Shown here in pieces: positions 1-64,000 of a DNA stretch of 64,000 nucleotides. The position numbers and the translations under genes were made by a program. A model generated the notes under the pieces. That model was not told the DNA's origin, searched no databases, and worked only from the letters and a program-made list of their open reading frames with translations. The first letter of the stretch is position 1; each line of letters opens with the position of its first letter. The stretch lies in assembly GCA_018696595.1 (NCBI GenBank), contig JABHQW010000008.1, positions 332,522-396,521 on the forward strand. The letters run 5' to 3'. Source of the DNA: Candidatus Woesearchaeota archaeon (GTDB lineage Archaea; Nanobdellota; Nanobdellia; Woesearchaeales; GW2011-AR9).

Positions 1-1
1 T

Positions 2-214
2 GATCTTCCAAAGCCAGTTACAGAAAAAGAAGTTGTTGAAGAAAATAAAGTAACACATTCTCCGGGTAAGTTTGTAGCTAGTGCTAGAAGTAACATTTAT
101 CATGAACCTAAATGCGAATGGGCAAAGAAAATCAAGACTGAAAGGCAAGTTTGGTTTAAAGATAAAAGAGAAGCACAACGTAAAGGTCATAGGAAACACA
201 CTTGTGTTAAGTAA
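2..214 (+). CDS. C-terminal end of a protein with an Ada-like zinc-binding domain (partial)
   Basis: The window opens inside a gene read in the frame ending at the TAA at 212-214; 70 residues are visible. The last 45 contain YHEPKCEWAKKI, a central VWFKDKREAQRKGHRKHTC and a final Cys. This resembles the small metal-binding module related to the N-terminal zinc domain of Ada (His/Cys pair, aromatic plus 'F.s.eeA...G.r.C'). In archaeal proteins such modules often sit at the C-terminus of membrane or coiled-coil proteins. The segment before it is Glu/Lys/Val-rich, probably a linker. The rest of the protein is outside the window, so its function cannot be named. Confidence 0.7.
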   Translation, partial: DLPKPVTEKEVVEENKVTHSPGKFVASARSNIYHEPKCEWAKKIKTERQVWFKDKREAQRKGHRKHTCVK

Positions 215-253
215 TTTTACTTTTTATTTTTTTCTTTTATTAGAGGTGGAAAA

Positions 254-706
254 ATGAATTTAATGAATTTGATTGAAAATATAGCTCAACAGTATAACTT
301 AGCACTTGAAAGTCATGATGAGGATGGGGACGTCGAGTATGGTGTGGATGGCACTCAACCAGTCATAGAAATGGCGAAATCTAATGGGTTGGGCGGTGAA
401 GGCGTAGAAGAAGTGCTGAATCTTGAATTGAAATTTGGTTTTATTAATAAAGGGAGTATGGAAAGCCAACCAGTTTCTTTGTCAAGAAAAGGGAATGAAG
501 CATACGTTGTTTTTGGAAGTGATGATACTTGGGAAGTTAAAGGGGATTTCACTCTTCCAAGTGTGTTGTTCTCTCATCTTAATAATGGAGAAGTTCAAGC
601 AAGAGATTATTTGCTAAGTGTAGGAAGTAAGAGTGGAGACTTGTATACTGTTGATTTGAATAAAGTTAAAGAAACAGGTGAGAAGTTAATAGATTATTTT
701 ATATGA
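254..706 (+). CDS. Hypothetical protein, 150 aa
   Basis: The ATG lies just behind a GAGGTGG ribosome-binding site (about 243-249), which fixes the start, although a second Met lies three codons on. The protein is acidic and soluble, with no signal peptide or membrane segment. Alternating polar and hydrophobic stretches suggest a mixed alpha/beta fold. I do not recognise a family. It follows the partial zinc-domain gene by about 40 bases and converges on lspA, overlapping its end by about 13 bases. Confidence 0.7.
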   Translation: MNLMNLIENIAQQYNLALESHDEDGDVEYGVDGTQPVIEMAKSNGLGGEGVEEVLNLELKFGFINKGSMESQPVSLSRKGNEAYVVFGSDDTWEVKGDFTLPSVLFSHLNNGEVQARDYLLSVGSKSGDLYTVDLNKVKETGEKLIDYFI

Positions 707-1176
707 TGTCTGTTTTTCTTTTTTTCTTTTAATTCTTCTTTAATACTATAAATGACCAACCCAACTACCGCAATTGATAAAGCAGAATCTGCAATGTTAA
801 AAGCAGGCCAGAAACTAAGATTGATGAAATCAATTACATAACCTCTAAAAAATCGGTCTAACAAATTTCCAACTACTCCTCCTAAAAATACAGCAAATAG
901 TATTTGAGGTATTTTTTCTGTTGGTATTTTCTTATAGTAAACAATAACCAATACCGCAACCATAAGAGAAACAATTCCTAGTAACAAAGCATTATCTTTC
1001 AGTATCCCAAATCCTGCTCCAGTGTTTTTGATAAAAGTTATTTTTAGATATCTAAACCCAAAATAAGGTTGAAACTTCAAAACTAAATATTTAGTTAATT
1101 GATCTAAAATTACTACCACAATAGCAATTAATGAGAATAAGAACTCTTTTTTTTGAAAAAATGTTTTCTTTACCAT
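694..1176 (-). CDS. lspA: Lipoprotein signal peptidase II (LspA)
   Basis: This 160-aa protein with four hydrophobic segments matches bacterial signal peptidase II in length and motifs. It has LDQLTKYLV near residues 24-32, NTGAGFG at 51-57, GNLLDR at 103-108, VIDF with Asp116, and FNIADS with Asp130. Asp116 and Asp130 correspond to the catalytic aspartyl dyad. The enzyme cleaves the signal peptide of diacylglyceryl-modified prolipoproteins just before the lipidated cysteine. Its ATG overlaps the stop of the upstream gene, so the two are translationally coupled. LspA is a bacterial hallmark and not expected in an archaeon. Lgt and five lipobox proteins in the same window support a real function. 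Assignment is strong; origin by transfer from bacteria is inferred. Confidence 0.93.
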   Translation of the reverse strand: MVKKTFFQKKEFLFSLIAIVVVILDQLTKYLVLKFQPYFGFRYLKITFIKNTGAGFGILKDNALLLGIVSLMVAVLVIVYYKKIPTEKIPQILFAVFLGGVVGNLLDRFFRGYVIDFINLSFWPAFNIADSALSIAVVGLVIYSIKEELKEKKKNRHHIK

Positions 1177-1565
1177 AATTTATCTTCTTTTTTAGCGGTT
1201 CCAGTAGAACTCTCAATGTTAGCAATTCTTTGATCCATAGAATTTAAGATTGCTTTAATCGTATCTAACTTACTGCTAAGCAGTTCCAATTCTCTAGTTG
1301 ATGATCCAGGAGTTTGCTGTTGTAATTGTTGAACCGCAGTTGGTTCTTGTTTTGGTTGTTCCCAAGGTTGTGATTTTGTTTCTTCTGTAGCTGGTTGATC
1401 AAACGGAGACTTTTCATCTAATCCTGCTGGTTTTTGATCTAGTCCCAAATCATCAGTTTTGAATAAGTCATCTCCTTTTTGCATTTCTTTATCTACACTT
1501 TTATCAAAATCAATATCAAAATCATCCTCTTTTTTCCAAAACATTAATTTGTCTAACACGCTCAT
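1170..1565 (-). CDS. Hypothetical acidic protein with C-terminal coiled coil, 131 aa
   Basis: It starts with a short basic/aromatic stretch containing FWKK, then a long Asp/Gln/Pro-rich disordered region. A C-terminal heptad region of about residues 90-120 follows (LELLSSKLDTIKAILNSMDQ). There is no membrane segment. A TATA-like stretch about 25 bases upstream of the ATG suggests a leaderless message. The stop overlaps the lspA start in an ATGGTAA arrangement, so the gene is the first cistron of an operon with lspA. A role linked to the membrane or to protein export is possible from context only; I do not recognise the family. Confidence 0.7.
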   Translation of the reverse strand: MSVLDKLMFWKKEDDFDIDFDKSVDKEMQKGDDLFKTDDLGLDQKPAGLDEKSPFDQPATEETKSQPWEQPKQEPTAVQQLQQQTPGSSTRELELLSSKLDTIKAILNSMDQRIANIESSTGTAKKEDKLW

Positions 1566-1613
1566 AACAGGTAGAATTATTTTTTAGGTTTTAAATGTTT
1601 CTAGAAAACACTC

Positions 1614-1726
1614 TTTAATGAGCGTTTTATTTTAAAAAACATAAGTTTGCGGTGGGGGACGTCCCTTACGGGGGGGACCGCACTAGAAAATAACATCAAA
1701 GAAGCGAACTGGCCTTGCTCATTAAA
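1614..1726. ncRNA. Candidate structured RNA with a GC-rich core
   Basis: A perfect 10-bp inverted repeat, TTTAATGAGC at 1614-1623 and GCTCATTAAA at 1717-1726, closes a segment of about 113 bases. Inside, AGTTTGC (1644-1650) can pair with GCGAACT (1704-1710). A very GC-rich block with runs of five and seven G (1649-1681) carries GCGGT/ACCGC arms. Such GC islands in AT-rich archaeal intergenic DNA usually mark structured RNAs. A TTTTAAAT box at 1589-1596 would place a plus-strand start near 1616; a minus-strand box inside the neighbouring gene is also possible, so orientation is open. I do not recognise the family. Confidence 0.5.
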
Positions 1727-2233
1727 TTAAATACTTCTAGAAATATTCCTTTTATTATAATCGCTCAAAACATTTTCTGTGATATTTAGGAATTCTTTAG
1801 TTAATTGTAAATAATCTCTAATATCGTTTATTGAAAGAGTTTTAAGCATATAATCTTTATTACAAATAACAAACTTATTTCCTCGTTGAAATGCCATTGG
1901 ACTTTTCTTATGCAATTCTATGATTTCTTTTAGTTCCATATACAAAACCATATACCTTGTGGGGATCTTATTTCTGGGAACTGACTTTTGTCTGAACAAG
2001 TTAAATTTACTTCTTGGATCTTCATTGTAAATTGGAACTAATCTCAACAACCTTTCATATGTTAAAATTGCGTCCATTGAATACTTAAATGATTCAACTA
2101 AATTATCAATAACTCCAATTAAAAGTTTAGGGTCTTTTACTGTTGGGAATGTTACATTAAGCAAATGTCTAGCACCTTCATATTTCTGAGTAGCATACTC
2201 TTTCGCTTTAAGAAAATCTGTTGAAGTTTCCAT
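1727..2233 (-). CDS. Hypothetical helical protein, 168 aa
   Basis: The sequence looks all-alpha, with long amphipathic helices (for example LLIGVIDNLVESFKYSMDAI) and no membrane segment. The general pattern is reminiscent of HEPN-like helical bundles, but no diagnostic R-x4-6-H motif is evident. Another 168-aa helical protein at 25646-26152 has a similar VI-N-V...helix...ALL pattern and may be a distant paralogue. It stands alone on its strand between a structured RNA candidate and a small conserved unknown. Function unknown. Confidence 0.65.
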   Translation of the reverse strand: METSTDFLKAKEYATQKYEGARHLLNVTFPTVKDPKLLIGVIDNLVESFKYSMDAILTYERLLRLVPIYNEDPRSKFNLFRQKSVPRNKIPTRYMVLYMELKEIIELHKKSPMAFQRGNKFVICNKDYMLKTLSINDIRDYLQLTKEFLNITENVLSDYNKRNISRSI

Positions 2234-2282
2234 TATTTACTTAGAAAGTTGTTGGGGTATAAAATATTTGTGGGAAAATAGC

Positions 2283-2555
2283 TTAACAACCAAGAGAATT
2301 CAAATCATTTAACATTCCTAAATACTCAATAACTGCTCTGTCTACTTTTTGTTCTAATCCTTTTTCTGGATAATAACTTTTTATATTAAATTTTAATGGA
2401 GAAAATAAGGGTACTTCTGGGGAATAAACTTTTATTCTTTCATCATCTGCGCTCACAATAACATTTATTGGTCTTCCTGGGGGGGACTCTCTTTTGTAAG
2501 TTCTTGTAATGGATGTTTCTTCTACTAACTCCAAAAAAGGTTGACCAGAATTCAT
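2283..2555 (-). CDS. Hypothetical protein, 90 aa, in the NAC operon
   Basis: A small soluble protein, probably beta-rich in the first half (ITRTYKRESPPGRPINVIVS, then DDERIKVYSPEVP) with a C-terminal helix. Its ATG begins directly after the stop of the NAC gene, so it is the last cistron of the Sec61-beta/NAC operon. Context suggests something around nascent chains or translation, but no family is recognised and no catalytic motif is seen. Confidence 0.65.
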   Translation of the reverse strand: MNSGQPFLELVEETSITRTYKRESPPGRPINVIVSADDERIKVYSPEVPLFSPLKFNIKSYYPEKGLEQKVDRAVIEYLGMLNDLNSLGC

Positions 2556-2556
2556 T

Positions 2557-2901
2557 TTACTCTTCTTTGTTAAAACTCATAATTGCTTCTGCTAAATCTC
2601 CTTCAGCCCCTTCAATTGCTGCCTTGGCTTGTTCTTCAGAAACGTTAGCTTGTTCCATTACAGTTTTAACATCATCTTCAGAAATGTCGGGAGCTGTTGA
2701 CAATTCTCTCTCTTCAACATTTCCAGAAATCTGAAAGTTTTCTTGGCCCATCATGTTAACTTTCGCCACACTTGGGTTTGTAATAATAATTTCTTTATCT
2801 GCAGTTTTAATAATAACTTCAGTTGCAGGAATATCAACTTGTTGGATTCCCATCTGCTTCATCATCTGTTGCATTTTCCGGGGATTCATTCCTGGCATCA
2901 T
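2557..2901 (-). CDS. nac: Nascent polypeptide-associated complex protein (archaeal NAC)
   Basis: About 114 aa. The N-terminus is Met/Lys-rich (MMPGMNPRKMQQMMKQMG). A six-stranded NAC barrel follows (TEVIIKTADKEIIITNPSV...), and a C-terminal UBA domain contains ISEDDVKTVMEQANVSEEQA. This is the normal archaeal homodimeric NAC, a ribosome-associated factor that contacts emerging chains. An upstream in-frame TTG exists, but the ATG at 2901 overlaps the Sec61-beta stop in the usual ATGA manner and is preferred. Cotranscription with the translocon subunit fits its role in handing chains to targeting factors. Confidence 0.93.
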   Translation of the reverse strand: MMPGMNPRKMQQMMKQMGIQQVDIPATEVIIKTADKEIIITNPSVAKVNMMGQENFQISGNVEERELSTAPDISEDDVKTVMEQANVSEEQAKAAIEGAEGDLAEAIMSFNKEE

Positions 2902-3071
2902 GAGAACCAATTTCCTCCAAAGTAATGTAACAGAATGATAATAATCATTATAACTATGCTAAGAACAATAACTGCTGCTGGAGAGAATTCAATCTTTGAC
3001 TTAAATTCATCGAAGTATCTTGTTAGTCCACCTTGCCCAGAAGGCATTCTTATTTTATTGTCACGTGCCAT
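2898..3071 (-). CDS. secG: Preprotein translocase Sec61-beta/SecG-type subunit
   Basis: A 57-aa protein starting MARDNKIRMPSGQGGLTRYF. It carries the Sec61-beta signature (PSGQGGLTRYFDE...SP) followed by a single C-terminal membrane helix of about residues 32-51 rich in Ile/Val. It is the small tail-anchored subunit of the SecYEG/Sec61 channel. It is the first gene of the operon with NAC, overlapping it by ATGA. A TATA box (TTATAAAA) 25 bases upstream predicts a nearly leaderless transcript. Confidence 0.93.
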   Translation of the reverse strand: MARDNKIRMPSGQGGLTRYFDEFKSKIEFSPAAVIVLSIVIMIIIILLHYFGGNWFS

Positions 3072-3093
3072 GTTAATTGTCTAATTTTATAGG

Positions 3094-3101
3094 TTTTATA
3101 A
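3094..3101 (-). promoter_or_regulatory. TATA box of the Sec61-beta/NAC operon
   Basis: TTATAAAA on the minus strand lies about 25 bases before the Sec61-beta ATG, the archaeal TBP spacing for a transcript starting at or next to the start codon. Confidence 0.6.
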
Positions 3102-3139
3102 GGTTTTTGGAAATAATCTTTAATTTAGTACTGGAAATT

Positions 3140-3147
3140 TTTATAAA
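3140..3147 (+). promoter_or_regulatory. TATA box of the pilin-like gene at 3170
   Basis: TTTATAAA lies 26 bases before the ATG at 3170. It supports that ATG rather than the upstream in-frame start at 3077, because the box lies inside the longer reading frame. Confidence 0.65.
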
Positions 3148-3169
3148 CCTAGTTGTTTTTATTCTTAAG

Positions 3170-3994
3170 ATGAAAAAAAGAGGTCAAGTAACAATATTTA
3201 TGATTTTGGGAATATTTGTACTTATTACTGTTTTTTCTTTTGTCTTTCTGAACAATTATACAAAAACAAAACAGCTTGAACAGGATGTAACAGATGGGTT
3301 AGAATTAAATCTTAATTCCGAGAGAGTTAATAACGCAGTTACTTGGTGCATTAATGATATTGGTGGTAAAGCCATACTAAATCTTGGTGCTTATGGTGGT
3401 AAACAAGAGCTAGTTGGCAATTTCTTTGATGAAGAATTATTTGATGCCAATTATCTCTATTATTTTGGAGAAAAACAAACTTCTTCGATAGAAGAGATGG
3501 AAGATTCTTTAAGTATTATGATGGAAGAACATTTAGAAGACTGTGTGGATAAACTAACAAAAAAAGAATCCATTAATGTGGAAGAAAATATTGTCAACCA
3601 CGATTTAATCTTTGAATCGTTTCAAGTAGATAAAGGCAAAATCAACACATCTACAGAAATAATTGACGAGGCAGTAATGTTCACAGTAAACTGGCCATTA
3701 AAATTAAAATTTAGGGACCAAGAGAAAGAAATTTCTAATTTCCCCACCAAAAAGATCGAGGTTGATTTAAACCGGACAGCTAATTTTGTTGAAGATTTTG
3801 TTGAACGGTTACAAGTCAACCCTTACTTTATCGATGTTGTTTATCTTTTAAAACAAAATTATACCATTGACTTAACAATGTTAAATAACGACACTTACGT
3901 TTTTTTAATTACTGACAACAATTCAATAATTAATCATGAACCATTAAAATTCTTATGGGCAGCAAAATTAAACAATACTGGGGTGTTGATATGA
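3170..3994 (+). CDS. Secreted protein with type IV pilin-like N-terminus, 274 aa
   Basis: The chosen start gives MKKRGQVTIFMILGIFVLI, a basic stretch followed by a hydrophobic helix. This resembles class III (pilin-type) signal peptides, processed by a prepilin peptidase just before the hydrophobic segment. The remaining 240 residues are extracytoplasmic in this model and include two Cys, consistent with a disulfide. The longer reading frame from 3077 runs through the promoter and is rejected. The stop overlaps the next ATG (ATGA), so the secreted protein at 3991 is coupled to it. The family appears common in DPANN genomes; precise function unknown. Confidence 0.75.
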   Translation: MKKRGQVTIFMILGIFVLITVFSFVFLNNYTKTKQLEQDVTDGLELNLNSERVNNAVTWCINDIGGKAILNLGAYGGKQELVGNFFDEELFDANYLYYFGEKQTSSIEEMEDSLSIMMEEHLEDCVDKLTKKESINVEENIVNHDLIFESFQVDKGKINTSTEIIDEAVMFTVNWPLKLKFRDQEKEISNFPTKKIEVDLNRTANFVEDFVERLQVNPYFIDVVYLLKQNYTIDLTMLNNDTYVFLITDNNSIINHEPLKFLWAAKLNNTGVLI

Positions 3995-5940
3995 AAAGAC
4001 TTATTGTTTGTTTTGGGTTGTTGGTTTTATTGTTCCCTTTAGTTTGTGCTGCTGAAGATAGTTATGAAGTCAATTATGCTAGTGCTGAATCAATAATCAT
4101 GGCTCCTAAAGACTTTGAGATTGATGCTGCTGAAGCATTAAAAGAAGGCAATGGTCATGTTTTAAATGAAGACCAATGGGCTCAAGAAGGTAACCTTAAT
4201 AAAATCCCCTCAGGAGACTTAAAAAAATATCCTAAGGCCTGGGACGCTGTTTCTACAAAACATGGTCTTGGAAAAGCAACTTTGAATTTAGGAAATGTGG
4301 TTTACAAAGATGGGCTTCTTAGTAATGGTGATACTACTTTAGATTTAAACAATTTTAACGGAGCAATAATCTCCTCTTTAAATGGTGGCGGTTTTACAAT
4401 TAAAAAAAAGTCTACCTCTTTAGGAGAATTTAATCTTGGTGATAGTAAAATTAATTTAGATGATTTCCAGGCTGGTGCAGAGGTTAAAGAAATTAATGGT
4501 GAACTTAATATTATTCTTTCTAAAGGAGCAAGAATGACTGATTCTAAAGGTACAGAAATTGTTGCTTTAGCAAAAGATACAATTGTTACTTTAGGTGAAG
4601 ATAAACTAAACGTTGAAGGGATTGCTTTAACTTTTGATGCGCTTGGCAATAAAGGTTTTATTGGCGATCCTACATCAAAACTTAAGGGTGCGTTATCTTA
4701 TGATTATACTGACTTAAAACAAGAACTAGAAAATGGAGTTGTTTTATTATCTGACGGTACTTTTTTGGGTGATCAGAAATATTTAGATGGCTTAAAGGGA
4801 AACATTAAAGAAATTCTTGGTAGTGTTGATCCAAGTAAAATGACTCTCAAAAGAGTAAATGATGCTCTTGCAAAATCAATGGATGAGAAATATGCTGAGC
4901 CCATTAAAGAATATCAAGATAATCTTGAAAAACTTTTTGCAAGTCAGGGGAAAGAATTGTCTAAAGTTCAAGATGAGATGAAAAAAATGGAAGAACAGTT
5001 TGGGTCTGAGCTTTCTACTCAGCTGGCAAATTTTGACCAATATAAGAAAGATTTACTTGCCACTGGCGAAGAACTTAGTCAACCCCTTTTACAATACGCC
5101 CAACAAATTGAAGAATATAAAGATGAAATTGAAAATTTGCCTGATGCAGCACAACAACAATTGATTCAATATTTAGAAGGAAATAAAGCAATTGAGGAAA
5201 CCATTGCAAAACTTAGTGGTGCAATTGAGCCTTTAACTGAACATATTGAAACTTTTAAAGAGTATCAAGAACAGGCCGAGAAAATTAATGATAACATTAA
5301 ACAAGGAAAAAGACTGGCCAACAGATTTGATTTACCTTCTGAAATGGGCCAGGCTGTTGGGGCGGCTGCTTATTTCGCCAAAGATTATTTTCCAACTATT
5401 GATTATGCAACAGAGGACGGGGTGTTGCAAACAGGAGTTTTTTTAGCAGAACGAGGTTTTTTACCAACCGCTTATGTTCAAACACAAGGTACTGCTTGGA
5501 CTCTTACTGGGGCAGCAACTGTTGAAGAAATTCAAGCTCAAGGAGCATTTGTTCTCAATCCAGAAGTACCTCTAAATATACTTGTTGAAGCAAGTACAAA
5601 AAGGGGGGCTCAAGCTAGTTTTAATTACTTATCTAATGTTGGTGCTTTTAGTGCAGTTGTTGGTCAGAAGGGTTTTGGCGGGGCTTATAATTCTGAGAAT
5701 GCAAAAGCTGAAGTAACCGTTAGTCCAAATGGAGATTTTAATGTTAAGGGTGGTGCAGAAATTGCAGGCCAGGGTTCTTTAGTTGCTGAAGTTGAAATGA
5801 AAGATGAGAACTTAGTGGCGGGAGCTTCTTATCAAACAAAGATTGGTGATTCTGTTACTGCTGAAGTTAATGCCAATTATGGCAGCGTAGAAGGTAAAGA
5901 AGATTATTCGGCGGGCTTTGCTGTTCAAGCGACCTGGTAA
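3991..5940 (+). CDS. Secreted stalk-like protein with coiled coil and beta-rich C-terminus, 649 aa
   Basis: An N-terminal signal peptide ends near residue 21 (FPLVCAAEDS). It lacks a valid lipobox because Val precedes the Cys, so ordinary signal peptidase is expected. Residues about 40-260 are beta-solenoid-like with repeated Gly/Asn/Leu turns. Residues about 280-450 are strongly helical and coiled-coil (many Glu/Lys/Gln heptads). The last 150 residues alternate polar and hydrophobic residues like membrane beta strands and end in FAVQATW, an aromatic C-terminus. The order passenger, stalk, barrel-like end recalls outer-membrane proteins, but homology is not established. It is coupled to the pilin-like gene by ATGA. 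Confidence 0.75.
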   Translation: MKRLIVCFGLLVLLFPLVCAAEDSYEVNYASAESIIMAPKDFEIDAAEALKEGNGHVLNEDQWAQEGNLNKIPSGDLKKYPKAWDAVSTKHGLGKATLNLGNVVYKDGLLSNGDTTLDLNNFNGAIISSLNGGGFTIKKKSTSLGEFNLGDSKINLDDFQAGAEVKEINGELNIILSKGARMTDSKGTEIVALAKDTIVTLGEDKLNVEGIALTFDALGNKGFIGDPTSKLKGALSYDYTDLKQELENGVVLLSDGTFLGDQKYLDGLKGNIKEILGSVDPSKMTLKRVNDALAKSMDEKYAEPIKEYQDNLEKLFASQGKELSKVQDEMKKMEEQFGSELSTQLANFDQYKKDLLATGEELSQPLLQYAQQIEEYKDEIENLPDAAQQQLIQYLEGNKAIEETIAKLSGAIEPLTEHIETFKEYQEQAEKINDNIKQGKRLANRFDLPSEMGQAVGAAAYFAKDYFPTIDYATEDGVLQTGVFLAERGFLPTAYVQTQGTAWTLTGAATVEEIQAQGAFVLNPEVPLNILVEASTKRGAQASFNYLSNVGAFSAVVGQKGFGGAYNSENAKAEVTVSPNGDFNVKGGAEIAGQGSLVAEVEMKDENLVAGASYQTKIGDSVTAEVNANYGSVEGKEDYSAGFAVQATW

Positions 5941-5954
5941 TTTGATAATCCGTT

Positions 5955-6395
5955 TTAATCTACTTTATCTTCTAACGCTTCATCTAAAAGATGAAAACTA
6001 AATGGTTTTCCAACAATTTCTACGCTCTCGAGGTTATTTTCTCCAAAAAATGCTTCGTTGTATCTTGAAGCTAAGGTAGTTGTAACTACAACCTTACCAG
6101 AATATTCAGAACTGGAAATTGCATCTAAATATCTTTTAACAAATATTTCTGTTACATCCCCTTGACGAAAAGCTTCAGCATTAAGAACGGCAGCATTATA
6201 ATTCCCTGCAGTTAATATTCCTACTAAATCTGTTTCATTAGCAAATGTTAAGATCTCTTTATCTTTATTTATTGGATTAGAACCAAAAATACTTTCTTCT
6301 GGTAGGTATAAATTAACTTGATGCCCTATTTGGGATAGATGTCTTTCAGTTAACTCTCTATGTAATGGGTTTTCTTCAACGTATAATATTTTCAT
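5955..6395 (-). CDS. Degenerate response-regulator receiver domain protein, 146 aa
   Basis: Single receiver-like (CheY-fold) protein. It keeps acidic residues Glu7/Glu8 after beta-1 (ILYVEENP), a Thr cluster at 104-106 (VVVTTTLA) and the Lys-Pro-Phe at 130-132 that closes the phosphorylation pocket. At the position of the phosphoacceptor Asp it has Asn72 (NAAVLNAEAF), and the acid pocket is Glu-Glu rather than Asp-Asp. It is therefore probably a pseudo-receiver that works without phosphorylation by a histidine kinase. No output domain is attached and no kinase is seen nearby. It is convergent with the stalk protein gene. Confidence 0.75.
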   Translation of the reverse strand: MKILYVEENPLHRELTERHLSQIGHQVNLYLPEESIFGSNPINKDKEILTFANETDLVGILTAGNYNAAVLNAEAFRQGDVTEIFVKRYLDAISSSEYSGKVVVTTTLASRYNEAFFGENNLESVEIVGKPFSFHLLDEALEDKVD

Positions 6396-6430
6396 TTTAA
6401 TTTCTCCAAGAACATCTATTCCATATTAAA

Positions 6431-6760
6431 AGATAGGTAGGGCGGAATAAGCCGCCTTTTGTCAAACCCAAACAATTAACAATGTAATTGCGATGGTTTG
6501 TTTTAGCATTCTACTAAGCGTTGAACCAACTTGCACTGGTTAGTATTCGCCGTTTCATCGCTCCCATACAACATAGTCATGGGGTTAACTCATTGCTTTC
6601 TCAAGCAACTTCGCCACTATCATCCCGATGTATGGACGTGTCGTTTCTGAGCCATGGACAGCCATTTCTGACTCTCACTTCCGTGAGTAACCTTTCATAG
6701 TGGGCGGACTTTCCTAAGCGAATAAATTCACCTTCTGCTAAATACCGCTCCTACCTATTG
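6431..6760 (-). ncRNA. rnpB: RNase P RNA
   Basis: Read on the minus strand, the region has the conserved elements of RNase P RNA: AGGAAAGTCCGCCCAC (CR-I) near the 5' end, CAGAAACGACACG (CR-II/III, archaeal form) in the middle, and ACAAAAGGCGGCTTATTCCG at the 3' end. The outermost helix P1 is formed by ATAGGTAGG and CCTACCTAT. It is the catalytic RNA that trims 5' leaders from pre-tRNAs. Length, about 330 nt, is normal for archaea. A TATA box lies about 25 bases before the predicted 5' end. Confidence 0.95.
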
Positions 6761-6778
6761 GTTCATTTTGTCCGGGTT

Positions 6779-6786
6779 TTTATAAA
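6779..6786 (-). promoter_or_regulatory. TATA box of RNase P RNA
   Basis: A symmetric TTTATAAA lies about 20-26 bases before the predicted 5' end of RNase P RNA on the minus strand. Confidence 0.6.
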
Positions 6787-6840
6787 TGTTTTCTTATATT
6801 TTAGATAATTAACTACTTTATAGTAATAAAATAAGAAACA

Positions 6841-6848
6841 TTTATAAA
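6841..6848 (+). promoter_or_regulatory. TATA box of the gene at 6872
   Basis: TTTATAAA 27 bases upstream of the ATG; predicts a leaderless message divergent from RNase P RNA. Confidence 0.6.
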
Positions 6849-6871
6849 GTCTTTCGTCATTATCTATTATT

Positions 6872-7639
6872 ATGATACTTATAGATCCTGAGACTAATTG
6901 TACTGCTTTAAATCTTGATCAATTAGTAGAAAATGTTAATGTAATTAGAAAAGAAGTAGACTCTCGTATAATCAAACCACCTTCTTATTTTCTCATTGAC
7001 TTAATGAGCAAAATGCTCATTGGTCCTGAAGAGAGAGGGGTTGAATTGTTCTTAATAGATCATATTATGAAATATAATGGAGAAGTACAAATTGATAGAA
7101 GTTATTCTCACCGTGGAAAAAAATTCGTTGATGTGAAATTTAAACCTGTTATTCCCGAAAGTGATATTTTAGTGCATCAAGCGTGGTTAAGAACTGGTGA
7201 TTCACTTAAAAAAGGAGTAGATAGAATACTAAGAAACCAGGTTATAGGAAATCCTGGAGTTGATAGGGCAACATATTTGAAAGAAGCTTCTTTACCAGGC
7301 GGAGATGATGATGATCTTGGTATCAATGGTTGGATGTTTTCTTTAGATTATCAAACCATTTACTCCGTTGCATTACAGTTTGAAATTGATGTTGAAGAAT
7401 TACAAAAAACAAGGAACATTTTTTATGATCCAGAAGGTCTTGCTGGTGCACAATTTGGTAACAACATTGAATATTTGTCAACATACTTTGTTTTTGGTGG
7501 AATCCCTTGTCAAGCAATTAGAAATATTCAATATTGTGTTATGGATCCACAACCAATCACTGAAGATGATAAAGATCAATTTATTATTCATCCGGATGGT
7601 AGAACTTTAAGACAGTTTTTAGAACCTTCAAAGATCTAA
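6872..7639 (+). CDS. Hypothetical protein, 255 aa
   Basis: A soluble protein without signal peptide or membrane segment. It has scattered hydrophobic strands and two Cys-containing segments near the C-terminus (GGIPCQAIRNIQYCVMD) but no regular metal-binding spacing. The TATA box at 6841-6848 and lack of a ribosome-binding site indicate leaderless expression. I do not recognise the family. Base composition matches the neighbours, so nothing marks it as foreign. Confidence 0.7.
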   Translation: MILIDPETNCTALNLDQLVENVNVIRKEVDSRIIKPPSYFLIDLMSKMLIGPEERGVELFLIDHIMKYNGEVQIDRSYSHRGKKFVDVKFKPVIPESDILVHQAWLRTGDSLKKGVDRILRNQVIGNPGVDRATYLKEASLPGGDDDDLGINGWMFSLDYQTIYSVALQFEIDVEELQKTRNIFYDPEGLAGAQFGNNIEYLSTYFVFGGIPCQAIRNIQYCVMDPQPITEDDKDQFIIHPDGRTLRQFLEPSKI

Positions 7640-7668
7640 ACAATTTCAACAACAATAATTATATTTCT

Positions 7669-7968
7669 TTAGGGTGTTATTTGAGCCATTTCTGCTCTTA
7701 AATAGTATGATGGTGGACGTGGTTTATAACTGATTCTTTCTCTAAAAGAATTTTCACAAGCAGCAAACCTTTTGAAAAGTTTTCTAGATTCCCCTTGATA
7801 CTCATTTAGAAGCGGTATGGTATTCCTCATATGATCATCATATTGCTTCCAGTCTTGTTCGTTTGGTTCTTCCTCAAGTTTTAAATTTTCTATTCTTGCT
7901 GCTAACTCTTCAAATCTAACAATTTCTATTAAAATTTCTGAATCAGTTACTTTTCTTTTGCCAAACAT
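7669..7968 (-). CDS. Hypothetical helical protein, 99 aa
   Basis: A charged, mostly helical small protein (MFGKRKVTDSEILIEIVRFE...) with one Cys and a Pro-rich, Tyr-containing tail. It ends head-to-head with the gene at 6872. No family recognised; likely a lineage-specific protein. Confidence 0.55.
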   Translation of the reverse strand: MFGKRKVTDSEILIEIVRFEELAARIENLKLEEEPNEQDWKQYDDHMRNTIPLLNEYQGESRKLFKRFAACENSFRERISYKPRPPSYYLRAEMAQITP

Positions 7969-8028
7969 TTTATAATAATTCTGAGAGGGGCATATTTTTT
8001 ATAAATTTGTATGTACTCCAGCAGTCTA

Positions 8029-8715
8029 TCAAAAGACTTCAACCCTAAGCAACAACTTTTCCATCCCTTCTTGGTGACCAGCACCAACTATAACAAGAAT
8101 CTTCTTACCTGGATTCTTACGTAATATCTTAACAATATTTTTAACCATATACTTATTTCGATCTGAAACTAAAGCACGATAAACATTTGGATAAGTTTTC
8201 TTCATCATGTTCATCATTTTCTTAATAACTTCTTTTCCGGGAACTTTATTCAAATCAAATTGATCTAATCCCAATGCTTTAATTTGTTTCTTAGGAAACA
8301 ATAAACCTTTTAACATGTCATAAACAAACCTAAACTTCTCTTTCCAAGTTAAGTATTTAGAAAACTTCTTCAAAGTAATTTGAATTGGTTGATCAATAAA
8401 AGCAATTTCTAATTTCTCTTTACGAGCTAGTTCCATTGCGGCTTTCATCTCTGAACCAGGAGAAACTCCTACCATTTTACCCAATTTCTGCTGAACAAAC
8501 TGGCCGATCTTGGCAAACACGTAACCTTTTACACCTATCTTAAGAATCATAGCCAAGGAAACTTTACTTTTCTCTTCAGCCATTAAAGCAGATGCTCGTT
8601 GTAGATCTAATTCAATAGCAACAATATCTGGCTTCCAAGAGCTAACTGCGGCTTTAATCTCATCAACACTTCCTTGTGCGATATGAGAAGTACCTATGAT
8701 TTTAACGTTGTCCAT
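8029..8715 (-). CDS. TraB/PrgY-family protein
   Basis: About 228 aa with the TraB/PrgY/GumN family motifs: IIGTSHIA at the N-terminus, IVAIELDLQRA near residues 31-41, and ILVIVGAGHQEGM near the C-terminus. The family resembles metalloproteases of the EreA/ChaN clan and, in bacteria, PrgY limits peptide pheromone activity. Archaeal copies usually carry extra C-terminal membrane helices. This one stops after the GAGH motif, so it appears to be the soluble core only. The ATG at 8715 is chosen over an upstream TTG because a TATA-like TTTAAATA lies about 25 bases before it. Confidence 0.85.
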   Translation of the reverse strand: MDNVKIIGTSHIAQGSVDEIKAAVSSWKPDIVAIELDLQRASALMAEEKSKVSLAMILKIGVKGYVFAKIGQFVQQKLGKMVGVSPGSEMKAAMELARKEKLEIAFIDQPIQITLKKFSKYLTWKEKFRFVYDMLKGLLFPKKQIKALGLDQFDLNKVPGKEVIKKMMNMMKKTYPNVYRALVSDRNKYMVKNIVKILRKNPGKKILVIVGAGHQEGMEKLLLRVEVF

Positions 8716-8791
8716 AGTTAGGTTCAAATACAGAAAAGTATTTAAACTTAAGTAAATTTAATTAAATTTACATAGTGAGGTGGTTTATACA

Positions 8792-9070
8792 ATGTTAAAA
8801 ATGAAAAAAGTATCTGAAACTTACGATTTAAGAGTGTTTACCGATACAGGAGATTATTTTGGGGATGTTGAAGATAGTATCATCAACTCAAACAAAGTTT
8901 CTGGTTGGAAAATTAAAGCTACAAAAAATTCTTTCTTAAGCAGAGTTTTGGGAAGTGCTAAAGGAGTTATTGTTCCGCACCAGTTAGTTAAAGCTGTTGG
9001 CGACATTTTAATAATTTCTAAGAATGCTGTTCCTAGTGGCGCGATGGATGATAGTGAAGACGCAGAATGA
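8792..9070 (+). CDS. PRC-barrel domain protein
   Basis: About 92 aa. A small beta-barrel domain is built around VFTDTGDYFGDVED, GWKIKATKNSFL and KGVIVPHQLVKAVGDILII, then a short acidic tail. Archaeal proteins of this type include haloarchaeal CdpB proteins, which link SepF to the cell-division machinery. Others bind RNA or membranes, so a division role here is only suggested. The ATG follows a GAGGTGG ribosome-binding site by 8 bases; an upstream in-frame GTG overlaps that site and is rejected. A second PRC-barrel gene lies at 54403. Confidence 0.85.
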   Translation: MLKMKKVSETYDLRVFTDTGDYFGDVEDSIINSNKVSGWKIKATKNSFLSRVLGSAKGVIVPHQLVKAVGDILIISKNAVPSGAMDDSEDAE

Positions 9071-9162
9071 AGGTAGAAAAGTTTTATTTTGATTTACTTA
9101 ATTATCAATTTGTTCAAGGTAATCATGAGGACCTTGAATTCTTTACTTTTATTGCTGCTTAA
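9067..9162 (+). CDS. Possible 31-aa coupled ORF
   Basis: An ATG overlaps the stop of the PRC-barrel gene as ATGA and opens a 31-codon frame (MKVEKFYFDLLNYQ...). The overlap is the normal coupling arrangement in this genome. However, a perfect 8-bp hairpin lies within it (9113-9138), so the frame may simply be 3' untranslated sequence with a terminator. No family is recognisable at this length. Confidence 0.25.
   Translation: MKVEKFYFDLLNYQFVQGNHEDLEFFTFIAA
9113..9138. terminator. Hairpin after the PRC-barrel gene
   Basis: TTCAAGGT and ACCTTGAA form a perfect 8-bp stem around a 10-base loop, followed by a T-rich stretch. It may act in termination or 3'-end stability before the antiporter promoter. 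Confidence 0.4.
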
Positions 9163-9182
9163 TTCTTCTTCATTTTTCCGTA

Positions 9183-9193
9183 ATATATATAAA
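9183..9193 (+). promoter_or_regulatory. TATA box of the antiporter gene
   Basis: ATATATATAAAG-type box about 28 bases upstream of the ATG at 9216; predicts a leaderless or near-leaderless transcript. Confidence 0.55.
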
Positions 9194-9215
9194 GCAATAA
9201 TGACTTTCTAGGACT

Positions 9216-10547
9216 ATGGATGTGGTAACGTTAATTTTATTGGCAATTAGCCTAATTCTATTTTTTGGTTTCTTTGCAGAATGGTTTTTCCGTAAATTTA
9301 GTGTTCCAGACGTTTTATTCTTAATTATTCTTGGTTTTATCTTAGGTCCTTTTTCCTTAGGATATGTGACCCCTGCTAATCTAGCAGACATTGCACCCGT
9401 ATTTACAACGTTTACGTTAGTATTCTTATTGTTTGATGGTGCGTTTAACATAAACTTAACTTCTTTAATCAAAGAATTTTCTCACAGTTTTGTTTTAACA
9501 ATTTTTAATTTCATAATCTCTTCAGTAATTGTGGCATTAATTTTATGGCTGTTTGGTTTCTGGGTTGGTGGGATTTCAATTTTACTCTCACTTTTAGGTG
9601 GATTTCTTTTGGGAGGGGTCTCTTCTTCGTTTGTAATCCCCATTTTAAAACAAGTTAAAGTTGGAGAAAAGTTATATTCTTTATTAGCGTTAGAATCTGC
9701 ATTAACAGATGTTTTTTGTATTGTTTTTTCATTAACTGTTATTGAAATATTTCAATTAGGTGGTTTTGGATTACAAGAAACATTGGTACAATTAGTAAGT
9801 TTATTTGCAGTTGCTGGTTTAGTTGGATTAATAGGTGGAGTTATCTGGATTTTCTTAATTTTAAAAGTATTCAAAGAACACAATTATATGATCGCTATTG
9901 CCTACTTACTTTTAATTTATGTTATTACAGAATTCCTTAGTGGTAATGGTGCAATCGCAGCATTATTCTTTGGATTGATTTTAAAGAATTCTAAACAGTT
10001 GTCTTCAATTATTCGGGGATTATTAAGTAGTAAAGCTAAAGATAAAAAGAAAGCTCTTGAAGGTGAACTGGGCGTGTCTGTAACAACTCCAAGCGAAGAA
10101 TATTTTTATCATCAAATTTCTTTTTTCCTAAAAACATTTTTCTTTGTTTACATTGGAATTATGATTGATATTTCTGATTGGAAAGCGTTAGTTATTGGAA
10201 TAGTATTATCCTTTGTTTTAATGGGTACCAGAATGGCTTCATTATTACTCACTAAAAGAATGGACGACACTCATAGGACTTTAGTTAACGCAATTTTTGC
10301 TCGTGGTTTAGCAGCAGCAGCGATTGCTCAACTGGCAATAAATGCTGGAATCCCTCATGCGTTCTTCTTATCTAAGATTGCTTACGTGGCTATTACTGGA
10401 ACAATTGTGTTGAGCTCAGTTCGAGTATTCTTAATTAAAAGAAAAATGCCTCCTGCAGAAGAAGAAGGGGAAACCCTTATTGAAAGAAGAATTGAAAGAG
10501 CTGAAGGGAAAAAACACAAACATAAAAGAAAACATAGGCATAAATAA
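9216..10547 (+). CDS. Cation:proton antiporter (CPA family)
   Basis: 443 aa with 11-13 hydrophobic helices and the features of Na+/H+ exchangers. It has an N-terminal region with FGFFAEWFFRKFSVPDVLFL, a conserved GGVSSSFVIPIL helix, and LALESALTDVFCIVFSLT around residues 160-178, whose acidic residues correspond to the ion-binding site. A cytoplasmic tail rich in Lys, His and Arg (KKHKHKRKHRHK) ends the protein and may sense pH or bind acidic lipids. It exchanges protons with Na+ or K+ across the cell membrane. Followed by mscS, which together suggests an ion and osmotic homeostasis pair. Confidence 0.88.
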   Translation: MDVVTLILLAISLILFFGFFAEWFFRKFSVPDVLFLIILGFILGPFSLGYVTPANLADIAPVFTTFTLVFLLFDGAFNINLTSLIKEFSHSFVLTIFNFIISSVIVALILWLFGFWVGGISILLSLLGGFLLGGVSSSFVIPILKQVKVGEKLYSLLALESALTDVFCIVFSLTVIEIFQLGGFGLQETLVQLVSLFAVAGLVGLIGGVIWIFLILKVFKEHNYMIAIAYLLLIYVITEFLSGNGAIAALFFGLILKNSKQLSSIIRGLLSSKAKDKKKALEGELGVSVTTPSEEYFYHQISFFLKTFFFVYIGIMIDISDWKALVIGIVLSFVLMGTRMASLLLTKRMDDTHRTLVNAIFARGLAAAAIAQLAINAGIPHAFFLSKIAYVAITGTIVLSSVRVFLIKRKMPPAEEEGETLIERRIERAEGKKHKHKRKHRHK

Positions 10548-10588
10548 TACGTAACTCTTAAAAATAGTAGTTCTTTTTTAACATTAAA

Positions 10589-11647
10589 ATGAAAGAAATA
10601 ATTTTAAATTGGTTAGGGACAATTCCTTATGGTAATTATTTACAAAATAAATACCTTTTTGCTATTTTGATTTTGGTAACGTTTACAATTGGTGCTAAAC
10701 TATTGTTGTTTATTTTTGAGAAATATTTCCAAAGATGGGCCAAGAAAACTAAAACTGAAATTGATGATATTATTTTTGACAGAACTAAAAAGCCAGCATT
10801 TTATTTCTTGTTAGCAATTGGGTTGAAGTTAGCAATATTACATTTAGAAGTTAATGGGATCGTAAATTCTTTAGTTAATACACTTATGGCAATCGTGTTT
10901 GTATTTATTATTGCTAAAGTTGTTGATACAGTTATTGATATCTGGGGAGAAACTTTTGCTAAGAAAACTAAAAGTAAGATTGATGACGTTTTATTACCTT
11001 TATTTCATAAATTTACAAAAGTATTATTTGTGATCATTGCAATTCTATGGGTCTTAAAAATATGGGGCATTGATATTGGCCCATATTTGGCAGGGGCAGG
11101 AATTTTGGGAATAGTTATTGGGTTTGCTTTACAAGATTCTCTAAAAAACATTCTTGGTGGAATCACTTTACTTCTAGACAAAACTTTTGAGATTGGGGAT
11201 AAAGTTAAGATTGAATCTGGTAAAGTGGGAACAATTCATGATATTGGCTTAAGAAGTACTAAATTAATTACTTATGATAATGAAGTGATTTACATCCCTA
11301 ATGGATATTTAGCAAACTCTCAAGTACAGAATTATACCAGACCAAATCCAAAAGTTCGTGTAGGTATAGATTTTGGTGTTGAGTACGGCAGCGATGTTGC
11401 TAAAGTAACTGAATTAATTGTGGGGACTTTGAAAGGAACGGGTGGTCTTTTATCTGATCCTCTTCCAGCTGTACACTTTTTGTCTATGGGTGATTTTGCT
11501 TTAAACTTTAAAGCATATTTCTGGGTAGAGAAATGGGGCGATGCTTACAGTAAGAAGTTGGAAGTTACTGAAGCGATTTATAATGCTTTGAACAAAGCTA
11601 AAATTGGAATACCTTTCCCAACACAAACTATTGAGCTAAAGAAGTAA
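10589..11647 (+). CDS. mscS: Small-conductance mechanosensitive channel (MscS family)
   Basis: 352 aa. Three to five N-terminal membrane helices precede the pore helix (LAGAGILGIVIGFALQDSLK). Then comes the beta domain with EIGDKVKIESGKVGTIHDIG and the IPNGYLANSQVQNY stretch, and a C-terminal alpha/beta vestibule. All core MscS features are present. The channel releases solutes when the membrane is stretched. It follows the antiporter on the same strand at a distance of about 40 bases. A hairpin element begins ten bases after its stop. Confidence 0.94.
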   Translation: MKEIILNWLGTIPYGNYLQNKYLFAILILVTFTIGAKLLLFIFEKYFQRWAKKTKTEIDDIIFDRTKKPAFYFLLAIGLKLAILHLEVNGIVNSLVNTLMAIVFVFIIAKVVDTVIDIWGETFAKKTKSKIDDVLLPLFHKFTKVLFVIIAILWVLKIWGIDIGPYLAGAGILGIVIGFALQDSLKNILGGITLLLDKTFEIGDKVKIESGKVGTIHDIGLRSTKLITYDNEVIYIPNGYLANSQVQNYTRPNPKVRVGIDFGVEYGSDVAKVTELIVGTLKGTGGLLSDPLPAVHFLSMGDFALNFKAYFWVEKWGDAYSKKLEVTEAIYNALNKAKIGIPFPTQTIELKK

Positions 11648-11656
11648 GTTCCTTAG

Positions 11657-11733
11657 TAAAAGCACTACCACCAATGGAGGCGCATTTTGGAGTGTAACGA
11701 CAAAATCTCGGGCGCCGTGCCGTAGTGCTTTTA
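11657..11733. repeat. Hairpin element, copy 1
   Basis: A 12-bp stem (TAAAAGCACTAC with GTAGTGCTTTTA) encloses a core shared with the copies at 16062 and 17282. The 5' side reads CCAATGGA, then GGCGC, then ATTTTG; the 3' side reads CAAAAT, then CTCGG, then GCGCC, then GTGC. GGCGC pairs with GCGCC and ATTTTG with CAAAAT, leaving CTCGG as a one-sided bulge and an 11-base loop. It sits between the mscS stop and the promoter of the next gene, so it is in the mscS 3' region or is a separate transcript. Family unknown to me. Confidence 0.8.
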
Positions 11734-11785
11734 GTTGCTTTAAATAAGCAAATATTTTTATATTCTCTTTCTTTTTATTCTTATT

Positions 11786-11977
11786 ATGGACATATTATCA
11801 CCAATCGGAATTATTGTAATCGCTTTGTTAGTAGTTGTTTCTGCTAGCTTCCTTTCTAAAATTCTCAAGGTGGTATTCTATTTATTATTGATAGCTTTCG
11901 TATTGGTTGTGTTGTTTGGTATCTCTTACAACGATTTGTTGGGTTGGGCTTATGGGATTGTGCTGTGGGCGTTTTAA
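11786..11977 (+). CDS. Small membrane protein, 63 aa
   Basis: Almost entirely hydrophobic with two predicted membrane helices (about residues 5-23 and 27-46) and a short basic connector (SKILK). A TATA-like TTTTTATATT around 11753 precedes the ATG by about 27 bases, supporting expression. No family recognised. Confidence 0.6.
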   Translation: MDILSPIGIIVIALLVVVSASFLSKILKVVFYLLLIAFVLVVLFGISYNDLLGWAYGIVLWAF

Positions 11978-12028
11978 ATATTCTCTAAACAAGTAAAACT
12001 TATAAAGAATTAAGTTCCTAGTATTTTT

Positions 12029-12985
12029 ATGACTTCATCTATTTGGACAGAAAAGTACAGACCGCAAACTTTTGAAGAAGTTAAGGGTCAGAATGAGATT
12101 GTAAATAAAATTAAAGCATTTGTTTCTACAGGAAGTATGCCTCATTTATTATTTTCCGGGCCAGCAGGTGTAGGAAAAACAACTCTCTCTTTAGTAATTG
12201 CTAAACAACTGTTCGGAGAATCTTGGAGACAAAACACTTTAGAATTAAATGCTTCTGATGAAAGAGGAATTGATGTTATCAGAGTTAAAGTTAAAGATTT
12301 TGCTCGAACAAAAGCAATCGGCGATGTACCTTTCAAATTGATTTATTTAGATGAGTCAGATGCTTTAACAAAAGAAGCACAGCAAGCTCTAAGAAGAACC
12401 ATGGAGAACTATACTAGAACTTGCAGATTTATTTTGTCATGTAATTATTCTTCAAAGATTATTGATCCAATTCAATCAAGGTGTGCAGTGTTTAGATTTA
12501 GACCTCTTGCAGAAGAAGACATTTATCAGATGATTGATAAGTTATCTACAGATGAAGGCTTAACTGTTTCTGAAGAGGCTAAGAAGGCTTTATTTGAGGT
12601 ATCTAATGGCGATTGTCGAAGACTTGAGAATGTAATGCAATCTTGTGCTGTAATCAAAAAAGATTTGGATGGAGAATTAGTTTATTCTATGGCTTCTGTC
12701 GCTAAACCAAAAGAGGTTAAAGAATTGTTAGAAGTTGCTGCTAAAGGGGATTTCATTTCTTCACGTAAGAAACTTCTTGACTTAATGTTAAATTATGGTT
12801 TGTCTGGCTTAGATGTGATTAAACAGATTCAAAGAGAAATTTGGAACTTAGAATTGTTTGATGAGAAGAAAGTTGAGTTGATTGACAAATGTGGAGAAGT
12901 AGAGTTTCGAATGTCTGAAGGATCAGATGAGTATGTGCAATTAGAAGCTTTTCTGGCGTTCGTTGTTATGGTTGGTAGTAAGTAG
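12029..12985 (+). CDS. rfcS: Replication factor C small subunit
   Basis: 318 aa, the usual length of archaeal RfcS. The AAA+ core has Walker A GPAGVGKT at 44-51, Walker B LIYLDESD at 104-111 (the more common form is DEAD), sensor 1 in FILSCNY, and the SRC arginine-finger motif at 150-152. A C-terminal collar domain follows. With the large subunit, not in this window, it loads the PCNA clamp for DNA replication. The gene has its own TATA-like box and is followed after 30 bases by an MFS transporter on the same strand. Confidence 0.95.
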   Translation: MTSSIWTEKYRPQTFEEVKGQNEIVNKIKAFVSTGSMPHLLFSGPAGVGKTTLSLVIAKQLFGESWRQNTLELNASDERGIDVIRVKVKDFARTKAIGDVPFKLIYLDESDALTKEAQQALRRTMENYTRTCRFILSCNYSSKIIDPIQSRCAVFRFRPLAEEDIYQMIDKLSTDEGLTVSEEAKKALFEVSNGDCRRLENVMQSCAVIKKDLDGELVYSMASVAKPKEVKELLEVAAKGDFISSRKKLLDLMLNYGLSGLDVIKQIQREIWNLELFDEKKVELIDKCGEVEFRMSEGSDEYVQLEAFLAFVVMVGSK

Positions 12986-13015
12986 TTTTATATATTATTT
13001 TAATTTCTTTATCAT

Positions 13016-14203
13016 ATGAAGTTTGATAACCTTACTAAAATAAAACTAGTGTATTTCTTCAAATCATTATTCTTCTTTTCGCCAATTATCACTCTCTTTT
13101 ATTTCTCTCGTGGCTTAGATACGTTTCAAGTAGTTTCTTTAGAAGCCATCTTAATAATTTCTGTGCTACTAATGGAAGTTCCAACTGGAATTATTGCAGA
13201 TAAGATTGGCAGAAAGTATTCTTTATCAATCCTAACTTTCTTTTATGTAATAGGAAACATTTGGACCATTTATGCTCACTCTTATCGAGAATTTATTTTT
13301 ATTGAGATCCTGTTTGGAATTGGAATCGCTTTTGGTTCTGGAGCAATAGAAGCGTTAGTTTATGATTCTCTTAAGTATCAAAAGAAAGAACGAACCATGG
13401 GCAAGGTCTGGGGCTCAATTAATTCTTATGCTTTAGTTGCGGGCGTTTTTGCGGTTACGTTAGGCGGATATTTGGCTAGGTCGCATGATTCAGATTCCTT
13501 TGTTCTATTACTTTGGCTTTATACGATCGGAGCAGTAATTGCTTTTATAATTTCATTATTTGTTACAGAAAGGAAACACGAGAAAGATATTGTTAGAAAA
13601 AGTCCGCTATTATTGTTTAAAGAATCAACAGTTCATATTCTTGAAAATAAATCTTTGAGAAGAATAATTCTTCTTTCTGTGTTTACGCTTCCATTTACAC
13701 ATGTAATCTTATTTTTGTTTCAACCATATTTTTTAATGGCCAATGTCAATAATGCTTTATTTGGGGTGGCTATGGCTATTGGGTCTGTTTTAGGTTTTTT
13801 CTTAATGAAATATGCTTACAAAATTGAAAGAAGGTTTGGAGTTAGCAAAACAATGTTTGTTGCTACTATCTTGCCCGGATTATTATATTTAGTGATGGCT
13901 TTCTTTATTGGTCCTTGGTTATCTTTTACTTGGTACGTCTTACAAAAAGGTTTTATGAAGATTAGATGGCCTTTATTTTCACAGTATCAAAATACACATA
14001 TTAAGAGTTACAATCGAGCCACCGTTTTGTCAGTAATTTCAATGATTGTTTCTTTATACTTAGGAATCATGCGTTTAGTTCTTGGAAAGATTGCTAATTA
14101 CGATTTGATTACTTCATTTGTTGTTATGGGCGTAATTATTGTTGTTGGTGCAATCGCTTTCAGAATTAATGAAGGGCACGTTAATGGTTCTGAGAGTGGA
14201 TAA
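13016..14203 (+). CDS. MFS transporter
   Basis: 395 aa with about 12 hydrophobic helices. The MFS signature between helices 2 and 3 is present (MEVPTGIIADKIGRKYSL), as is a GIGIAFGSGAIEALVYDSL helix typical of drug- or metabolite-export MFS proteins. A central loop rich in Lys/Glu separates the two halves. The substrate cannot be told from sequence. It may be cotranscribed with rfcS upstream and the hydrolase downstream, with gaps of about 30 bases each. Confidence 0.85.
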   Translation: MKFDNLTKIKLVYFFKSLFFFSPIITLFYFSRGLDTFQVVSLEAILIISVLLMEVPTGIIADKIGRKYSLSILTFFYVIGNIWTIYAHSYREFIFIEILFGIGIAFGSGAIEALVYDSLKYQKKERTMGKVWGSINSYALVAGVFAVTLGGYLARSHDSDSFVLLLWLYTIGAVIAFIISLFVTERKHEKDIVRKSPLLLFKESTVHILENKSLRRIILLSVFTLPFTHVILFLFQPYFLMANVNNALFGVAMAIGSVLGFFLMKYAYKIERRFGVSKTMFVATILPGLLYLVMAFFIGPWLSFTWYVLQKGFMKIRWPLFSQYQNTHIKSYNRATVLSVISMIVSLYLGIMRLVLGKIANYDLITSFVVMGVIIVVGAIAFRINEGHVNGSESG

Positions 14204-14235
14204 AATATATAAATGGAAAAGATAGGGATTATAAA

Positions 14236-15024
14236 ATGACAGAAAAAATATACTTCCACAATTCAAAGAAGCAAAAGTTATGTGGGGTCCTAGAAGAACC
14301 TAAGCAAAGTAAAGAAGAAATTGTTATTCTTGTTCATGGATATAGTTCTAATAAAGAAGGTAAAACAACATCAGACATGGCTAAAGAATTGACGACAAGA
14401 GGGATGAATAGTTTTAGAATTGATTTGGATGGTTGTGGCGAATCAGAAGGATACTTCGCTGAACAGACAGTAACAAGCATGGCAGACGATATTGTTTCTG
14501 CGATTAAGTTTGTTGAAAGTTTAGGTTACGAGAATATTGATTTAATGGGGGCTAGTGGCGGTGCAATCTCAAGTATGGTTGCGGTTTTACAATGTCCCCA
14601 AATTAGAAAACTAGCATTAAAATCTCCAACATTTGATTATGTTGAACAAAGAAGAAAAAGTTATGGTGAAGAAAAAATAAAAAAATGGAAAGAGAAAGGC
14701 CATTTAATGATTGAAAAAAGTAGAGGCACTTTAAGGGTTGATTACTCCTTCTTTGAAGATGCACACAATCATATTATGTATGATAAAGTTAAAAATATTA
14801 GTTGTCCTGTTTTGATGATTCATGGTGATGCTGATGAAGTAGTTGATATTAAACAGAGTAAAAAGGCAGTAAATAATTTTCCTAATGTTAAATTAATTAT
14901 TTTTCATGGGGCTAATCATAATTTGGGTTTAGATGGAGATCGGTCTCTATCAAATAAACTATTTGCAGATTGGTTGGAAGGAAAAGAATTAATTGTTTCT
15001 GAACCACATTACTTTTACAATTAA
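14236..15024 (+). CDS. Alpha/beta hydrolase
   Basis: 262 aa with the complete hydrolase triad: nucleophile Ser107 in GASGG, an acid in GDADEVVD around residues 198-204, and His228 in HGANHNL. ILVHGYSSNKEG at 31-42 forms the oxyanion region. There is no signal peptide, so it acts in the cytoplasm, probably as a carboxylesterase or acyl hydrolase. The substrate is unknown. It lies at the end of a same-strand run behind the MFS transporter and converges on the lipoprotein gene at 15071. Confidence 0.88.
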   Translation: MTEKIYFHNSKKQKLCGVLEEPKQSKEEIVILVHGYSSNKEGKTTSDMAKELTTRGMNSFRIDLDGCGESEGYFAEQTVTSMADDIVSAIKFVESLGYENIDLMGASGGAISSMVAVLQCPQIRKLALKSPTFDYVEQRRKSYGEEKIKKWKEKGHLMIEKSRGTLRVDYSFFEDAHNHIMYDKVKNISCPVLMIHGDADEVVDIKQSKKAVNNFPNVKLIIFHGANHNLGLDGDRSLSNKLFADWLEGKELIVSEPHYFYN

Positions 15025-15070
15025 AACCTGGATAGAAAAAATAAATTAAAAAGAAAAAAATAAAAAAACT

Positions 15071-15967
15071 TTATTCAACACTCTCTTTGATTCTTAGAGT
15101 TTCCTGAATAATGTCTCTGTATTTGTAAGAAATTGTTAACCCTAACTGCTTAGTTGCTAAAGTTCCTTCTGGTAACGCTTCTTTTAACTTACAGATTATT
15201 TCTGCTTCGCCGTTAATTAAACGAGCTTCTCCCAACTTGCCACCTTGTTTACATTCCCAATTAATATCATCAATAGCGTAAGCCACTCTTTCCTGAACTC
15301 CAAAGTCGTCTCCTGGCTTAGTTACTTTACCACTGCCAACATTACTTACTTTAATCTTCAAAGCCATAATACCTTTACCAGCAGTACTTTCTTCCACACT
15401 AGTAATTGTAATTGGTGCACCAGAAACAAAATAAGTTTTTGCTCCATCTATTGTACAAACACGGTCGTCAGTTAAATCTTCTTTTAAACAAACTTCCGGA
15501 ACGATCAAATAAGTTTCATAATTGTAATCAAAGTTTGCAAACCATTCTCTGTCAATAGCTCCATTAACTGGTTGACTATATTTTGCATCTGAAGAAAATG
15601 TTAAAGTTTCTTCTCCACCGATAGTTAAAAGTTCAGAAACAGTTTCAATTGTTCCAGCATTTTTTAATGCTAGTGAAGGAATTCCTGTGAAGTCCATAGA
15701 AGGTCCTTTTAATTCCACAGTAATGTCTCCTGGTTGAATCTCATATTCTCCTTTGTTGTTCAGAGTAACTTCAATAGGAATTGTTTCTGCATCAAAAATA
15801 CTATAAACTCCGTCTTCTACAACTCCGAATGGTTCGAAGGTAGCCATTATTCCTTGTGTTCCGCCAATGAATGCTCCACTACCTGCTGTTGTAGTTGTGT
15901 CTTCACCATCACATCCTACTAATAGAATTGCACTAATCAATAAAATTGCTAAAATTATTCGTTTCAT
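15071..15967 (-). CDS. Predicted lipoprotein, 298 aa
   Basis: The N-terminus has a lysine/arginine pair, a hydrophobic stretch and a lipobox LVGC with Cys19, followed by DGED. This predicts lipidation by Lgt and cleavage by LspA, both encoded in this window. The mature part is beta-rich with Ig-like or CARDB-like segments (VTLNNKGEYEIQPGDITVEL; LKIKVSNVGSGKVTKPGDDF) and four Cys. The gene at 16249 encodes a similarly organised lipoprotein with matching 'NNKG/NVGSGKV' versus 'HNKGND/NNGGGRV' patterns, so the two are probably paralogues. A GAGGT ribosome-binding site precedes the ATG. Function unknown; surface-exposed by inference. Confidence 0.8.
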   Translation of the reverse strand: MKRIILAILLISAILLVGCDGEDTTTTAGSGAFIGGTQGIMATFEPFGVVEDGVYSIFDAETIPIEVTLNNKGEYEIQPGDITVELKGPSMDFTGIPSLALKNAGTIETVSELLTIGGEETLTFSSDAKYSQPVNGAIDREWFANFDYNYETYLIVPEVCLKEDLTDDRVCTIDGAKTYFVSGAPITITSVEESTAGKGIMALKIKVSNVGSGKVTKPGDDFGVQERVAYAIDDINWECKQGGKLGEARLINGEAEIICKLKEALPEGTLATKQLGLTISYKYRDIIQETLRIKESVE

Positions 15968-16015
15968 CTTATCTTACCTCTTTTAATTATAATTATATTG
16001 GAAAAGAATATTGAC

Positions 16016-16024
16016 ATATATAAA
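16016..16024 (-). promoter_or_regulatory. TATA box of the lipoprotein gene at 15071
   Basis: TTTATATAT on the minus strand lies about 50 bases before the ATG, which leaves room for a short leader carrying the GAGGT ribosome-binding site. The hairpin element at 16062 lies upstream of this box. Confidence 0.5.
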
Positions 16025-16061
16025 GTTTACTCATTGTCTGTGTAGTCAAGTCTTCTGTGTT

Positions 16062-16187
16062 AGCAAAAGCATTACCGCCAATGGAGGCACATTTTGTTCA
16101 TTTTTTATTTAATGAAAAGCACGAAACAACGTGAAGTGGCTAAAATTAATGGACAAAATCTTAGGTGCCGTGCGTAATGCTTTTGCT
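16062..16187. repeat. Hairpin element, copy 2
   Basis: A perfect 14-bp stem (AGCAAAAGCATTAC with GTAATGCTTTTGCT) encloses the same core as copy 1: CGCCAATGGA, GGCAC, ATTTT on one side and AAAAT, CTTAG, GTGCC, GTGC on the other. The upper helix is 11 bp, with ATTTTGTTCAT facing ATGGACAAAAT, and the apical part carries a CACG/CGTG hairpin. Compared with copy 1, GGCGC/GCGCC has become GGCAC/GTGCC and CACTAC/GTAGTG has become CATTAC/GTAATG. These are paired changes that keep the stem. Confidence 0.82.
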
Positions 16188-16248
16188 CAATTAATTAATA
16201 TTTAATAGAATTTTAACTTAATGATGCAAACAGCAATTCCATAGAAAT

Positions 16249-17217
16249 TCATTGTCCTAGTGGTGAAGCAACAATTTTAAGCGGTTGAGTATAAGAGTCA
16301 ATGTAAGAATAATCAAATTTTACTTGTAAAATTGTTTCATAAGCGTTACTATTGCCAATGTTGTTAGAAGTACAAACAATCTTGCCCTGGTTATTTGTTA
16401 AACGAACTTTATGATTTAATGGTTTACAGTTTAATGGTGATCCATCATTTAGTGAAACTTCAAACTCAACCACATCTAAATCTTTATATTCTAAAGATGC
16501 GCCACCACAATTTTGAATGTTTGCCCCATAATCTAAAACTCGGCCACCGCCGTTATTAACAACATTAATTTCAAAGATGGCTTTATCTCCAATCATATCT
16601 ACGCCGACATAACTTACTCCTACTGGTGCTCCTTGGCCGCCGCCCATTCCTACATCGTGTGGGATACAAGCTTTCTGTTCAGAAGTGATTTGATAAAATA
16701 AAGGATCAATACAAACTTGCGGATTCGCAGTTGTAGTGTAACGATAACAAGTTAAAAAGTTTAATACTGGATTATATTCAAAAACATCTGTTGGTAAGTT
16801 TACGTTTGGTGAGGTGAACTGAATCACATTAGTTGCTCCTAATGTATTATATACATTTTTTCCTTCCAAAACACCCATGTTTGCAGCACAAGGGATACTA
16901 TTTGTAAAACTTCCACTGATTATACTTTTATCAAATCCCGTAACTTGAATATAACAATCAGGAATTTCAATATCATCATTTCCTTTATTGTGAACTTCAA
17001 CCATTGCAATTAATTCATTATCATCATAAATTAAAGCAGGGGGTTGATTTTGAATAATTTGAATTTCTACTCCTTGTGTTCCAGTTTGAACTGCTGTTAA
17101 TGCTGCAGCAGTATCTTGTGGTTTTTCTCCTGCTGGAATCGCGCCACCACAAGAACTAAGAAATAAAGCTAGAATCACTAGTACTGAACATAACGTTAAA
17201 CTCACACTCTTTTTCAT
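16249..17217 (-). CDS. Predicted lipoprotein, 322 aa
   Basis: The ATG at 17217 gives MKKSVSLTL... with a hydrophobic core and the lipobox LSSC (Cys23) followed by GG. A longer reading frame running upstream passes through the hairpin element and promoter and is rejected. The mature protein has several Cys and two NNGG/HNKG-type segments that look like Ig- or CARDB-like beta sandwiches, similar to the lipoprotein at 15071. It is flanked on both sides by copies of the hairpin element. Expected to be anchored to the outer face of a membrane by Lgt/LspA processing. Confidence 0.82.
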   Translation of the reverse strand: MKKSVSLTLCSVLVILALFLSSCGGAIPAGEKPQDTAAALTAVQTGTQGVEIQIIQNQPPALIYDDNELIAMVEVHNKGNDDIEIPDCYIQVTGFDKSIISGSFTNSIPCAANMGVLEGKNVYNTLGATNVIQFTSPNVNLPTDVFEYNPVLNFLTCYRYTTTANPQVCIDPLFYQITSEQKACIPHDVGMGGGQGAPVGVSYVGVDMIGDKAIFEINVVNNGGGRVLDYGANIQNCGGASLEYKDLDVVEFEVSLNDGSPLNCKPLNHKVRLTNNQGKIVCTSNNIGNSNAYETILQVKFDYSYIDSYTQPLKIVASPLGQ

Positions 17218-17239
17218 AATTCTAAATAAAAGAAATTGA

Positions 17240-17247
17240 TTATATAA
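17240..17247 (-). promoter_or_regulatory. TATA box of the lipoprotein gene at 16249
   Basis: TTATATAA on the minus strand, 23-30 bases before the ATG at 17217; supports that start and shows that hairpin copy 3 is outside this transcript. Confidence 0.6.
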
Positions 17248-17281
17248 GCTTTTCGCTGTCTTGAACTGAAATTTTAATGGA

Positions 17282-17455
17282 CTACGTTCGGAATAGAAGA
17301 CATTTGTATACTGCGTGCCGGCGCGTGGATTTTGTGAGTAGCGCCAAATGAGGCACATTTTTTGACTAAAAGTCAAAAAATCTCGGGTGCCGTGTCCTAC
17401 TCGCAAAATGCGCCTATTGCAGGCAGTATACAAAATAGTGTTATTCCGAACGTAG
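17282..17455. repeat. Hairpin element, copy 3, with very long arms
   Basis: Almost the whole 174-base segment folds on itself. The outer stem is CTACGTTCGGAATA with TATTCCGAACGTAG (14 bp). Next come TTTGTATACTGC with GCAGTATACAAA (12 bp), GGCGC with GCGCC, and TTTTGTGAGTAG with CTACTCGCAAAA (12 bp, one G-T). The conserved core follows: CGCCAAATGA, GGCAC, ATTTTTTGACT and AGTCAAAAAAT, CTCGG, GTGCC, GTG. It lies between two divergent promoters and so outside both flanking messages. No coding potential. Confidence 0.85.
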
Positions 17456-17472
17456 CCCTCTGCAATGAAAAC

Positions 17473-17482
17473 AATTATAAAG
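17473..17482 (+). promoter_or_regulatory. TATA box of the ferredoxin gene
   Basis: AATTATAAAG lies about 45-53 bases before the ferredoxin ATG, consistent with a short leader carrying GGGAGG. Confidence 0.5.
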
Positions 17483-17525
17483 AGAAGTCTGTTTTTCCTG
17501 CTCAGTCAAATGGGAGGATAGCAAA

Positions 17526-17762
17526 ATGGCAAAATTCAAAATATTACACTTTAAAGAAGAATGTATCAGTTGTGGTGCTTGTGCAGCGATTTGTCCAGAA
17601 TTCTGGGAAATGGATGGCGAAGGAATGGCACAATTAAAAGAATCTAAACAAGTTGGGGATCATTGGGAGAGAATCATTGATACAGAAGATGCACGGTCAA
17701 GAAATCAAGAAGCGGTTGATGCTTGTCCAGTTACAGTAATAAAGTTAGAAGAATTAGAATAA
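17526..17762 (+). CDS. Ferredoxin, single [4Fe-4S]-type
   Basis: 78 aa. The cluster motif is CISCGACAAICP (C-x2-C-x2-C-x3-C-P), with a further Cys in DACPVTVI near the C-terminus, the layout of small monocluster 4Fe-4S ferredoxins. It is an electron carrier in the cytoplasm; partners are not visible here. A GGGAGG ribosome-binding site stands 8 bases before the ATG. It is followed by a small RNA-binding-domain gene on the same strand. Confidence 0.9.
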   Translation: MAKFKILHFKEECISCGACAAICPEFWEMDGEGMAQLKESKQVGDHWERIIDTEDARSRNQEAVDACPVTVIKLEELE

Positions 17763-17796
17763 TTTTTAAACTCTTTCTTATTTATTATATTTAATT

Positions 17797-18273
17797 ATGC
17801 AAAAGCTAATAATCTTAAATACCAGAAAAGTTAAGAAAATCAAAGAAATTCTTATCAAACAGTTTGGTTTCTTTCCTAAACATGATTATGCTTTCTTACA
17901 GAATGAGAAAAATCGTATTTTTATGGTTAACAAGGATTTTGGAAGAATCGATCTAGATAAGCTTAGAATTGATCGATTTGGGCTTTATTTCGCCGAACAT
18001 AAAGATAATCATGTCCGCTTAAGTAAAGAAGGGGCACAATTCTTGGCCAGAATGGCTAAAGAAGAGAAGAAGGAACTTGAGAATGTTTTTGAGCTAGACG
18101 AACCTGAAATGAGAACATATTTTAAAGGCCAAGATCTAATTAAAGACCTGGGTTCAGAGGCAAGGTTAATTTTGCTAAAATACAAAAAAGACATCTTTGG
18201 GTGTGCTAAATATAAAGAAGGAAAGATTCTCAATTTTCTTCCAAAAATCCATCGGGGAGAAGTAATTCTTTAA
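17797..18273 (+). CDS. PUA-like domain protein related to the C-terminus of RsmF/NOL1 methyltransferases
   Basis: 158 aa. The N-terminal half has a conserved-looking QFGFFPKHDYAFL segment. The C-terminal half carries MRTYFKGQDLIKDL and FGCAKYKEGKILNFLPKIHRG, which match the pattern of the PUA-type RNA-binding domain attached to rRNA/tRNA cytosine-C5 methyltransferases. No methyltransferase domain is present, so the protein is the RNA-binding part alone. Archaea often encode such a stand-alone protein. A function in rRNA or tRNA modification is inferred from the domain. Confidence 0.7.
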   Translation: MQKLIILNTRKVKKIKEILIKQFGFFPKHDYAFLQNEKNRIFMVNKDFGRIDLDKLRIDRFGLYFAEHKDNHVRLSKEGAQFLARMAKEEKKELENVFELDEPEMRTYFKGQDLIKDLGSEARLILLKYKKDIFGCAKYKEGKILNFLPKIHRGEVIL

Positions 18274-18381
18274 ATTTTAAGCTTATTCTAAATTTATTAA
18301 TCACTTATTAGTAGAAATTATCGAAAGGTTTATAAGTGTGTTGTCATCTAACAGTAGAAAATCGCGATAAATAAAATAAAA

Positions 18382-20220
18382 ATGGAGAAAAATAAAATGA
18401 TGGCCAAAAATATATTAACAAGTTTGTTGTTAGGTGTATTGTTTTTAGGTTTGTTTAGTTTTACTGGTTTAGCTAATCCTCAGGAAAGTTTGTCTGCTGA
18501 TTTAGCTAATCTGGAAAACAGTTTTGAACAAGCAGAAAGCGAATATCAACAGCTAACAAATGAGTATGCTCAGTTAGAAGTTAGTAATAAAGAAGAAATT
18601 AAAAGTTTACTAAATTCTTTAGTTCTTATTAGAAAATCTACTGAAGATGTTAAAAAAACATCAGTAGCAAAAGAATTTGATGCTATTGGTATAGACCAAA
18701 CATTAAAACTAAAATTTAATGATTTAGTTGTTAAGTCTGACGCATTAATTGTAAAGATTATTTCTTTTGAAGAACAATTAGTTAAAGATATGAATGCTTT
18801 TTTGTTACAAGAATTAACAAGTCAATATGATTCTTTCGTAGAAAAGAAAGAAGAAATTCATAAAAAAATAGTTCTTGACGTTTTCTTTTACCTTAAAGAA
18901 GCAGAAAAAGGAGAATTAAGCTTTGAAAAAGGAATAGAAACCGTGGATAATGCTGAAATGATTATGGAAATGATTGTTTCATTACATAAAGAGATTAGTT
19001 CTAGTTTAGAAGATGTTTCTGAAGATTTAGCAGAACAAGAAGTTGTAGAGAAAACAGAAGCCTTGGTAACTTTAATGGAAGGGTATGGTTCTGCAGTTAT
19101 GGAGTACAAATCACAACTTAATAGCTATGTTTCGCAGATAGTTAATGAAGATGATTTAAACCATGTTCTGGATGACTTCACAGTTCTCGCTGAAAACTTA
19201 GCAGAAGAATCTTTAAGTTTAAAAGAAGAAGTTGAAACAGCAATAGGAGAAACTGTTGTTGATGAAGAAGTTTTAAATGGACTTGTTGAAAAAGTTGAGT
19301 CTTATCAAGATAATGTGGACGACTTAAGTACAGACTTTGGTTCTTACTTTAACTTAGTTAAGTCTTTTGATGATAAAACAGTCTATGGCCATTTTTACTC
19401 TTTTTATTACGGAGAAATTAAGGATTTATACGTGCAAGGACAAATGTTGGAGAAATCCTTAGATGAATACATGAATCCAGTAGATCCAGTAGACCCTGTT
19501 GACCCTGTTGACCCAGTAGACCCAGTTGATCCGGAAGATACTGATGCAGACGGTGTTTTAAACGCAGATGACAATTGTCCTCTAGTTGCGAACGCTGAGC
19601 AAGTAGATACAGACGCAGATGGTTTAGGAGATGCTTGTGATAGTGCCGATGGTACAGATCCAGTTGATCCAGTTGATCCAGATAAGACTTCAGAAGAATT
19701 GAAGTATGAAGAATACGATCAGGATTTTGAAAACATCGAAGATGACTACTTTTACTACAAGAAAAAGTATGAAAACGCTGTAGATGATGACAATGAAAAC
19801 AAGATTGAGAAATACGAAGACAAGTTAAAAGACCTTGATGAAGACCTTGAGAACTTAGAAGAAGACGTTGAAGATTTAATTGAGACTCTTGAAGATGAAG
19901 ATGAACTTGATGAAAGTTTATTAGATGACTTAGATAAGTTAGATGAAGACATTGAAGATCTAAGAGAAAAAATCGACAAGGTTCTTAATGGTGACAGTGA
20001 CTCAGATGGTTACGGAACTTTAAGTACTTTTACTCCTTCAAACAGTGTTGTTGACGACAATGTAGTAATTGAACCATTAAGCATTCAAGGTTTAACAACT
20101 GCAGATTCTGGAGTACAAACAGATGACTGGAGTCAAGTAAGATTCATTGCTTGGGTTATCGGCGGAATCGTAATCTTGTTAGCTGTAGTGTTATTTTTGT
20201 TAGCACTATTGTTGAAGTAA
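18382..20220 (+). CDS. Surface protein with coiled coils, Pro-Val-Asp repeat and TSP3-type motif, C-terminal membrane anchor
   Basis: 612 aa. An N-terminal signal peptide ends near FSFTGLANPQ. Residues about 35-365 are helical coiled coil. Then comes a Pro-Val-Asp repeat (about 367-384) and a thrombospondin type 3-like calcium-binding segment (DTDADGVLNADDNCP and DTDADGLGDACD). A second very acidic coiled coil of about 440-535 follows. A C-terminal membrane helix (IAWVIGGIVILLAVVLFLLA) anchors it, so the bulk is outside the cell. It stands alone with its own promoter region and is convergent with the small gene at 20265. The role is probably structural or adhesive. Confidence 0.8.
   Translation: MEKNKMMAKNILTSLLLGVLFLGLFSFTGLANPQESLSADLANLENSFEQAESEYQQLTNEYAQLEVSNKEEIKSLLNSLVLIRKSTEDVKKTSVAKEFDAIGIDQTLKLKFNDLVVKSDALIVKIISFEEQLVKDMNAFLLQELTSQYDSFVEKKEEIHKKIVLDVFFYLKEAEKGELSFEKGIETVDNAEMIMEMIVSLHKEISSSLEDVSEDLAEQEVVEKTEALVTLMEGYGSAVMEYKSQLNSYVSQIVNEDDLNHVLDDFTVLAENLAEESLSLKEEVETAIGETVVDEEVLNGLVEKVESYQDNVDDLSTDFGSYFNLVKSFDDKTVYGHFYSFYYGEIKDLYVQGQMLEKSLDEYMNPVDPVDPVDPVDPVDPVDPEDTDADGVLNADDNCPLVANAEQVDTDADGLGDACDSADGTDPVDPVDPDKTSEELKYEEYDQDFENIEDDYFYYKKKYENAVDDDNENKIEKYEDKLKDLDEDLENLEEDVEDLIETLEDEDELDESLLDDLDKLDEDIEDLREKIDKVLNGDSDSDGYGTLSTFTPSNSVVDDNVVIEPLSIQGLTTADSGVQTDDWSQVRFIAWVIGGIVILLAVVLFLLALLLK
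19477..19533 (+). repeat. Tandem Pro-Val-Asp coding repeat
   Basis: Six 9-base units alternating GTAGAT/GTAGAC/GTTGAC between CC(A/T/C) proline codons encode a P-V-D run inside the surface protein. A shorter copy recurs about 120 bases later. Synonymous variation between units shows that the amino-acid pattern is maintained. Length is likely to vary between strains. Confidence 0.8.
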
Positions 20221-20264
20221 ATAAGAAAACTTTTTTCTTTTTTTAACTTTTTTTTCTAATTTTT

Positions 20265-20489
20265 TTAAAAGACGTCTTCAATTGGTTTTTTTCCTTTAAG
20301 TTGTTTTGCAGCAGTCTTAGCTTGTTTTTGTAAGTCTACGCCTAAGTTCTTAAGTTCCTTAACATGCATTTGCATTAACTGTTCAACTATTTGTAGGATA
20401 CGCATCATTTCTTCTCTTTCTTTAGCTAGAGTTGATAAGCTTCCTTTATGAAAACCAATTTGTTCATCATTAGATTCTTTTTTTGCCAT
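20265..20489 (-). CDS. Hypothetical coiled-coil protein, 74 aa
   Basis: A highly charged helical protein starting MAKKESNDEQIGFHKGSL, followed by heptads with Met/Leu (EEMMRILQIVEQLMQMHVKE). The ATG at 20489 is preferred over one five codons upstream because it lies 26 bases after a TATA box. No family recognised. Confidence 0.6.
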   Translation of the reverse strand: MAKKESNDEQIGFHKGSLSTLAKEREEMMRILQIVEQLMQMHVKELKNLGVDLQKQAKTAAKQLKGKKPIEDVF

Positions 20490-20511
20490 GTTGCTCAATA
20501 TCATTGTTCAG

Positions 20512-20519
20512 TTTATAAT
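20512..20519 (-). promoter_or_regulatory. TATA box of the gene at 20265
   Basis: ATTATAAA on the minus strand, centred about 26 bases before the ATG at 20489; predicts a leaderless transcript. Confidence 0.55.
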
Positions 20520-20584
20520 ATTTTTGCTTTCAACTTCGCTAACATCAAAACCTTTAAATAATATCCACTAATTTAAAGCAAAAG

Positions 20585-21472
20585 ATGAAAAACAAGATCA
20601 AGAACATATATGAGAACAAGTACAAGATCTTACTAATCATTCCATTCTTATTATTAGTCTTAGCTTTAGTCCAAATTGGTTTACAAGCTACGATGACTGA
20701 TAGTTTTGTGAATAAAGGTATCACCTTAAAGGGTGGATCTACAGTAACTATTGAGAATGAGTTTAATATTGATTCCGAAAATTTAGAATTATTCTTACAA
20801 GGAAAATTTGATAAAGCAGATATCGCAGTAAGAACAATTACTTCTGCAGGACAAGTTGTTGCAGTTGCAATAGATTCTGATGCTCAAGAAACTGCAGAAA
20901 TTGACAATGTAGTTAATGCAGTAAAAGAGAAATATCCCTCAATAACTAAAGCTGATTATAGTATTGAAGTTATGGGTGCTGCTTTAGGTAAGAGTTTCTT
21001 TAAACAAACATTTATTGCTTTAATCATTGCATTTATTCTAATGGGTTTCGTAGTTCTAGTTTACTTTAGAACTTTTGTTCCAAGTTTAGCAGTTATCTTG
21101 GCTGCATTATCTGACATCGTTGTTACATTAGCAATCTTTAATCTAACTGGTATGAAGTTAAGCACAGCAGGAATTGCGGCTTTCTTAATGTTGATTGGTT
21201 ATTCTGTTGACACGGACATTCTGTTAAGTAGTAGATTACTAAAAAGAAAAGAAGGTAGTGTTATGGATCGAGTTTATGGAGCAATGAAAACTGGCTTTAC
21301 TATGAGCACTACGACTTTAGTTGCTATTACTGTGGCTTTAATTTTTGTTCAAAGTGAAGTTGTTAAACAAATTATGATTATCTTATTCATTGGTTTATTA
21401 GTGGACTTAGTTATGACTTGGATTCAGAACGTAGGGATCTTAAGGTTGTATTTAGAACGGAAGAAAAAATAA
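20585..21472 (+). CDS. secF: Protein translocase subunit SecF
   Basis: 295 aa with six membrane helices. After the first helix comes the periplasmic-type domain with NKGITLKGGSTVTIE. The membrane half has FMGFVVLVYFRTFVPSLAVI, ALSDIVVTLAIFNLTGMKLS and IGYSVDTDILLSSRLLK, the signature of SecF (Asp in helix 4). It works with SecD to drive or complete protein export through SecYE using the ion gradient. secD starts two bases after its stop, so the two form an operon. Confidence 0.95.
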   Translation: MKNKIKNIYENKYKILLIIPFLLLVLALVQIGLQATMTDSFVNKGITLKGGSTVTIENEFNIDSENLELFLQGKFDKADIAVRTITSAGQVVAVAIDSDAQETAEIDNVVNAVKEKYPSITKADYSIEVMGAALGKSFFKQTFIALIIAFILMGFVVLVYFRTFVPSLAVILAALSDIVVTLAIFNLTGMKLSTAGIAAFLMLIGYSVDTDILLSSRLLKRKEGSVMDRVYGAMKTGFTMSTTTLVAITVALIFVQSEVVKQIMIILFIGLLVDLVMTWIQNVGILRLYLERKKK

Positions 21473-21473
21473 A

Positions 21474-23057
21474 ATGAAGTACAAACTAAAAGGTATATTT
21501 ACCAATTGGAGAGTAATTTTCCTAATCATTTTTCTAATCTTTTCAGTCTTTGCAATTAAGCCACAAATACTTGGCAATGAAGGAGTAGCAATTAAGAACA
21601 TTGCCCAAAACTCTTCAGCAGAATTTGCAGGGTTGGAAAGTCCTTCATCCAACTTACCGCCGTTATCAAAAGAAAGAATTTTAAGCATTAATGGTGAAAC
21701 TGTAAAAAGTCCTGACAATTATTATGAAATAGTTTCTGCATTAAAAGAAGACAGAACTGTTATTGTTAAAACAAACAAAGGCAAGTATGATTTATTAACA
21801 AAAACTAATGAAGCAGGAGTTGTTGATTTGGGAATGACTGTTTTTGAAATTCCTTCCTCTAATCTGAAGAAAGGTTTAGATTTAGAAGGTGGAACTAGAG
21901 TTTTATTAAAACCTGAAGGGGAAGTTTCTGAAGAAGATTTAGAAACAACTCTTGACAATTTAAAAGAAAGATTAAACGCTTATGGGTTGAGTGATGTTGT
22001 TATTAGAACAGTTTCTGATTTGGAAGGAGACGATTATATTTTAATTGAAATTGCTGGTGGTAACGAAGGAGATGTTGAACAGCTTAAAGAACAAGGAAAA
22101 TTTGAGGCTAAGATCGGTAACAGTACTGTTTTCTTTGGTGGTAAGAAAGATATAACCTATGTTTGTAAAAGTACTGACTGTTCTGGAATTGATCCCAGAG
22201 TGGGTTGTTATGAAGTTACTGAAGGTTATGCTTGTGGTTTTTATTTTGGAATTACTTTAACTGAAGAAGCAGCTGAAAGGCAGGCTAAAGCAACAGATCT
22301 GTTAACTGTTTTAACTGGTGAAAGTGGTGGCACTTACCTAAGTGATGATATTGTTCTTTACTTAGATGATAATGAAGTTGATCGGTTAAGAATTGGTGCT
22401 GATCTTAAAGGAAAAGCTACAACCAATATCCAAATCTCTGGTTCTGGTTCTGGTCCTACTGAAATTGATGCATTAAATAATGCTTTAGATAACATGAAGC
22501 GGTTACAAACAATTATTATTACTGGGAGTCTTCCTGTAAAATTAAACATTGTTAAGATGGATAACATTTCTCCATCTTTAGGGAAAGAATTTCTGAACAA
22601 CATTATTTTTGTTGGATTATTAGCAATCCTGGCAGTTGTTACTGTTGTTCTAATCAGATACAGAAAAATAAAAGTTGTTATCCCAATGGTTCTGACTATG
22701 GTTTCTGAGATTGTATTGATTCTCGGATTTGCTGCCCTTGTTGGATGGAACTTAGATTTGGCAGCGATTGCTGGTATTATTATTGTTGCTGGTACGGGGG
22801 TCGATCATTTGATTGTTATTACAGATGAAACTCTTAAGGGAGAAGTAATCTCAGATTGGAAAAAGAGAATTAAAAATGCAATGTTTATTGTTGTTGGTGC
22901 TTATTTAACAACCTGTGCTGGTATGTTGCCGTTATGGTTTGCAGGCGCAGGATTATTGAAAGGTTTTGCTTTTACTACAATTATTGGGATCTCTTTTGGG
23001 GTTCTAATTGCTAGACCTGCTTATGCAACAATGATTGAACATTTATTGAAAGATTAA
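21474..23057 (+). CDS. secD: Protein translocase subunit SecD with a PDZ-like insert
   Basis: 527 aa with six membrane helices. SecD motifs include LKKGLDLEGGTRVLLKPEG, the P1 head domain, and in the membrane half GWNLDLAAIAGIIIVAGTGVDH. Between the first helix and the LEGG motif (about residues 35-115) lies a PDZ-like segment. It runs GVAIKNIAQNSSAEFAGL, then ERILSINGETVKSPDNYYEI, then a TVIVKTNKGKYDL strand. PDZ-like domains bind C-termini or extended peptides, so it may hold substrates at the exit side. Overall assignment is secure; the PDZ-like reading is by pattern. Confidence 0.95.
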   Translation: MKYKLKGIFTNWRVIFLIIFLIFSVFAIKPQILGNEGVAIKNIAQNSSAEFAGLESPSSNLPPLSKERILSINGETVKSPDNYYEIVSALKEDRTVIVKTNKGKYDLLTKTNEAGVVDLGMTVFEIPSSNLKKGLDLEGGTRVLLKPEGEVSEEDLETTLDNLKERLNAYGLSDVVIRTVSDLEGDDYILIEIAGGNEGDVEQLKEQGKFEAKIGNSTVFFGGKKDITYVCKSTDCSGIDPRVGCYEVTEGYACGFYFGITLTEEAAERQAKATDLLTVLTGESGGTYLSDDIVLYLDDNEVDRLRIGADLKGKATTNIQISGSGSGPTEIDALNNALDNMKRLQTIIITGSLPVKLNIVKMDNISPSLGKEFLNNIIFVGLLAILAVVTVVLIRYRKIKVVIPMVLTMVSEIVLILGFAALVGWNLDLAAIAGIIIVAGTGVDHLIVITDETLKGEVISDWKKRIKNAMFIVVGAYLTTCAGMLPLWFAGAGLLKGFAFTTIIGISFGVLIARPAYATMIEHLLKD

Positions 23058-23113
23058 ATTCTTAATACTTATTTCATCAATTTTATAAATGGACAATTTC
23101 TCAAGAGTTTAAG

Positions 23114-23512
23114 ATGAATAAAGGAACTTCCACGATAGCAATCGTTTTAATGGTACTCTGTACTATTTTCACATCTGCTGGACAAATTCTTTGGAAATTA
23201 GGAGTTATGAATGTAAACCTTGATAATCTAATTACTCTTTTTAATTTACCATTTATTTTGGGATTTGTTTCTTATGGGTTCGGATTTGTTCTAATGTTAC
23301 TAGCTTTCAGATATGGGGAACTGAGCATCTTATATCCAATTGTGGCAACGAGTTATGTGTGGGTCAGTTTAATCTCCCCTTGGTTGTTCCCCGGCGATTT
23401 TATGAATATTTGGAAGTGGGTTGGAGTGACAGTAATTCTGGTTTCCGTTAGTTTGTTAGGGATCAGAGAAAAACCAAAAAGAAAAGTTTGTCGAGGTGTT
23501 AATTGTGGTTAA
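23114..23512 (+). CDS. Small EamA/SMR-type membrane transporter subunit A
   Basis: 132 aa with four membrane helices, the half-size version of drug/metabolite transporters. SAGQILWKLGVMN in helix 1 and FRYGELSILYPIVATSYVW in helix 3-4 match the EamA/small multidrug resistance pattern, including the conserved 'LS.lYPi.a..yvw' stretch. A basic Cys-containing tail (RKVCRGVNCG) follows. It overlaps or abuts a second four-helix homologue, so the pair probably forms a heterodimer. Substrate unknown. Confidence 0.8.
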   Translation: MNKGTSTIAIVLMVLCTIFTSAGQILWKLGVMNVNLDNLITLFNLPFILGFVSYGFGFVLMLLAFRYGELSILYPIVATSYVWVSLISPWLFPGDFMNIWKWVGVTVILVSVSLLGIREKPKRKVCRGVNCG

Positions 23513-23846
23513 TTACTTAGCAATCCTCTTAATTCTTGTTGGCTCTTTTATTGGTGCAGTTGGAACTTCAGTAATTAAGAAAGGAACTAATAAAACCGCT
23601 TTCTTCAAATTAATATTTAGTTTTGACATTTGGGTTGGTCTATCTCTTTATGCTTTATCGTTGGTTTTTTACATGGTGGCGTTAAGACAAGAACATCTTA
23701 GTGTCTTATATCCTTTAGTTTCTACTGCTTACATCTGGACAACTTTGTTTGCTGTCAAGTATCTTGGAGAGAAAATGAATAAGTTCAAGTGGATGGCTTT
23801 GATAGGGATTGTTATTGGGATTATTCTTATTGGTCTTGGTAGTTAA
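23505..23846 (+). CDS. Small EamA/SMR-type membrane transporter subunit B
   Basis: About 113 aa with four membrane helices, clearly paralogous to subunit A (AVGTSVIKKGTNK in helix 1; LRQEHLSVLYPLVSTAYIW in helices 3-4). The preferred start is GTG at 23505, six bases after a GAGGTG ribosome-binding site and overlapping the last codons of subunit A; a GTG at 23496 lies within that site. The tight overlap and homology support a heterodimeric transporter with antiparallel halves, as in other paired SMR proteins. Confidence 0.78.
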   Translation: MVNYLAILLILVGSFIGAVGTSVIKKGTNKTAFFKLIFSFDIWVGLSLYALSLVFYMVALRQEHLSVLYPLVSTAYIWTTLFAVKYLGEKMNKFKWMALIGIVIGIILIGLGS

Positions 23847-23948
23847 TTTAAGGGGATTATTTAGTTTAACGATGTTAAGTTTCTTTTCTGTAAGAAAAAA
23901 TTGCAAAGTAAAATTGAGTGATATTATAACGAAAGAAAATTCAGGCCA

Positions 23949-24242
23949 TTAGCCAATGAGGATATTAATAATAACTAATGTAGATATAATCAAAAATACA
24001 ACAAAAACGGAAACTATAATTGATTTAAGATCGGCGTTAAATTCAGTAAATTTATTTTTATAACGTGCATAATAAGAAAAAAATAGTAACCCTCCAAATA
24101 CTCCAATTAAAGTAGATCCCCCATATAGAAACCCCTTATGGTTATTAATAAAAGAATATATGAAAATCCCAATTCCCATCACAATTAATACATAACAAGA
24201 AATTATGTCATAAACATCTCCAAATAGTTTTGGCTTTTCCAT
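23949..24242 (-). CDS. Hypothetical membrane protein, 97 aa
   Basis: Three predicted membrane helices (about residues 14-33, 38-57 and 71-94) separated by basic loops (YYARYKNK). No motif or family recognised. It stands in an otherwise featureless AT-rich region downstream of the transporter pair. Confidence 0.55.
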   Translation of the reverse strand: MEKPKLFGDVYDIISCYVLIVMGIGIFIYSFINNHKGFLYGGSTLIGVFGGLLFFSYYARYKNKFTEFNADLKSIIVSVFVVFLIISTLVIINILIG

Positions 24243-24349
24243 ATAGGTATTATATGTTATGTTTATTAATAAATCTTTTGACTATTGGGGTCAGAATCTT
24301 TCAAGTAATATTCAATGTGAAGAAATTTAAACTTAGTAACTATTTTCAA

Positions 24350-24841
24350 CTACCGTTTAAGAACCAACTTATCAAAAACATAAGGTAGAATAAAAGCCAC
24401 TGCAAATACTACCGCAATCAACCATGGATTATGTTCAACGTTATCAACATTTAAGTCTCTAATAAATCTGTTAGAAACTAGAACCATTGTAATCATATTT
24501 GCAAGTGTAAGTATAGGTATGATGATCGCAGCAAGAACATGATGTCTTCTCTGTAAATGGCCAATGTCATTAACTAAGAAATTATATAAGAAACCAACAG
24601 TTCCTGCCAACAAGACAATCGTAGTAAACAGAATCCATTTGTTTAAAACAATTAAGAAAGGAATTAATACTAATGAAACAATAAGATTGGCAAAGATAAT
24701 TACTATTAATGCACTCCAAAAAACTATTTTTGAAAAATGAGTATCATATGCTTTTTCTTTGTCTAAAATATTTTCTGTATCTCTAATCTCTTTTTCGGTC
24801 CAACCTTTCTCTTGCAACTCTTTTTTTTTAATTACTTTCAT
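24350..24841 (-). CDS. Membrane protein coupled to MinD, 163 aa
   Basis: The N-terminal 35 residues are charged and helical (KKELQEKGWTEKEIRDTENI), followed by four membrane helices. Its ATG overlaps the minD stop as ATGA. This suggests that the ParA/MinD-type ATPase and this membrane protein work together, for example by recruiting the ATPase to the membrane. The N-terminal helix-turn region could be the contact. Family not recognised by name. Confidence 0.7.
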   Translation of the reverse strand: MKVIKKKELQEKGWTEKEIRDTENILDKEKAYDTHFSKIVFWSALIVIIFANLIVSLVLIPFLIVLNKWILFTTIVLLAGTVGFLYNFLVNDIGHLQRRHHVLAAIIIPILTLANMITMVLVSNRFIRDLNVDNVEHNPWLIAVVFAVAFILPYVFDKLVLKR

Positions 24842-25560
24842 GGTTTTAATTTTGAATGGAAGTCAATGAATTCTGCAATTTTTCTAAATTCTTTTCCAGA
24901 TCTTGATTTTGGGTAAAGGTAAGTCAAAGGAGCTTGTTTATGTAACGACTTTCTCATTTTACGATCATGTTTGATGTTAGCAATAATCGGGTGACCTAAA
25001 ATATTGGCTACTTCTTCTGCTTTCATTTCATTTCTACCATTATTGCTCATGTTCAAGACAACCCCAGAAATAATATTATCATTTGCTTTAGCTAATTGAA
25101 TCGTTTTAAGTGCATCCATCACTGAACTTAAGTTAGGATTAACAACAATTAAAACTTCATCACTATTTTTTAACACTTGATTCACTTCATAACCTAGGCC
25201 AGATGGTGCATCAATTAAGACAAAATCTGCGTGGTCATCTAAATGTTCAAATACTTCGGTTAACTTTTGAGGATTAGTTTTTTGATATTCTGCATATGAT
25301 GGTGAAGAAGGAATTAATGAAACTCCACTTTCATGTAAATGGGTTACTTCCTGAATGCTTTTTTCTTTTCTTAGAAATTGGTTTAATGTTCCTTTTGGAT
25401 CTAGAATTCCTAATTGTAATGATAAATTAGGAGTTACTAAATTTGCATCTAATAAAAGAACTTTTCTCCCTAATTGGTTTAGTGCAAAACCTAAATTAAG
25501 AGTACTTGTAGTTTTACCCACTCCTCCTTTTCCTGAGACTAAAGCAATAAATCTTGTCAT
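24838..25560 (-). CDS. minD: MinD/ParA-family ATPase
   Basis: 240 aa with the deviant Walker A motif SGKGGVGKTTSTLNLG at residues 9-24, switch I region LLLDANLVTPNLS (about 35-47), and Walker B FVLIDAPSG. The C-terminal end is basic (PKSRSGKEFRKIAEFI). MinD/ParA ATPases dimerise on ATP and position cell-pole, division or DNA components; archaeal MinD paralogues organise motility and chemosensory clusters. The companion membrane protein is cotranscribed. A GAGAGG ribosome-binding site precedes the ATG. Confidence 0.92.
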   Translation of the reverse strand: MTRFIALVSGKGGVGKTTSTLNLGFALNQLGRKVLLLDANLVTPNLSLQLGILDPKGTLNQFLRKEKSIQEVTHLHESGVSLIPSSPSYAEYQKTNPQKLTEVFEHLDDHADFVLIDAPSGLGYEVNQVLKNSDEVLIVVNPNLSSVMDALKTIQLAKANDNIISGVVLNMSNNGRNEMKAEEVANILGHPIIANIKHDRKMRKSLHKQAPLTYLYPKSRSGKEFRKIAEFIDFHSKLKP

Positions 25561-25645
25561 TGGACCATACCTCTCTTTAATATCTTATTAAAATAGTTTA
25601 GAGTATTTAATGTTTTCTCTATCCTAACTGGTATAATCTAGAATC

Positions 25646-26152
25646 TTAATCTTCTTCTTCTTTTTTACCATTAACTAATTCCCAAGAATAATTAAAGAAG
25701 TTATGGACAAATTTTTCACAATTAGTCAAATTATCAATATTTACTTCTCCTGTGGAATTCTTTAATCTAACAATTAAGGTAACATGTCTACGATATTCTC
25801 TTCTTCTTTCGTAGGGTAGTTTTAAAACGGTTTTCAAGAAGGAGTAAAATGAGAGGTATTTTTGCATTTTGGCATCATCATTGTAAATCTCTGCCAATCT
25901 TGTCGATCGCAAGGCCGGACTTTTTGGCAAAGCAGCAATCTTTTTTTCATCTTTAGCTTTAATTAACAATGCTTCTATAATCAGATTATAAATGTCAAGC
26001 AATCTACTCACAGCATTAATTATCACATCAACTGTTCTAGTATATTTTAAGCTTACGTAGATAATATGTTCAAGCCGCTTGAGTTCTTCTCTTGCTTCTA
26101 AAAGGTATTCATTTATATGTTCCATATGTTTCGGGAATACTTGGAAAGACAT
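25646..26152 (-). CDS. Hypothetical helical protein, 168 aa
   Basis: All-helical and strongly charged, with repeats of Leu/Ile heptads (EYLLEAREELKRLEHIIYVS; VDVIINAVSRLLDIYNLIIE) and a Glu-rich tail. It has the same length and a similar helix layout to the protein at 1727-2233, possibly a distant paralogue. It lies directly downstream of the IF2 gene on the same strand with a 37-base gap. Function unknown. Confidence 0.62.
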   Translation of the reverse strand: MSFQVFPKHMEHINEYLLEAREELKRLEHIIYVSLKYTRTVDVIINAVSRLLDIYNLIIEALLIKAKDEKKIAALPKSPALRSTRLAEIYNDDAKMQKYLSFYSFLKTVLKLPYERRREYRRHVTLIVRLKNSTGEVNIDNLTNCEKFVHNFFNYSWELVNGKKEEED

Positions 26153-26189
26153 ACTTCTTTTTATGCTTTTCTGTTTGGGCTGATATAAA

Positions 26190-27974
26190 TTAGCCTACAC
26201 CCCAAACTGGGTTGTCTTTTCTTTTAATCTCAGCAACTTCTTTAAGAACTTCAATTTCCATTTTAGATAGATGTTTTTTCAATTCTTTCAACTTTTTGAA
26301 ATCATTTTCTGGAATGTCCGTATAAAGAAAGTCACCTTCTTCAACTTGTCTACCTAAAGTGACACCATCCATGGACATGGCCATTTGTTTACCTTGTTGG
26401 GCTAAAGAAATATTATCTTTACCTTCTTGCATACTTTTAGCAGAAGTTATTTGCTTTCCTTGCATATTCATAATTGGGTCGCCAGTTTTAATCTGGCCAA
26501 TTTCAATCTCTACTCCCACAATTGCAGGATTACTTTGTCTAAATGTGTAACCCTTCAATACTGCAAATTTACATGGTCTAACTAATTTTGCAAGATTTTC
26601 GACTTCAATTGTTCTTTTTAATTTCTCCCGATATTCTTCATATTCTTCGATAGTTCGATAAATTACATTGTGATTAATAATTTTCAACTTCTTGGCTTTA
26701 GCTAATTCTTCAATCTCTTCCGGGACTTTAATATTAAATCCCAGGATCACTGCGCTAAATTGGTCTTTTTCTTGTAAAGATTCAAGTTTAGAAAGATCTT
26801 TTTTGCTTATATCTCCTAACGAAGCAGACGATACAGGTATTTCTTTTTCTTGCAATAAGTTTCTTAATGCTTCTAGCCCTCCGATAGTATCTGCTTTAAC
26901 AATTACCCCAACGCATTCATCACATTCTACCATGATTTCGCCAACTTCTTCTTGTACTTCTTGTTTTAATGCTTCAACTTCTTCTTTAGATGAACAACTT
27001 CTGATTGGCATTCCTGAGATGGCCCCATCTAAGCCCGGAGCAGAAATTTTTACACCAGTTGCAGCTGCAACTTCTTTAACATTTTTGAATTTACTTTTCT
27101 TTTCTCTCATTTCGGCAAGTTCTGCTGGTTCTAATAATGCACGAACTTTAACAACGATTGGCTGGTCTATTCCACCAATTACTAATTGATCATTAACTTT
27201 TAATTGGCCGTTGTAAATAATTGCATCTAAGGTTGTTCCTAATCCTTTTTCTTCTTTAACTTCTAAGATCGTGCCTTTACAATTTCCTGTTTCTTCAATT
27301 TCTAATTTTTTCTCTAAGAACTTTTGTGCGAGTCCGGTAAGGACCATTAAAATTTCCGGAATTCCTTGGCCAGTTTCTGCAGAGACAGGAACAATAGCAA
27401 TTTGTTTAGTATAATCTTCCACTCGATCAAACCGTTCTGATTGTAAACCCAGTTCAGAGAATTTTCCAACCAGTTCATACATTTTTTTCTCAAAATCTCC
27501 TTGGATGTTCGAGTTAAGAGCTTGAATATTTTGTAATAATAATTTGTTTTTGTCATATTGCCAACCGTGAATCAGATCAACTTTATTTGCAGCAACAATG
27601 AACGGAACTTTGTTGGCTTTAAGAATTTCAATAGATTCAATTGTTTGCGGTTTAAACCCTTCGTTAATATCTACAATTAATATGGCGATGTCTGCTAAAC
27701 TTCCGCCTCTTTTTCTTAAACTGGTGAAGGCAGCGTGACCTGGTGTATCAATAGCTAACAAACCAGGAACCGTAAGATTTCCTTTCATAGCATCTAATAA
27801 TGTTCCACAAATCTTTTGAATAGTTTCGATAGGAATAATTGAAACACCAATTGCTTGAGTGATTCCTCCTGCTTCTCCTCTGATAACTGCAGTTTGTCTA
27901 ATTTTATCTAGTAAAGATGTTTTTCCATGATCTACGTGTCCGACTACTGTTAATAATACCTTTCTAGTTGCCAT
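26190..27974 (-). CDS. infB: Translation initiation factor aIF5B (IF2 family)
   Basis: 594 aa, the normal archaeal length without a long N-terminal extension. The GTPase domain has G1 GHVDHGKT at 12-19, G3 DTPGH at 76-80 and G4 NKVD at 130-133. Domains II-IV follow, ending in KRKDNPVWGVG, which is the conserved C-terminal region that contacts eIF1A or the initiator tRNA. It promotes ribosomal subunit joining and initiator tRNA placement. It is divergent from trm1 with a TATA box shared between the two. Confidence 0.96.
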   Translation of the reverse strand: MATRKVLLTVVGHVDHGKTSLLDKIRQTAVIRGEAGGITQAIGVSIIPIETIQKICGTLLDAMKGNLTVPGLLAIDTPGHAAFTSLRKRGGSLADIAILIVDINEGFKPQTIESIEILKANKVPFIVAANKVDLIHGWQYDKNKLLLQNIQALNSNIQGDFEKKMYELVGKFSELGLQSERFDRVEDYTKQIAIVPVSAETGQGIPEILMVLTGLAQKFLEKKLEIEETGNCKGTILEVKEEKGLGTTLDAIIYNGQLKVNDQLVIGGIDQPIVVKVRALLEPAELAEMREKKSKFKNVKEVAAATGVKISAPGLDGAISGMPIRSCSSKEEVEALKQEVQEEVGEIMVECDECVGVIVKADTIGGLEALRNLLQEKEIPVSSASLGDISKKDLSKLESLQEKDQFSAVILGFNIKVPEEIEELAKAKKLKIINHNVIYRTIEEYEEYREKLKRTIEVENLAKLVRPCKFAVLKGYTFRQSNPAIVGVEIEIGQIKTGDPIMNMQGKQITSAKSMQEGKDNISLAQQGKQMAMSMDGVTLGRQVEEGDFLYTDIPENDFKKLKELKKHLSKMEIEVLKEVAEIKRKDNPVWGVG

Positions 27975-27994
27975 GTATATAGAATTAGTCGAAT

Positions 27995-28003
27995 ATTTTT
28001 TAA
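27995..28003. promoter_or_regulatory. Shared symmetric TATA box between infB and trm1
   Basis: A TTTTTTAAA tract lies about 26 bases before the infB ATG on the minus strand and about 27 bases before the trm1 ATG on the plus strand. No second box is visible, so one near-symmetric TBP site may fire in both directions. Confidence 0.5.
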
Positions 28004-28027
28004 AGGTTTCTTATATTATTTCTTTAT

Positions 28028-29149
28028 ATGAAACTAATCACAGAACAAACAACGAAAATCAAAGCGACTCTCCCAACAAGAGATGCTACTAAGAAACAAG
28101 AAGTATTCTATAATCCGTTGATGAAGTCTAATCGAAACCTCTCGATTGTGTTACTTAATTCTATTTCAAATAAAGAGATGGGTTTAGCTTTACCTCTGGC
28201 TGGTTCAGGAATCCGGGGATTAAGATTTCTTAAAGAACTTAAGAAAGGAAAACTGAATCACCTTTATCTTAATGATAGAAAAGAAACTTTTGAGAAAACT
28301 ATTAAAGAAAATTTAAAATTAAACTCTCTAAAAACAAATAAAATAAACATCTCCACACAAGATGCTGAACAGTTTCTATTAAGTCAACATTGTGACGAAT
28401 CATGTGGATACATGGATTACATTGATATTGATCCATTCGGAACTCCTAATCCTTTCATTAGCGTTGCAGTAAACAAAATCAAACGTAATGGGATTTTAGC
28501 GATAACAGCAACAGACACTGCCGCTTTAACCGGAACATATCCCAAAGTTACTAAAAGAAAATATTGGGCGAGATCTTTACGTAATTATATGATGCACGAG
28601 ATTGGATTAAGAATTCTAATTAGAAAAGTACAGTTACAAGGAATTCAGTTTGATAAAGCAATGGTTCCAATTCTAGCTTATCATAAAGATCATTATTTTC
28701 GAATATACTTTAGAAGTGAGAAAGGCAAAGAGAAATGTGACGAATTAATCAAACACCATCAATACTTATTGTTTTGTCCGCAGTGCCTAAATCATAAGGC
28801 ATCTAATTATAATCTAGGGAAATGTGAATGCGTATCTAATTTTGATCGTGCTGGTCCTCTTTGGACTGGAAAGTTGTTTGATTCAAAGTTAATTGCCAAA
28901 ATGGCTAAGAATAATCCTTTTCCAGAAGAACAAAAGTTTCTCGACTTGTTAAAAGGAGAATCCAAGAAAGATATGGTTGGCTTTTATGATTTACATGTGA
29001 TTGGCAAGAAGTACAAGTTAGAGCCAAAGAAGATGGATTTAATGTTAAAGAAACTTAAGGGAGTTAGAACACACTTTTCTAAGAATGGCGTTAAGACTGA
29101 TAAAGGGATTAAAGAAATAATTAGAAAAATAAAAGAAAATAAAAAATAA
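28028..29149 (+). CDS. trm1: tRNA (guanine(26)-N2)-dimethyltransferase Trm1
   Basis: 373 aa. The SAM-binding motif PLAGSGIRGLRFLKE, the catalytic DIDPFGTPNPF motif and a C-terminal zinc-binding segment with CPQC and CEC are all present, matching archaeal Trm1. It makes m2,2G26 in tRNAs. Length is normal. Expression is probably leaderless from the box shared with infB. Confidence 0.95.
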   Translation: MKLITEQTTKIKATLPTRDATKKQEVFYNPLMKSNRNLSIVLLNSISNKEMGLALPLAGSGIRGLRFLKELKKGKLNHLYLNDRKETFEKTIKENLKLNSLKTNKINISTQDAEQFLLSQHCDESCGYMDYIDIDPFGTPNPFISVAVNKIKRNGILAITATDTAALTGTYPKVTKRKYWARSLRNYMMHEIGLRILIRKVQLQGIQFDKAMVPILAYHKDHYFRIYFRSEKGKEKCDELIKHHQYLLFCPQCLNHKASNYNLGKCECVSNFDRAGPLWTGKLFDSKLIAKMAKNNPFPEEQKFLDLLKGESKKDMVGFYDLHVIGKKYKLEPKKMDLMLKKLKGVRTHFSKNGVKTDKGIKEIIRKIKENKK

Positions 29150-29152
29150 ACT

Positions 29153-29404
29153 TCACATGAAATGTTTTCTCATGTACGGACATGCGAAGAAACTCACATT
29201 AATTAACACTACCATTATTGCTGATGCTAACCATAAATTTACCTCTGCTTGCATTATATACAATACATAATAGAAGAAGAAATATAATCCCGCTTCAGAT
29301 ACAATTGTCCAGAACCAACATGAACTGCTACAACATCCACTAGAACATGTTTTACCAACAGCTTTTGGTGCTGCTTTTTTTATCACTCTTTTTTTCTTTT
29401 CCAT
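29153..29404 (-). CDS. Small Cys-rich membrane protein, 83 aa
   Basis: A basic N-terminus is followed by a Cys/Ser-rich cluster (TCSSGCCSSSCW, five Cys) and two membrane helices. Another Cys lies near the C-terminus. The clustered cysteines could bind metal or form disulfides, but no known motif fits. It converges on trm1 with only three bases between them. Confidence 0.55.
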   Translation of the reverse strand: MEKKKRVIKKAAPKAVGKTCSSGCCSSSCWFWTIVSEAGLYFFFYYVLYIMQAEVNLWLASAIMVVLINVSFFACPYMRKHFM

Positions 29405-29462
29405 GAATTATCACCTATACTTAAGAAATCTTTAAAGTTTAAAATATTTTCTAAAATTTTGA

Positions 29463-29840
29463 TTAAACCTCTTTTGTTTCCATGTTTAGTTCAGCCGCAT
29501 ATTCTTCAATTAATTTTTTAGTTTCAGCAACTAATTCTTTACTAATGAATTTTGGATCATGACTTACCTTTACTAGAACTTCTTTTATATCTTTGGGATT
29601 ATTAAGACCAATAAAAATTCTGGCTGTTGCAAAACTATACCAGTGCTTTTTTGGTGGGATGTACATCACACCTACACGACGTTCTGTTTCAAGGTGCCCA
29701 TATATCTCTAACTCTCCTTCCTGAAATTTTAATGAAACTTTTTCTGCAACTTTCTTTACTAAAAGAATCATTTTATATCGTAAATCTTCTTTAGGGAATT
29801 TCACTTCACCTATTAAATCAACTACTTTTGCTTTTCCCAT
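29463..29840 (-). CDS. Hypothetical protein, 125 aa
   Basis: A mixed alpha/beta soluble protein (VVDLIGEVKFPKEDLRY..., FATARIFIGLNNPKDIKEVL), with a GGTGGAA ribosome-binding site before the ATG. No recognised motif. It lies downstream of the aEF1-beta gene on the same strand, about 80 bases away, and may be translation-related by context only. Confidence 0.6.
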   Translation of the reverse strand: MGKAKVVDLIGEVKFPKEDLRYKMILLVKKVAEKVSLKFQEGELEIYGHLETERRVGVMYIPPKKHWYSFATARIFIGLNNPKDIKEVLVKVSHDPKFISKELVAETKKLIEEYAAELNMETKEV

Positions 29841-29919
29841 TTTTCCACCTTTTTTATTTTATATACTTAACACTAACAATTAGTTATTTTTGGATAAAAA
29901 GAATAAGAATATAAAAATT

Positions 29920-30198
29920 TCATCCCAAAGCCAGATCCATCTTTGCAATTTCTGCAGATTGAACACCTTCGATTTCGCCCATCTTAGCGGCGGTACCATC
30001 AAAGTCTCCACCTTCTACTTCATACATTGCTAGAACCATAACTGCTTTCAAACCGAAAGCGATTGGTTCAATTTTAGATTGCATCTGTCCAATAGAACCT
30101 GCTTCTTCAGCAATTTTCATGGCTTTCTCTTTGATTGGTTCTAAATCTACATCAACAGATTCGGGCATTAATTTAAATGTAATAATTGCTTTTCCCAT
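29920..30198 (-). CDS. ef1b: Translation elongation factor 1-beta (aEF1B)
   Basis: 92 aa, the usual archaeal size. It has the conserved ITFKLMPESVDVDLEPIKEKA start, the IEPIAFGLKAVMVLAMYEVEGG middle and an ALG end. It is the guanine nucleotide exchange factor for aEF1A. A GAGGTGA ribosome-binding site lies between the upstream zinc-ribbon gene and this ATG. The pairing of a small zinc-ribbon gene with aEF1-beta is a conserved archaeal arrangement. Confidence 0.95.
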   Translation of the reverse strand: MGKAIITFKLMPESVDVDLEPIKEKAMKIAEEAGSIGQMQSKIEPIAFGLKAVMVLAMYEVEGGDFDGTAAKMGEIEGVQSAEIAKMDLALG

Positions 30199-30211
30199 AA
30201 TTATTCACCTC

Positions 30212-30382
30212 TTAATTTGGCCCTTCGAATTCACAACTAGGACACTTGTACTTTACTGCATTAACACGACAATTACCACATCGAACAATTTCAAACTTAC
30301 CACAGTTAGGGCAAGTAAATGTTGCATTGCCTTGGTCGTTAGCAACTTTCTTTTTACATGACATACAATGTTTTTCTTCCAT
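30212..30382 (-). CDS. Small double zinc-ribbon protein (HVO_2753-like)
   Basis: 56 aa starting MEEKHCMSCKKKVANDQG, with four CxxC-type pairs (CMSC, CPNC, CGNC, CPSC), enough for two zinc sites, and the ending FEGPN. This matches the archaeal small zinc-finger family encoded next to aEF1-beta, members of which bind RNA and affect stress behaviour in haloarchaea. It ends 13 bases before the aEF1-beta ATG. It is too short for automatic calls but well supported by motif and synteny. Confidence 0.9.
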   Translation of the reverse strand: MEEKHCMSCKKKVANDQGNATFTCPNCGKFEIVRCGNCRVNAVKYKCPSCEFEGPN

Positions 30383-30458
30383 ATTAAAAACCTCTGATTG
30401 TTATTGTAGTTTCAAATTGGTCCTGTTTTATAAATATTGTGATGAAACAGATAAGAAG

Positions 30459-31508
30459 TTAGATTTTCATTAAAGGATATTTCTTTTCATCCACTTTAGC
30501 TTTTTTCATAATCTTGCGGATATTGTTCATGGTTTTTCTATTCTGTTGTTTCTTTTTGTATTCTTGTTGATAACGATAAAATCTTCTGACTATTTCCTCT
30601 TTAGATGCTTTTTTAACAATCTTGTCATCAACAATTCCTGCTTTAACCATATTTACCCCCATATCAGTTGGGGAATGATATTGATTAATGTAGTTATCCT
30701 TTAGGGTAATTGCTTTAATCATTTTTTTAAGAATCCAAAAGTTTTCTATGTCTCTATTATAATTGACAACCTCCTTCTGATAATATTTTAAGTGATAGGG
30801 GTCAATAATATTCTTATCCCCCAAATCAGCAGTGGCAGCTTCATAAGCAATATTTAATGGGTGATCTATAGGCATATTCCAGACCGGAAATGTTTCGAAT
30901 TTAGCATACCCTGCATTAATTCCTTGAGATTGTTCATTAAATAATTGAGCAATACAAACTGCCATTTTTCCACTATTGCCTCCTGTGCCAGTAACGATGA
31001 CTAATGGTTGTTTTGTTTTAATAAATGGCTTTTTTGGCAAGCCTTCTTTACTTAATAGTTTTTTCATATTCTTGGGATAACCAGCCACTTTTGGATGCAA
31101 ATAAACTTTCTCTCCTGTTTTTTTTAATTTATCTCTGAACTTCAATGCTTTCTTTTCATTTTCATATAACGTAATAACAATCGCAGAAACATTCAATCCT
31201 TGATTTCTGATTTCACGAATTTCGTTTAGTGCTTGGGAATCGTAAGTTAACCCAGTATCTTGTCTAATTTTGCCTCTTTCAATGTCTTTTGCGCTAATAC
31301 AATAAATTACTTCTAAGTTTTTTAGTTTTTTTAGGAGTTGAACTTTTGCATCAGCTTCATATCCAGGAAGAACTCGAGATGCATGTCCATCATAAAGAAG
31401 TTTTCCACCAAACTCTAAATATAGCTTATTGTCAAATTTAGAAAGTCTTTCTTTAATCGCTTTTGTTTGCGCTATTAAATATTTCTTAGTACTAAAACCC
31501 CTTTTCAT
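30459..31508 (-). CDS. DUF1846 family protein, shortened at the C-terminus
   Basis: 349 aa. The N-terminus matches the family closely (KLYLEFGGKLLYDGHASRVL, then DIERGKIRQDTGLTYD), and the central VIVTGTGGNSGKMAVC with FPVWNMPIDHPLN follows. Bacterial DUF1846 (UPF0371) proteins are about 490-500 aa; this one lacks roughly 140 residues at the C-terminus and ends in a basic helical tail instead. Structures of bacterial members show a P-loop-like fold, but the function is not firmly known. Whether the short form is active is unclear. Confidence 0.82.
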   Translation of the reverse strand: MKRGFSTKKYLIAQTKAIKERLSKFDNKLYLEFGGKLLYDGHASRVLPGYEADAKVQLLKKLKNLEVIYCISAKDIERGKIRQDTGLTYDSQALNEIREIRNQGLNVSAIVITLYENEKKALKFRDKLKKTGEKVYLHPKVAGYPKNMKKLLSKEGLPKKPFIKTKQPLVIVTGTGGNSGKMAVCIAQLFNEQSQGINAGYAKFETFPVWNMPIDHPLNIAYEAATADLGDKNIIDPYHLKYYQKEVVNYNRDIENFWILKKMIKAITLKDNYINQYHSPTDMGVNMVKAGIVDDKIVKKASKEEIVRRFYRYQQEYKKKQQNRKTMNNIRKIMKKAKVDEKKYPLMKI

Positions 31509-31543
31509 AGAGGAAATGTTTTTTAGTTATTTAAATAACTTTC

Positions 31544-32641
31544 TTACTTCTCTTCAACAATAACTTTATTTCCTTCAATCTTAAAACCAACTTCTAAGAA
31601 ATGTTCGGTAACATAAATATTTGTTTTTGTGTGGTTACTAATTTCTCTGGTAAGAATTTCTGAATTTGGTAACAAAGCCATAAACTGAATTAACTGATCT
31701 GCCAGGTTTCTATCAACGGCAGTGTCAGAAGAGATCTCTTTCTTTAACATCTCTGCGGCTTCTTTCCCAATTACTTCAGATAGTTTACCTTTCTCCACTA
31801 AAGCATCTCCTCCTAGAATTACAGGATTATCAAAGTCCACTTTACCACCTAAACTAAAAATTCCCCAAAGAACAATCTCTCCTCCAATAGAAAGGGTATT
31901 TGCATATTCTACTCGTAAGTTCATTGGAACTTTATAATCTCGTAACAAATTTTCTGCAGACTTTTTAATTCTCTCACCTATTTCTTTGTCTTCTAATTCT
32001 GATGACAGATTAACTATTCCGCGGATTTGTTCTAATTCTCCTTGAGAAACTAATTTTATTTTTGCTGTTCTAAAATTCAAATCTTCATAAAACTGTGCAA
32101 AGTTATCATAATCATTTAATTTAAATCTTGGATTAATCATCAGATGAACTTCCCCGCCACCTTTTGGATAGTACCCTTTCTTAATAACTTTTAATTCAAT
32201 TTTTTCAACTAACCTTTGCAAGTGTGGAAGTAAAATATTTTGTAAGTAATATACAGAAGCTTGCCATTTACCACAAGTTCCGCCTTTAATTTTCAAAGTA
32301 ACTTTTCCTGGTGCAAATAAACAAGGAAGAATTATTGCTTGTAAGAATAGAGTAATACTTCCTGCTGTGCCAATATCAACTTCATAAACTCCTCTTTTAA
32401 TTTTTCCTGGGTGATACCAAAATTCTTTTGTGCCTAATTCTACTTCAGAAGTTTTTGCTCCACAAATTTCTTTCAGGGTCTTAATAGCATGAAGATGTTG
32501 CGGTTTTAATCCGCCTTTGTCACCTTTACCTGCTCTGATTTTGTCAACAGAAAACGGTTTTCCAGTTAGTGTAGAAAGTGCAAGAGCAGTTCTAACTAAT
32601 GCTCCTCCTCCAGATCCGTATGCGCCATCTAGTTTAATCAT
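31544..32641 (-). CDS. rtcA: RNA 3'-terminal phosphate cyclase
   Basis: 365 aa, normal for RtcA. It has DGAYGSGGGALVRTALALS at the N-terminus, the family signature stretch with GGTCGKWQAS, and His347 in TNIYVTEHFLE, corresponding to the histidine that is adenylylated during catalysis. It converts RNA 3'-phosphates to 2',3'-cyclic phosphates. No RtcB gene is in the window. It lies between the DUF1846 gene and a small unknown on the same strand. Confidence 0.94.
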   Translation of the reverse strand: MIKLDGAYGSGGGALVRTALALSTLTGKPFSVDKIRAGKGDKGGLKPQHLHAIKTLKEICGAKTSEVELGTKEFWYHPGKIKRGVYEVDIGTAGSITLFLQAIILPCLFAPGKVTLKIKGGTCGKWQASVYYLQNILLPHLQRLVEKIELKVIKKGYYPKGGGEVHLMINPRFKLNDYDNFAQFYEDLNFRTAKIKLVSQGELEQIRGIVNLSSELEDKEIGERIKKSAENLLRDYKVPMNLRVEYANTLSIGGEIVLWGIFSLGGKVDFDNPVILGGDALVEKGKLSEVIGKEAAEMLKKEISSDTAVDRNLADQLIQFMALLPNSEILTREISNHTKTNIYVTEHFLEVGFKIEGNKVIVEEK

Positions 32642-32675
32642 AATAAGTTAGAATTCATTATTGTTATTTAATATT

Positions 32676-32999
32676 TTAGTAAAATCCGTCATTATCTATG
32701 TGGATCTTAATATTTTCTGCAGAAATTTTTACTGAAGCACAATGTCCGTCTATGCCTCTAATCCCTTCTATCTTTTTAACTAACTTTATTGCTTCGTCTG
32801 AATCAATATCTTTAATTGAAATAATATCAGCAGGTTTAATCTTGGCATGTTCTCTTATTGACATGATGAGGTGATATTTATTTTCTTTTTCATATGGAGT
32901 TCTTTCTTCGTCAAAAATGCTGAGGTCAATTTCTAGGTTAACTTTATCAGGTAATAATTTCCTGACTTCTTCTTCCTCAAAAAATTTGCCATATGTCAT
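32676..32999 (-). CDS. Hypothetical protein, 107 aa
   Basis: A small acidic alpha/beta protein (KVNLEIDLSIFDEERTPYEK; SDEAIKLVKKIEGIRGIDGH). The C-terminal part with a repeated strand-helix-strand pattern (VKISAENIKIHIDND) looks like a small beta-alpha-beta domain. It precedes rtcA in the direction of transcription by about 35 bases and is likely cotranscribed. No family recognised. Confidence 0.6.
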   Translation of the reverse strand: MTYGKFFEEEEVRKLLPDKVNLEIDLSIFDEERTPYEKENKYHLIMSIREHAKIKPADIISIKDIDSDEAIKLVKKIEGIRGIDGHCASVKISAENIKIHIDNDGFY

Positions 33000-33124
33000 A
33001 ATAAAGATTTTTTAAACACTTATATTTAAATTTTTAGTTTTAAAACAAAAAACTTAATAAATGAACTTAGTTCTTAGTTGTTTGTGGGGACATAGTATAA
33101 CCTGGCTAGTATAGGAGCCTCCAG

Positions 33125-33171
33125 TAATGGAGAGTTGAGTCTTACGGCGATGATAAACTTTTCCTGAAGCA
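33125..33171 (+). other. tRNA-Trp intron 1 (after position 37)
   Basis: 47 bases at the canonical archaeal intron site one base 3' of the anticodon. Removal by the splicing endonuclease would need a bulge-helix-bulge at the exon-intron junctions. I could not draw an ideal one, so boundaries may be off by a few bases. Confidence 0.7.
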
Positions 33172-33192
33172 AGCTTTAGATCTGGGTTCGAA

Positions 33193-33208
33193 TTTGTAAA
33201 AACGAAAG
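33193..33208 (+). other. tRNA-Trp intron 2 (T loop, between positions 59 and 60)
   Basis: A 16-base insertion (TTTGTAAAAACGAAAG) interrupts an otherwise perfect T arm. Removing it restores a seven-base TTCGAAT loop. TTTG and CGAA inside it can pair, giving a very small intronic hairpin. Confidence 0.65.
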
Positions 33209-33277
33209 TCCCAGTGTCCCCACTCTTTTCTTTCTACAAAACATATATAAACTAATTTCATTTAATTATCCATAGTA

Positions 33278-34453
33278 ATGTTAAAAAAAAGAGGTTCAGA
33301 AGAGAAAGGATTCTTTGCTAATCATAAACTAGCGATTGCTTCAACTACATTAATCGGAACAATCATTGGGGCCGGGATTTTAGGAATCCCTTACGTTATT
33401 GCTAAAACAGGATTTGTTTATGGCTTACTTTTAATTATTCTTTTAGGCGGGGCTTATGTTTTTCTTAATCTTTTTCTGGGCGAAGTTATTCTGAGAACTA
33501 AGAAACAACATCAACTTCCGGGGTATGCGGAAAAGTATTTGGGTAAATGGGGCAAACGACTAATGACTTTGTCAATGTTTATAGGTCTTTATGGTGCATT
33601 AACTGCTTACTTAATTGGAGAAGGTGCAGCATTACATACCATTTTTGGTTGGGGTGTTCCGTTAATGTACACTTTCATCTTTTTTGCAATAACTGTTTAC
33701 ATTATTTATCGGGGAATAAAAGCAACTGGTAAGGCAGAACTTATTTTGATCTCTTTACTCTTTCTAGTTGTTGTTTTCATCGGTCTATTATCCTATAATC
33801 AGATTCAGTTTTCTAACTTGGTTCATTTTGATCTCACAAAAATACTTGTGCCTTACGGTGTAATAGTTTTTGCTTTTGTTGGCTTACCCTCAATTCCAGA
33901 AATGCAAGAGGAATTGGGTAGAGAAAAGAAAAAGATGAAAAAAGCAATTCTTGTGGGTTCAGTAATTCCAATTGTTCTTTACATTGCTTTTTCCTTAATC
34001 ATTATTGGGATTGTTGGTTTGGAAAACTTTGAACTTTTAGGTCCTAATGAAAGAATTGCGACAATCGCTTTAAGTTTATACTCTAACCAAATCTTGGGGA
34101 TATTCGCCAATTTGCTAGCAGTTTTAGCGATGTTCACTTCATTCTTAACAATAGGAACTGCCTTAGTTGAGATTTTTGAGTATGATTATGGTGTTTCTAG
34201 AAGGACCTCTTTATTGTTAACTTTTTCATTGCCTCTTCTAATTGTTTTGTTTAAACTCACCTCATTCATCGTTGTTTTAGGGATTACTGGTGCAATAGCG
34301 GGGGGTTTAGATGGTATTTTAGTGATGTTAATGTATTGGAAAGCCAAGAAACTTGGTGATAGAAAACCAGAATATACAATGGGGAAACATTACATTTTGG
34401 GTGTCTTTTTGATTCTGATGTTTGTTGTTGGGATCGCTTATCAATTTTTCTAA
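33278..34453 (+). CDS. Amino-acid permease (AAAP/HAAAP-like)
   Basis: 391 aa with 11 membrane helices. The first helix has IGTIIGAGILGIPYVIAKTG, the classic unwound glycine-rich motif of amino-acid permeases, followed by a GEVILRTKKQHQLPGYAEKY loop. FVGLPSIPEMQEELGREKKK in the middle matches the aromatic/hydroxy amino-acid permease pattern. It should import an amino acid together with protons or sodium. Its position after tRNA-Trp is suggestive but not evidence of substrate. A TATA-like box lies between the tRNA and the ATG. Confidence 0.85.
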   Translation: MLKKRGSEEKGFFANHKLAIASTTLIGTIIGAGILGIPYVIAKTGFVYGLLLIILLGGAYVFLNLFLGEVILRTKKQHQLPGYAEKYLGKWGKRLMTLSMFIGLYGALTAYLIGEGAALHTIFGWGVPLMYTFIFFAITVYIIYRGIKATGKAELILISLLFLVVVFIGLLSYNQIQFSNLVHFDLTKILVPYGVIVFAFVGLPSIPEMQEELGREKKKMKKAILVGSVIPIVLYIAFSLIIIGIVGLENFELLGPNERIATIALSLYSNQILGIFANLLAVLAMFTSFLTIGTALVEIFEYDYGVSRRTSLLLTFSLPLLIVLFKLTSFIVVLGITGAIAGGLDGILVMLMYWKAKKLGDRKPEYTMGKHYILGVFLILMFVVGIAYQFF

Positions 34454-34574
34454 AACTTTTCTTTTTGGGTCGTTACTACTTAAAGTTAGCAATAGTTACG
34501 AAACTTTTATATATTGGGTGTTACTTTTGAGTAGAAAATAGTCAAAAATCTTATTTTTATGGGGGAAATTTAAA

Positions 34575-36329
34575 ATGAATATTAGAAAAATTGGAAGAAA
34601 TGTTCTTAATGTTAGTAAATATACTGTTGCTGGTGCTACTTTGGGTGCTGGTTTATTTTTTGGTGGTCAAGCTTTAGCTGAAGAACCAAAAGATGTTGTT
34701 GAGCAACCTGACGCTTATGTAGAAGTTCAATCTGAAGTTCAGCCTGAACAAAGAGATCTTTATGATACTCAAACAGCTGAAGTTGCTGCGCCTCTTGAAG
34801 TTACTGTAACTCCTGAAGTTACTAATTATGAAACTCAATCAGCTCCTGAAGTCGTTGCACCTCTTGATGTTCAAACACCTGATGTTGCTACACCTCTTGA
34901 AGTTGCTGTAACTCCTGATACTCCTTCTCCGAGTTTCTCTTGGGGTGATTTGCTGAACGTGAATGGGCAAACTGTTATGCAAACTCCAACTGTAGAGCCT
35001 GTTGCAGAAACTAATCCCGTAGATTACAAGGGAACAACTCCTGCGGTTGCAGATCCGGATGTAGCAATTGTTAATCCTGCAGAACCCGTTCTAGAACCAC
35101 AATCTCCTATTCCTGTTAATGAGGATGGAACTGCTTACAAGCTTGGACAAAAACCTGTTGTCGCTGATACTGTTGCAGGACCTAATGCTGTTGATTACAA
35201 AGGAACAACTCCCGTAGTTGAACCAGCTGTTGCAGATAATCCTGTAGCTCCTTTAGAAGAAAAAGTTGCTGAAGTTAAAACAGAAACACCTTCTCATGCT
35301 GGGAAATTCTCAGTAAGTGGATGTGAAAAAGGACAAGAAGCTTATTTAGTTGCAACCGAAGACGGAAGTAACTTGAAAGCAGAATGTAAAACTCCTAAGA
35401 AGAAAGGGCCAAGATGTGTTGAACAGTATGAAGGAAATGGTCGATGCATTGAACCCGTTTTAGCAGAATCTCATAATGTGCTTACTCCTGCTGTAAAAGG
35501 ATTATGTCCTGGAACAACTCTATGTTATGATAGTTCTGAAGTTGACAATCTTGGTGAACAAATTGCTTTAGTTGCAAGAGTTTCTGAAGATAATAGAACC
35601 TATATCCATCAATTGGATGAATCTGTTAGCCAAAATGGTCAAAATCTTAGTGAGTTAAGTGAAGTTGTTGATCAAAATGAACAAATTATTGATGAGTTAG
35701 ATACTGCAGTTGATAAAAACTCTCGTGGTATTGGTTCTCTTGATAAAAAAGTTTCTGATCAATATAAAGTTAAATCTACTGATAAAAATAATGTTGAAGT
35801 TAACTTAAATCTTAGAGGAACGGTTTCTGCCGGAATTGGTGCTGACTCAGACTCAATTGCTGTTTACATTGAACCTGAATTAAGTGTTGGCGGAACTTTC
35901 GGAGAACATTTCGGATTATTTGGTTATGTTAACGGAAATATTCCTGCATATGACCCTTCAGAAACTGATAACCATGAAAATGATTTAGGAATCATGACTG
36001 AAAATGTAGATACTGAAACAAACACTTCTCGAAGAGCTGGAGCTGGTTTAATGGCTAGGTTTCCTGTTGCTGATGGTGCTGTTACTCCTTATGCTAAAGT
36101 AGGAGCTGCTTTTATGCAAACTGAAGCAAGTAAAGATATTTCTCGTAATGGGGAAGAAATTGATGCCCTGTCTGACAATTACAATGGCGTTGGTTTAGAA
36201 GGCGCATTAGGAATTGACTTTGACTTTGGTCAACCAGGCGGAATTGTTTTAGGTTTAGAAGGAAGAGCAAATTCCTTTGGTGGCGGATACGGCGCAGGAT
36301 CTGGAATGTTAGGATACACTTTCAAATAG
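34575..36329 (+). CDS. Secreted protein with Pro/Val repeats, coiled-coil stalk and C-terminal beta-barrel-like domain, 584 aa
   Basis: A signal-like N-terminus ends around LFFGGQALAEEP. Residues about 40-235 are low-complexity Pro/Val/Thr with recurring APLEV, TPEV and VDYKGTTP units. A Cys-rich segment follows (about 250-320, seven Cys), then a heptad coiled coil of about 330-395 (NLSELSEVVDQNEQIIDELD). The last 180 residues have the alternating strands and aromatic girdles of an outer-membrane barrel, ending in GSGMLGYTFK. The layout of stalk plus barrel is like bacterial outer-membrane proteins. Homology is not proven and no BamA-type gene is in the window. It is first in a run with the surface protein at 36354. 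Confidence 0.72.
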   Translation: MNIRKIGRNVLNVSKYTVAGATLGAGLFFGGQALAEEPKDVVEQPDAYVEVQSEVQPEQRDLYDTQTAEVAAPLEVTVTPEVTNYETQSAPEVVAPLDVQTPDVATPLEVAVTPDTPSPSFSWGDLLNVNGQTVMQTPTVEPVAETNPVDYKGTTPAVADPDVAIVNPAEPVLEPQSPIPVNEDGTAYKLGQKPVVADTVAGPNAVDYKGTTPVVEPAVADNPVAPLEEKVAEVKTETPSHAGKFSVSGCEKGQEAYLVATEDGSNLKAECKTPKKKGPRCVEQYEGNGRCIEPVLAESHNVLTPAVKGLCPGTTLCYDSSEVDNLGEQIALVARVSEDNRTYIHQLDESVSQNGQNLSELSEVVDQNEQIIDELDTAVDKNSRGIGSLDKKVSDQYKVKSTDKNNVEVNLNLRGTVSAGIGADSDSIAVYIEPELSVGGTFGEHFGLFGYVNGNIPAYDPSETDNHENDLGIMTENVDTETNTSRRAGAGLMARFPVADGAVTPYAKVGAAFMQTEASKDISRNGEEIDALSDNYNGVGLEGALGIDFDFGQPGGIVLGLEGRANSFGGGYGAGSGMLGYTFK

Positions 36330-36353
36330 AGTTTGATGTGAGGTAAACTTAAA

Positions 36354-39008
36354 ATGAAAAATACTTTTACTTTTTTTACAATTTTCCTATTTGTACTATC
36401 TATTGTTCCATTAGCAGCAGCAGCAGATGTTTCTGTTCAAGCTGAATGGTCAGTTAATGGAGAAGCTGCAGGTAAAATATTAAATGCTGAAACTGGAGAA
36501 GGAACTACTTTCGCAGTGATGGTTAATGCTTTAAATGATAATTTAAACGATTATAACTTCTTTGTTAAAGTTTACGATGGCAGTTATGATGAGATGGTTA
36601 ATCCTGGTTGGGAAACTACAAACGTAGAATCTTTCCCTGGCGGAACAACTATGTATACTGTTAATTATAATGCTCCTTTAACCGAAGGAACTTACTTTAT
36701 TGTTGCTTCAGCATACTATGCTCAAGAAAACGATGAAGGATTTGATACACTAACATTAATTGTTACAGAAGCTCCTTGTTTAGATACAGACGATGACGGC
36801 GTTTGTGATGAAGATGAAATCTTGGGATGTACAGACACAGATGCAAATAATTACAATCCAAATGCAACTGAAGAAGACGACAGTTGTGAATACGATTGTT
36901 TAGATTCCGATGGCGATGGTGTTTGTGATGAAGATGAAATCTTAGGGTGTACTGATTCAGAAGCAGAGAATTTTAATCCAAATGCAACAGAAGAAGATAA
37001 TAACTGTGAATATGCTTGTACAGATTCTGACAACGATGGTGTTTGTGATGAAGATGATCTTTGTCCAGATGAACCTGGGCTATTAGATAATAATGGTTGT
37101 CCTGAAGAAGTTATTAATGAAGCTCCCATTATTGAAGTTTTTGGAACTAACAAAATTAATGAAATGAGTTCATTAAACTTAATCGTTGAAATTGAAGATG
37201 AGGATATTGTTAACTTAGAAGTTAAGGTTGAAAAATGTGAGATTTATATTTTTGGGCTTTGCTTATTTGCAAGTTACACAGATGCTCCTGAAAATTCAGA
37301 ATTAACTTTTGTTTCTGAAAACAAATATGCTTTTACTTGGACTCCGGATTACCGTTTTGTAAAACATCCTGCAACAGAAAGATCTATTCGATTAGTTTTT
37401 ATTGCCGATGACGGAGAAGCAAAAGATTATAATTTACATAAAGTAACTGTTAACGATGTTAATCAATTACCTGTTTTAAGTTCAGAAGGCGTAGAAGATG
37501 TTGATGAAGGAAAAAGCTTTGTTGCTACTTTTACTGCCATTGATGCTGATGAAGAAGACGTCTTGGACTTGGGGATTATTTTAATGGGATATGAATTCAT
37601 GGGTAATGATCTTCCTGATTGGATCTCTATGGAAAGTATTGCAAAGAATACAATTCAATTAACCGTAACTCCTGATTGTGATAGTGCTGGAGATTACTTC
37701 CTTAGATTTACTGCTAACGATGGACTATTCTTGGCGGAACTAATGGAACCATTTACTGTTACCGAAGCTTGTGATGCTCCAATTCTTGGATGTATGGATG
37801 AGTCTGCATTAAACTACAATCCTGAAGCAACCGAAGATGATGAAAGTTGTGAATATACTTGTAGTGATGTGGATAACGACGGAGTTTGTGATGAAAATGA
37901 TCTTTGTCCGCATGAAGTGGGTACTGAGAATAACAAAGGATGTCCTGAAGAACCTGTTGCTGATAATATGGTTCCTGTTCTAAGAGGATTAATGGATCAA
38001 TCTGTTTATGCAGAAGAGAAATTAACATTTCAAATTCATGTGACTGATGACAATGATAAAAACATGGACTTAATTGTTGAAGGACTTCCAGAAGGAGCAG
38101 AAGTATTTGCTTCTAATCGGGTTGCACCTTTGCCTTTAAAAAACATCATGCAGAAATTATTTTTGAAAACAGAGTATAAACACACTTTTATTTTCAAATG
38201 GGTTCCAACAGAAGCACAAGTTGGTGAATACTTAGTAGGATTTACTGCTGACGATGGTTTAGCTAAATCGGAACAAAAGACAATCAAAATCACTGTATTA
38301 GAACAACCAGTTGAACCTTGTGTTGATACAGATTCTGATGGTATTTGCGACGAAGTTGATCTTTGTCCGTTAGATCCAGAAGATTTTGATGGTATTGAAG
38401 ACGAAGATGGTTGTCCTGAAGATGATCCAGTTAACCATGCACCTTTAATCTTATCAAATCCAACTACTGTTGCAACCGAGAATCATGATTACACTTACCA
38501 ATTTTTGGCGGAAGATCCAGACGGAGACGAGATAACTGTAACTTTAGTTGACGCTCCTGAAGGGATGACTATGTCTGAAGATTGGTTAGTTGAATGGATT
38601 CCTGAAGATTTAACTAATGGCAAAGTGGCTATTAGTGTAACTGACGGAGAGTTTGTGGTAACACAGAAGTTTACAATTGGCGTTGCTGAAGCTTACAAGA
38701 ATGTTAAGCTAGCATCCGTACAATTGGCGGCTGAAGAAGTTGTTGCTGGTGGTTATTTGTCTACTCAAATCAAAGTAGAAAATAACGGCGAGAAAGATAT
38801 GGGTGATTTAAAGATTAGTGTGATTGTTCCTGAGCTTGGATTGAAGAAGTCTGTGAGTGAGTTTGACTTGAAACCAGGGCAAAGTAAGAACAAGAACATT
38901 AATCTACAGTTACCTTATTACGCTTACTCTGGTGAGTATCTAGTTAAGGTAAGTGTTAGTAACAGCAATTTCCATGAACAAACCTATAGGTTGGTAACAA
39001 TCTATTAG
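36354..39008 (+). CDS. Large secreted protein with calcium-binding (TSP3-like) and NYNPxAT repeats, CARDB-like C-terminus, 884 aa
   Basis: A signal peptide ends near PLAAAADVS. An N-terminal Ig-like domain is followed at about 140-255 by alternating DxDxDGVCDEDE and GCTDxxAxNYNPNATEEDxS repeats with paired Cys. Another copy of these lies at about 477-530 and TSP3-like segments at 655-695. Between them are cadherin/Ig-like domains, and the last 100 residues are a CARDB-like domain (AGGYLSTQIKVENNGEKDMG). The Asn/Cys repeat is common in Bacteroidetes surface proteins. There is no membrane anchor, so it is released or bound to other surface proteins. A GAGGT ribosome-binding site stands before the ATG. 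Confidence 0.8.
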   Translation: MKNTFTFFTIFLFVLSIVPLAAAADVSVQAEWSVNGEAAGKILNAETGEGTTFAVMVNALNDNLNDYNFFVKVYDGSYDEMVNPGWETTNVESFPGGTTMYTVNYNAPLTEGTYFIVASAYYAQENDEGFDTLTLIVTEAPCLDTDDDGVCDEDEILGCTDTDANNYNPNATEEDDSCEYDCLDSDGDGVCDEDEILGCTDSEAENFNPNATEEDNNCEYACTDSDNDGVCDEDDLCPDEPGLLDNNGCPEEVINEAPIIEVFGTNKINEMSSLNLIVEIEDEDIVNLEVKVEKCEIYIFGLCLFASYTDAPENSELTFVSENKYAFTWTPDYRFVKHPATERSIRLVFIADDGEAKDYNLHKVTVNDVNQLPVLSSEGVEDVDEGKSFVATFTAIDADEEDVLDLGIILMGYEFMGNDLPDWISMESIAKNTIQLTVTPDCDSAGDYFLRFTANDGLFLAELMEPFTVTEACDAPILGCMDESALNYNPEATEDDESCEYTCSDVDNDGVCDENDLCPHEVGTENNKGCPEEPVADNMVPVLRGLMDQSVYAEEKLTFQIHVTDDNDKNMDLIVEGLPEGAEVFASNRVAPLPLKNIMQKLFLKTEYKHTFIFKWVPTEAQVGEYLVGFTADDGLAKSEQKTIKITVLEQPVEPCVDTDSDGICDEVDLCPLDPEDFDGIEDEDGCPEDDPVNHAPLILSNPTTVATENHDYTYQFLAEDPDGDEITVTLVDAPEGMTMSEDWLVEWIPEDLTNGKVAISVTDGEFVVTQKFTIGVAEAYKNVKLASVQLAAEEVVAGGYLSTQIKVENNGEKDMGDLKISVIVPELGLKKSVSEFDLKPGQSKNKNINLQLPYYAYSGEYLVKVSVSNSNFHEQTYRLVTIY
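36785..37020 (+). repeat. Two tandem about 120-base coding repeats
   Basis: Two consecutive copies of a unit encoding D-G-VCDEDEILGCTD...NPNATEED...CEY share most of their bases, including a nearly identical GTTTGTGATGAAGATGAAAT stretch. A third, more diverged copy occurs around 37790-37900. They are coding repeats, not an independent element. Confidence 0.75.
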
Positions 39009-39015
39009 GTATGAC

Positions 39016-39054
39016 TATTGCGGGGTAGCTATTAAGTGTAGCTACTCAACAATA
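39016..39054. terminator. Hairpin after the large surface protein
   Basis: TATTG/CAATA and GTAGCTA/TAGCTAC form two stacked stems separated by an internal loop, starting eight bases after the stop codon. Likely a 3'-end or termination structure. Confidence 0.45.
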
Positions 39055-39154
39055 CTAAACCAACGAAAACTTTATAAACCAAAGCGGTTTTAAAGACTAA
39101 AACACAAAAAAATAACATTCATAAAAGGATAAATTTTTTTTGGAGGAAGAAAAA

Positions 39155-40405
39155 ATGAAAAAACTTTTAAGTATAATGGCTTTATTCGTAATTAGCTTAT
39201 TGACTTTATCAATGGTTAGTGCATTAGATGCAAATGACCTAGTAATTAAGTCTATTGAAGTTAATGGCCACAATGTAGAAGATGGCGAAGTTCTTGCTGT
39301 TGAAGAAGGAGAAACTTTAGATGTTGAAGTTGGCTTATTAGCTAACGCTGGTGCAGAAAATATTGAAGTGGAAGTTGAAATTTCAGGTTATGAATACAAC
39401 GACCAAGAAGATATGGAAGCTACCGCACACATCGATAATATCCAAGCTGGAAATACAAAATATTTTGACTTGGAAGTAACTTTGCCTAAGAAATTAGACA
39501 AGGATGAATACATGTTAAGAGTTCGTGTAATGGATAAGAATACTGCGGCAATTACCCACAATATTTTATTATCAATCGAACCTACAAGACATGGAATCGA
39601 TATTGCAGACGTTGCTTTATCCCCTGGAGAAACCCAAAAAGCTGGTAGATCTTTTTTAGCTACTGTTCTATTGGAAAACTTCGGAGATAAAACTGAGAAA
39701 GACGTTAAAGTTGAAGTTGCAATTCCTGCATTAGGAGTTAAAGCTACTGAATACGTTGACGTTGTTGTAACCGATAACAATAATGTAGATTATGAAGACG
39801 TTCCTGAAATGTTCTTACCTCTTCCTGCTACTGCAGAAGCTGGTGCTTACGACATGATCGTTACAGTTAAATACGATGACTTAAGGGAAACTGTTAGCCA
39901 AACTTACAAAGTTAATGTTTTAGCTAACGAACTATTCCAAAAGTCTGACAAGTTAGTTTTAGCTGTTGGTCCGGAAAGTCAAACTGTTGCTGCTGGTAAC
40001 ACTGCTAGTTATGCTGTTGCATTAACAAACGCAGGATCAACTTCTAAAGCTTATGTTTTAGATGTAGTTACTGGTGACTGGGCTACCGCAACTGTTAGTG
40101 ATGCTTTAGTTGTTTTAGAACCTGGAAAGAACAAAGTTGTTCAAGTAGATGTAACCGCTGCTAGTAATGCTGTTGAAGGTCAACACGTTGCAAGCGTTGC
40201 TATTATGTCTGGTGACGAAGTTCTTGAAACCATCGTTCTAAAAGCAAACGTAGCTGGCACCGCTAGTGAGAGTTTTAGCTTAAGAAACGGTTTGGAAATC
40301 GCTTTAATCGTCTTAGTTGTTCTATTAGTAATCATTGGTTTAATCATTGGTTTCAGTAGATTAAGAAAAGACGACGAAGACGAAGAAGAACAAACTTACT
40401 ACTAA
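39155..40405 (+). CDS. S-layer-like membrane-anchored surface protein, 416 aa
   Basis: The ATG lies seven bases after a GGAGGA ribosome-binding site; an upstream in-frame TTG is rejected. A signal peptide ends near MVSALDAND. The extracellular part has three or four beta-sandwich domains of the CARDB/NPCBM-associated type (VGLLANAGAENIEVEVEISG; VLLENFGDKTEKDVKVEV; VALTNAGSTSKAYVLDVV). A single C-terminal membrane helix (IALIVLVVLLVIIGLIIGF) and an acidic cytoplasmic tail follow. The compact, alanine/valine-rich composition and good ribosome-binding site suggest an abundant envelope protein. S-layer status is inference. Confidence 0.78.
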   Translation: MKKLLSIMALFVISLLTLSMVSALDANDLVIKSIEVNGHNVEDGEVLAVEEGETLDVEVGLLANAGAENIEVEVEISGYEYNDQEDMEATAHIDNIQAGNTKYFDLEVTLPKKLDKDEYMLRVRVMDKNTAAITHNILLSIEPTRHGIDIADVALSPGETQKAGRSFLATVLLENFGDKTEKDVKVEVAIPALGVKATEYVDVVVTDNNNVDYEDVPEMFLPLPATAEAGAYDMIVTVKYDDLRETVSQTYKVNVLANELFQKSDKLVLAVGPESQTVAAGNTASYAVALTNAGSTSKAYVLDVVTGDWATATVSDALVVLEPGKNKVVQVDVTAASNAVEGQHVASVAIMSGDEVLETIVLKANVAGTASESFSLRNGLEIALIVLVVLLVIIGLIIGFSRLRKDDEDEEEQTYY

Positions 40406-40427
40406 GTAAGTGGGGACGTTTAATCTT

Positions 40428-40466
40428 CCTCCAATTTTTTATTTTTTTTCTCTTTTTTTGGGAGGG
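40428..40466 (+). terminator. Oligo-T terminator region
   Basis: Runs of six to eight T follow the surface-protein stop, flanked by CCTCCAA and TTGGGAGG that can pair. Oligo-T tracts are the main intrinsic termination signal in archaea. Confidence 0.45.
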
Positions 40467-40560
40467 CTTTTATTTTTCTTATAATCTTTTTTCTATGTTT
40501 TTTTAATACTGTTTATTAGTTCTATAACCTTTTTAAACTCTAGATTTTGTTACTAGCTTA

Positions 40561-41664
40561 ATGGAAATAGCAATAATTGGGGCTGGTCCAATCGGCAGTT
40601 ACGCTGGTTATTTACTAGCTAAGTCTGGACATAATGTTAATATTTATGAGCGGAAGAAAGAGATTGGTAAGCCCGTTCAATGTACTGGCATATTTACTTC
40701 TGACTTTGATGGATTTTCTTTTCTAAACAAAAATAAATTTTTAGTTAATACTATTAATAAAACGGAAATCAATTTTCCTAATGGTAGCAAGATTGCTGTT
40801 AATCAGAAAGAATATGTGGTTTGCAGAACTAAGTTTGATAACCACTTAGCTAATCTGGCTGTTACTGAAGGAGCAAAAATTTTCTTGCAACATTCATTTA
40901 TTAGGAAAGAAGGTGAGAATCTAGTTGTTAAAGATCTTGCTAATGATTGTGAAAAAGAAATTAAACCAAACATAGTAATCGCTGCAGATGGCCCCTTATC
41001 AAGCGTAGCAAAAGCTTATGGTTTCTATCATCATCAGAGACAACACAATTATGGTGTGCAGGCTTTAGTGGGGGGGAACTTTGATTCTAATACAGTACAA
41101 ACGTTCTTTGGTAAAGATATTGCTCCTGGTGTGTTTGTTTGGGTTGTTCCTGAGAGTTCAACCATGGCGAGAGTTGGTTTAGCTACAGAAAAAGATGCCC
41201 GTAAATACTTTGAGAAATTTGTTCAGAATAAAGATTATGAACTCTTAGAAATGCAGGCAGGTACAATTCCTATCTATCATCCTTCACAAGAATTGGTTAA
41301 AGATAGCTGTTATTTGCTTGGAGATGCTGCTGGGTTCGTTAAAGCGACTACTCTTGGTGGTGTAATTCCTGGAATGAAACAGGCGGAAGCTTTAGTTAGA
41401 TGTTTAAATGATTCTGATTTGGATTATGAAGAAGAGCTTCAACCCATCATTAGTAGGCTCAAGTTACATCTGAAAATTAGAAAAGTTCATGATCGGTTTA
41501 GTGGAGAAGATTGGGAAAAGTTAGCTACTTATTCTAATAATCCTAAAGTTTTGAAATTATTGAACACTTATACACGGGAGAATGTAACTACGTTATTTAG
41601 AAAGATTATTTGGGCAGAGCCAAGAATGTTATATTTTAGTAAGTATTTAGGCGAATTTCTTTAA
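40561..41664 (+). CDS. Geranylgeranyl reductase family FAD-dependent oxidoreductase
   Basis: 367 aa. The N-terminal FAD-binding motif is IIGAGPIGSYAGYLLAKSG, followed by ERKKEIGKPVQCTGIF with the family's Cys near residue 47. The central VPESSTMARVGLA and the second FAD motif YLLGDAAGFVKATTLGG are present. Enzymes of this family saturate the isoprenoid chains of archaeal ether lipids (digeranylgeranylglycerophospholipid reductase) or related prenyl groups. The exact substrate is not certain. Presence of this gene argues that the cell handles isoprenoid lipids. It overlaps the convergent gene at 41647 by 18 bases. Confidence 0.88.
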   Translation: MEIAIIGAGPIGSYAGYLLAKSGHNVNIYERKKEIGKPVQCTGIFTSDFDGFSFLNKNKFLVNTINKTEINFPNGSKIAVNQKEYVVCRTKFDNHLANLAVTEGAKIFLQHSFIRKEGENLVVKDLANDCEKEIKPNIVIAADGPLSSVAKAYGFYHHQRQHNYGVQALVGGNFDSNTVQTFFGKDIAPGVFVWVVPESSTMARVGLATEKDARKYFEKFVQNKDYELLEMQAGTIPIYHPSQELVKDSCYLLGDAAGFVKATTLGGVIPGMKQAEALVRCLNDSDLDYEEELQPIISRLKLHLKIRKVHDRFSGEDWEKLATYSNNPKVLKLLNTYTRENVTTLFRKIIWAEPRMLYFSKYLGEFL

Positions 41665-42387
41665 CACTCTCAGATACTTTTTATTCAATCCACCTAAGCG
41701 GAAGATAATTATTTCATTTACGTTTGCTTCTCTAGCTAACTTCAAATCCATTTCTAATTGTTCTAATTTGATATTCGGTTCATTGCCGTGGATTCCTACT
41801 GAGATTGTTCCCAATGCTACAAGATAATTCTTTCCCAGTTCTCTAACTCCTGTTTCTAATTCTTTTCTTACATATTCTTCTTTGAAATTGTGCAAAGAAT
41901 GATAGATCATTTTGATTACTTTTACTTTTTTACTTTTATAATGTAAACCCCAGAATCTTAATAACAACTGGCTTAATTTACTTTCTGGATAATATTCTGC
42001 CAAATAAACTGGTTTGTTGTAATTGTGAATAAATTCCTTAATTAATGATTTGTTTCTAAAGAAATTTAGGAACTGGGTTACATAAAGAAAAGGATTTTGT
42101 CTTGTTGGCAATTCTAGGTCTAGCATTATTGCTGTTTTTTTTGTCTCTTTAAAGATTCTCTTCAAAGCCGATCTTTTGCTGAAAGGAGAAATCCAATATC
42201 CTTCGCTTCTTTTTAAAATTGGCCAGTAAATAAATTCTTTGATGTGTCTGTTCTTAATGCTTTTTTTAATTTCATTAAATTCCTTTAAAGAAGGGGCTGC
42301 TAGATATAATTTCGTTGGAAAATTGATTAATCTCAGTTTACTTAAGTTTTCTTTTGTGGGAAACTCTTCGAAAAAGCTTATTTTCAT
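41647..42387 (-). CDS. Conserved hypothetical protein, TIM-barrel-like, 246 aa
   Basis: Regular beta/alpha alternation (LINFPTKLYLAAPSLKEFNE; EFIYWPIL; AIMLDLELP; PVYLAEYYPES; NYLVALGTIS; EIIIFRLGGL) suggests a complete or nearly complete barrel. Acidic residues at strand ends (DLELP, AEYYPES) could be catalytic, as in glycoside-hydrolase-like folds. I do not recognise a named family. Its stop lies inside the end of the convergent reductase gene. Confidence 0.65.
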   Translation of the reverse strand: MKISFFEEFPTKENLSKLRLINFPTKLYLAAPSLKEFNEIKKSIKNRHIKEFIYWPILKRSEGYWISPFSKRSALKRIFKETKKTAIMLDLELPTRQNPFLYVTQFLNFFRNKSLIKEFIHNYNKPVYLAEYYPESKLSQLLLRFWGLHYKSKKVKVIKMIYHSLHNFKEEYVRKELETGVRELGKNYLVALGTISVGIHGNEPNIKLEQLEMDLKLAREANVNEIIIFRLGGLNKKYLRVLKKFA

Positions 42388-42456
42388 GGATGTTAGAATA
42401 ATCTTGTTGTTAATATGTTTTTTGGAAATAAAAAAATTAAGAAAAAAAATAAAAAA

Positions 42457-43362
42457 TTAAAAGGTAGTTCCAACAAATCCACCTAAGTTGTAATCAAGAG
42501 TTCCTTCATTTCCAACTTCAGTTAGGTCTGCAGCAGCTCCAATTTGGTATTTGTCCATTAATGTTACTCCTGCTCTTAATTTCTGAACACTAAACTGGTG
42601 GCCAGTTTCTCCAACACTAGTTAGGTCCTCTAAGTTTATTAGCAAATCAACTTTTTCTCCTAACTCTGGGCTGTAGCTTAGGTTTACTACAAACTCTCCG
42701 TCTGGGCTTTCCATTGTTTTTACTGTTGCTAAGGCATACACTGCAAAATCTCCTAGTGCTTTGAAGTATTGCAAACCTGCTCTTGGAATTACTCCCATTC
42801 CTGGTGCTGCCTGTACTTCTCCTACAATGTCTAAGCCATCAACTAAGTTATAGCTCAAGTCCATTAAACCAAAAAAGCTTACTTCTCCTTCATAGTCTGA
42901 AGTGGTCATTTGTCTCAAGAACAAATTGGTTTTTGGAGCGATACTTGTGGACACTTTTGTGTCTAAGGTTGTTGATTGGTGTCCTGCTGATAATTCTACT
43001 GATCCGCTTGCTGGGGTTTCATCTGCTAGGCCAACTCCTGGTGCTAATATTGCACAAGCCACTCCTGCTGCATAAGCTAAGTTTCTGGGGGTGGCTAATC
43101 TTTGTAATGCTTCTTTTGCTTCTGCAGTTATTTTCTCTAAGATAGTTGGTTCTCTAACTAATGCGATCCCTCTTTTATCGCTAATAACTTTTCCTTCTCC
43201 TGCAACTTCTTGTATAATTCTCTCTTCTGCAGTAAGTGGTGCTTCAGCAACTTTTGCTTCTTCATCAATATCTTCTGGAAGATATAATCTTCCTTCGGTT
43301 TTCCAATATCTTTTTCCTCCAGTTTCAATAAGTTCTGAAGGTAAAATCATTTCATTTGTCAT
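42457..43362 (-). CDS. Beta-barrel-like envelope protein, 301 aa
   Basis: The first 90 residues are charged and soluble, then a signal-like hydrophobic helix (NLAYAAGVACAILAPGVGLA) leads into 185 residues of alternating strands. These include FLRQMTTSDYEGEVSFFGLM, FAVYALATVKTME and YQIGAAADLTEV, ending in YNLGGFVGTTF. The aromatic C-terminal residue and strand periodicity resemble bacterial outer-membrane barrels. The long pre-signal region is unusual. A strong AAGGAGGAGA ribosome-binding site precedes the ATG. A 20-base palindrome lies at the predicted transcription start, and a TrmB-like regulator is divergent. Function unknown; porin-like role is inference. Confidence 0.7.
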   Translation of the reverse strand: MTNEMILPSELIETGGKRYWKTEGRLYLPEDIDEEAKVAEAPLTAEERIIQEVAGEGKVISDKRGIALVREPTILEKITAEAKEALQRLATPRNLAYAAGVACAILAPGVGLADETPASGSVELSAGHQSTTLDTKVSTSIAPKTNLFLRQMTTSDYEGEVSFFGLMDLSYNLVDGLDIVGEVQAAPGMGVIPRAGLQYFKALGDFAVYALATVKTMESPDGEFVVNLSYSPELGEKVDLLINLEDLTSVGETGHQFSVQKLRAGVTLMDKYQIGAAADLTEVGNEGTLDYNLGGFVGTTF

Positions 43363-43404
43363 TTTTCATATCTCCTCCTTTTTTAGGCAGAAAGGCAAAC
43401 TGCT

Positions 43405-43424
43405 TAACTACTATTTAGTAGTTA
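43405..43424. promoter_or_regulatory. 20-base palindromic operator candidate
   Basis: TAACTACTATTTAGTAGTTA has perfect 9-bp arms around two bases. It lies 11-30 bases downstream of the minus-strand TATA box, right over the predicted start of transcription of the barrel-like gene, so a dimeric regulator bound here would block initiation. The divergent TrmB-like protein is the obvious candidate ligand. Confidence 0.6.
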
Positions 43425-43434
43425 TGTTTGTTGG

Positions 43435-43485
43435 TATATAAATGCTCTCTCCCCTCGAAGGGGCGAAAAAAGAAAGATTTATAAC
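43435..43485. promoter_or_regulatory. Divergent promoter region with second inverted repeat
   Basis: A minus-strand TATA box (ATTTATATA at 43435-43443) serves the barrel-like gene. A plus-strand box (TTTATAA at 43478-43484) lies about 27 bases before the regulator ATG at 43508. Between them CCCCTCGAAGGGG (43451-43463) is a GC-rich inverted repeat that could be a second operator. Confidence 0.5.
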
Positions 43486-43507
43486 TAAAACAAGCTTATT
43501 TAATCTA

Positions 43508-45463
43508 ATGGACTTAGAATTACTCAAAGAAATTGGTTTAACTGATGGAGAAATTAGGGTATATTTGGCTTTATTTAAGTTAGGTTCTACTTCTACTGGG
43601 CCATTAATCAAAGAATCAAAAGTACATGCATCTAAAGTTTATCCTATTTTGGATCGCTTGATAGAAAAAGGGTTAGTTTCATTTGTTAAATTGGATAAAA
43701 AAACAATTTATACTGCAAATCCTGCGACTACAATTATTTCATATTTAGATAAATTACAGGGCAAGATTGGGCAACAAAAGAAATCCGCAGTTAATTTAAT
43801 TGAGGAATTAACAAAGTTAAAAAGTTTAAATAAAACCGAATCAGAAACAACCGTCTTTAAAGGAGCCAAAGGATTAAAAAATGCTTATAATATTGCTATC
43901 AAAGAATTAAAGAAAGGTGAAGATTGTTATGCAATGTTTTTACCTAAAGTAGCAAATAATTTACTGCCTTTTTTTGAGAAACTTATTACAGATGTTTCTA
44001 AAAAGAAAGTTAATCATTATTTGTTATACAATGAACTCTCTCCAGAGATAGATTTGATTAAACATTTGCCTGGGACCAATGTTAGGGTTGATAGTCCCCA
44101 CGGATATCAATCTCCAGCAGAAATGTGTGTTTATGGTGAATATACCATTGTCTCAACATCTGGTGGAAAAGAATATCTAACTATTTTAATAAAAGACAAG
44201 ATCATTGCTAATTCTTTCAAAAATCAGTTTAAAGCAATCTGGAATCAAGAAGTGCAAACTTTCCATGGGGTGGAGGGAATGCAATTTGCTTTCGATGAAG
44301 CCTTAAGAGCAACACCAAATGGGGCCACTAGTTATGTTTTTGGAGCAACAAAAACATCGAAGGGAACTGACAAATTACTCTTTGAATATAATAAAAGAAG
44401 AGCAGAAAAAGGAATTAAACTGAAAATATTGTTTAATGAGGAAGCTACGAGTTCTAAAACAACAAGGTCTGCAAGAAAAGAAACAAATCCCTTGGCAGAG
44501 ATAAAAATAATGCCCCATGAATCTACTCCGAGTGCTTATGAAGTTTTTCCAGATAGAGTTATTATCACAACAGCGTCTAGGGGAAATCCAACATCGATTG
44601 TGATTAAAGATAAAGAATTTGTTAAAACCTGTATCATTCAATTTAATGAGCTTTGGAATCAGAAAACAAGAACATTTCGAGGAAAAAAAGGCGTGGAAAC
44701 TATTTTTAATGAAGCTCTTAATTCTAAAGAGATTAGGTTTATTGGTGGTAATTGGGGGATGGTTAAGTATCATAAAGCATTCTTTGAGAACTGGAACCTA
44801 GAAAGGGAAAAGAAAAAAATTATGTGGTTGGATTTAGTTGATGCCGACGTTCTAATAAAACAGAAAGAGGTGCCCAAACAACTAAAACATTATCAAGTGA
44901 AAGTTCTCCCCGAACAAGTTAATAGTCCAGGGGTAATATTTATTTATGGGAATAAAGTTGCTACAATTATTTGGAAAAAAGAAGCCATCATTAATGTTGT
45001 TGAAAGTAAAGAAACCGTTGATCATTATAAAAAATATTTTGATTATCTTTGGGATCAAAGAATTAAGACTTATTCTGGAAAAGACGGGGTGAAGAATCTT
45101 CTTAATACTATGCTTGATACAGAATCAAAAGAGTATTTTGCGTATGGTGGTCCTCAAAAAGCCTATGATTTATTGGGACACACTTTTTGGAAAAGTTTTC
45201 ATGAAAAAAGAGTCCATAAAGGTATTGATGCTGAACTGGTTTTCCATTCTTCTTTGGGTTGGTGGGGAGATAAACTAAATGAATTAGAATTAACTGAAGT
45301 TAGAACAACGAAAAAAGATTTTGAAGAGTTAACTGAAACCGTAATTTGTGGAAACAAAGTAGCAATTATTGTTTGGCTTGACCATCCTTTTGGAATTTTA
45401 ATGGAAGAACCTCTTGCTGCGAAATCTTATCAGAAATTTTTTGAATTAATTTGGGAAAAATAG
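43508..45463 (+). CDS. TrmB-like transcriptional regulator with four tandem effector modules, 651 aa
   Basis: Residues 1-72 form a TrmB/MarR-type winged helix (LLKEIGLTDGEIRVYLALFK; ASKVYPILDRLIEKGLVSFV). A short coiled coil follows, then four repeats of about 130 residues. Each opens with a T(V/F/Y)xGxxG motif (TVFKGAKGL, TFHGVEGM, TFRGKKGV, TYSGKDGV) and closes with an (I/L)W(N/D/E)(Q/K) motif (AIWNQ, ELWNQ, YLWDQ, LIWEK). TrmB proteins normally have a single effector domain, so this is an expanded sensor. The ATG at 43508 is chosen because the TATA box lies 27 bases before it; an earlier in-frame ATG overlaps the box. It is divergent from the barrel-like gene and likely regulates it and itself. 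Confidence 0.85.
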   Translation: MDLELLKEIGLTDGEIRVYLALFKLGSTSTGPLIKESKVHASKVYPILDRLIEKGLVSFVKLDKKTIYTANPATTIISYLDKLQGKIGQQKKSAVNLIEELTKLKSLNKTESETTVFKGAKGLKNAYNIAIKELKKGEDCYAMFLPKVANNLLPFFEKLITDVSKKKVNHYLLYNELSPEIDLIKHLPGTNVRVDSPHGYQSPAEMCVYGEYTIVSTSGGKEYLTILIKDKIIANSFKNQFKAIWNQEVQTFHGVEGMQFAFDEALRATPNGATSYVFGATKTSKGTDKLLFEYNKRRAEKGIKLKILFNEEATSSKTTRSARKETNPLAEIKIMPHESTPSAYEVFPDRVIITTASRGNPTSIVIKDKEFVKTCIIQFNELWNQKTRTFRGKKGVETIFNEALNSKEIRFIGGNWGMVKYHKAFFENWNLEREKKKIMWLDLVDADVLIKQKEVPKQLKHYQVKVLPEQVNSPGVIFIYGNKVATIIWKKEAIINVVESKETVDHYKKYFDYLWDQRIKTYSGKDGVKNLLNTMLDTESKEYFAYGGPQKAYDLLGHTFWKSFHEKRVHKGIDAELVFHSSLGWWGDKLNELELTEVRTTKKDFEELTETVICGNKVAIIVWLDHPFGILMEEPLAAKSYQKFFELIWEK

Positions 45464-45473
45464 AAATAAAAAA

Positions 45474-46232
45474 TTAATCCATAATCCCATACCATTGAAG
45501 AAGAAGTCGATCTACACCTTTAACAAGGTCATAATCAGAACCATAAATCTTAATACAAGCATCACTCAGTTCAATCTTGGCTTCTTCACTTAGAACTAAT
45601 TCAATTACTGGCTTATTGTCTGGGTTGTTCTCACAGCTAATGATTGGTCTCTCTTCACAACCGGTTCCTTCTTCCGTGCAAGAACCCACTGGTTTTCGGT
45701 CCATTCCTTTTACCACATTAAAACTTAATTCTGAAACTGATAATGTGTAATATTTGTTAACAACCTTAGGGTCAATAGCAATGTGAACTTCTTCTCCCAT
45801 ATTGAAGTCTTGGGATAAGCTTCCTTCAATAATAATCTCTTCCAATTCTTTTGGTCCAAAATGTAATGGTACTTTTAATAGTGTGTCAAATTTATTCATC
45901 TCTGTCCACCACAGGCCATCAACTTTAACAAAACTGTAACCATTATGCATATAACCTTCGTCTTCATCTAGATCTCCCTCTAGATTTTCTTGATGTAATG
46001 CGTCAACATCAACAACTGCAGCAGAAGTAATTCCGTTATAGAATGTTGCTCCGCCAAACATTAAAGCAAACAACCCCAAAATCACAACAACAGAAATAAT
46101 AATGTTTTTAGCATCTCCTTTATCTACATCGGGGTCTTCAAGATCTTCTTTAATTGCTTTATTGATTTCAAATTGTTCTTCTCGGTCAAGTTCTTTTTCA
46201 ATAACCTGGCCTATTTTGATCTCATCTTTCAT
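45474..46232 (-). CDS. Single-pass membrane protein with extracellular domain, 252 aa
   Basis: The N-terminal 45 residues are charged, followed by one membrane helix (IIISVVVILGLFALMFGG). The 180-residue remainder, outside in this topology, includes a Cys-rich segment (GSCTEEGTGCEERPIISC) and beta-rich parts. No lipobox. It converges with the regulator gene, ten bases apart. The function is unknown. Confidence 0.62.
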   Translation of the reverse strand: MKDEIKIGQVIEKELDREEQFEINKAIKEDLEDPDVDKGDAKNIIISVVVILGLFALMFGGATFYNGITSAAVVDVDALHQENLEGDLDEDEGYMHNGYSFVKVDGLWWTEMNKFDTLLKVPLHFGPKELEEIIIEGSLSQDFNMGEEVHIAIDPKVVNKYYTLSVSELSFNVVKGMDRKPVGSCTEEGTGCEERPIISCENNPDNKPVIELVLSEEAKIELSDACIKIYGSDYDLVKGVDRLLLQWYGIMD

Positions 46233-46252
46233 TTTGTATGTTAAGTGTTGTT

Positions 46253-47281
46253 TTAGTTTATATTATTTTCCATAGTTTTAGAATAATTTGCTTTAATTCT
46301 TTTTAAATAGATTTCCAACTTTTCTTTAACTTCATTTTCTAATTCCTCATTTAATTCTAATAATTCAACTTCTTTATTCCAATCAAGATCTGGCAATTTA
46401 GTTATTGTTCCTTTTAATTTTCGATTAACAGATTTAATATCTTCCTCAATCTTGAATGCTTCTTTTGTGCCAAACATTTTTGTTGCGGGAAATTTAGTAA
46501 ATGCGTTAGCTCCTGCTTTTAATAACGAACCAACTTCTTCATATCTTCTGGCAGTAGTTCCAGCAATGATTTCTAATTTTGGGAAATTGATTCTTGTTTT
46601 TGCAATCCACCAAAGATAATCTTCTGTCTTTGGTCCGTTACCATGTTCAAAGATTGTTCCTTTAACTGGTTTCAAAGCATAGAAAGTAATTCTTTCTAAA
46701 TTATGTTTTTTAATGAAGTTTTTTAGTAATGGGAAATCTTCTTTCTTTTCTCCTAATCCAATAACCATAGTCATGCTTTTCTGAAAGTCTTTTGTTTTCT
46801 CAAACATTTCCTCATAAGGTTGAATTGGTTTGTCCGGACAGATCTCATTATGTAACTTTGGTTCAATTGTTTCAATTGAAGAAACTATTCCTTTAACATA
46901 GGGTTTGAATGTTTCTAAGTCTTCTTTTTCTATTACTCCAATGTTTAACCAAATTTTTTCTCCGTAAACTTTGCTGATTAATTTGATTCGTTCCAACATT
47001 TCTTCTTTTGGAAAGATTCTATAACCTCCCGTAAGAAATTCGATTCGCCAGCCAAGTTTCTTGCAAAGAAGTGCTTCAACTAAATCTGAACTTAATGATC
47101 TTTTGGCAGTTTTAGCATGTTGAACTTTATGTTTGATTGTGCTTCTAAAACAGAATTTGCATGTTCCTATATCACAATACCAACTAAGAAAGATACATCT
47201 ACCGTACCAAGTGGTATTTGGAAAATTGTCTTTGTACACTTGGTTTGCTTGTTCTATTAGTTGTTGGGTTTCTTTGTCCAT
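46253..47281 (-). CDS. Radical SAM protein with a CX4CX2C cluster motif
   Basis: 342 aa. WYCDIGTCKFCFRS places Cys36, Cys41 and Cys44 as the likely 4Fe-4S ligands. The spacing is CX4CX2C rather than the usual CX3CX2C. The following beta/alpha segments (IEFLTGGYRIFPKEEM, IWLNIGVIEKEDLE, GIVSSIETIEPKLH, ITFYALKPVKGT) fit a BioB/elongator-like partial barrel, and a helical C-terminal tail ends the protein. Reaction unknown. It lies in a minus-strand run with the membrane protein at 45474. Confidence 0.8.
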   Translation of the reverse strand: MDKETQQLIEQANQVYKDNFPNTTWYGRCIFLSWYCDIGTCKFCFRSTIKHKVQHAKTAKRSLSSDLVEALLCKKLGWRIEFLTGGYRIFPKEEMLERIKLISKVYGEKIWLNIGVIEKEDLETFKPYVKGIVSSIETIEPKLHNEICPDKPIQPYEEMFEKTKDFQKSMTMVIGLGEKKEDFPLLKNFIKKHNLERITFYALKPVKGTIFEHGNGPKTEDYLWWIAKTRINFPKLEIIAGTTARRYEEVGSLLKAGANAFTKFPATKMFGTKEAFKIEEDIKSVNRKLKGTITKLPDLDWNKEVELLELNEELENEVKEKLEIYLKRIKANYSKTMENNIN

Positions 47282-47362
47282 TAGAATGTTATTTTGTGGG
47301 TGTGGTTTATAAGGTTTTAGCTTACTTTTTGTGGTGATTTTTTATGGGGAAAAATATGGCTT

Positions 47363-47851
47363 TTAATTCTTTAATAAATTAATAATTAAATCAACTGTTT
47401 CTTTTACAGAAATACTTTCTACATCAATAAGAATATCTTTTTCTTCCGGCACGGCAAGATAAGAATAACTTTTTTTCATATATTCTTCAGAAGCGATTTT
47501 TTGTTTTCTTTTCAAATTCCTTTTTTTTGTTTCTTTTAAAGATGCTTTTAAGAAAATAGAAATAATCTTATATTTATTAGTTCTCAATTCTTTTCCTAGT
47601 TCTTTGTTAAGATCTTTTAAGAAAGACTCTTGGAGAAGGATATCCTTTTCTTTTTTAATTAAATTTTTGATTTTGGGGTAATATAATGAGTGGGCTTTAA
47701 TTTTTCTTTCTGCACGTTCCAAATGATTAAATTTTTCTTTAAATTCTTCTAAATTAACATAATTAAATTTTTTTAATTTTTTAGAAAGATGTTTACAGGT
47801 AGTAGTTTTTCCCACTCCTGCTGGTCCTTTAATTAAGATTAATTTTGGCAT
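47363..47851 (-). CDS. P-loop nucleotide kinase-like protein, 162 aa
   Basis: A Walker A motif GPAGVGKTTTC sits at residues 9-19, with a compact AAA_18/adenylate-kinase-like body and a basic lid region (KKRNLKRKQKIASEEYMKK). It is probably a small-molecule or nucleotide kinase; the substrate is not predictable. The ATG is only 10 bases after the end of tRNA-Thr on the same strand, so it may be expressed from the tRNA promoter. Confidence 0.75.
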   Translation of the reverse strand: MPKLILIKGPAGVGKTTTCKHLSKKLKKFNYVNLEEFKEKFNHLERAERKIKAHSLYYPKIKNLIKKEKDILLQESFLKDLNKELGKELRTNKYKIISIFLKASLKETKKRNLKRKQKIASEEYMKKSYSYLAVPEEKDILIDVESISVKETVDLIINLLKN

Positions 47852-47861
47852 TTTAAAGATA

Positions 47862-47934
47862 AGCCCCTGGTGAGAGTTGCACTCACGGTCTACTGCTTAC
47901 GAGGCAGTCGCTATAGCTACTAAGCCACAGGGGC
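47862..47934 (-). tRNA. tRNA-Thr (CGT anticodon) with unusual D- and T-loop bases
   Basis: Minus strand: acceptor GCCCCTG/CAGGGGC, D-arm GCTT-AGTAGCTA-TAGC, anticodon stem ACTGC/GCAGT with loop CTCGTAA, T-arm GTGAG/CTCAC with loop TGCAACT, discriminator T as expected for archaeal tRNA-Thr. Position 18 is A instead of the invariant G, and position 55 is G instead of T. These two bases normally pair (G18 with pseudouridine 55) to dock the loops. The rest of the cloverleaf is intact. CCA is not encoded. Confidence 0.85.
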
Positions 47935-47961
47935 ATGAATACTTTACTTTTATTAGCAATA

Positions 47962-47969
47962 TTTATAAA
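47962..47969. promoter_or_regulatory. Symmetric TATA box between tRNA-Thr and the acetyltransferase gene
   Basis: TTTATAAA lies about 28 bases before the tRNA-Thr 5' end on one side and 23-30 bases before the acetyltransferase ATG on the other, so it may serve both. Confidence 0.5.
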
Positions 47970-47991
47970 TTATACTCTTGGAAGTGATAAA

Positions 47992-48558
47992 ATGATCCAG
48001 ATTGTACTCTATCAATCACAGTATGAACCGCAATTGAAAGAGTTACTGCGAGGTTTTGAAGCAGAAGTAGAACATAGATTAAGATGGCCATTTCCTTCTG
48101 CAGAAATTTCCCCCTTTGATGATCCAGAATCTTTAGATGAAAATGATCAAGATGACGAATTAATGGAAATGGTTGAAGAGGGGGCAGAGGATGCTCTTTC
48201 ACAAATTAATCAAGGGAATGATGATTGTTATTTAGCTTTATCTCCAGAAGGAAATGTTATTGGTTTCCAAGTCACTCATTTATATCACAATCAAGCAGAT
48301 AAGCATGTTAAAGCAGGGGATTTAGAACTTTCCAGATTATATGTGCATCCCGATTTTAGAAAAAATGGTATTGGCAGAATGTTAGATCAAGATTGTTTGG
48401 AAAGAGTTAAAACAGTTGATGGTATTAATAGGGTGATTACTTTTGTTGAGAAGAATAATAGTCCTAATATTGCATTAAAAAGGGATTTAGGTTTTAGAAA
48501 AAGTACTGGGTATCAAGACGGAGCAAGGGTTTATCATTTCTTTCAGAGAACTATTTAA
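47992..48558 (+). CDS. GNAT-family N-acetyltransferase
   Basis: 188 aa. The acetyl-CoA site is visible as LSRLYVHPDFRKNGIGRMLD (R-x-x-G-I/A-G-R motif), followed by NRVITFVEKNNSPNIALKRDLGF. The N-terminal half is acidic. The ATG at 47992 is chosen because the TATA box precedes it by 25-30 bases; an earlier in-frame start overlaps that box. The substrate could be a protein N-terminus, amino acid or drug; not predictable. Confidence 0.85.
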   Translation: MIQIVLYQSQYEPQLKELLRGFEAEVEHRLRWPFPSAEISPFDDPESLDENDQDDELMEMVEEGAEDALSQINQGNDDCYLALSPEGNVIGFQVTHLYHNQADKHVKAGDLELSRLYVHPDFRKNGIGRMLDQDCLERVKTVDGINRVITFVEKNNSPNIALKRDLGFRKSTGYQDGARVYHFFQRTI

Positions 48559-48715
48559 TCTCTTTTAACATTTCTTCTTTATTCTTAAACTTCTTTTGAC
48601 ACTCGAAACAAACTTCATATTGTTTGCTCTTGCCTTCTTTCTTAATTATCGTTCCTTTTAATTTTCCTAAAAATAATTCAGCGATTTTATTCCCACAAAT
48701 TGTACATTTAGCCAT
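48551..48715 (-). CDS. Small zinc-binding protein, 54 aa
   Basis: The sequence MAKCTICGNKIAELFLGKLK contains CTIC; a second pair, CFEC, lies at residues 36-39, followed by a Lys-rich helix. Two CxxC pairs suggest a single zinc site as in small zinc ribbons. It overlaps the end of the acetyltransferase gene by eight bases on the opposite strand. Similar stand-alone zinc proteins accompany archaeal translation genes; ABCE1 is divergent next door. Confidence 0.75.
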   Translation of the reverse strand: MAKCTICGNKIAELFLGKLKGTIIKKEGKSKQYEVCFECQKKFKNKEEMLKEIK

Positions 48716-48763
48716 TTTAGAATACTTTATGTCTTTTGATTTTTAAAACTTACCACCAAAAAC

Positions 48764-48773
48764 CATATAAATG
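48764..48773 (+). promoter_or_regulatory. TATA box of the ABCE1 gene
   Basis: CATATAAATG centred about 25 bases before the ATG at 48793; predicts a leaderless message. Confidence 0.5.
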
Positions 48774-48792
48774 TAATCATTAAAATAACCCT

Positions 48793-50556
48793 ATGAAGAA
48801 AAGAATAGCTATAATCGATAAGGAGAAATGTCATCCTAGTGAATGTGGAGATTATCTTTGTGCTAAATTGTGCCCTGTTAATAGAACTGGAACAGATTGT
48901 GTCTTGCCACATGAAATACATAAAAAAGCAAAGATTGACGAATTACTTTGTACTGGCTGTTCTATTTGCTCAAACAGATGTCCTTATCAAGCAATCCAAA
49001 TTATTAATCTTCCAGAAGCATTAAACAAAGAACCAGTTCATCGGTTCGGAGAGAATGCTTTTGAATTATTTTCTTTACCAACACCAATCTTTGGTCAAGT
49101 TACAGGAATCTTGGGAAAGAATGGTATTGGGAAAACTACTGCTTTACAAATTCTGGCAGGATTATTAAAGCCAAACTTAGGCAACTATGAAAAAGAAACT
49201 GATTTTAAGGATGTTATCAATTATTTCAAAGGCAGTGAGACTCAGAAATTCTTAATGAAAATGCATGTTGGCGATATCAAATTATCTTACAAATTGCAAC
49301 AAGTTGATTTGATTGCTAAACAGTTTACTGGAACCGTTCGTGAGTTATTAGAAAAAGTTGATGAAAAAAAACAATTAAATGAAGTTGCTCAAGAATTACA
49401 ATTAACAAGATTCTTAGATACTCCAGTTAACAAAATTTCTGGTGGAGAATTACAACGAGTAGCAATTGCTGCTTCTGTATTAAAGAAAGCTAACATTTAT
49501 TTCTTTGACGAACCTAGCTCTTATCTTGATATTAAGCAAAGGGTTAACGTTTCTAAATTTATTAGAAATCTAGCAGATGAAGATACTTCAATCATCGTTA
49601 TTGAACACGATTTAATTATTCTTGATTACATGACAGATCTATTGAATTTAATGTACGGGCAAGAATCTGCTTATGGTATTGTTTCTGGGATCAAGAATTC
49701 TAGGGAAGGAATCAATGCTTTCTTGGAAGGTTTTCTGAAAGAAGAAAATATTCGTTTTAGGTCTTATCCTATTAAGTTTGAGAAAGTTCAAGATAGACAA
49801 GTGGGAACTCAACAAAAACTAATTTCTTGGAAACATTTAAGCAAGAAGTTAGGGAACTTTATTTTGGAATCTGAATCTGGAGAATTATATAAAAACGAGA
49901 TTATTGGTGTTTTAGGGGAAAATGGAATTGGTAAAACTAGTTTTGTAAAAGTATTAGCGGGATTAATTAAACCAGACTCTGGCGAGATTGATTCTGAAAT
50001 TAAAGTTGCTTACAAACCTCAATACTTAGAAACTGCTTCAGATGAATTAGTAATGCAATATTTAGATGATGCAGTTCAACAGTATCAAAACCAATTAATT
50101 AAACCATTAGATATGGAAAGATTAATGATGAAAAAATTGTCTGAACTTTCTGGTGGAGAATTACAAAAAGTATCTATTGTTAAATGTCTGAGTGAAGATG
50201 CAGAATTGTTTCTTCTGGATGAGCCTTCTGCTTATCTAGACGTTGAACAACGATTATTAATCTCTAAAGTAATTAAAAGTTTAACTGCAGAAAGAGAGAT
50301 TACTGTTTTAGTGGTAGATCACGATTTAATGTTTTTAGATTATTTGTCTGATCGACTTGCTGTATTTACAGGAGAACCCGCTAAATCTGGTTTATTACAA
50401 GGTCCTTTTGATATGGTTGAAGGAATGAATTTGTTTTTAGAAGAGTTAGGCATTTCATTACGTAGAGATCCAAATTCGCATCGGCCTCGGATTAACAAAG
50501 CCGGAAGTGTAAAGGATCGAGAACAACGTGCAGAAGGAAAGTTGTATTATAACTAA
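48793..50556 (+). CDS. abce1: Ribosome recycling factor ABCE1 (RNase L inhibitor homologue)
   Basis: 587 aa. An N-terminal domain with eight Cys for two 4Fe-4S clusters (CHPSECGDYLCAKLCP; CTGCSICSNRCP) is followed by two ABC ATPase domains. NBD1 has GKNGIGKTT at about 108-116 and ISGGELQRVAIA; NBD2 has GENGIGKTS and LSGGELQKVSI. This is the universal archaeal/eukaryotic enzyme that splits ribosomes after termination. All functional motifs are intact. It converges with the lipid kinase gene, overlapping by four bases. Confidence 0.97.
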   Translation: MKKRIAIIDKEKCHPSECGDYLCAKLCPVNRTGTDCVLPHEIHKKAKIDELLCTGCSICSNRCPYQAIQIINLPEALNKEPVHRFGENAFELFSLPTPIFGQVTGILGKNGIGKTTALQILAGLLKPNLGNYEKETDFKDVINYFKGSETQKFLMKMHVGDIKLSYKLQQVDLIAKQFTGTVRELLEKVDEKKQLNEVAQELQLTRFLDTPVNKISGGELQRVAIAASVLKKANIYFFDEPSSYLDIKQRVNVSKFIRNLADEDTSIIVIEHDLIILDYMTDLLNLMYGQESAYGIVSGIKNSREGINAFLEGFLKEENIRFRSYPIKFEKVQDRQVGTQQKLISWKHLSKKLGNFILESESGELYKNEIIGVLGENGIGKTSFVKVLAGLIKPDSGEIDSEIKVAYKPQYLETASDELVMQYLDDAVQQYQNQLIKPLDMERLMMKKLSELSGGELQKVSIVKCLSEDAELFLLDEPSAYLDVEQRLLISKVIKSLTAEREITVLVVDHDLMFLDYLSDRLAVFTGEPAKSGLLQGPFDMVEGMNLFLEELGISLRRDPNSHRPRINKAGSVKDREQRAEGKLYYN

Positions 50557-51587
50557 GAACTAGTTCTCATTGCATTATAATCTACTAGATTAAGAACATA
50601 ATCAGAAACTTTCCAATTGATTCTTGTAAACTCTCCAAAATGATCTCCACCGGCTTGGGCTGATGCTTCTTTATCAAGAAGTGCAATTTCTACTTCTGGG
50701 GCAACAATCTCAGAAACATCACGATGACGATATTCTCCACTCCAAATACTTTTGGTGTGGGCAACAAATCTTGGGATCATCGAGTAACGATTACCTCCAA
50801 CTGCCCTAATGTGCATTTTCCCTTCTGATCTTGCTTTTTTTGCATAAGGAAAACCCACAAAATTATAACCAAAATAAGGGGTCGTTCCTGCTACTAAAGC
50901 ATGGATTTGATTTTCTTGTAAGAATCTTTCCCCATCTCCAAGAGGAAGCCTCATAAATTCTATGTCTTCTTCAAAAATTTCAGCAAGTTCTGCCCCTTGT
51001 GGAAAACTAATTTCAAATTTTAGTTTTTTACCAAAAAAGATTTCTGTAGCAGAAGAAGGGATTGTGCTAAAGTATCCTACTAAACCGTTCAATGGGCTTT
51101 GTTTGTACTTTTTTAAAATGATTCCATCCCAACCAGCCCCGGTTAACATAGAATAAGTTTTCTCTTTTTCTCCTTGAGGGGTGGTTCCAGTAATCTCAAT
51201 TAACGGGACTTGTATTGTTGGTAATTCATTAACATCTGTTTCTAAAATCATTTCTAATTGTTCTAAATGGTCTTTACCTGCACCTAATTCATAAGAAATA
51301 GCATTACCCGTTCCCAATTTTAATATTGCAAATAATTGTTTGTTAAATGACAAACCTAATTCTTCACATAAAAGAATGAATTTATTACTTTCATATCTGA
51401 TTGTTCCATCTCCTCCTCCAAGAGTAATTACTTGTGGTTTATCCTGTAAAGTTTTTCTTCTAGGATAATTTCCTGAATATATTTTAACTCTATAGTCTTC
51501 AGCAAATCTTTGCTCAATTGCATTAATTATCTTCGGGGTGAATCTTCCAGCTCTTGGATTTAATTTAGCTACTAGGCTTTCTACCAT
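50553..51587 (-). CDS. Diacylglycerol kinase-family lipid kinase
   Basis: 344 aa. The catalytic signature ITLGGGDGTIRYE and the KLGTGNAISYEL motif identify the YegS/DgkB/sphingosine kinase fold. There are no membrane helices, so it acts at the membrane surface. Such kinases phosphorylate diacylglycerol or other lipid alcohols. Its position next to the cupredoxin lipoprotein and Lgt genes, all on the minus strand, is interesting because Lgt consumes phospholipid to make diacylglyceryl-cysteine. A metabolic link is inference. Confidence 0.85.
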   Translation of the reverse strand: MVESLVAKLNPRAGRFTPKIINAIEQRFAEDYRVKIYSGNYPRRKTLQDKPQVITLGGGDGTIRYESNKFILLCEELGLSFNKQLFAILKLGTGNAISYELGAGKDHLEQLEMILETDVNELPTIQVPLIEITGTTPQGEKEKTYSMLTGAGWDGIILKKYKQSPLNGLVGYFSTIPSSATEIFFGKKLKFEISFPQGAELAEIFEEDIEFMRLPLGDGERFLQENQIHALVAGTTPYFGYNFVGFPYAKKARSEGKMHIRAVGGNRYSMIPRFVAHTKSIWSGEYRHRDVSEIVAPEVEIALLDKEASAQAGGDHFGEFTRINWKVSDYVLNLVDYNAMRTSS

Positions 51588-51643
51588 ATTTCCATTTAGA
51601 AACGTTTACTTTTATAAAAATAATGAAAAAGAAAAATAAAAAA

Positions 51644-52030
51644 TTAAGAAACGATTACGCTACCTTGCATTCCTGGATGGAATTGGCAAAAGTATCTGTA
51701 CTGTCCTGCTTCAGTAAAGGTGTGAGTTAATGATGTTGTTCCAATTGGAAGTTTCTCATCAAAATCACCATTTTCAAAAGTTACTGTATGCGCAGTAGAA
51801 TCTTTGTTAACCCATTCTATAGTGTCACCAACTTTAAGATCTAAATCAATAGGCATGAATTGAGAATTCTCAATTGCTACTTGGTAAACTTCTCCAGTTG
51901 CTACAACTGCAGTATTAGTTTCTTCTACTTCAACTACTTCTTCAACATTATCTTCTACTACTTCTGATCCACAAGCCACTAATAGAAACATAACACTTAA
52001 CAAAGCTATTAACCCTAATATTTTCTTCAT
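51644..52030 (-). CDS. Cupredoxin (plastocyanin-like) lipoprotein, 128 aa
   Basis: The ATG at 52030 follows a GGAGGA ribosome-binding site; a longer upstream frame into lgt is rejected. The lipobox LVAC (Cys20) ends the signal, followed by a Glu/Val-rich linker. The cupredoxin fold carries the type 1 copper ligands His81, Cys115, His118 and Met121 (AHTVTF; YFCQFHPGMQG). It is an electron carrier tethered to the outer face of a membrane. It sits 40 bases downstream of lgt on the same strand, so a substrate lipoprotein is encoded directly with its lipidating enzyme. Confidence 0.92.
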   Translation of the reverse strand: MKKILGLIALLSVMFLLVACGSEVVEDNVEEVVEVEETNTAVVATGEVYQVAIENSQFMPIDLDLKVGDTIEWVNKDSTAHTVTFENGDFDEKLPIGTTSLTHTFTEAGQYRYFCQFHPGMQGSVIVS

Positions 52031-52070
52031 TTTATTGTCCTCCAAAATATATAAGGTTAAATATTGACGT

Positions 52071-52841
52071 TTATTTAAATATCTTTCTCCAATCTTCCTT
52101 ATAAAACTTAACAAAGAGATATAGTGCAACAATTACCATAATCAAACTAAACCATTGGCCAATCGTTAATTTGAACCATAAAACGTCTTCGCGATAGAAA
52201 TCTACTAAGAATCTTCCTAATCCTTCCCAAAAAACGAAGTTCAGAAATATAAACCCTGGCTTAAATGATTTCCAGAATGTTAGCAAGAAAAGCCAACCAG
52301 TAACAATAAATCTTTTCCCTGCTGCGTATAATGTAGATGGGTGCCTACAACCATCATATCCTTTAAACAATACGCACCACTTACCTTGGAATGGTCTACC
52401 AACTAATTCTCCATTAATGAAATTAGCAATTCTTCCCAAAGCTAAAGCAAACAAGGCGGGAATTGACATAGCATCAGCCAATTTCCAGAAATTAAATCTA
52501 TGTTTCTTACAATAAATGTAAGCTGCAACTACAATTCCTACAAATCCACCGTGAAAACTCATCCCTCCTTCCCAAAATTTGAGAAAGTTAAATGGATTTG
52601 ACAAGTAGTAACTTGGTTGCCAAAAAACTTCAAATACTCTTGATCCGATTAATACTCCGACCATCAACCAAAATGCAAAATCCCAGATCTGTTCTTTGTT
52701 TAATTCTAGTTTGCCTTTTTTTCTAAGATAATATAACCAAGCAATAGACAGAAAGAATCCCAGGACATACATTAGCCCGTACCATCTGATTTCTAACGGC
52801 CCTAAGGAAAGTAATGTTGGGTTAAGATTGTGAATGTACAT
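52071..52841 (-). CDS. lgt: Prolipoprotein diacylglyceryl transferase (Lgt)
   Basis: 256 aa with seven or so hydrophobic helices. Lgt motifs are all visible: IRWYGLMYVLGF (Tyr21), MSFHGGF with essential His97, the Lgt signature GRIANFINGELVGRP at 136-150 (Arg137, Asn140), HPSTLY at 167-172, and GRFLVDFYRED. In the last, Arg210 is kept and the usual Glu is Asp214. It transfers a diacylglyceryl group to the lipobox cysteine of preprolipoproteins. Lgt is a bacterial enzyme not normally found in archaea. It lies between two lipoprotein genes, one codirectional downstream and one divergent. Assignment strong. Confidence 0.95.
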   Translation of the reverse strand: MYIHNLNPTLLSLGPLEIRWYGLMYVLGFFLSIAWLYYLRKKGKLELNKEQIWDFAFWLMVGVLIGSRVFEVFWQPSYYLSNPFNFLKFWEGGMSFHGGFVGIVVAAYIYCKKHRFNFWKLADAMSIPALFALALGRIANFINGELVGRPFQGKWCVLFKGYDGCRHPSTLYAAGKRFIVTGWLFLLTFWKSFKPGFIFLNFVFWEGLGRFLVDFYREDVLWFKLTIGQWFSLIMVIVALYLFVKFYKEDWRKIFK

Positions 52842-52933
52842 GAAGTTTTGTTATCCGTTAACATTTATTAATTCTTTGGTATTAAAAATGATTAGAGGTT
52901 AATTTTAAATACTTCCATCTCTTACTTTTATAC

Positions 52934-54307
52934 ATGAGAAAACTATGGTTTCTTTCAGTACTACTAATTTCTCTATTTCTATTAAGTGGTTGTACATCTG
53001 TTAAAGACACATTAGGTATGTGTGGCCATTACTGTGTCAACAAAGATTGTGGAACTGAAATAAACAATTGTGGTCAAGAGATTGATTGTGGTGGTTGTAC
53101 TGGTGGACATTCTTGTGAAGATGGTATGTGTGAATTAAATCCAGAAATCAAAGATAGTGACCCCATTCTAGTACGTCCAAAAATAGACCTAAATCTTCTT
53201 TTATCAAATCAAAGAATAACTAATGCCATAGAACTAAATCCTCTAACTACCACAAATAATTATCAGAAAATTTTGAATGAGAAAATAAGTGATCTTGAAG
53301 TTGGAAATACGGCTCATTGGAATAACTTTAGAAGTCAAGCCAATTGGCAAGAAGAGGATCTATTAGAATTATATTTACAAAAAGTTGCTTTTTCTTTATA
53401 TATTGAAGCTAATGCTTTAACTCCTTGGAGTATCCTTGATTATTCGGATGAACACCTCAACTTATTGCTTTCAGATCTGTATGTTGATGATGTTTTAACT
53501 GATGTTCCCATGTACCAAAATGGAGGATATTACAAAGCCAGGAAACAATCTGCATTTAATGGTGACTCTCTAATTGCCTTCAAATATATACAAGAAACGA
53601 AACAACAGTATCCACATCTAAAAGTTAAAACCCATAAAGACTTGCTTGATTTGATTATAATTAGAATGCGTGATGATGAATGGGTCCATTTTGGAAGTGA
53701 AGCAGAAGGATGTTCAGATTTTCCTTCTGAGGTTATGAATTATGATTTTCAATGTTTATTAGATCTTAAGAAAGGAAGTGATCCACTTACTGCTCATTTT
53801 ATATTTGCATTATTACAATCAAATAATATTCCCTCGAAAGAAGTTCCAGTTTATTTGGGTGGACATACCGGAATTATTTATCCAACTCTGGATTTAACTA
53901 TGGAGGGGAATGCTGTTTATTCTGTGTTAAAAAAAGGAATATTGACCACAAACAAATTGCCAATTGATAACACTTATTTGGATCTAAATACTTATCTGAT
54001 TTGGGATCAAGTTCCAACTTGTCAGGCTTTTTATTTTACAACTAACAAAAACGTTTTAGATTACTTCCAATATATTGGCGATCCTCAATGGAATACAGAC
54101 ATTATTACAACTTACTGTTACACATTTATGGGGAATGCGCCAGGAGAATATTTAAGAGAACTAATAAAAACAGGATTTCTTGCTGAAGGTGAGCCTATGA
54201 ACTGTCAAGATACAGATCCTTCTAAGGATAATTATCAAGCTCCTCCATTAACTGAAGAAGAATTAGACTTTTATCTTAATCAGATCGCACAAATAGCAAA
54301 TTGCTAA
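52934..54307 (+). CDS. Predicted lipoprotein with Cys-rich N-terminal segment, 457 aa
   Basis: The lipobox LSGC (Cys20) is followed by a region with nine Cys (CGHYCVNKDCGTEINNCGQE...) resembling short surface-protein modules. The 400-residue remainder is alpha/beta. A segment around PSKEVPVYLGGHTGIIYPTL is faintly transglutaminase-like, but a full Cys-His-Asp set is not evident. A TTTTAAATAC box about 25 bases upstream suggests leaderless expression, divergent from lgt. Expected to be processed by the Lgt/LspA pair; function unknown. Confidence 0.78.
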   Translation: MRKLWFLSVLLISLFLLSGCTSVKDTLGMCGHYCVNKDCGTEINNCGQEIDCGGCTGGHSCEDGMCELNPEIKDSDPILVRPKIDLNLLLSNQRITNAIELNPLTTTNNYQKILNEKISDLEVGNTAHWNNFRSQANWQEEDLLELYLQKVAFSLYIEANALTPWSILDYSDEHLNLLLSDLYVDDVLTDVPMYQNGGYYKARKQSAFNGDSLIAFKYIQETKQQYPHLKVKTHKDLLDLIIIRMRDDEWVHFGSEAEGCSDFPSEVMNYDFQCLLDLKKGSDPLTAHFIFALLQSNNIPSKEVPVYLGGHTGIIYPTLDLTMEGNAVYSVLKKGILTTNKLPIDNTYLDLNTYLIWDQVPTCQAFYFTTNKNVLDYFQYIGDPQWNTDIITTYCYTFMGNAPGEYLRELIKTGFLAEGEPMNCQDTDPSKDNYQAPPLTEEELDFYLNQIAQIANC

Positions 54308-54402
54308 CAAATACTGTTTAATCACCTTTCCTCTACAGAAAACTTTATATATTCTTCACGATTATATAATCTCATCATAATTAAAAACGAGGGTGAATTA
54401 TA

Positions 54403-54666
54403 ATGGAAGATAAAGAAAAAAGTTATTCTAAAGAATTACTAGGTAAAACAATAGTTTCAAAGTCAGGAAAGAAGTTTGGCGAAGTTGGCGATTTAATTTT
54501 TGAAGTTGGTTCTGGTGAACTGATTCATATGCAACTTAGACATCCTACCTCTTACATTGATAAGATGGAACTAGAAAAAACTAAAGAAGGAAGTATTTTA
54601 ATCCCCTTCTCCGCAGTTATTGCTTCTGGTGACTTTATTGTTGTAGCAGAAGAAGATATAATTTAA
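54403..54666 (+). CDS. PRC-barrel domain protein, 87 aa
   Basis: The small barrel is visible as LLGKTIVSKSGKKFGEVGDLIFEV, then LIHMQLRHPTS, then GSILIPFSAVIASGDFIVVA. It is shorter than, and different from, the PRC-barrel protein at 8792. Archaeal PRC-barrel pairs include CdpB1/CdpB2 of the haloarchaeal division complex. A GAGGGTG ribosome-binding site precedes the ATG and a TATATAA-type box lies further upstream. The division role is suggested by analogy only. Confidence 0.85.
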   Translation: MEDKEKSYSKELLGKTIVSKSGKKFGEVGDLIFEVGSGELIHMQLRHPTSYIDKMELEKTKEGSILIPFSAVIASGDFIVVAEEDII

Positions 54667-54694
54667 TTTTTTTAATTAATTTTTATTTAGCCAA

Positions 54695-55036
54695 ATGAAA
54701 AGTAAAAAAACACAGACTATTCTCATAATTATAGGAGTTATTTTAGTTTTAATTATTGGTTTATTCTTTTTTGGGAGAATGGTCATTCAAATGAGTGAAT
54801 CACTTGATGATTATCATCCAATGATGTCAAATATTAATTCTACAAATTCATTAGGAGAAAGTTTAGAATATTGTAATACATTTGATGAAACAAAACGAAA
54901 AGATTCCTGCCTCTATATTGCAGGCTATTATTACAATGACACTTCTGTTTGTGAAACAATTAAAGGTTTGAAACAGGAAACTTGTGAGACTCGTTTATCT
55001 TACAGATTAATGATTAAAGAGATTAAACAATCATAA
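54695..55036 (+). CDS. Membrane-anchored Cys-containing protein, 113 aa
   Basis: An N-terminal membrane helix (TILIIIGVILVLIIGLFFFG) anchors a small domain with four regularly placed Cys (YCNTF, DSCLY, SVCET, ETCET), probably two disulfides. The pattern YCN-x10-CLYIAGYYYNDTSVCE resembles repeats found in DPANN secreted proteins. No family name. It lies 28 bases behind the PRC-barrel gene on the same strand. Confidence 0.6.
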   Translation: MKSKKTQTILIIIGVILVLIIGLFFFGRMVIQMSESLDDYHPMMSNINSTNSLGESLEYCNTFDETKRKDSCLYIAGYYYNDTSVCETIKGLKQETCETRLSYRLMIKEIKQS

Positions 55037-55131
55037 ATAATTAATTACTTTTTTATTATCTATTTCTAATCATAATAATGTATATAAGGTAACAATCTAT
55101 TCTTATTACTTGGGGTGATTAGAATTAAAAC

Positions 55132-55149
55132 AAAAATTCTAGAATTTTT
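55132..55149. promoter_or_regulatory. 18-base perfect palindrome in the purB leader
   Basis: AAAAATTCTAGAATTTTT is a perfect palindrome located about 40-58 bases before the purB ATG and 45 bases after a TATATAAG box at 55080. It is in the predicted 5' leader or just after the start site, so it could be an operator for a dimeric repressor or a short attenuating hairpin controlling purB-purA. Confidence 0.5.
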
Positions 55150-55189
55150 GGGATCTGGTTCGCCTCTTAAAATTAGGGAGATGAATTAA

Positions 55190-56914
55190 ATGACGGCTCA
55201 CCATAAATCAGAAGACTTAAATTTACATTCTTTAAAGGCTATTTCTCCAATTGATGGTAGACATAGATTAATGACCGAACCATTGGCAGATTGGTTCTCA
55301 GAATTTGCATTGTTTAAGTACAGGCTTCATATGGAAGTTGAGTACTTAATTGCATTATCGGAAAATGAACCGTTCAATGCAGTAAGAAATTTCACTTTAG
55401 AAGAAAAAGATTTCTTAAAAGGAATTGTGCGTAACTTTACTTTACAGGATGCACAAGTAATTCAGAACATTGATCGGTTTGGTTATCAAGAAATGAAACC
55501 GACTAACCATGATTGTAAATCTGTAGAATATTTTCTTAAAAGAAAACTTGAAGAAAGTTCATTAACAGATGTAAAAGAATTTGTTCATTTTGGTTTAACT
55601 TCAGAAGATATGAATAATATTGCTCACAATTGTATGATTAATGGAGCATTAAATCAACATTATATCCCAAATTTAGTTTCTTTACTGGATGAATTAAAAG
55701 GACTAGCAGAATCAGAAAAGTCTACCGCTATGTTAAGTAGAACTCATGGCCAACCGGCAACTCCAACAACAGTTGGTAAAGAGATGGCTAATTATCTTGA
55801 CAGATTAAGAAAACAGTTAATCAAACTTAAACAATTTAAATTACCTGCAAAATGTAATGGTGCTGTTGGCAATCATGCTGCCCAATATTTTGCTGCAGGA
55901 GAAGTTAATTGGATGTCTTTTACTGAAAAATTTATCACAGATCTTGGTTTTGAAGCAAATTTAATGAGTACACAAATTGAGTTTCATGATGGTTTAACAG
56001 AATTGTTTAGCATTATGATTAGTATCAATAATATTCTAAAAGATTTAGCGATGGACTTTTGGACTTATATCTCTTTGGGATATTTACAACAACAAAAGAT
56101 TATTCATGAAGTTGGTAGTTCAACAATGCCACATAAGATTAATCCTTGGCGGATGGAAGTTGCTGAAGGTAGTGTAGCAGAAGCAAACGCTAAGTTGATT
56201 GGATTTATCAACAAGTTGCAAGTTTCTAGATTACAAAGAGATTTGTCGGATCATGAAGCACAAAGAGCGATAGGAGTTGGGTTTGCTCATTCTTATTTAG
56301 TAGTTCTACATGTTTTAGAAGAATTAGAAAGATTACAGGTAAATAAGGAAAAAGTTTCTTCTGAACTGAAAGATTTTGGTAGTATTTTAACAGAAGCTGT
56401 TCAGACTTTACTGAGAAAAGAAGGGTACGAACAGCCTTATGAATTAATGAAAGATTTTTCTCGGGGCAGACATTGTACTGTTCAAGAACTGCACACTTTT
56501 GTTGACCAGTTAGATATTAAAGAAGAAACTAAATTGAAACTAAAACAATTAAGACCAGAGAATTATATTGGGTTGAGTAAAGAATTAACAGAGTTAGCAA
56601 TTGGAAAATGGGAAGAGTTCAAAGAAGAATATGAAGAACCGTTACCTGCAGTAAGAAAAGTCTTCTTAGCCCCAGAAGTAAAGAACTTTGAGATTATCGA
56701 AAGATTAAAACAAATGGAGATTGAAGTTCTCGATGAACTTACTGAAGAAAAAGGTATTTTATACATTGGTCCAATCAATGCTCAGTTTGAAGAAGCAAAA
56801 GAGAAAGGCTTTATTTGTGTGAATTACGATCCTAATCGAAAAACTAAGGCTGATTACAACATTGTTGATCTGGCAGAATTGCCAGACTTGATTAATTCTT
56901 TTGGAGGTGACTAA
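55190..56914 (+). CDS. purB: Adenylosuccinate lyase with a C-terminal extension, 574 aa
   Basis: The first 460 residues match the E. coli-type PurB (LKAISPIDGRHR start; SRTHGQPATPTT; catalytic loop signature SSTMPHKINPWRMEVAEG). The enzyme removes fumarate from adenylosuccinate and SAICAR. Beyond the usual end there is an extra region of about 100 residues (from about 480). It has strand-helix alternation (IIERLKQMEIEVLDELTEEK; GILYIGPINAQFEEAKEKGF; YNIVDLAEL) like a small Rossmann-like domain. GGGAG stands nine bases before the ATG. purA begins one base after the stop, so the two AMP-synthesis enzymes form an operon. Confidence 0.93.
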   Translation: MTAHHKSEDLNLHSLKAISPIDGRHRLMTEPLADWFSEFALFKYRLHMEVEYLIALSENEPFNAVRNFTLEEKDFLKGIVRNFTLQDAQVIQNIDRFGYQEMKPTNHDCKSVEYFLKRKLEESSLTDVKEFVHFGLTSEDMNNIAHNCMINGALNQHYIPNLVSLLDELKGLAESEKSTAMLSRTHGQPATPTTVGKEMANYLDRLRKQLIKLKQFKLPAKCNGAVGNHAAQYFAAGEVNWMSFTEKFITDLGFEANLMSTQIEFHDGLTELFSIMISINNILKDLAMDFWTYISLGYLQQQKIIHEVGSSTMPHKINPWRMEVAEGSVAEANAKLIGFINKLQVSRLQRDLSDHEAQRAIGVGFAHSYLVVLHVLEELERLQVNKEKVSSELKDFGSILTEAVQTLLRKEGYEQPYELMKDFSRGRHCTVQELHTFVDQLDIKEETKLKLKQLRPENYIGLSKELTELAIGKWEEFKEEYEEPLPAVRKVFLAPEVKNFEIIERLKQMEIEVLDELTEEKGILYIGPINAQFEEAKEKGFICVNYDPNRKTKADYNIVDLAELPDLINSFGGD

Positions 56915-56915
56915 A

Positions 56916-59177
56916 ATGGGAAACACATTTGCAATTTTAGGTGGACAATGGGGAGACGAAGGTAAAGGAAAATTTGTAGATTGGGCAGCTAAGTATTTTG
57001 ACATTTCTGCGAGAGCCACTGGTGGTAACAATGCAGGACATACTGTTTATGTTGGCGAAGAGAAACATATTTTTCATTTAATCCCTTCTGCAATTACTTG
57101 GAAGAATGTTGATTGTCTTTTAGGAAATGGAATGGTGATTGATCCATTAATTCTGTTAAAAGAAATTGATACTTTAGAACAAAAAGGTTACACTGTTAAT
57201 AATCTTTACATCTCTGGAAGAGCGCATATGATTTTACTTTACAACAAAGTCTTAGACAAATATAAAGAGAAATCAAAAGGAAAAAAGAAAGTTGGCACTA
57301 CGGGAAGAGGTATTGGTCCAACTTATGCTGATAAAGCTTATTATACTGGAATCAGAATGAATGATCTGTTGGATAAAGAGTTGTTAAAAAGAAAAGTTAG
57401 CCTACATGTTTGGGAAAAGTTTGGTTCATTTAAGAAATTACATGAAGATGATGATGAAATAATTATGGGGGCTTTAAGAGATTCTCTTCCTGAAGATACA
57501 TTTTTTGATAAATGGAGAAGTAAACTACTCGATTTGGGAAATAATATTAATCTGAACAAGTTAACAAATTTCTTTGTTGATATTTATTTTTCTGTTGGTA
57601 AAATATTAAAGAAACATATTACAGATACTCGGCTGATGTTAGAATCTAATGCCAAAGATGGTAAAAGTATTCTTTTAGAAGGTGCACAGGGGTTATTGTT
57701 AGATGTTGATCACGGAACTTATCCTTTTGTGACTTCTTCTAACGCTTCCATTGGTGGTTTGAAAACCGGTTTAGGTTTACCGCACTTAGATATTGCTTAT
57801 AGTGTTGTTAAAGCTTATACTACAAGAGTCGGTGAAGGCCCTTTTGCTACAGAACTATTTGATGATGTTGGTAACTATTTAAGAGAAAAAGGTGGCGAGT
57901 TTGGTTCTACTACTGGGAGACCAAGAAGATGTGGTTGGCATGATACTGTTTTAACAAGACATACTGCATTAATTAATGGGCCAAACATTGTTATTAGTAA
58001 ATTGGATGTTTTAACGGGTTTGGAGAAACTTAAAATTTGTAATTCTTACAAATATCTTGGACCTAAGAAAGTTTTTAATGGCGAAATTTACTTCACTGGA
58101 AAAATTTTGAAAGATTTCCCTGCTGATGGGTTTTTGTTAGAACATTGTGTTCCTCATCAATGGGTTGAAATGCCTGGCTGGACTGAAGACATAACTAATG
58201 TTAAAGAATATAGTCTTTTGCCTATTAATGCCCAGAATTATTTACGTAAAATTGAAGAGTTGGGGAATGTTGAAATTAGTTTGGTTAGCATTGGTCCAAA
58301 AAGAGAACAGATGATCGTTATGCCAGGAAGATGGAACTTAGAAGTCAAACAAGAAAAAGTTTCTTCTTCTTCTGTAAGTGAACCTGTAGAACAACCAATA
58401 GAAGAGAGAGAAACATTTGTAGAACCAACTGTTAATGTTGAAACAGAGTCTCAACTAGAAACCAGAACAGAAATTAAAACAGAACCTGAAGAAGACACAA
58501 AAATAAAAGCAATCATTTATGACATGGATAATACTTTAGTTAATACTGATGGCTTTGTACTTGGTCATTTAAGAAGAACGGCATTAAGAGTTTGTCAAGA
58601 CATTCCATTTACAGTTCCAAGTGATGAAGAAATTAAAAGAGTACAAAAAGAAAATCTTCCTTTTGAGGATATCTTTGTAAAACTATTTCCAAATCCGTTG
58701 GGCTATATTCGTGATGAACCATTATCAGGCGTGGTTTTAGCAAAATACCGGGAAGATGCAAAAGAAATTCCTTTTTCTTCAACACTTGGCGGGATAGATC
58801 TTGTTGAAACTATGTCTAAACAAGAAGTTGTTCAAGGAATTGTGACAAACCGAGTTCGGATGGCTCGTCATCGGTTAGATCAAGCTGGTTATAGTGATTT
58901 TTCTTTTATTGTTCAACCAGAATCTAAAGAACAGAGTAAACCAAATCCTCTTTGTTTAAGACCAGCGTTAGACTTTTTGCAAGAGAAGAATATTTCTAAG
59001 TCTGAGGTTCTTTCTGTCGGCGATCATCCTGACGATTATCTTGCTGCAAGAGATGCAGGAATTACATTCATTGCTGTTTTAACTGGAGAAAGCACCAAAG
59101 GAGATTTTATTAGTGCGGGTTTAGATGCAAATATGATTGTTGATGATCTTGGAGAATTGAAAGAAATAATAAATTAA
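56916..59177 (+). CDS. purA: Adenylosuccinate synthetase fused to a HAD-family hydrolase, 753 aa
   Basis: Residues 1 to about 475 form a full PurA (GGQWGDEGKGK P-loop, NAGHTVY, GTTGRGIGPTYADK, EGAQGLLLDVDHGTYPF, TTGRPRRCGWHD). A Glu/Val/Thr-rich linker of about 50 residues follows. Then a HAD phosphatase has motif I DMDNTLVN (Asp536, Asp538), motif II TNR, motif III Lys675 in SKPNP and motif IV GDHPDD near 703. The ATG follows GGAGGTGA; an upstream TTG is rejected. PurA joins IMP and aspartate; the HAD part probably dephosphorylates a nucleotide or phosphoglycolate-like compound. The fusion is unusual. Confidence 0.94.
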   Translation: MGNTFAILGGQWGDEGKGKFVDWAAKYFDISARATGGNNAGHTVYVGEEKHIFHLIPSAITWKNVDCLLGNGMVIDPLILLKEIDTLEQKGYTVNNLYISGRAHMILLYNKVLDKYKEKSKGKKKVGTTGRGIGPTYADKAYYTGIRMNDLLDKELLKRKVSLHVWEKFGSFKKLHEDDDEIIMGALRDSLPEDTFFDKWRSKLLDLGNNINLNKLTNFFVDIYFSVGKILKKHITDTRLMLESNAKDGKSILLEGAQGLLLDVDHGTYPFVTSSNASIGGLKTGLGLPHLDIAYSVVKAYTTRVGEGPFATELFDDVGNYLREKGGEFGSTTGRPRRCGWHDTVLTRHTALINGPNIVISKLDVLTGLEKLKICNSYKYLGPKKVFNGEIYFTGKILKDFPADGFLLEHCVPHQWVEMPGWTEDITNVKEYSLLPINAQNYLRKIEELGNVEISLVSIGPKREQMIVMPGRWNLEVKQEKVSSSSVSEPVEQPIEERETFVEPTVNVETESQLETRTEIKTEPEEDTKIKAIIYDMDNTLVNTDGFVLGHLRRTALRVCQDIPFTVPSDEEIKRVQKENLPFEDIFVKLFPNPLGYIRDEPLSGVVLAKYREDAKEIPFSSTLGGIDLVETMSKQEVVQGIVTNRVRMARHRLDQAGYSDFSFIVQPESKEQSKPNPLCLRPALDFLQEKNISKSEVLSVGDHPDDYLAARDAGITFIAVLTGESTKGDFISAGLDANMIVDDLGELKEIIN

Positions 59178-59182
59178 TTTTT

Positions 59183-59401
59183 TTATATTTTCTTAAATCT
59201 TGGTCCTTCATAATCTTCTTTTTTTACATTATCTAGAAACATTTCTTTTGGTCTAACCCACATTGTATTTGCAGATTCTCCTTTTACTGGATCGGGATGA
59301 TTGTAAACAACCATCTCTTCTATGGTTTCAGAATGTAATGCGATTCCTATTACTTCTACGATTGTTCCTTTGAAGTGTTTATATTTGCCTAATTTAATCA
59401 T
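59183..59401 (-). CDS. DUF1653 domain protein
   Basis: 72 aa matching the DUF1653 pattern: GKYKHFKGTIVEVIGIALHS, then ETIEEMVVYNH and ANTMWVRPKEMFLDNV. The family forms a small beta-barrel and is widespread in bacteria and scattered in archaea. Its role is unknown. Its ATG overlaps the stop of the upstream winged-helix gene as ATGA, so the two are coupled. Confidence 0.85.
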   Translation of the reverse strand: MIKLGKYKHFKGTIVEVIGIALHSETIEEMVVYNHPDPVKGESANTMWVRPKEMFLDNVKKEDYEGPRFKKI

Positions 59402-59871
59402 TCTTCATGATGTTTGAACTCTTCATCCATCTTTTTCAAATAATCTTTAACTCTACTCATTACAGACTTTAGCAAGAAGCCTTCTACTTTCTCTTCAAAG
59501 ATTTCAGATAAATTACTAAACTCAGTTACTCGATATAAGTTAGCGTTAGTTTCAATCAGATGTAAATCTTTCAATCTTTTCAATTGTCTTCTAATATTGG
59601 AAGAGGCAATGCCTAACATTGGTAACTTAGAATCTTTTCTTAAATCCATAACATTATTTTTAACTTCTTCAGAATGTAATTGTTCTTTTTGTTGTTTTGC
59701 TTTTAATAAAACATGCAGAACATCTACAACAACATCTCTTGAATCTCCAGGTTGTAATAATCCAACTGACAAGCAGAATTTTCTTACTAAATCTCTGTCG
59801 TTCATTGTTGGTTTTTCATATCTACGTAATGTAATTTCCGCAAGCGGAGTATCTCGACTAATTTTTGCCAT
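59398..59871 (-). CDS. Conserved archaeal winged-helix-like protein, 157 aa
   Basis: Begins MAKISRDTPLAEITLRRYEK and continues with VRKFCLSVGLLQPGDSRDVV, stretches I associate with a conserved archaeal family. The centre has a helix-turn-helix pattern (LGIASSNIRRQLKRLKDLHL) and the C-terminus is helical. Probably a DNA-binding regulator or an RNA-associated factor. It lies 13 bases behind the GluRS gene and overlaps the DUF1653 gene. Confidence 0.72.
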   Translation of the reverse strand: MAKISRDTPLAEITLRRYEKPTMNDRDLVRKFCLSVGLLQPGDSRDVVVDVLHVLLKAKQQKEQLHSEEVKNNVMDLRKDSKLPMLGIASSNIRRQLKRLKDLHLIETNANLYRVTEFSNLSEIFEEKVEGFLLKSVMSRVKDYLKKMDEEFKHHEE

Positions 59872-59884
59872 TTTTCATCTACCT

Positions 59885-61576
59885 CTATTTATGTAGGTAA
59901 TAAAAAATCATTTTATTACCCTCTTTTTTGTCTAATCTACAAAAGGAGAATCTTTCCAACTGCACAATGTCTCCTTCTTTCAAATCTAACATGCTTTTCT
60001 CTCCCAAGCCGAGGGCATGAGAATTATCTTCCATTACTACTTCTACTACAACATTATCTTCAACAGGAAGCCAATGGATAATCATGCCTTTCTTTGAAGA
60101 GTTCTTAAAATCTTCATAACTCTCAGAAACAAATTTATATTTTCCTTCAACAACTTCAAAATTACAATAATCCATTAAACGATGAACTTTTCCTTCAACT
60201 AACTTTTCATAATCATCTTCGGCAATATTAATTTCGTCGTGCACAGATAAAGTTCTTTGTCCTCGATCTGGGAAATCTGGATGTAAATCTAACTGCACAG
60301 AATTCTTGGGAGAATTAAGTACTTTAATTCCAACCGAATCATGAATAAAGAAATATCTGTTTGCTTTTTCTTCAATTAGTTCTTTATTGAAAGAGTTAAT
60401 GTTTTTCCAGAATTCTTTCTGAGAAACAGTTTTATCATTTAAACTAAGACCAATTTCTAAAGCATACTTTCTAAATGCGCCAGCTTGGTAACCCCTTCTT
60501 CTTAAAGCCATTAAAGTCATCAATCTAATATCATCCCAACCATGATATTCTCTTTGTTCTATAGCGAGTTTAGTTTTCGTTGTTGATAATTTAAATCCTT
60601 CAAAGTTAATTTTCCCCCAATGCTTATACTCGGGAACTTTCCAACCAAGATATTTCATAACCAACGCTTCTTTAATTCCATTATCGTGATGATCTTTTCC
60701 ATTCAAAACATGCGTAACACCTAATTCGTGATCATCAATAGCTACTGAAAGAATCATTAATGGCCAAACTCGTTGTTCCTTGCCTGTTTTTGGATGGACT
60801 CTTTCATTAATTCTCATTAAAGAAAAATCTCTCATTGCCGGGTTTTTATCTTTAATATTTGTTTTTAATTTCAGAACAGCTTCTCCTTCTGCATATTCAT
60901 TAAACATTTTTGCGTATCTAAGACCGTTTTCTTTTACATCTAACTCCCGACAAGGGCAAGCTTCTCCTTTAGCTTTTAGAGTTCGCCATTCTTCTGTATT
61001 ACAGGTACAAACGTAAGCTTTGCCTTTTTGGACTAACTTTTCTGCATAATCATAATAAGTGCCTAATCTTTCTGATTGTACTACGATCTGGTCCACTTTA
61101 TTTCCTGTTAACCAATTAGCATCATCTTCAATCAGTTCGTAAGCTTTTGAATAAATATTATCTGGGTTGGTATCTTCAATCCTTAAAATGAATTTACCTT
61201 TATACATTTTAGCGTATTCATAATTTAATGAAGAACCATAAGCGTGACCAATATGTAATGGTCCACTTGGAGATGGAGCAATTCTAACAACAACTTTACC
61301 TTCTTTTGCATTTGGTAATGGTTTTAAAGGCCCTTTAACTTCTTCTTTCTTTTCTTGAAGTTGTTCTGGGGCAATCTCTTCCAGTTTAGATTTAGCTTCT
61401 TCTTTAGACAAACTAGAAATCTCTTTAATCGTATTATCAATTTCTTTTAAAACTTTTGGAACATCTTTTTTCAGTTCAGGATTGTCTCTCAGAGTTAATC
61501 CCAGAACAACTTTAGGATTGACAGAACCAAATTGGTAGATGTTTTTTAGGCAGTGTTTGAGAATAGTGTCTTTCAT
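59885..61576 (-). CDS. gltX: Glutamyl-tRNA synthetase, archaeal type
   Basis: 563 aa with the archaeal N-terminal helical extension, the HIGH region APSPSGPLHIGHAYGSS, a zinc-site stretch with CTC and CPC, and a KMSKS-equivalent FKLSTTKTK. The C-terminal part is the GlnRS-like beta-barrel anticodon domain of archaeal/eukaryotic GluRS, ending normally. It charges tRNA-Glu and, where GlnRS is absent, tRNA-Gln. First gene of a three-gene operon with the winged-helix and DUF1653 proteins. Confidence 0.95.
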   Translation of the reverse strand: MKDTILKHCLKNIYQFGSVNPKVVLGLTLRDNPELKKDVPKVLKEIDNTIKEISSLSKEEAKSKLEEIAPEQLQEKKEEVKGPLKPLPNAKEGKVVVRIAPSPSGPLHIGHAYGSSLNYEYAKMYKGKFILRIEDTNPDNIYSKAYELIEDDANWLTGNKVDQIVVQSERLGTYYDYAEKLVQKGKAYVCTCNTEEWRTLKAKGEACPCRELDVKENGLRYAKMFNEYAEGEAVLKLKTNIKDKNPAMRDFSLMRINERVHPKTGKEQRVWPLMILSVAIDDHELGVTHVLNGKDHHDNGIKEALVMKYLGWKVPEYKHWGKINFEGFKLSTTKTKLAIEQREYHGWDDIRLMTLMALRRRGYQAGAFRKYALEIGLSLNDKTVSQKEFWKNINSFNKELIEEKANRYFFIHDSVGIKVLNSPKNSVQLDLHPDFPDRGQRTLSVHDEINIAEDDYEKLVEGKVHRLMDYCNFEVVEGKYKFVSESYEDFKNSSKKGMIIHWLPVEDNVVVEVVMEDNSHALGLGEKSMLDLKEGDIVQLERFSFCRLDKKEGNKMIFYYLHK

Positions 61577-61621
61577 TGTTGATTGTAAAGAAGTAGTAGT
61601 TATTAAAGGTTTTGATTATAT

Positions 61622-62431
61622 CTAAAACCTGCCCTTCTCAACCAATTTCTTCATTCTTTTTACAAAACCATCAGCTTCAGCATAATACTTTTCATAATCT
61701 ACACCTTTAATTTCTCTAATCTCTCTATGGGTTATTTTTTTACTAAGAACATAAAACTTCTTCATGGTTTCTACATATTTCTTCTCTAATAAACGATGTT
61801 TAACATAAGTGTCTTCTAATATGTCTGCAACATGTTCAGGGGTTGGCGGAACAATATTTTTCCGCATTAAAGCTGCATGTGCAGAATCAATTACTGCCCA
61901 ATATAAATCAAGAGTCGCTTGCAATAAATGCCATTTTGAATTTAATAAAGTTCTTGGAGCTCGACCAAAATATCGCCAAACAGATTCTTCCGAGGGACGA
62001 ATACGACCTTGTTGTAATAATCTTTGTAATGGTTCAAAGAATCCAGAATCATTTAAAGCAACACCATCTCTTAGAATATTAACTGCAACTGGGTCACCAG
62101 CTTTAACATATTCCCAAAAGGAAGTAAAAGTCATTGAAGTAATATGAAATTTATCTGAAATCTTGGAAATAACTTTCTCAACAATAATCTTGTAACTTTC
62201 AATTAAAGCTTCTGTAACTTGGAATGAAACATCATTACTAACTAATAAAACATCAATATCACTATGTTTGGTTGTTTCTCTTCTAACCGCACTTCCAAAC
62301 AAAACCGCTCCCATTAAAAAGTCGCCAAGCTCATTTTTAACTTCTTGAACAAATTTTTGTGCTAATTTAAGATCATCAGTTGGATATTTATGAATATTCT
62401 CGTTTTCTTTTTTATGTATTCTAAATTGCAT
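61622..62431 (-). CDS. Nucleotidyltransferase with C-terminal HEPN-like domain
   Basis: 269 aa. The N-terminal minimal nucleotidyltransferase has GS at 46-47 (LFGSAVRRETTKHSDIDVLL) and the catalytic pair Asp58 and Asp60. The C-terminal half is helical (LQATLDLYWAVIDSAHAALM, then VPPTPEHVADILEDTYVKHR), typical of HEPN-like bundles. MNT and HEPN are usually separate genes of a toxin-antitoxin pair, with MNT modifying HEPN. Here they are one polypeptide. It could be a self-controlled defence or stress module or a housekeeping enzyme. It stands next to gltX. Confidence 0.8.
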   Translation of the reverse strand: MQFRIHKKENENIHKYPTDDLKLAQKFVQEVKNELGDFLMGAVLFGSAVRRETTKHSDIDVLLVSNDVSFQVTEALIESYKIIVEKVISKISDKFHITSMTFTSFWEYVKAGDPVAVNILRDGVALNDSGFFEPLQRLLQQGRIRPSEESVWRYFGRAPRTLLNSKWHLLQATLDLYWAVIDSAHAALMRKNIVPPTPEHVADILEDTYVKHRLLEKKYVETMKKFYVLSKKITHREIREIKGVDYEKYYAEADGFVKRMKKLVEKGRF

Positions 62432-62562
62432 TATTTATAGAGAATAGCAGTGAGGTTTATTAAGCTTTTTTAACTATTCTAGAGTAGGTAGTGCAAAATC
62501 AACATGAAATAATTCATTCTTTAGCAACATTTTTAAACAAACATTAACACTTTCAAACTAAA

Positions 62563-63492
62563 ATGTATGATACAATTATTATCGGAGCCGGTCCAGCAGG
62601 ATTAGCAGCAGCAATTTATGCTGGAAGAAAAAAACTAAAGACCGCGATTATTACCATTGATGTAGGTGGTCAGGGAAACTTAACTAGTCATATTGAGAAT
62701 TATCCTGGTGCATTACCTCAATCTGGAATGGAACTGATTGATAAGTTTAAACAACAAGTTGACGCTCAAGGAGTAGAATTTCTCTTTGGTAAAGCTACTG
62801 AAGTTAAAAAAGTCGATGATCATTTTGAAATTGTTGTGGGTAATACTGAGATTCATAAAACTAAAAGCATAATTCTAACTTACGGAAAAGTTCCTCGTAG
62901 ATTAGGTATTCCTGGTGAAGATGAATTCTTTGGGAAAGGAGTGAGTACTTGTGCAACCTGCGATGGACCATTATATAAAAACAAAATTGTTGCCATTGTT
63001 GGCGGCGGAAATTCTGCTGTTGAGGCAGCTATTGATTTGTCAACCCATGCAGAAAAAGTTTATTTAGTCCACAGAAGACAAGAATTTAGAGCGGATGAAG
63101 TTACCATTGAGAAAATTAAGACCAATCCTAAAATAGAATTAGTTTTAGATTCTGTTCCTGTTGAAATTAAGGGAGAAAGATTTGTCAATGCTACTGTAGT
63201 TGAAAACAAAGTAACAAAAGAACAAAGAGAAATCAAAATTGATGGCTTGTTCTTAGAAATCGGTTATGTTGTAGATAGTTCGTTTGTTAAAGAATTAATT
63301 AAAATTAATGAGTATAATGAAGTTATTGTTAACTCAATTGGCGAGACTTCTCTAAAAGGAGTTTTTGCTGCTGGTGACGTAACAGATATGCCTTACAAAC
63401 AAGCAATTATTGCTGCTGGCGAAGGGGCTAAAGCAGCTTTAAGCGCTTACGCTTACGTTACTGGAATGAAACCAACAACTGATTGGCATTAA
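62563..63492 (+). CDS. trxB: Thioredoxin reductase
   Basis: 309 aa, normal length. FAD motif GAGPAG at 8-13, redox-active CATC (Cys130, Cys133), NAD(P)H motif GGGNSA at 147-152 and HRRQEFRA, typical of NADPH use, and the C-terminal GVFAAGDVTDMPYKQAI. It reduces thioredoxin-like proteins in the cytoplasm. A thioredoxin-fold lipoprotein begins 18 bases after its stop, with a GAGGTGA ribosome-binding site, so the two are cotranscribed. Confidence 0.95.
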   Translation: MYDTIIIGAGPAGLAAAIYAGRKKLKTAIITIDVGGQGNLTSHIENYPGALPQSGMELIDKFKQQVDAQGVEFLFGKATEVKKVDDHFEIVVGNTEIHKTKSIILTYGKVPRRLGIPGEDEFFGKGVSTCATCDGPLYKNKIVAIVGGGNSAVEAAIDLSTHAEKVYLVHRRQEFRADEVTIEKIKTNPKIELVLDSVPVEIKGERFVNATVVENKVTKEQREIKIDGLFLEIGYVVDSSFVKELIKINEYNEVIVNSIGETSLKGVFAAGDVTDMPYKQAIIAAGEGAKAALSAYAYVTGMKPTTDWH

Positions 63493-63510
63493 AAATGAGG
63501 TGAATTTAAA

Positions 63511-63867
63511 ATGAGAAAGGTATTAATTGTTTCGTTGGCTTTGTTAACTGTATTTCTAGTTTCTTGTGGAAATACAGGGAATGGTATAGCTGGGTCAACT
63601 AACTTAGATGCATTTGCAGAATGTTTAGCTGAGAATGGTGCTACTATGTATGGTGCAGAATGGTGTAGTCATTGTAAAGATCAAAAAGCAATGTTTGGAA
63701 GTTCTTTCAAGAATGTAGATTATGTTGAATGTACTGTTGAACAACAAAAATGTGTGGAATCTGGCATTTCGGGTTATCCTAGTTGGGTGTTTTCCGATGG
63801 GACCATTTTAGCAGGAGTACAACAATTCTCAACATTGGCAAAGAAGACGGGTTGTGTTTTGAACTGA
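63511..63867 (+). CDS. Thioredoxin-fold lipoprotein, 118 aa
   Basis: The lipobox LVSC (Cys19) ends the signal peptide. The mature part has ENGATMYGAEWCSHCKDQKA with redox pair Cys52/Cys55, a further Cys pair (CTVEQQKC) and the cis-Pro loop SGYPSWVF. This closely resembles the thioredoxin domain attached to plant and cyanobacterial VKOR proteins, which oxidise or isomerise extracytoplasmic disulfides. It is tethered outside the membrane, so it cannot be a direct substrate of cytosolic TrxB unless electrons cross the membrane. No VKOR gene is in the window. Confidence 0.88.
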   Translation: MRKVLIVSLALLTVFLVSCGNTGNGIAGSTNLDAFAECLAENGATMYGAEWCSHCKDQKAMFGSSFKNVDYVECTVEQQKCVESGISGYPSWVFSDGTILAGVQQFSTLAKKTGCVLN

Positions 63868-63932
63868 TAGCAAACCCATAAATTTATATACTATTTTTAT
63901 TTTTTACTTTTTATATAAAAAAGGTGATGTTC

Positions 63933-64000
63933 ATGAGAAAAATAAATTCATTAATATTGGTTGTTTGTTTTGCTTTAGTTATGGCACTACCTTTAGTTTC
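63933..64000 (+). CDS. Start of a secreted protein (partial)
   Basis: An AAGGTGA ribosome-binding site precedes an ATG opening MRKINSLILVVCFALVMALP, a signal peptide cut off by the window end. A second ATG six bases earlier is in frame. The visible part does not show whether a lipobox follows. A TATATAAA box lies upstream at about 63911. Confidence 0.65.
   Translation, partial: MRKINSLILVVCFALVMALPLV

Follow-up and report, generated by a model that had tools for sequence, protein, structure and literature searches.

The question raised by this locus is whether a bacterial-type prolipoprotein diacylglyceryl transferase (Lgt) can be native to an archaeon and, if so, which lipid it would transfer. 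The window analysed, a 64,000-nt stretch of DNA from Candidatus Woesearchaeota archaeon (GCA_018696595.1, contig JABHQW010000008.1, 332,522-396,521, forward strand), carries a gene that an earlier note had read as lgt, on the premise that archaea generally lack this enzyme and that haloarchaeal lipoproteins are made by unrelated ones. Both parts of the premise agree with the literature: Lgt has been described as 'absent from archaea' (PMC13251419, 2026), a second paper (PMC12186497, 2025) says that homologues of bacterial lipoprotein biogenesis components had not been identified in archaea, and the AliA and AliB proteins that it describes in Haloferax are reported to be non-homologous to the bacterial enzymes (PMC13251419, PMC12186497). 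The open reading frame was found exactly where it had been placed, on the minus strand, a detail that the note had not given.

52071..52841, minus strand: lgt, 256 aa, prolipoprotein diacylglyceryl (here probably diradylglyceryl) transferase, assigned by TIGR00544, Pfam LGT and a structural model

The full-length protein exceeded the curated cutoffs of both families, scoring 218.8 bits against Pfam LGT (PF01790; cutoff 24.9, E 8.6e-65) and 182.3 bits against the NCBIfam lgt equivalog TIGR00544 (curated cutoff 118.9). The motifs SFHGG (residues 95-99), GRIANFINGELVGRP (136-150) and GRFLVDF, the last containing R210 and D214, were all present in the 256-aa reading frame, as had been described. 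A sequence search of PDB gave a sole match, E. coli Lgt (5azb/5azc), and when an AlphaFold model (pLDDT 86.8, pTM 0.85; input 18 window and locus sequences) was compared with PDB using Foldseek, the single hit with E <0.001 was again 5azb (E 1e-10, TM 0.73). The TIGR00544 score and the two PDB searches leave little room for the idea that this is an unrelated membrane protein.

The genome itself is 1.19 Mb in length, 97% complete and 0.38% contaminated, and the window lies inside a 428-kb contig with archaeal genes on both sides of lgt (RLI, archaeal GltX, aIF-2, RfcS, aEF-1 beta and NAC), which bears out the earlier description of a clearly archaeal gene set. The G+C content of lgt is 0.349 and that of the window 0.331. 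Lgt was detected in 52 of the 60 nearest relatives. Across the phylum 371 genomes were sampled, and 251 of them had it (199 of the 243 of good quality), genomes consisting of a single contig among them (G046, G092, G113, G116). Copies from Woesearchaeota and Nanoarchaeota MAGs (L002-L006) were 58-82% identical to the window protein. The earlier claim of a bacterial Lgt in an archaeal genome was therefore borne out, but it was drawn too narrowly, as the gene is no isolated oddity: the trait extends across the phylum and comes with LspA and lipobox substrates. Bacillus subtilis is expected to carry lgt. That control went unmatched by PF01790 in the genome search, so that the genome counts are lower bounds and absences are less sure than presences; four cultured control archaea, Haloferax among them, gave no Lgt or LspA match in the same search that missed the B. 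subtilis Lgt. At least two Lgt matches were seen in relatives G117 (six), G005, G034, G059, G014 and G039, possibly paralogues with separate donors or substrates.

Phylogenetic reconstruction placed the window's family in one clade (100/99), nested in an 18-member archaeal clade (99/92). When 24 bacteria were included, 65 of the 71 archaeal sequences grouped together at 90/82, along with a long-branch Phocaeicola sequence, while archaeal family f25 and the divergent L024 were placed elsewhere. The first bacterial sampling, to which six bacteria were later added and from which one long-branch row was removed, gave a free tree that set the archaea between two bacterial groups, although a single clade of archaea remained compatible with the data (AU p 0.21). 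The phylogeny that had been proposed as a check thus put the window's family well within an archaeal clade, but strict monophyly of all archaeal Lgts was not shown. An old acquisition followed by mostly vertical descent fits these trees, in which the bacterial references came from plasmid records, with Patescibacteria and most other phyla outside the sample. The L024 protein (L024:6001-7086), from a Nanoarchaeia MAG, is a 361-aa Lgt with lysine- and asparagine-rich inserts that fell beside proteobacterial Lgts, and represents either a separate transfer or a divergent form.

Two explanations that would make the gene a bacterial intruder can be weighed against these results. Contamination, or a chimeric contig bearing a bacterial lgt, has in its favour the general rule that archaea have no Lgt, and nothing else; against it stand the length of the contig and its low contamination, the archaeal markers flanking lgt, the G+C content of lgt beside that of the window, the conserved gene neighbourhood of the orthologues in named Woesearchaeota MAGs, and the single-contig genomes (such as G046 and G116), so that it was rejected as having practically no chance of being correct. 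A recent transfer from a particular bacterium could be imagined, since Pelagibacteraceae headed the bacterial matches in the genome scan (32-41% identity), but that hit list had been selected by a shared N-terminal search pattern (MYIHNLNP), and in the tree the window's family lay within archaeal sequences and Pelagibacter with other Proteobacteria; a simple recent transfer from Pelagibacter was rejected by the tree and is vanishingly improbable. By all sequence tests the window gene is a true Lgt, of a kind already known, in a true archaeon.

The same window encodes the enzyme that acts after Lgt in the proposed pathway.

694..1176, minus strand: lspA, signal peptidase II, 160 aa, TIGR00077 107.6 bits against a cutoff of 73.95

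Residues D116 and D130 of this LspA presumably form the catalytic dyad. They align with the catalytic aspartate positions of solved LspA structures (6ryo, 9emz, 5dir). Across the 371 genomes, Lgt and LspA were found together in 228, Lgt only in 23, LspA only in 15 and neither in 105 (odds ratio 69), and outside the window's order the corresponding numbers were 58, 9, 3 and 102, all of these being raw counts uncorrected for the relatedness of the genomes. The N-acyltransferase Lnt had no match in the genome itself, and none of 40 relatives scored above the cutoff. Lnt is not universal in bacteria, and many monoderm bacteria do without it.

Candidate substrates were sought by scanning reading frames for a basic start, a hydrophobic stretch and the pattern [LVIMF][ASTVIGLMF][GAS], and then scoring how often the next residue was cysteine. 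In the window's own genome (290 kb scanned) it was cysteine in 7 of 82 cases (8.5%), compared to a background elsewhere in proteins of 23 of 2178 (1.1%; p 6.6e-5), which places lipobox proteins about eightfold above chance. Four other genomes with Lgt gave 9 of 129 (7.0%) against a 0.9% background (p 9.5e-6), one of them, G092, having no lipobox cysteine in 100 kb. Three genomes of other orders, in which neither Lgt nor LspA was detected, gave 1 of 83 (1.2%), the background level. Genome G043 (L155-L159), of the same order as the window, had clear lipobox proteins (cysteine in 3 of 25) with both Lgt and LspA undetected; the genome is perhaps incomplete, or a different enzyme operates there. 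The candidates in the window, together with a lipid kinase near lgt, were as follows.

51644..52030, minus strand: cupredoxin lipoprotein (MKKILGLIALLSVMFLLVAC), lipobox LLVAC, Pfam Cupredoxin_1 4.7e-14
50553..51587, minus strand: DAGK-like lipid kinase, the third gene in what appears to be an lgt run, Pfam DAGK_cat 31.1 bits (cutoff 23.6)
52934..54307, plus strand: putative lipoprotein, lipobox LLSGC, no family match
15071..15967, minus strand: putative lipoprotein, lipobox LLVGC, from the lipobox scan
16249..17217, minus strand: putative lipoprotein from an internal ATG, lipobox FLSSC, from the lipobox scan
63511..63867, plus strand: putative thioredoxin-like lipoprotein, lipobox FLVSC, Pfam Thioredoxin just under cutoff

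The cupredoxin gene starts 40 bp past lgt, preceded by an RBS-like GGAGG, and a cupredoxin gene was present with or near lgt (immediately adjacent or separated by one to a few genes) in 9 of the 11 family relatives with usable flanks. Its lipobox cysteine was invariant in all 10 aligned cupredoxins, and the linker after the cysteine was highly variable. Judged from gene order and motifs, the cupredoxin lipoprotein is a likely substrate of Lgt encoded in the same operon. A DAGK-like gene was also found near lgt in L005, scoring slightly under the Pfam cutoff.

Residues of the active site were mapped by alignment to Klebsiella Lgt, which carries the E. coli numbering, and were compared across 71 archaeal and 29 bacterial Lgts.

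52392..52436, minus strand: Lgt signature motif, residues 136-150 GRIANFINGELVGRP, in which R137 = E. coli R143, N140 = N146, E145 = E151 and G148 = G154
52551..52553, minus strand: H97 codon (= E. coli H103), by alignment
52212..52214, minus strand: R210 codon (= E. coli R239), by alignment
52200..52202, minus strand: D214 codon (= E. coli E243), altered donor-pocket residue, by alignment
52224..52226, minus strand: E206 codon (= E. coli Y235), altered donor-pocket residue, Glu in all 13 sequences of the family
52323..52325, minus strand: A173 codon (= E. coli E202), altered donor-pocket residue, by alignment

The window Lgt keeps Y21, H97, R137, N140, G148, R210, R217, G92/G93 and G136, all equivalents of residues essential in E. 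coli (PMC13251419 and PMC4728403); the essential Y26, H103, R143, N146, G154 and R239 of that enzyme correspond to Y21, H97, R137, N140, G148 and R210. At H103, three archaeal Lgts (L074, L108 [family f82] and L114) have Gln or Tyr, and some bacteria have Tyr, Trp or Phe (PMC13251419). None of the three residues E202, Y235 and E243, which are conserved rather than family-defining, was retained in the window protein (A173, E206 and D214), whereas nearly all bacterial Lgts sampled keep them. Every one of the 13 sequences in the window's family combines Glu at position 235 with Asp at 243, a pairing that no other sequence in the alignment shows; of the 18 members of the archaeal clade around the family, 17 carry Asp at 243, and Tyr 235 has been lost from most members. 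The crystal structure shows a bound lipid whose glycerol end is enclosed by E202, Y235 and R239, with E243 as part of their hydrogen-bond network (PMC4728403). One study found the E. coli enzyme inactive after substitution at two of these sites (Y235F/L/S and E243A/Q/R; PMC4728403), but E243A was functional in a later study (PMC13251419) and E202Q works (PMC4728403). Because the necessity of E243 is disputed and E202Q is active, the three changes do not rule out membership of the Lgt family. The earlier observation that a family Glu is replaced by Asp214 was correct, this being E243, but it captured only part of the picture, as the changes of E202 to A173 and Y235 to E206 had not been listed; as the alignment reads, the Glu-to-Asp substitution is one piece of a wider, lineage-specific change of the donor pocket.

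The puzzle of the lipid donor, which the earlier note had raised, is real, and was sharpened by finding no bacterial phosphatidic-acid acyltransferases. PlsY was detected neither in the genome nor in any of 60 relatives, and PlsC was not detected in the genome. GGGPS was also undetected in this genome, and its sole UbiA protein resembles decaprenyl-phosphate phosphoribosyltransferase rather than DGGGPS, and for these two reasons the cell apparently does not make archaeol lipids de novo, so that any lipid could be taken up. CarS (CDP-archaeol synthase) is present in the genome and in 42 of 60 relatives, and two further genes bear on the donor.

40561..41664, plus strand: geranylgeranyl reductase family protein, candidate for archaeal lipid saturation, TIGR02032 173 bits against a cutoff of 158.8
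L098:5478-6953 (G000:C3), minus strand: fusion of a PgsA-like CDP-alcohol phosphatidyltransferase and a DAGK-type lipid kinase, 491 aa, identified by motifs

The fusion protein has a complete CDP-alcohol motif (D-x2-DG-x2-AR-x8-G-x3-D-x3-D) and, in its lipid kinase part, GGDGS; the PgsA-like protein scored 81 bits, under the curated cutoff of 109, so that its product can be named only tentatively. Many family members have reading frames of 480-530 aa that contain a CDP-alcohol domain, which suggests a conserved PgsA-like/lipid-kinase fusion, putatively serving lipid salvage. Since PlsY, PlsC and GGGPS were not found but CarS, the geranylgeranyl reductase and the fusion were, the donor of Lgt is on balance probably an isoprenoid lipid of the archaetidylglycerol type and not diacyl phosphatidylglycerol. 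Elsewhere in the genomes sampled, L097:1239-4733 encodes a 1164-aa protein in which Fe-alcohol dehydrogenase, cytidylyltransferase, nucleotidyltransferase and 2-aminoethylphosphonate aminotransferase are fused, with CDP-alcohol transferases close by (5506-6156 and 8931-9692), a cluster that looks like one for archaeal phosphonolipid or phosphonate surface decoration. At 56901-59177 (plus strand) the window encodes a fusion of adenylosuccinate synthetase with a HAD-type hydrolase domain.

We are highly confident that a complete native Lgt-LspA pathway is at work in Woesearchaeota and their relatives. The analysis establishes that the protein belongs to the family, keeps its catalytic residues and is predicted to have its fold, that Lgt and LspA occur together, that lipobox proteins are enriched and one of them is syntenic with lgt, and that bacterial acyltransferases went undetected; enzymatic activity, the identity of the donor and the part played by the altered pocket are inferred. 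Precursors that are secreted and bear a lipobox would arrive at the membrane, where Lgt would transfer the diradylglyceryl group of a phosphatidylglycerol-like lipid to the lipobox cysteine with release of glycerol phosphate, and LspA would then cleave ahead of the lipidated cysteine, no Lnt step being expected. The donor would most likely be an archaetidylglycerol-type isoprenoid lipid that the cell builds from diradylglycerol or diradylglycerol phosphate obtained by salvage, by way of the lipid kinase, CarS and the PgsA-like synthase, and the remodelled pocket (E202A, Y235E and E243D in E. coli numbering) may adapt Lgt to it. Taken as a whole, a working Lgt that heads a native Lgt-LspA pathway and uses an archaeal donor through an adapted pocket is the best explanation, and one that we consider likely. 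The fuller proposal, that this lineage of Lgt works on ether-linked isoprenoid donors by means of a rebuilt pocket, in archaea that apparently do not produce core lipids themselves and would therefore anchor proteins with host-derived lipid, is favoured by a small degree only.

Alternatively, the pathway may be real and the donor an ester-linked diacyl phosphatidylglycerol obtained from bacterial or other neighbours or hosts, in cells with mixed or borrowed membranes. With GGGPS and DGGGPS undetected, lipids must be acquired, the catalytic core is the same as that of bacterial Lgt, and the products of the lipid kinase and PgsA-like genes could act on diacylglycerol just as on archaeol. However, CarS, which in known archaea works on archaeal lipid precursors, is present here and in 42 of 60 relatives, the window encodes a geranylgeranyl reductase and neither PlsY nor PlsC was found, and the three pocket residues conserved in nearly all sampled bacteria are altered in the window's family, so that a diacyl donor appears unlikely, at roughly one chance in several. 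Considerably less probable is a protein with the Lgt fold that has taken on another lipid-transfer reaction or lost activity. The three differences in the donor pocket, two of them at positions where replacements were inactivating in one study (PMC4728403), would be compatible with such a change, but the remaining essential residues are kept, and the co-occurrence with LspA, the lipobox enrichment and the adjacent lipobox gene point to the function of Lgt.

The published statement that archaea lack Lgt is contradicted by these findings. It derived from a survey of RefSeq genomes of February 2021, which presumably held few of these uncultivated archaea. A first sighting is not claimed, because coverage of the literature was incomplete and the genes may already have been named by automated annotation; in the literature searched, nothing relevant was found that connected Lgt or prolipoproteins with DPANN or Woesearchaeota. 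What appears to be new is the setting, an archaeal phylum without detectable bacterial acyltransferases, together with the family-specific change of the pocket and the altered donor that it may signify. A whole archaeal phylum with Lgt, LspA and lipobox proteins allows the lipid divide to be tested on one enzyme, by asking whether glycerol-1-phosphate isoprenoid lipids can serve in Lgt chemistry and which residues determine this. For DPANN archaea, in which cell contacts are little understood, it also offers a candidate means of surface anchoring, and it makes the presence of Lgt or LspA an unsafe bacterial marker in metagenome bins. If the fuller proposal is true, a bacterial enzyme makes archaeal-lipid-anchored proteins in archaea that anchor them with host-derived lipid.

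Among known systems, the Lgts of the Woesearchaeota and Nanoarchaeota MAGs (L002-L006) share the Glu/Asp pocket changes and conserved neighbours of the window gene, and differ from it in sequence divergence only; the literature searched contained no account of them. E. coli Lgt (5AZB/5AZC) belongs to the same family and shares the predicted fold and signature motif, and its H103, R143, N146, G154, R239 and R246 all have equivalents in the window protein, but identity in the structural alignment is about 27%, E202, Y235 and E243 are replaced by A173, E206 and D214, and, unlike the E. coli enzyme, the window Lgt is set in an archaeal cell without detectable bacterial acyltransferases. The LspA of Staphylococcus aureus (6RYO) aligns with the window LspA over its length, with both catalytic Asp positions matched, the window LspA differing in that it comes from an archaeal genome and has 160 aa. 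AliA and AliB of Haloferax volcanii are non-homologous to the bacterial enzymes according to the reports cited above, and Haloferax had no Lgt or LspA match in the control searches, but they, too, serve lipobox proteins in an archaeon with archaeal lipids.
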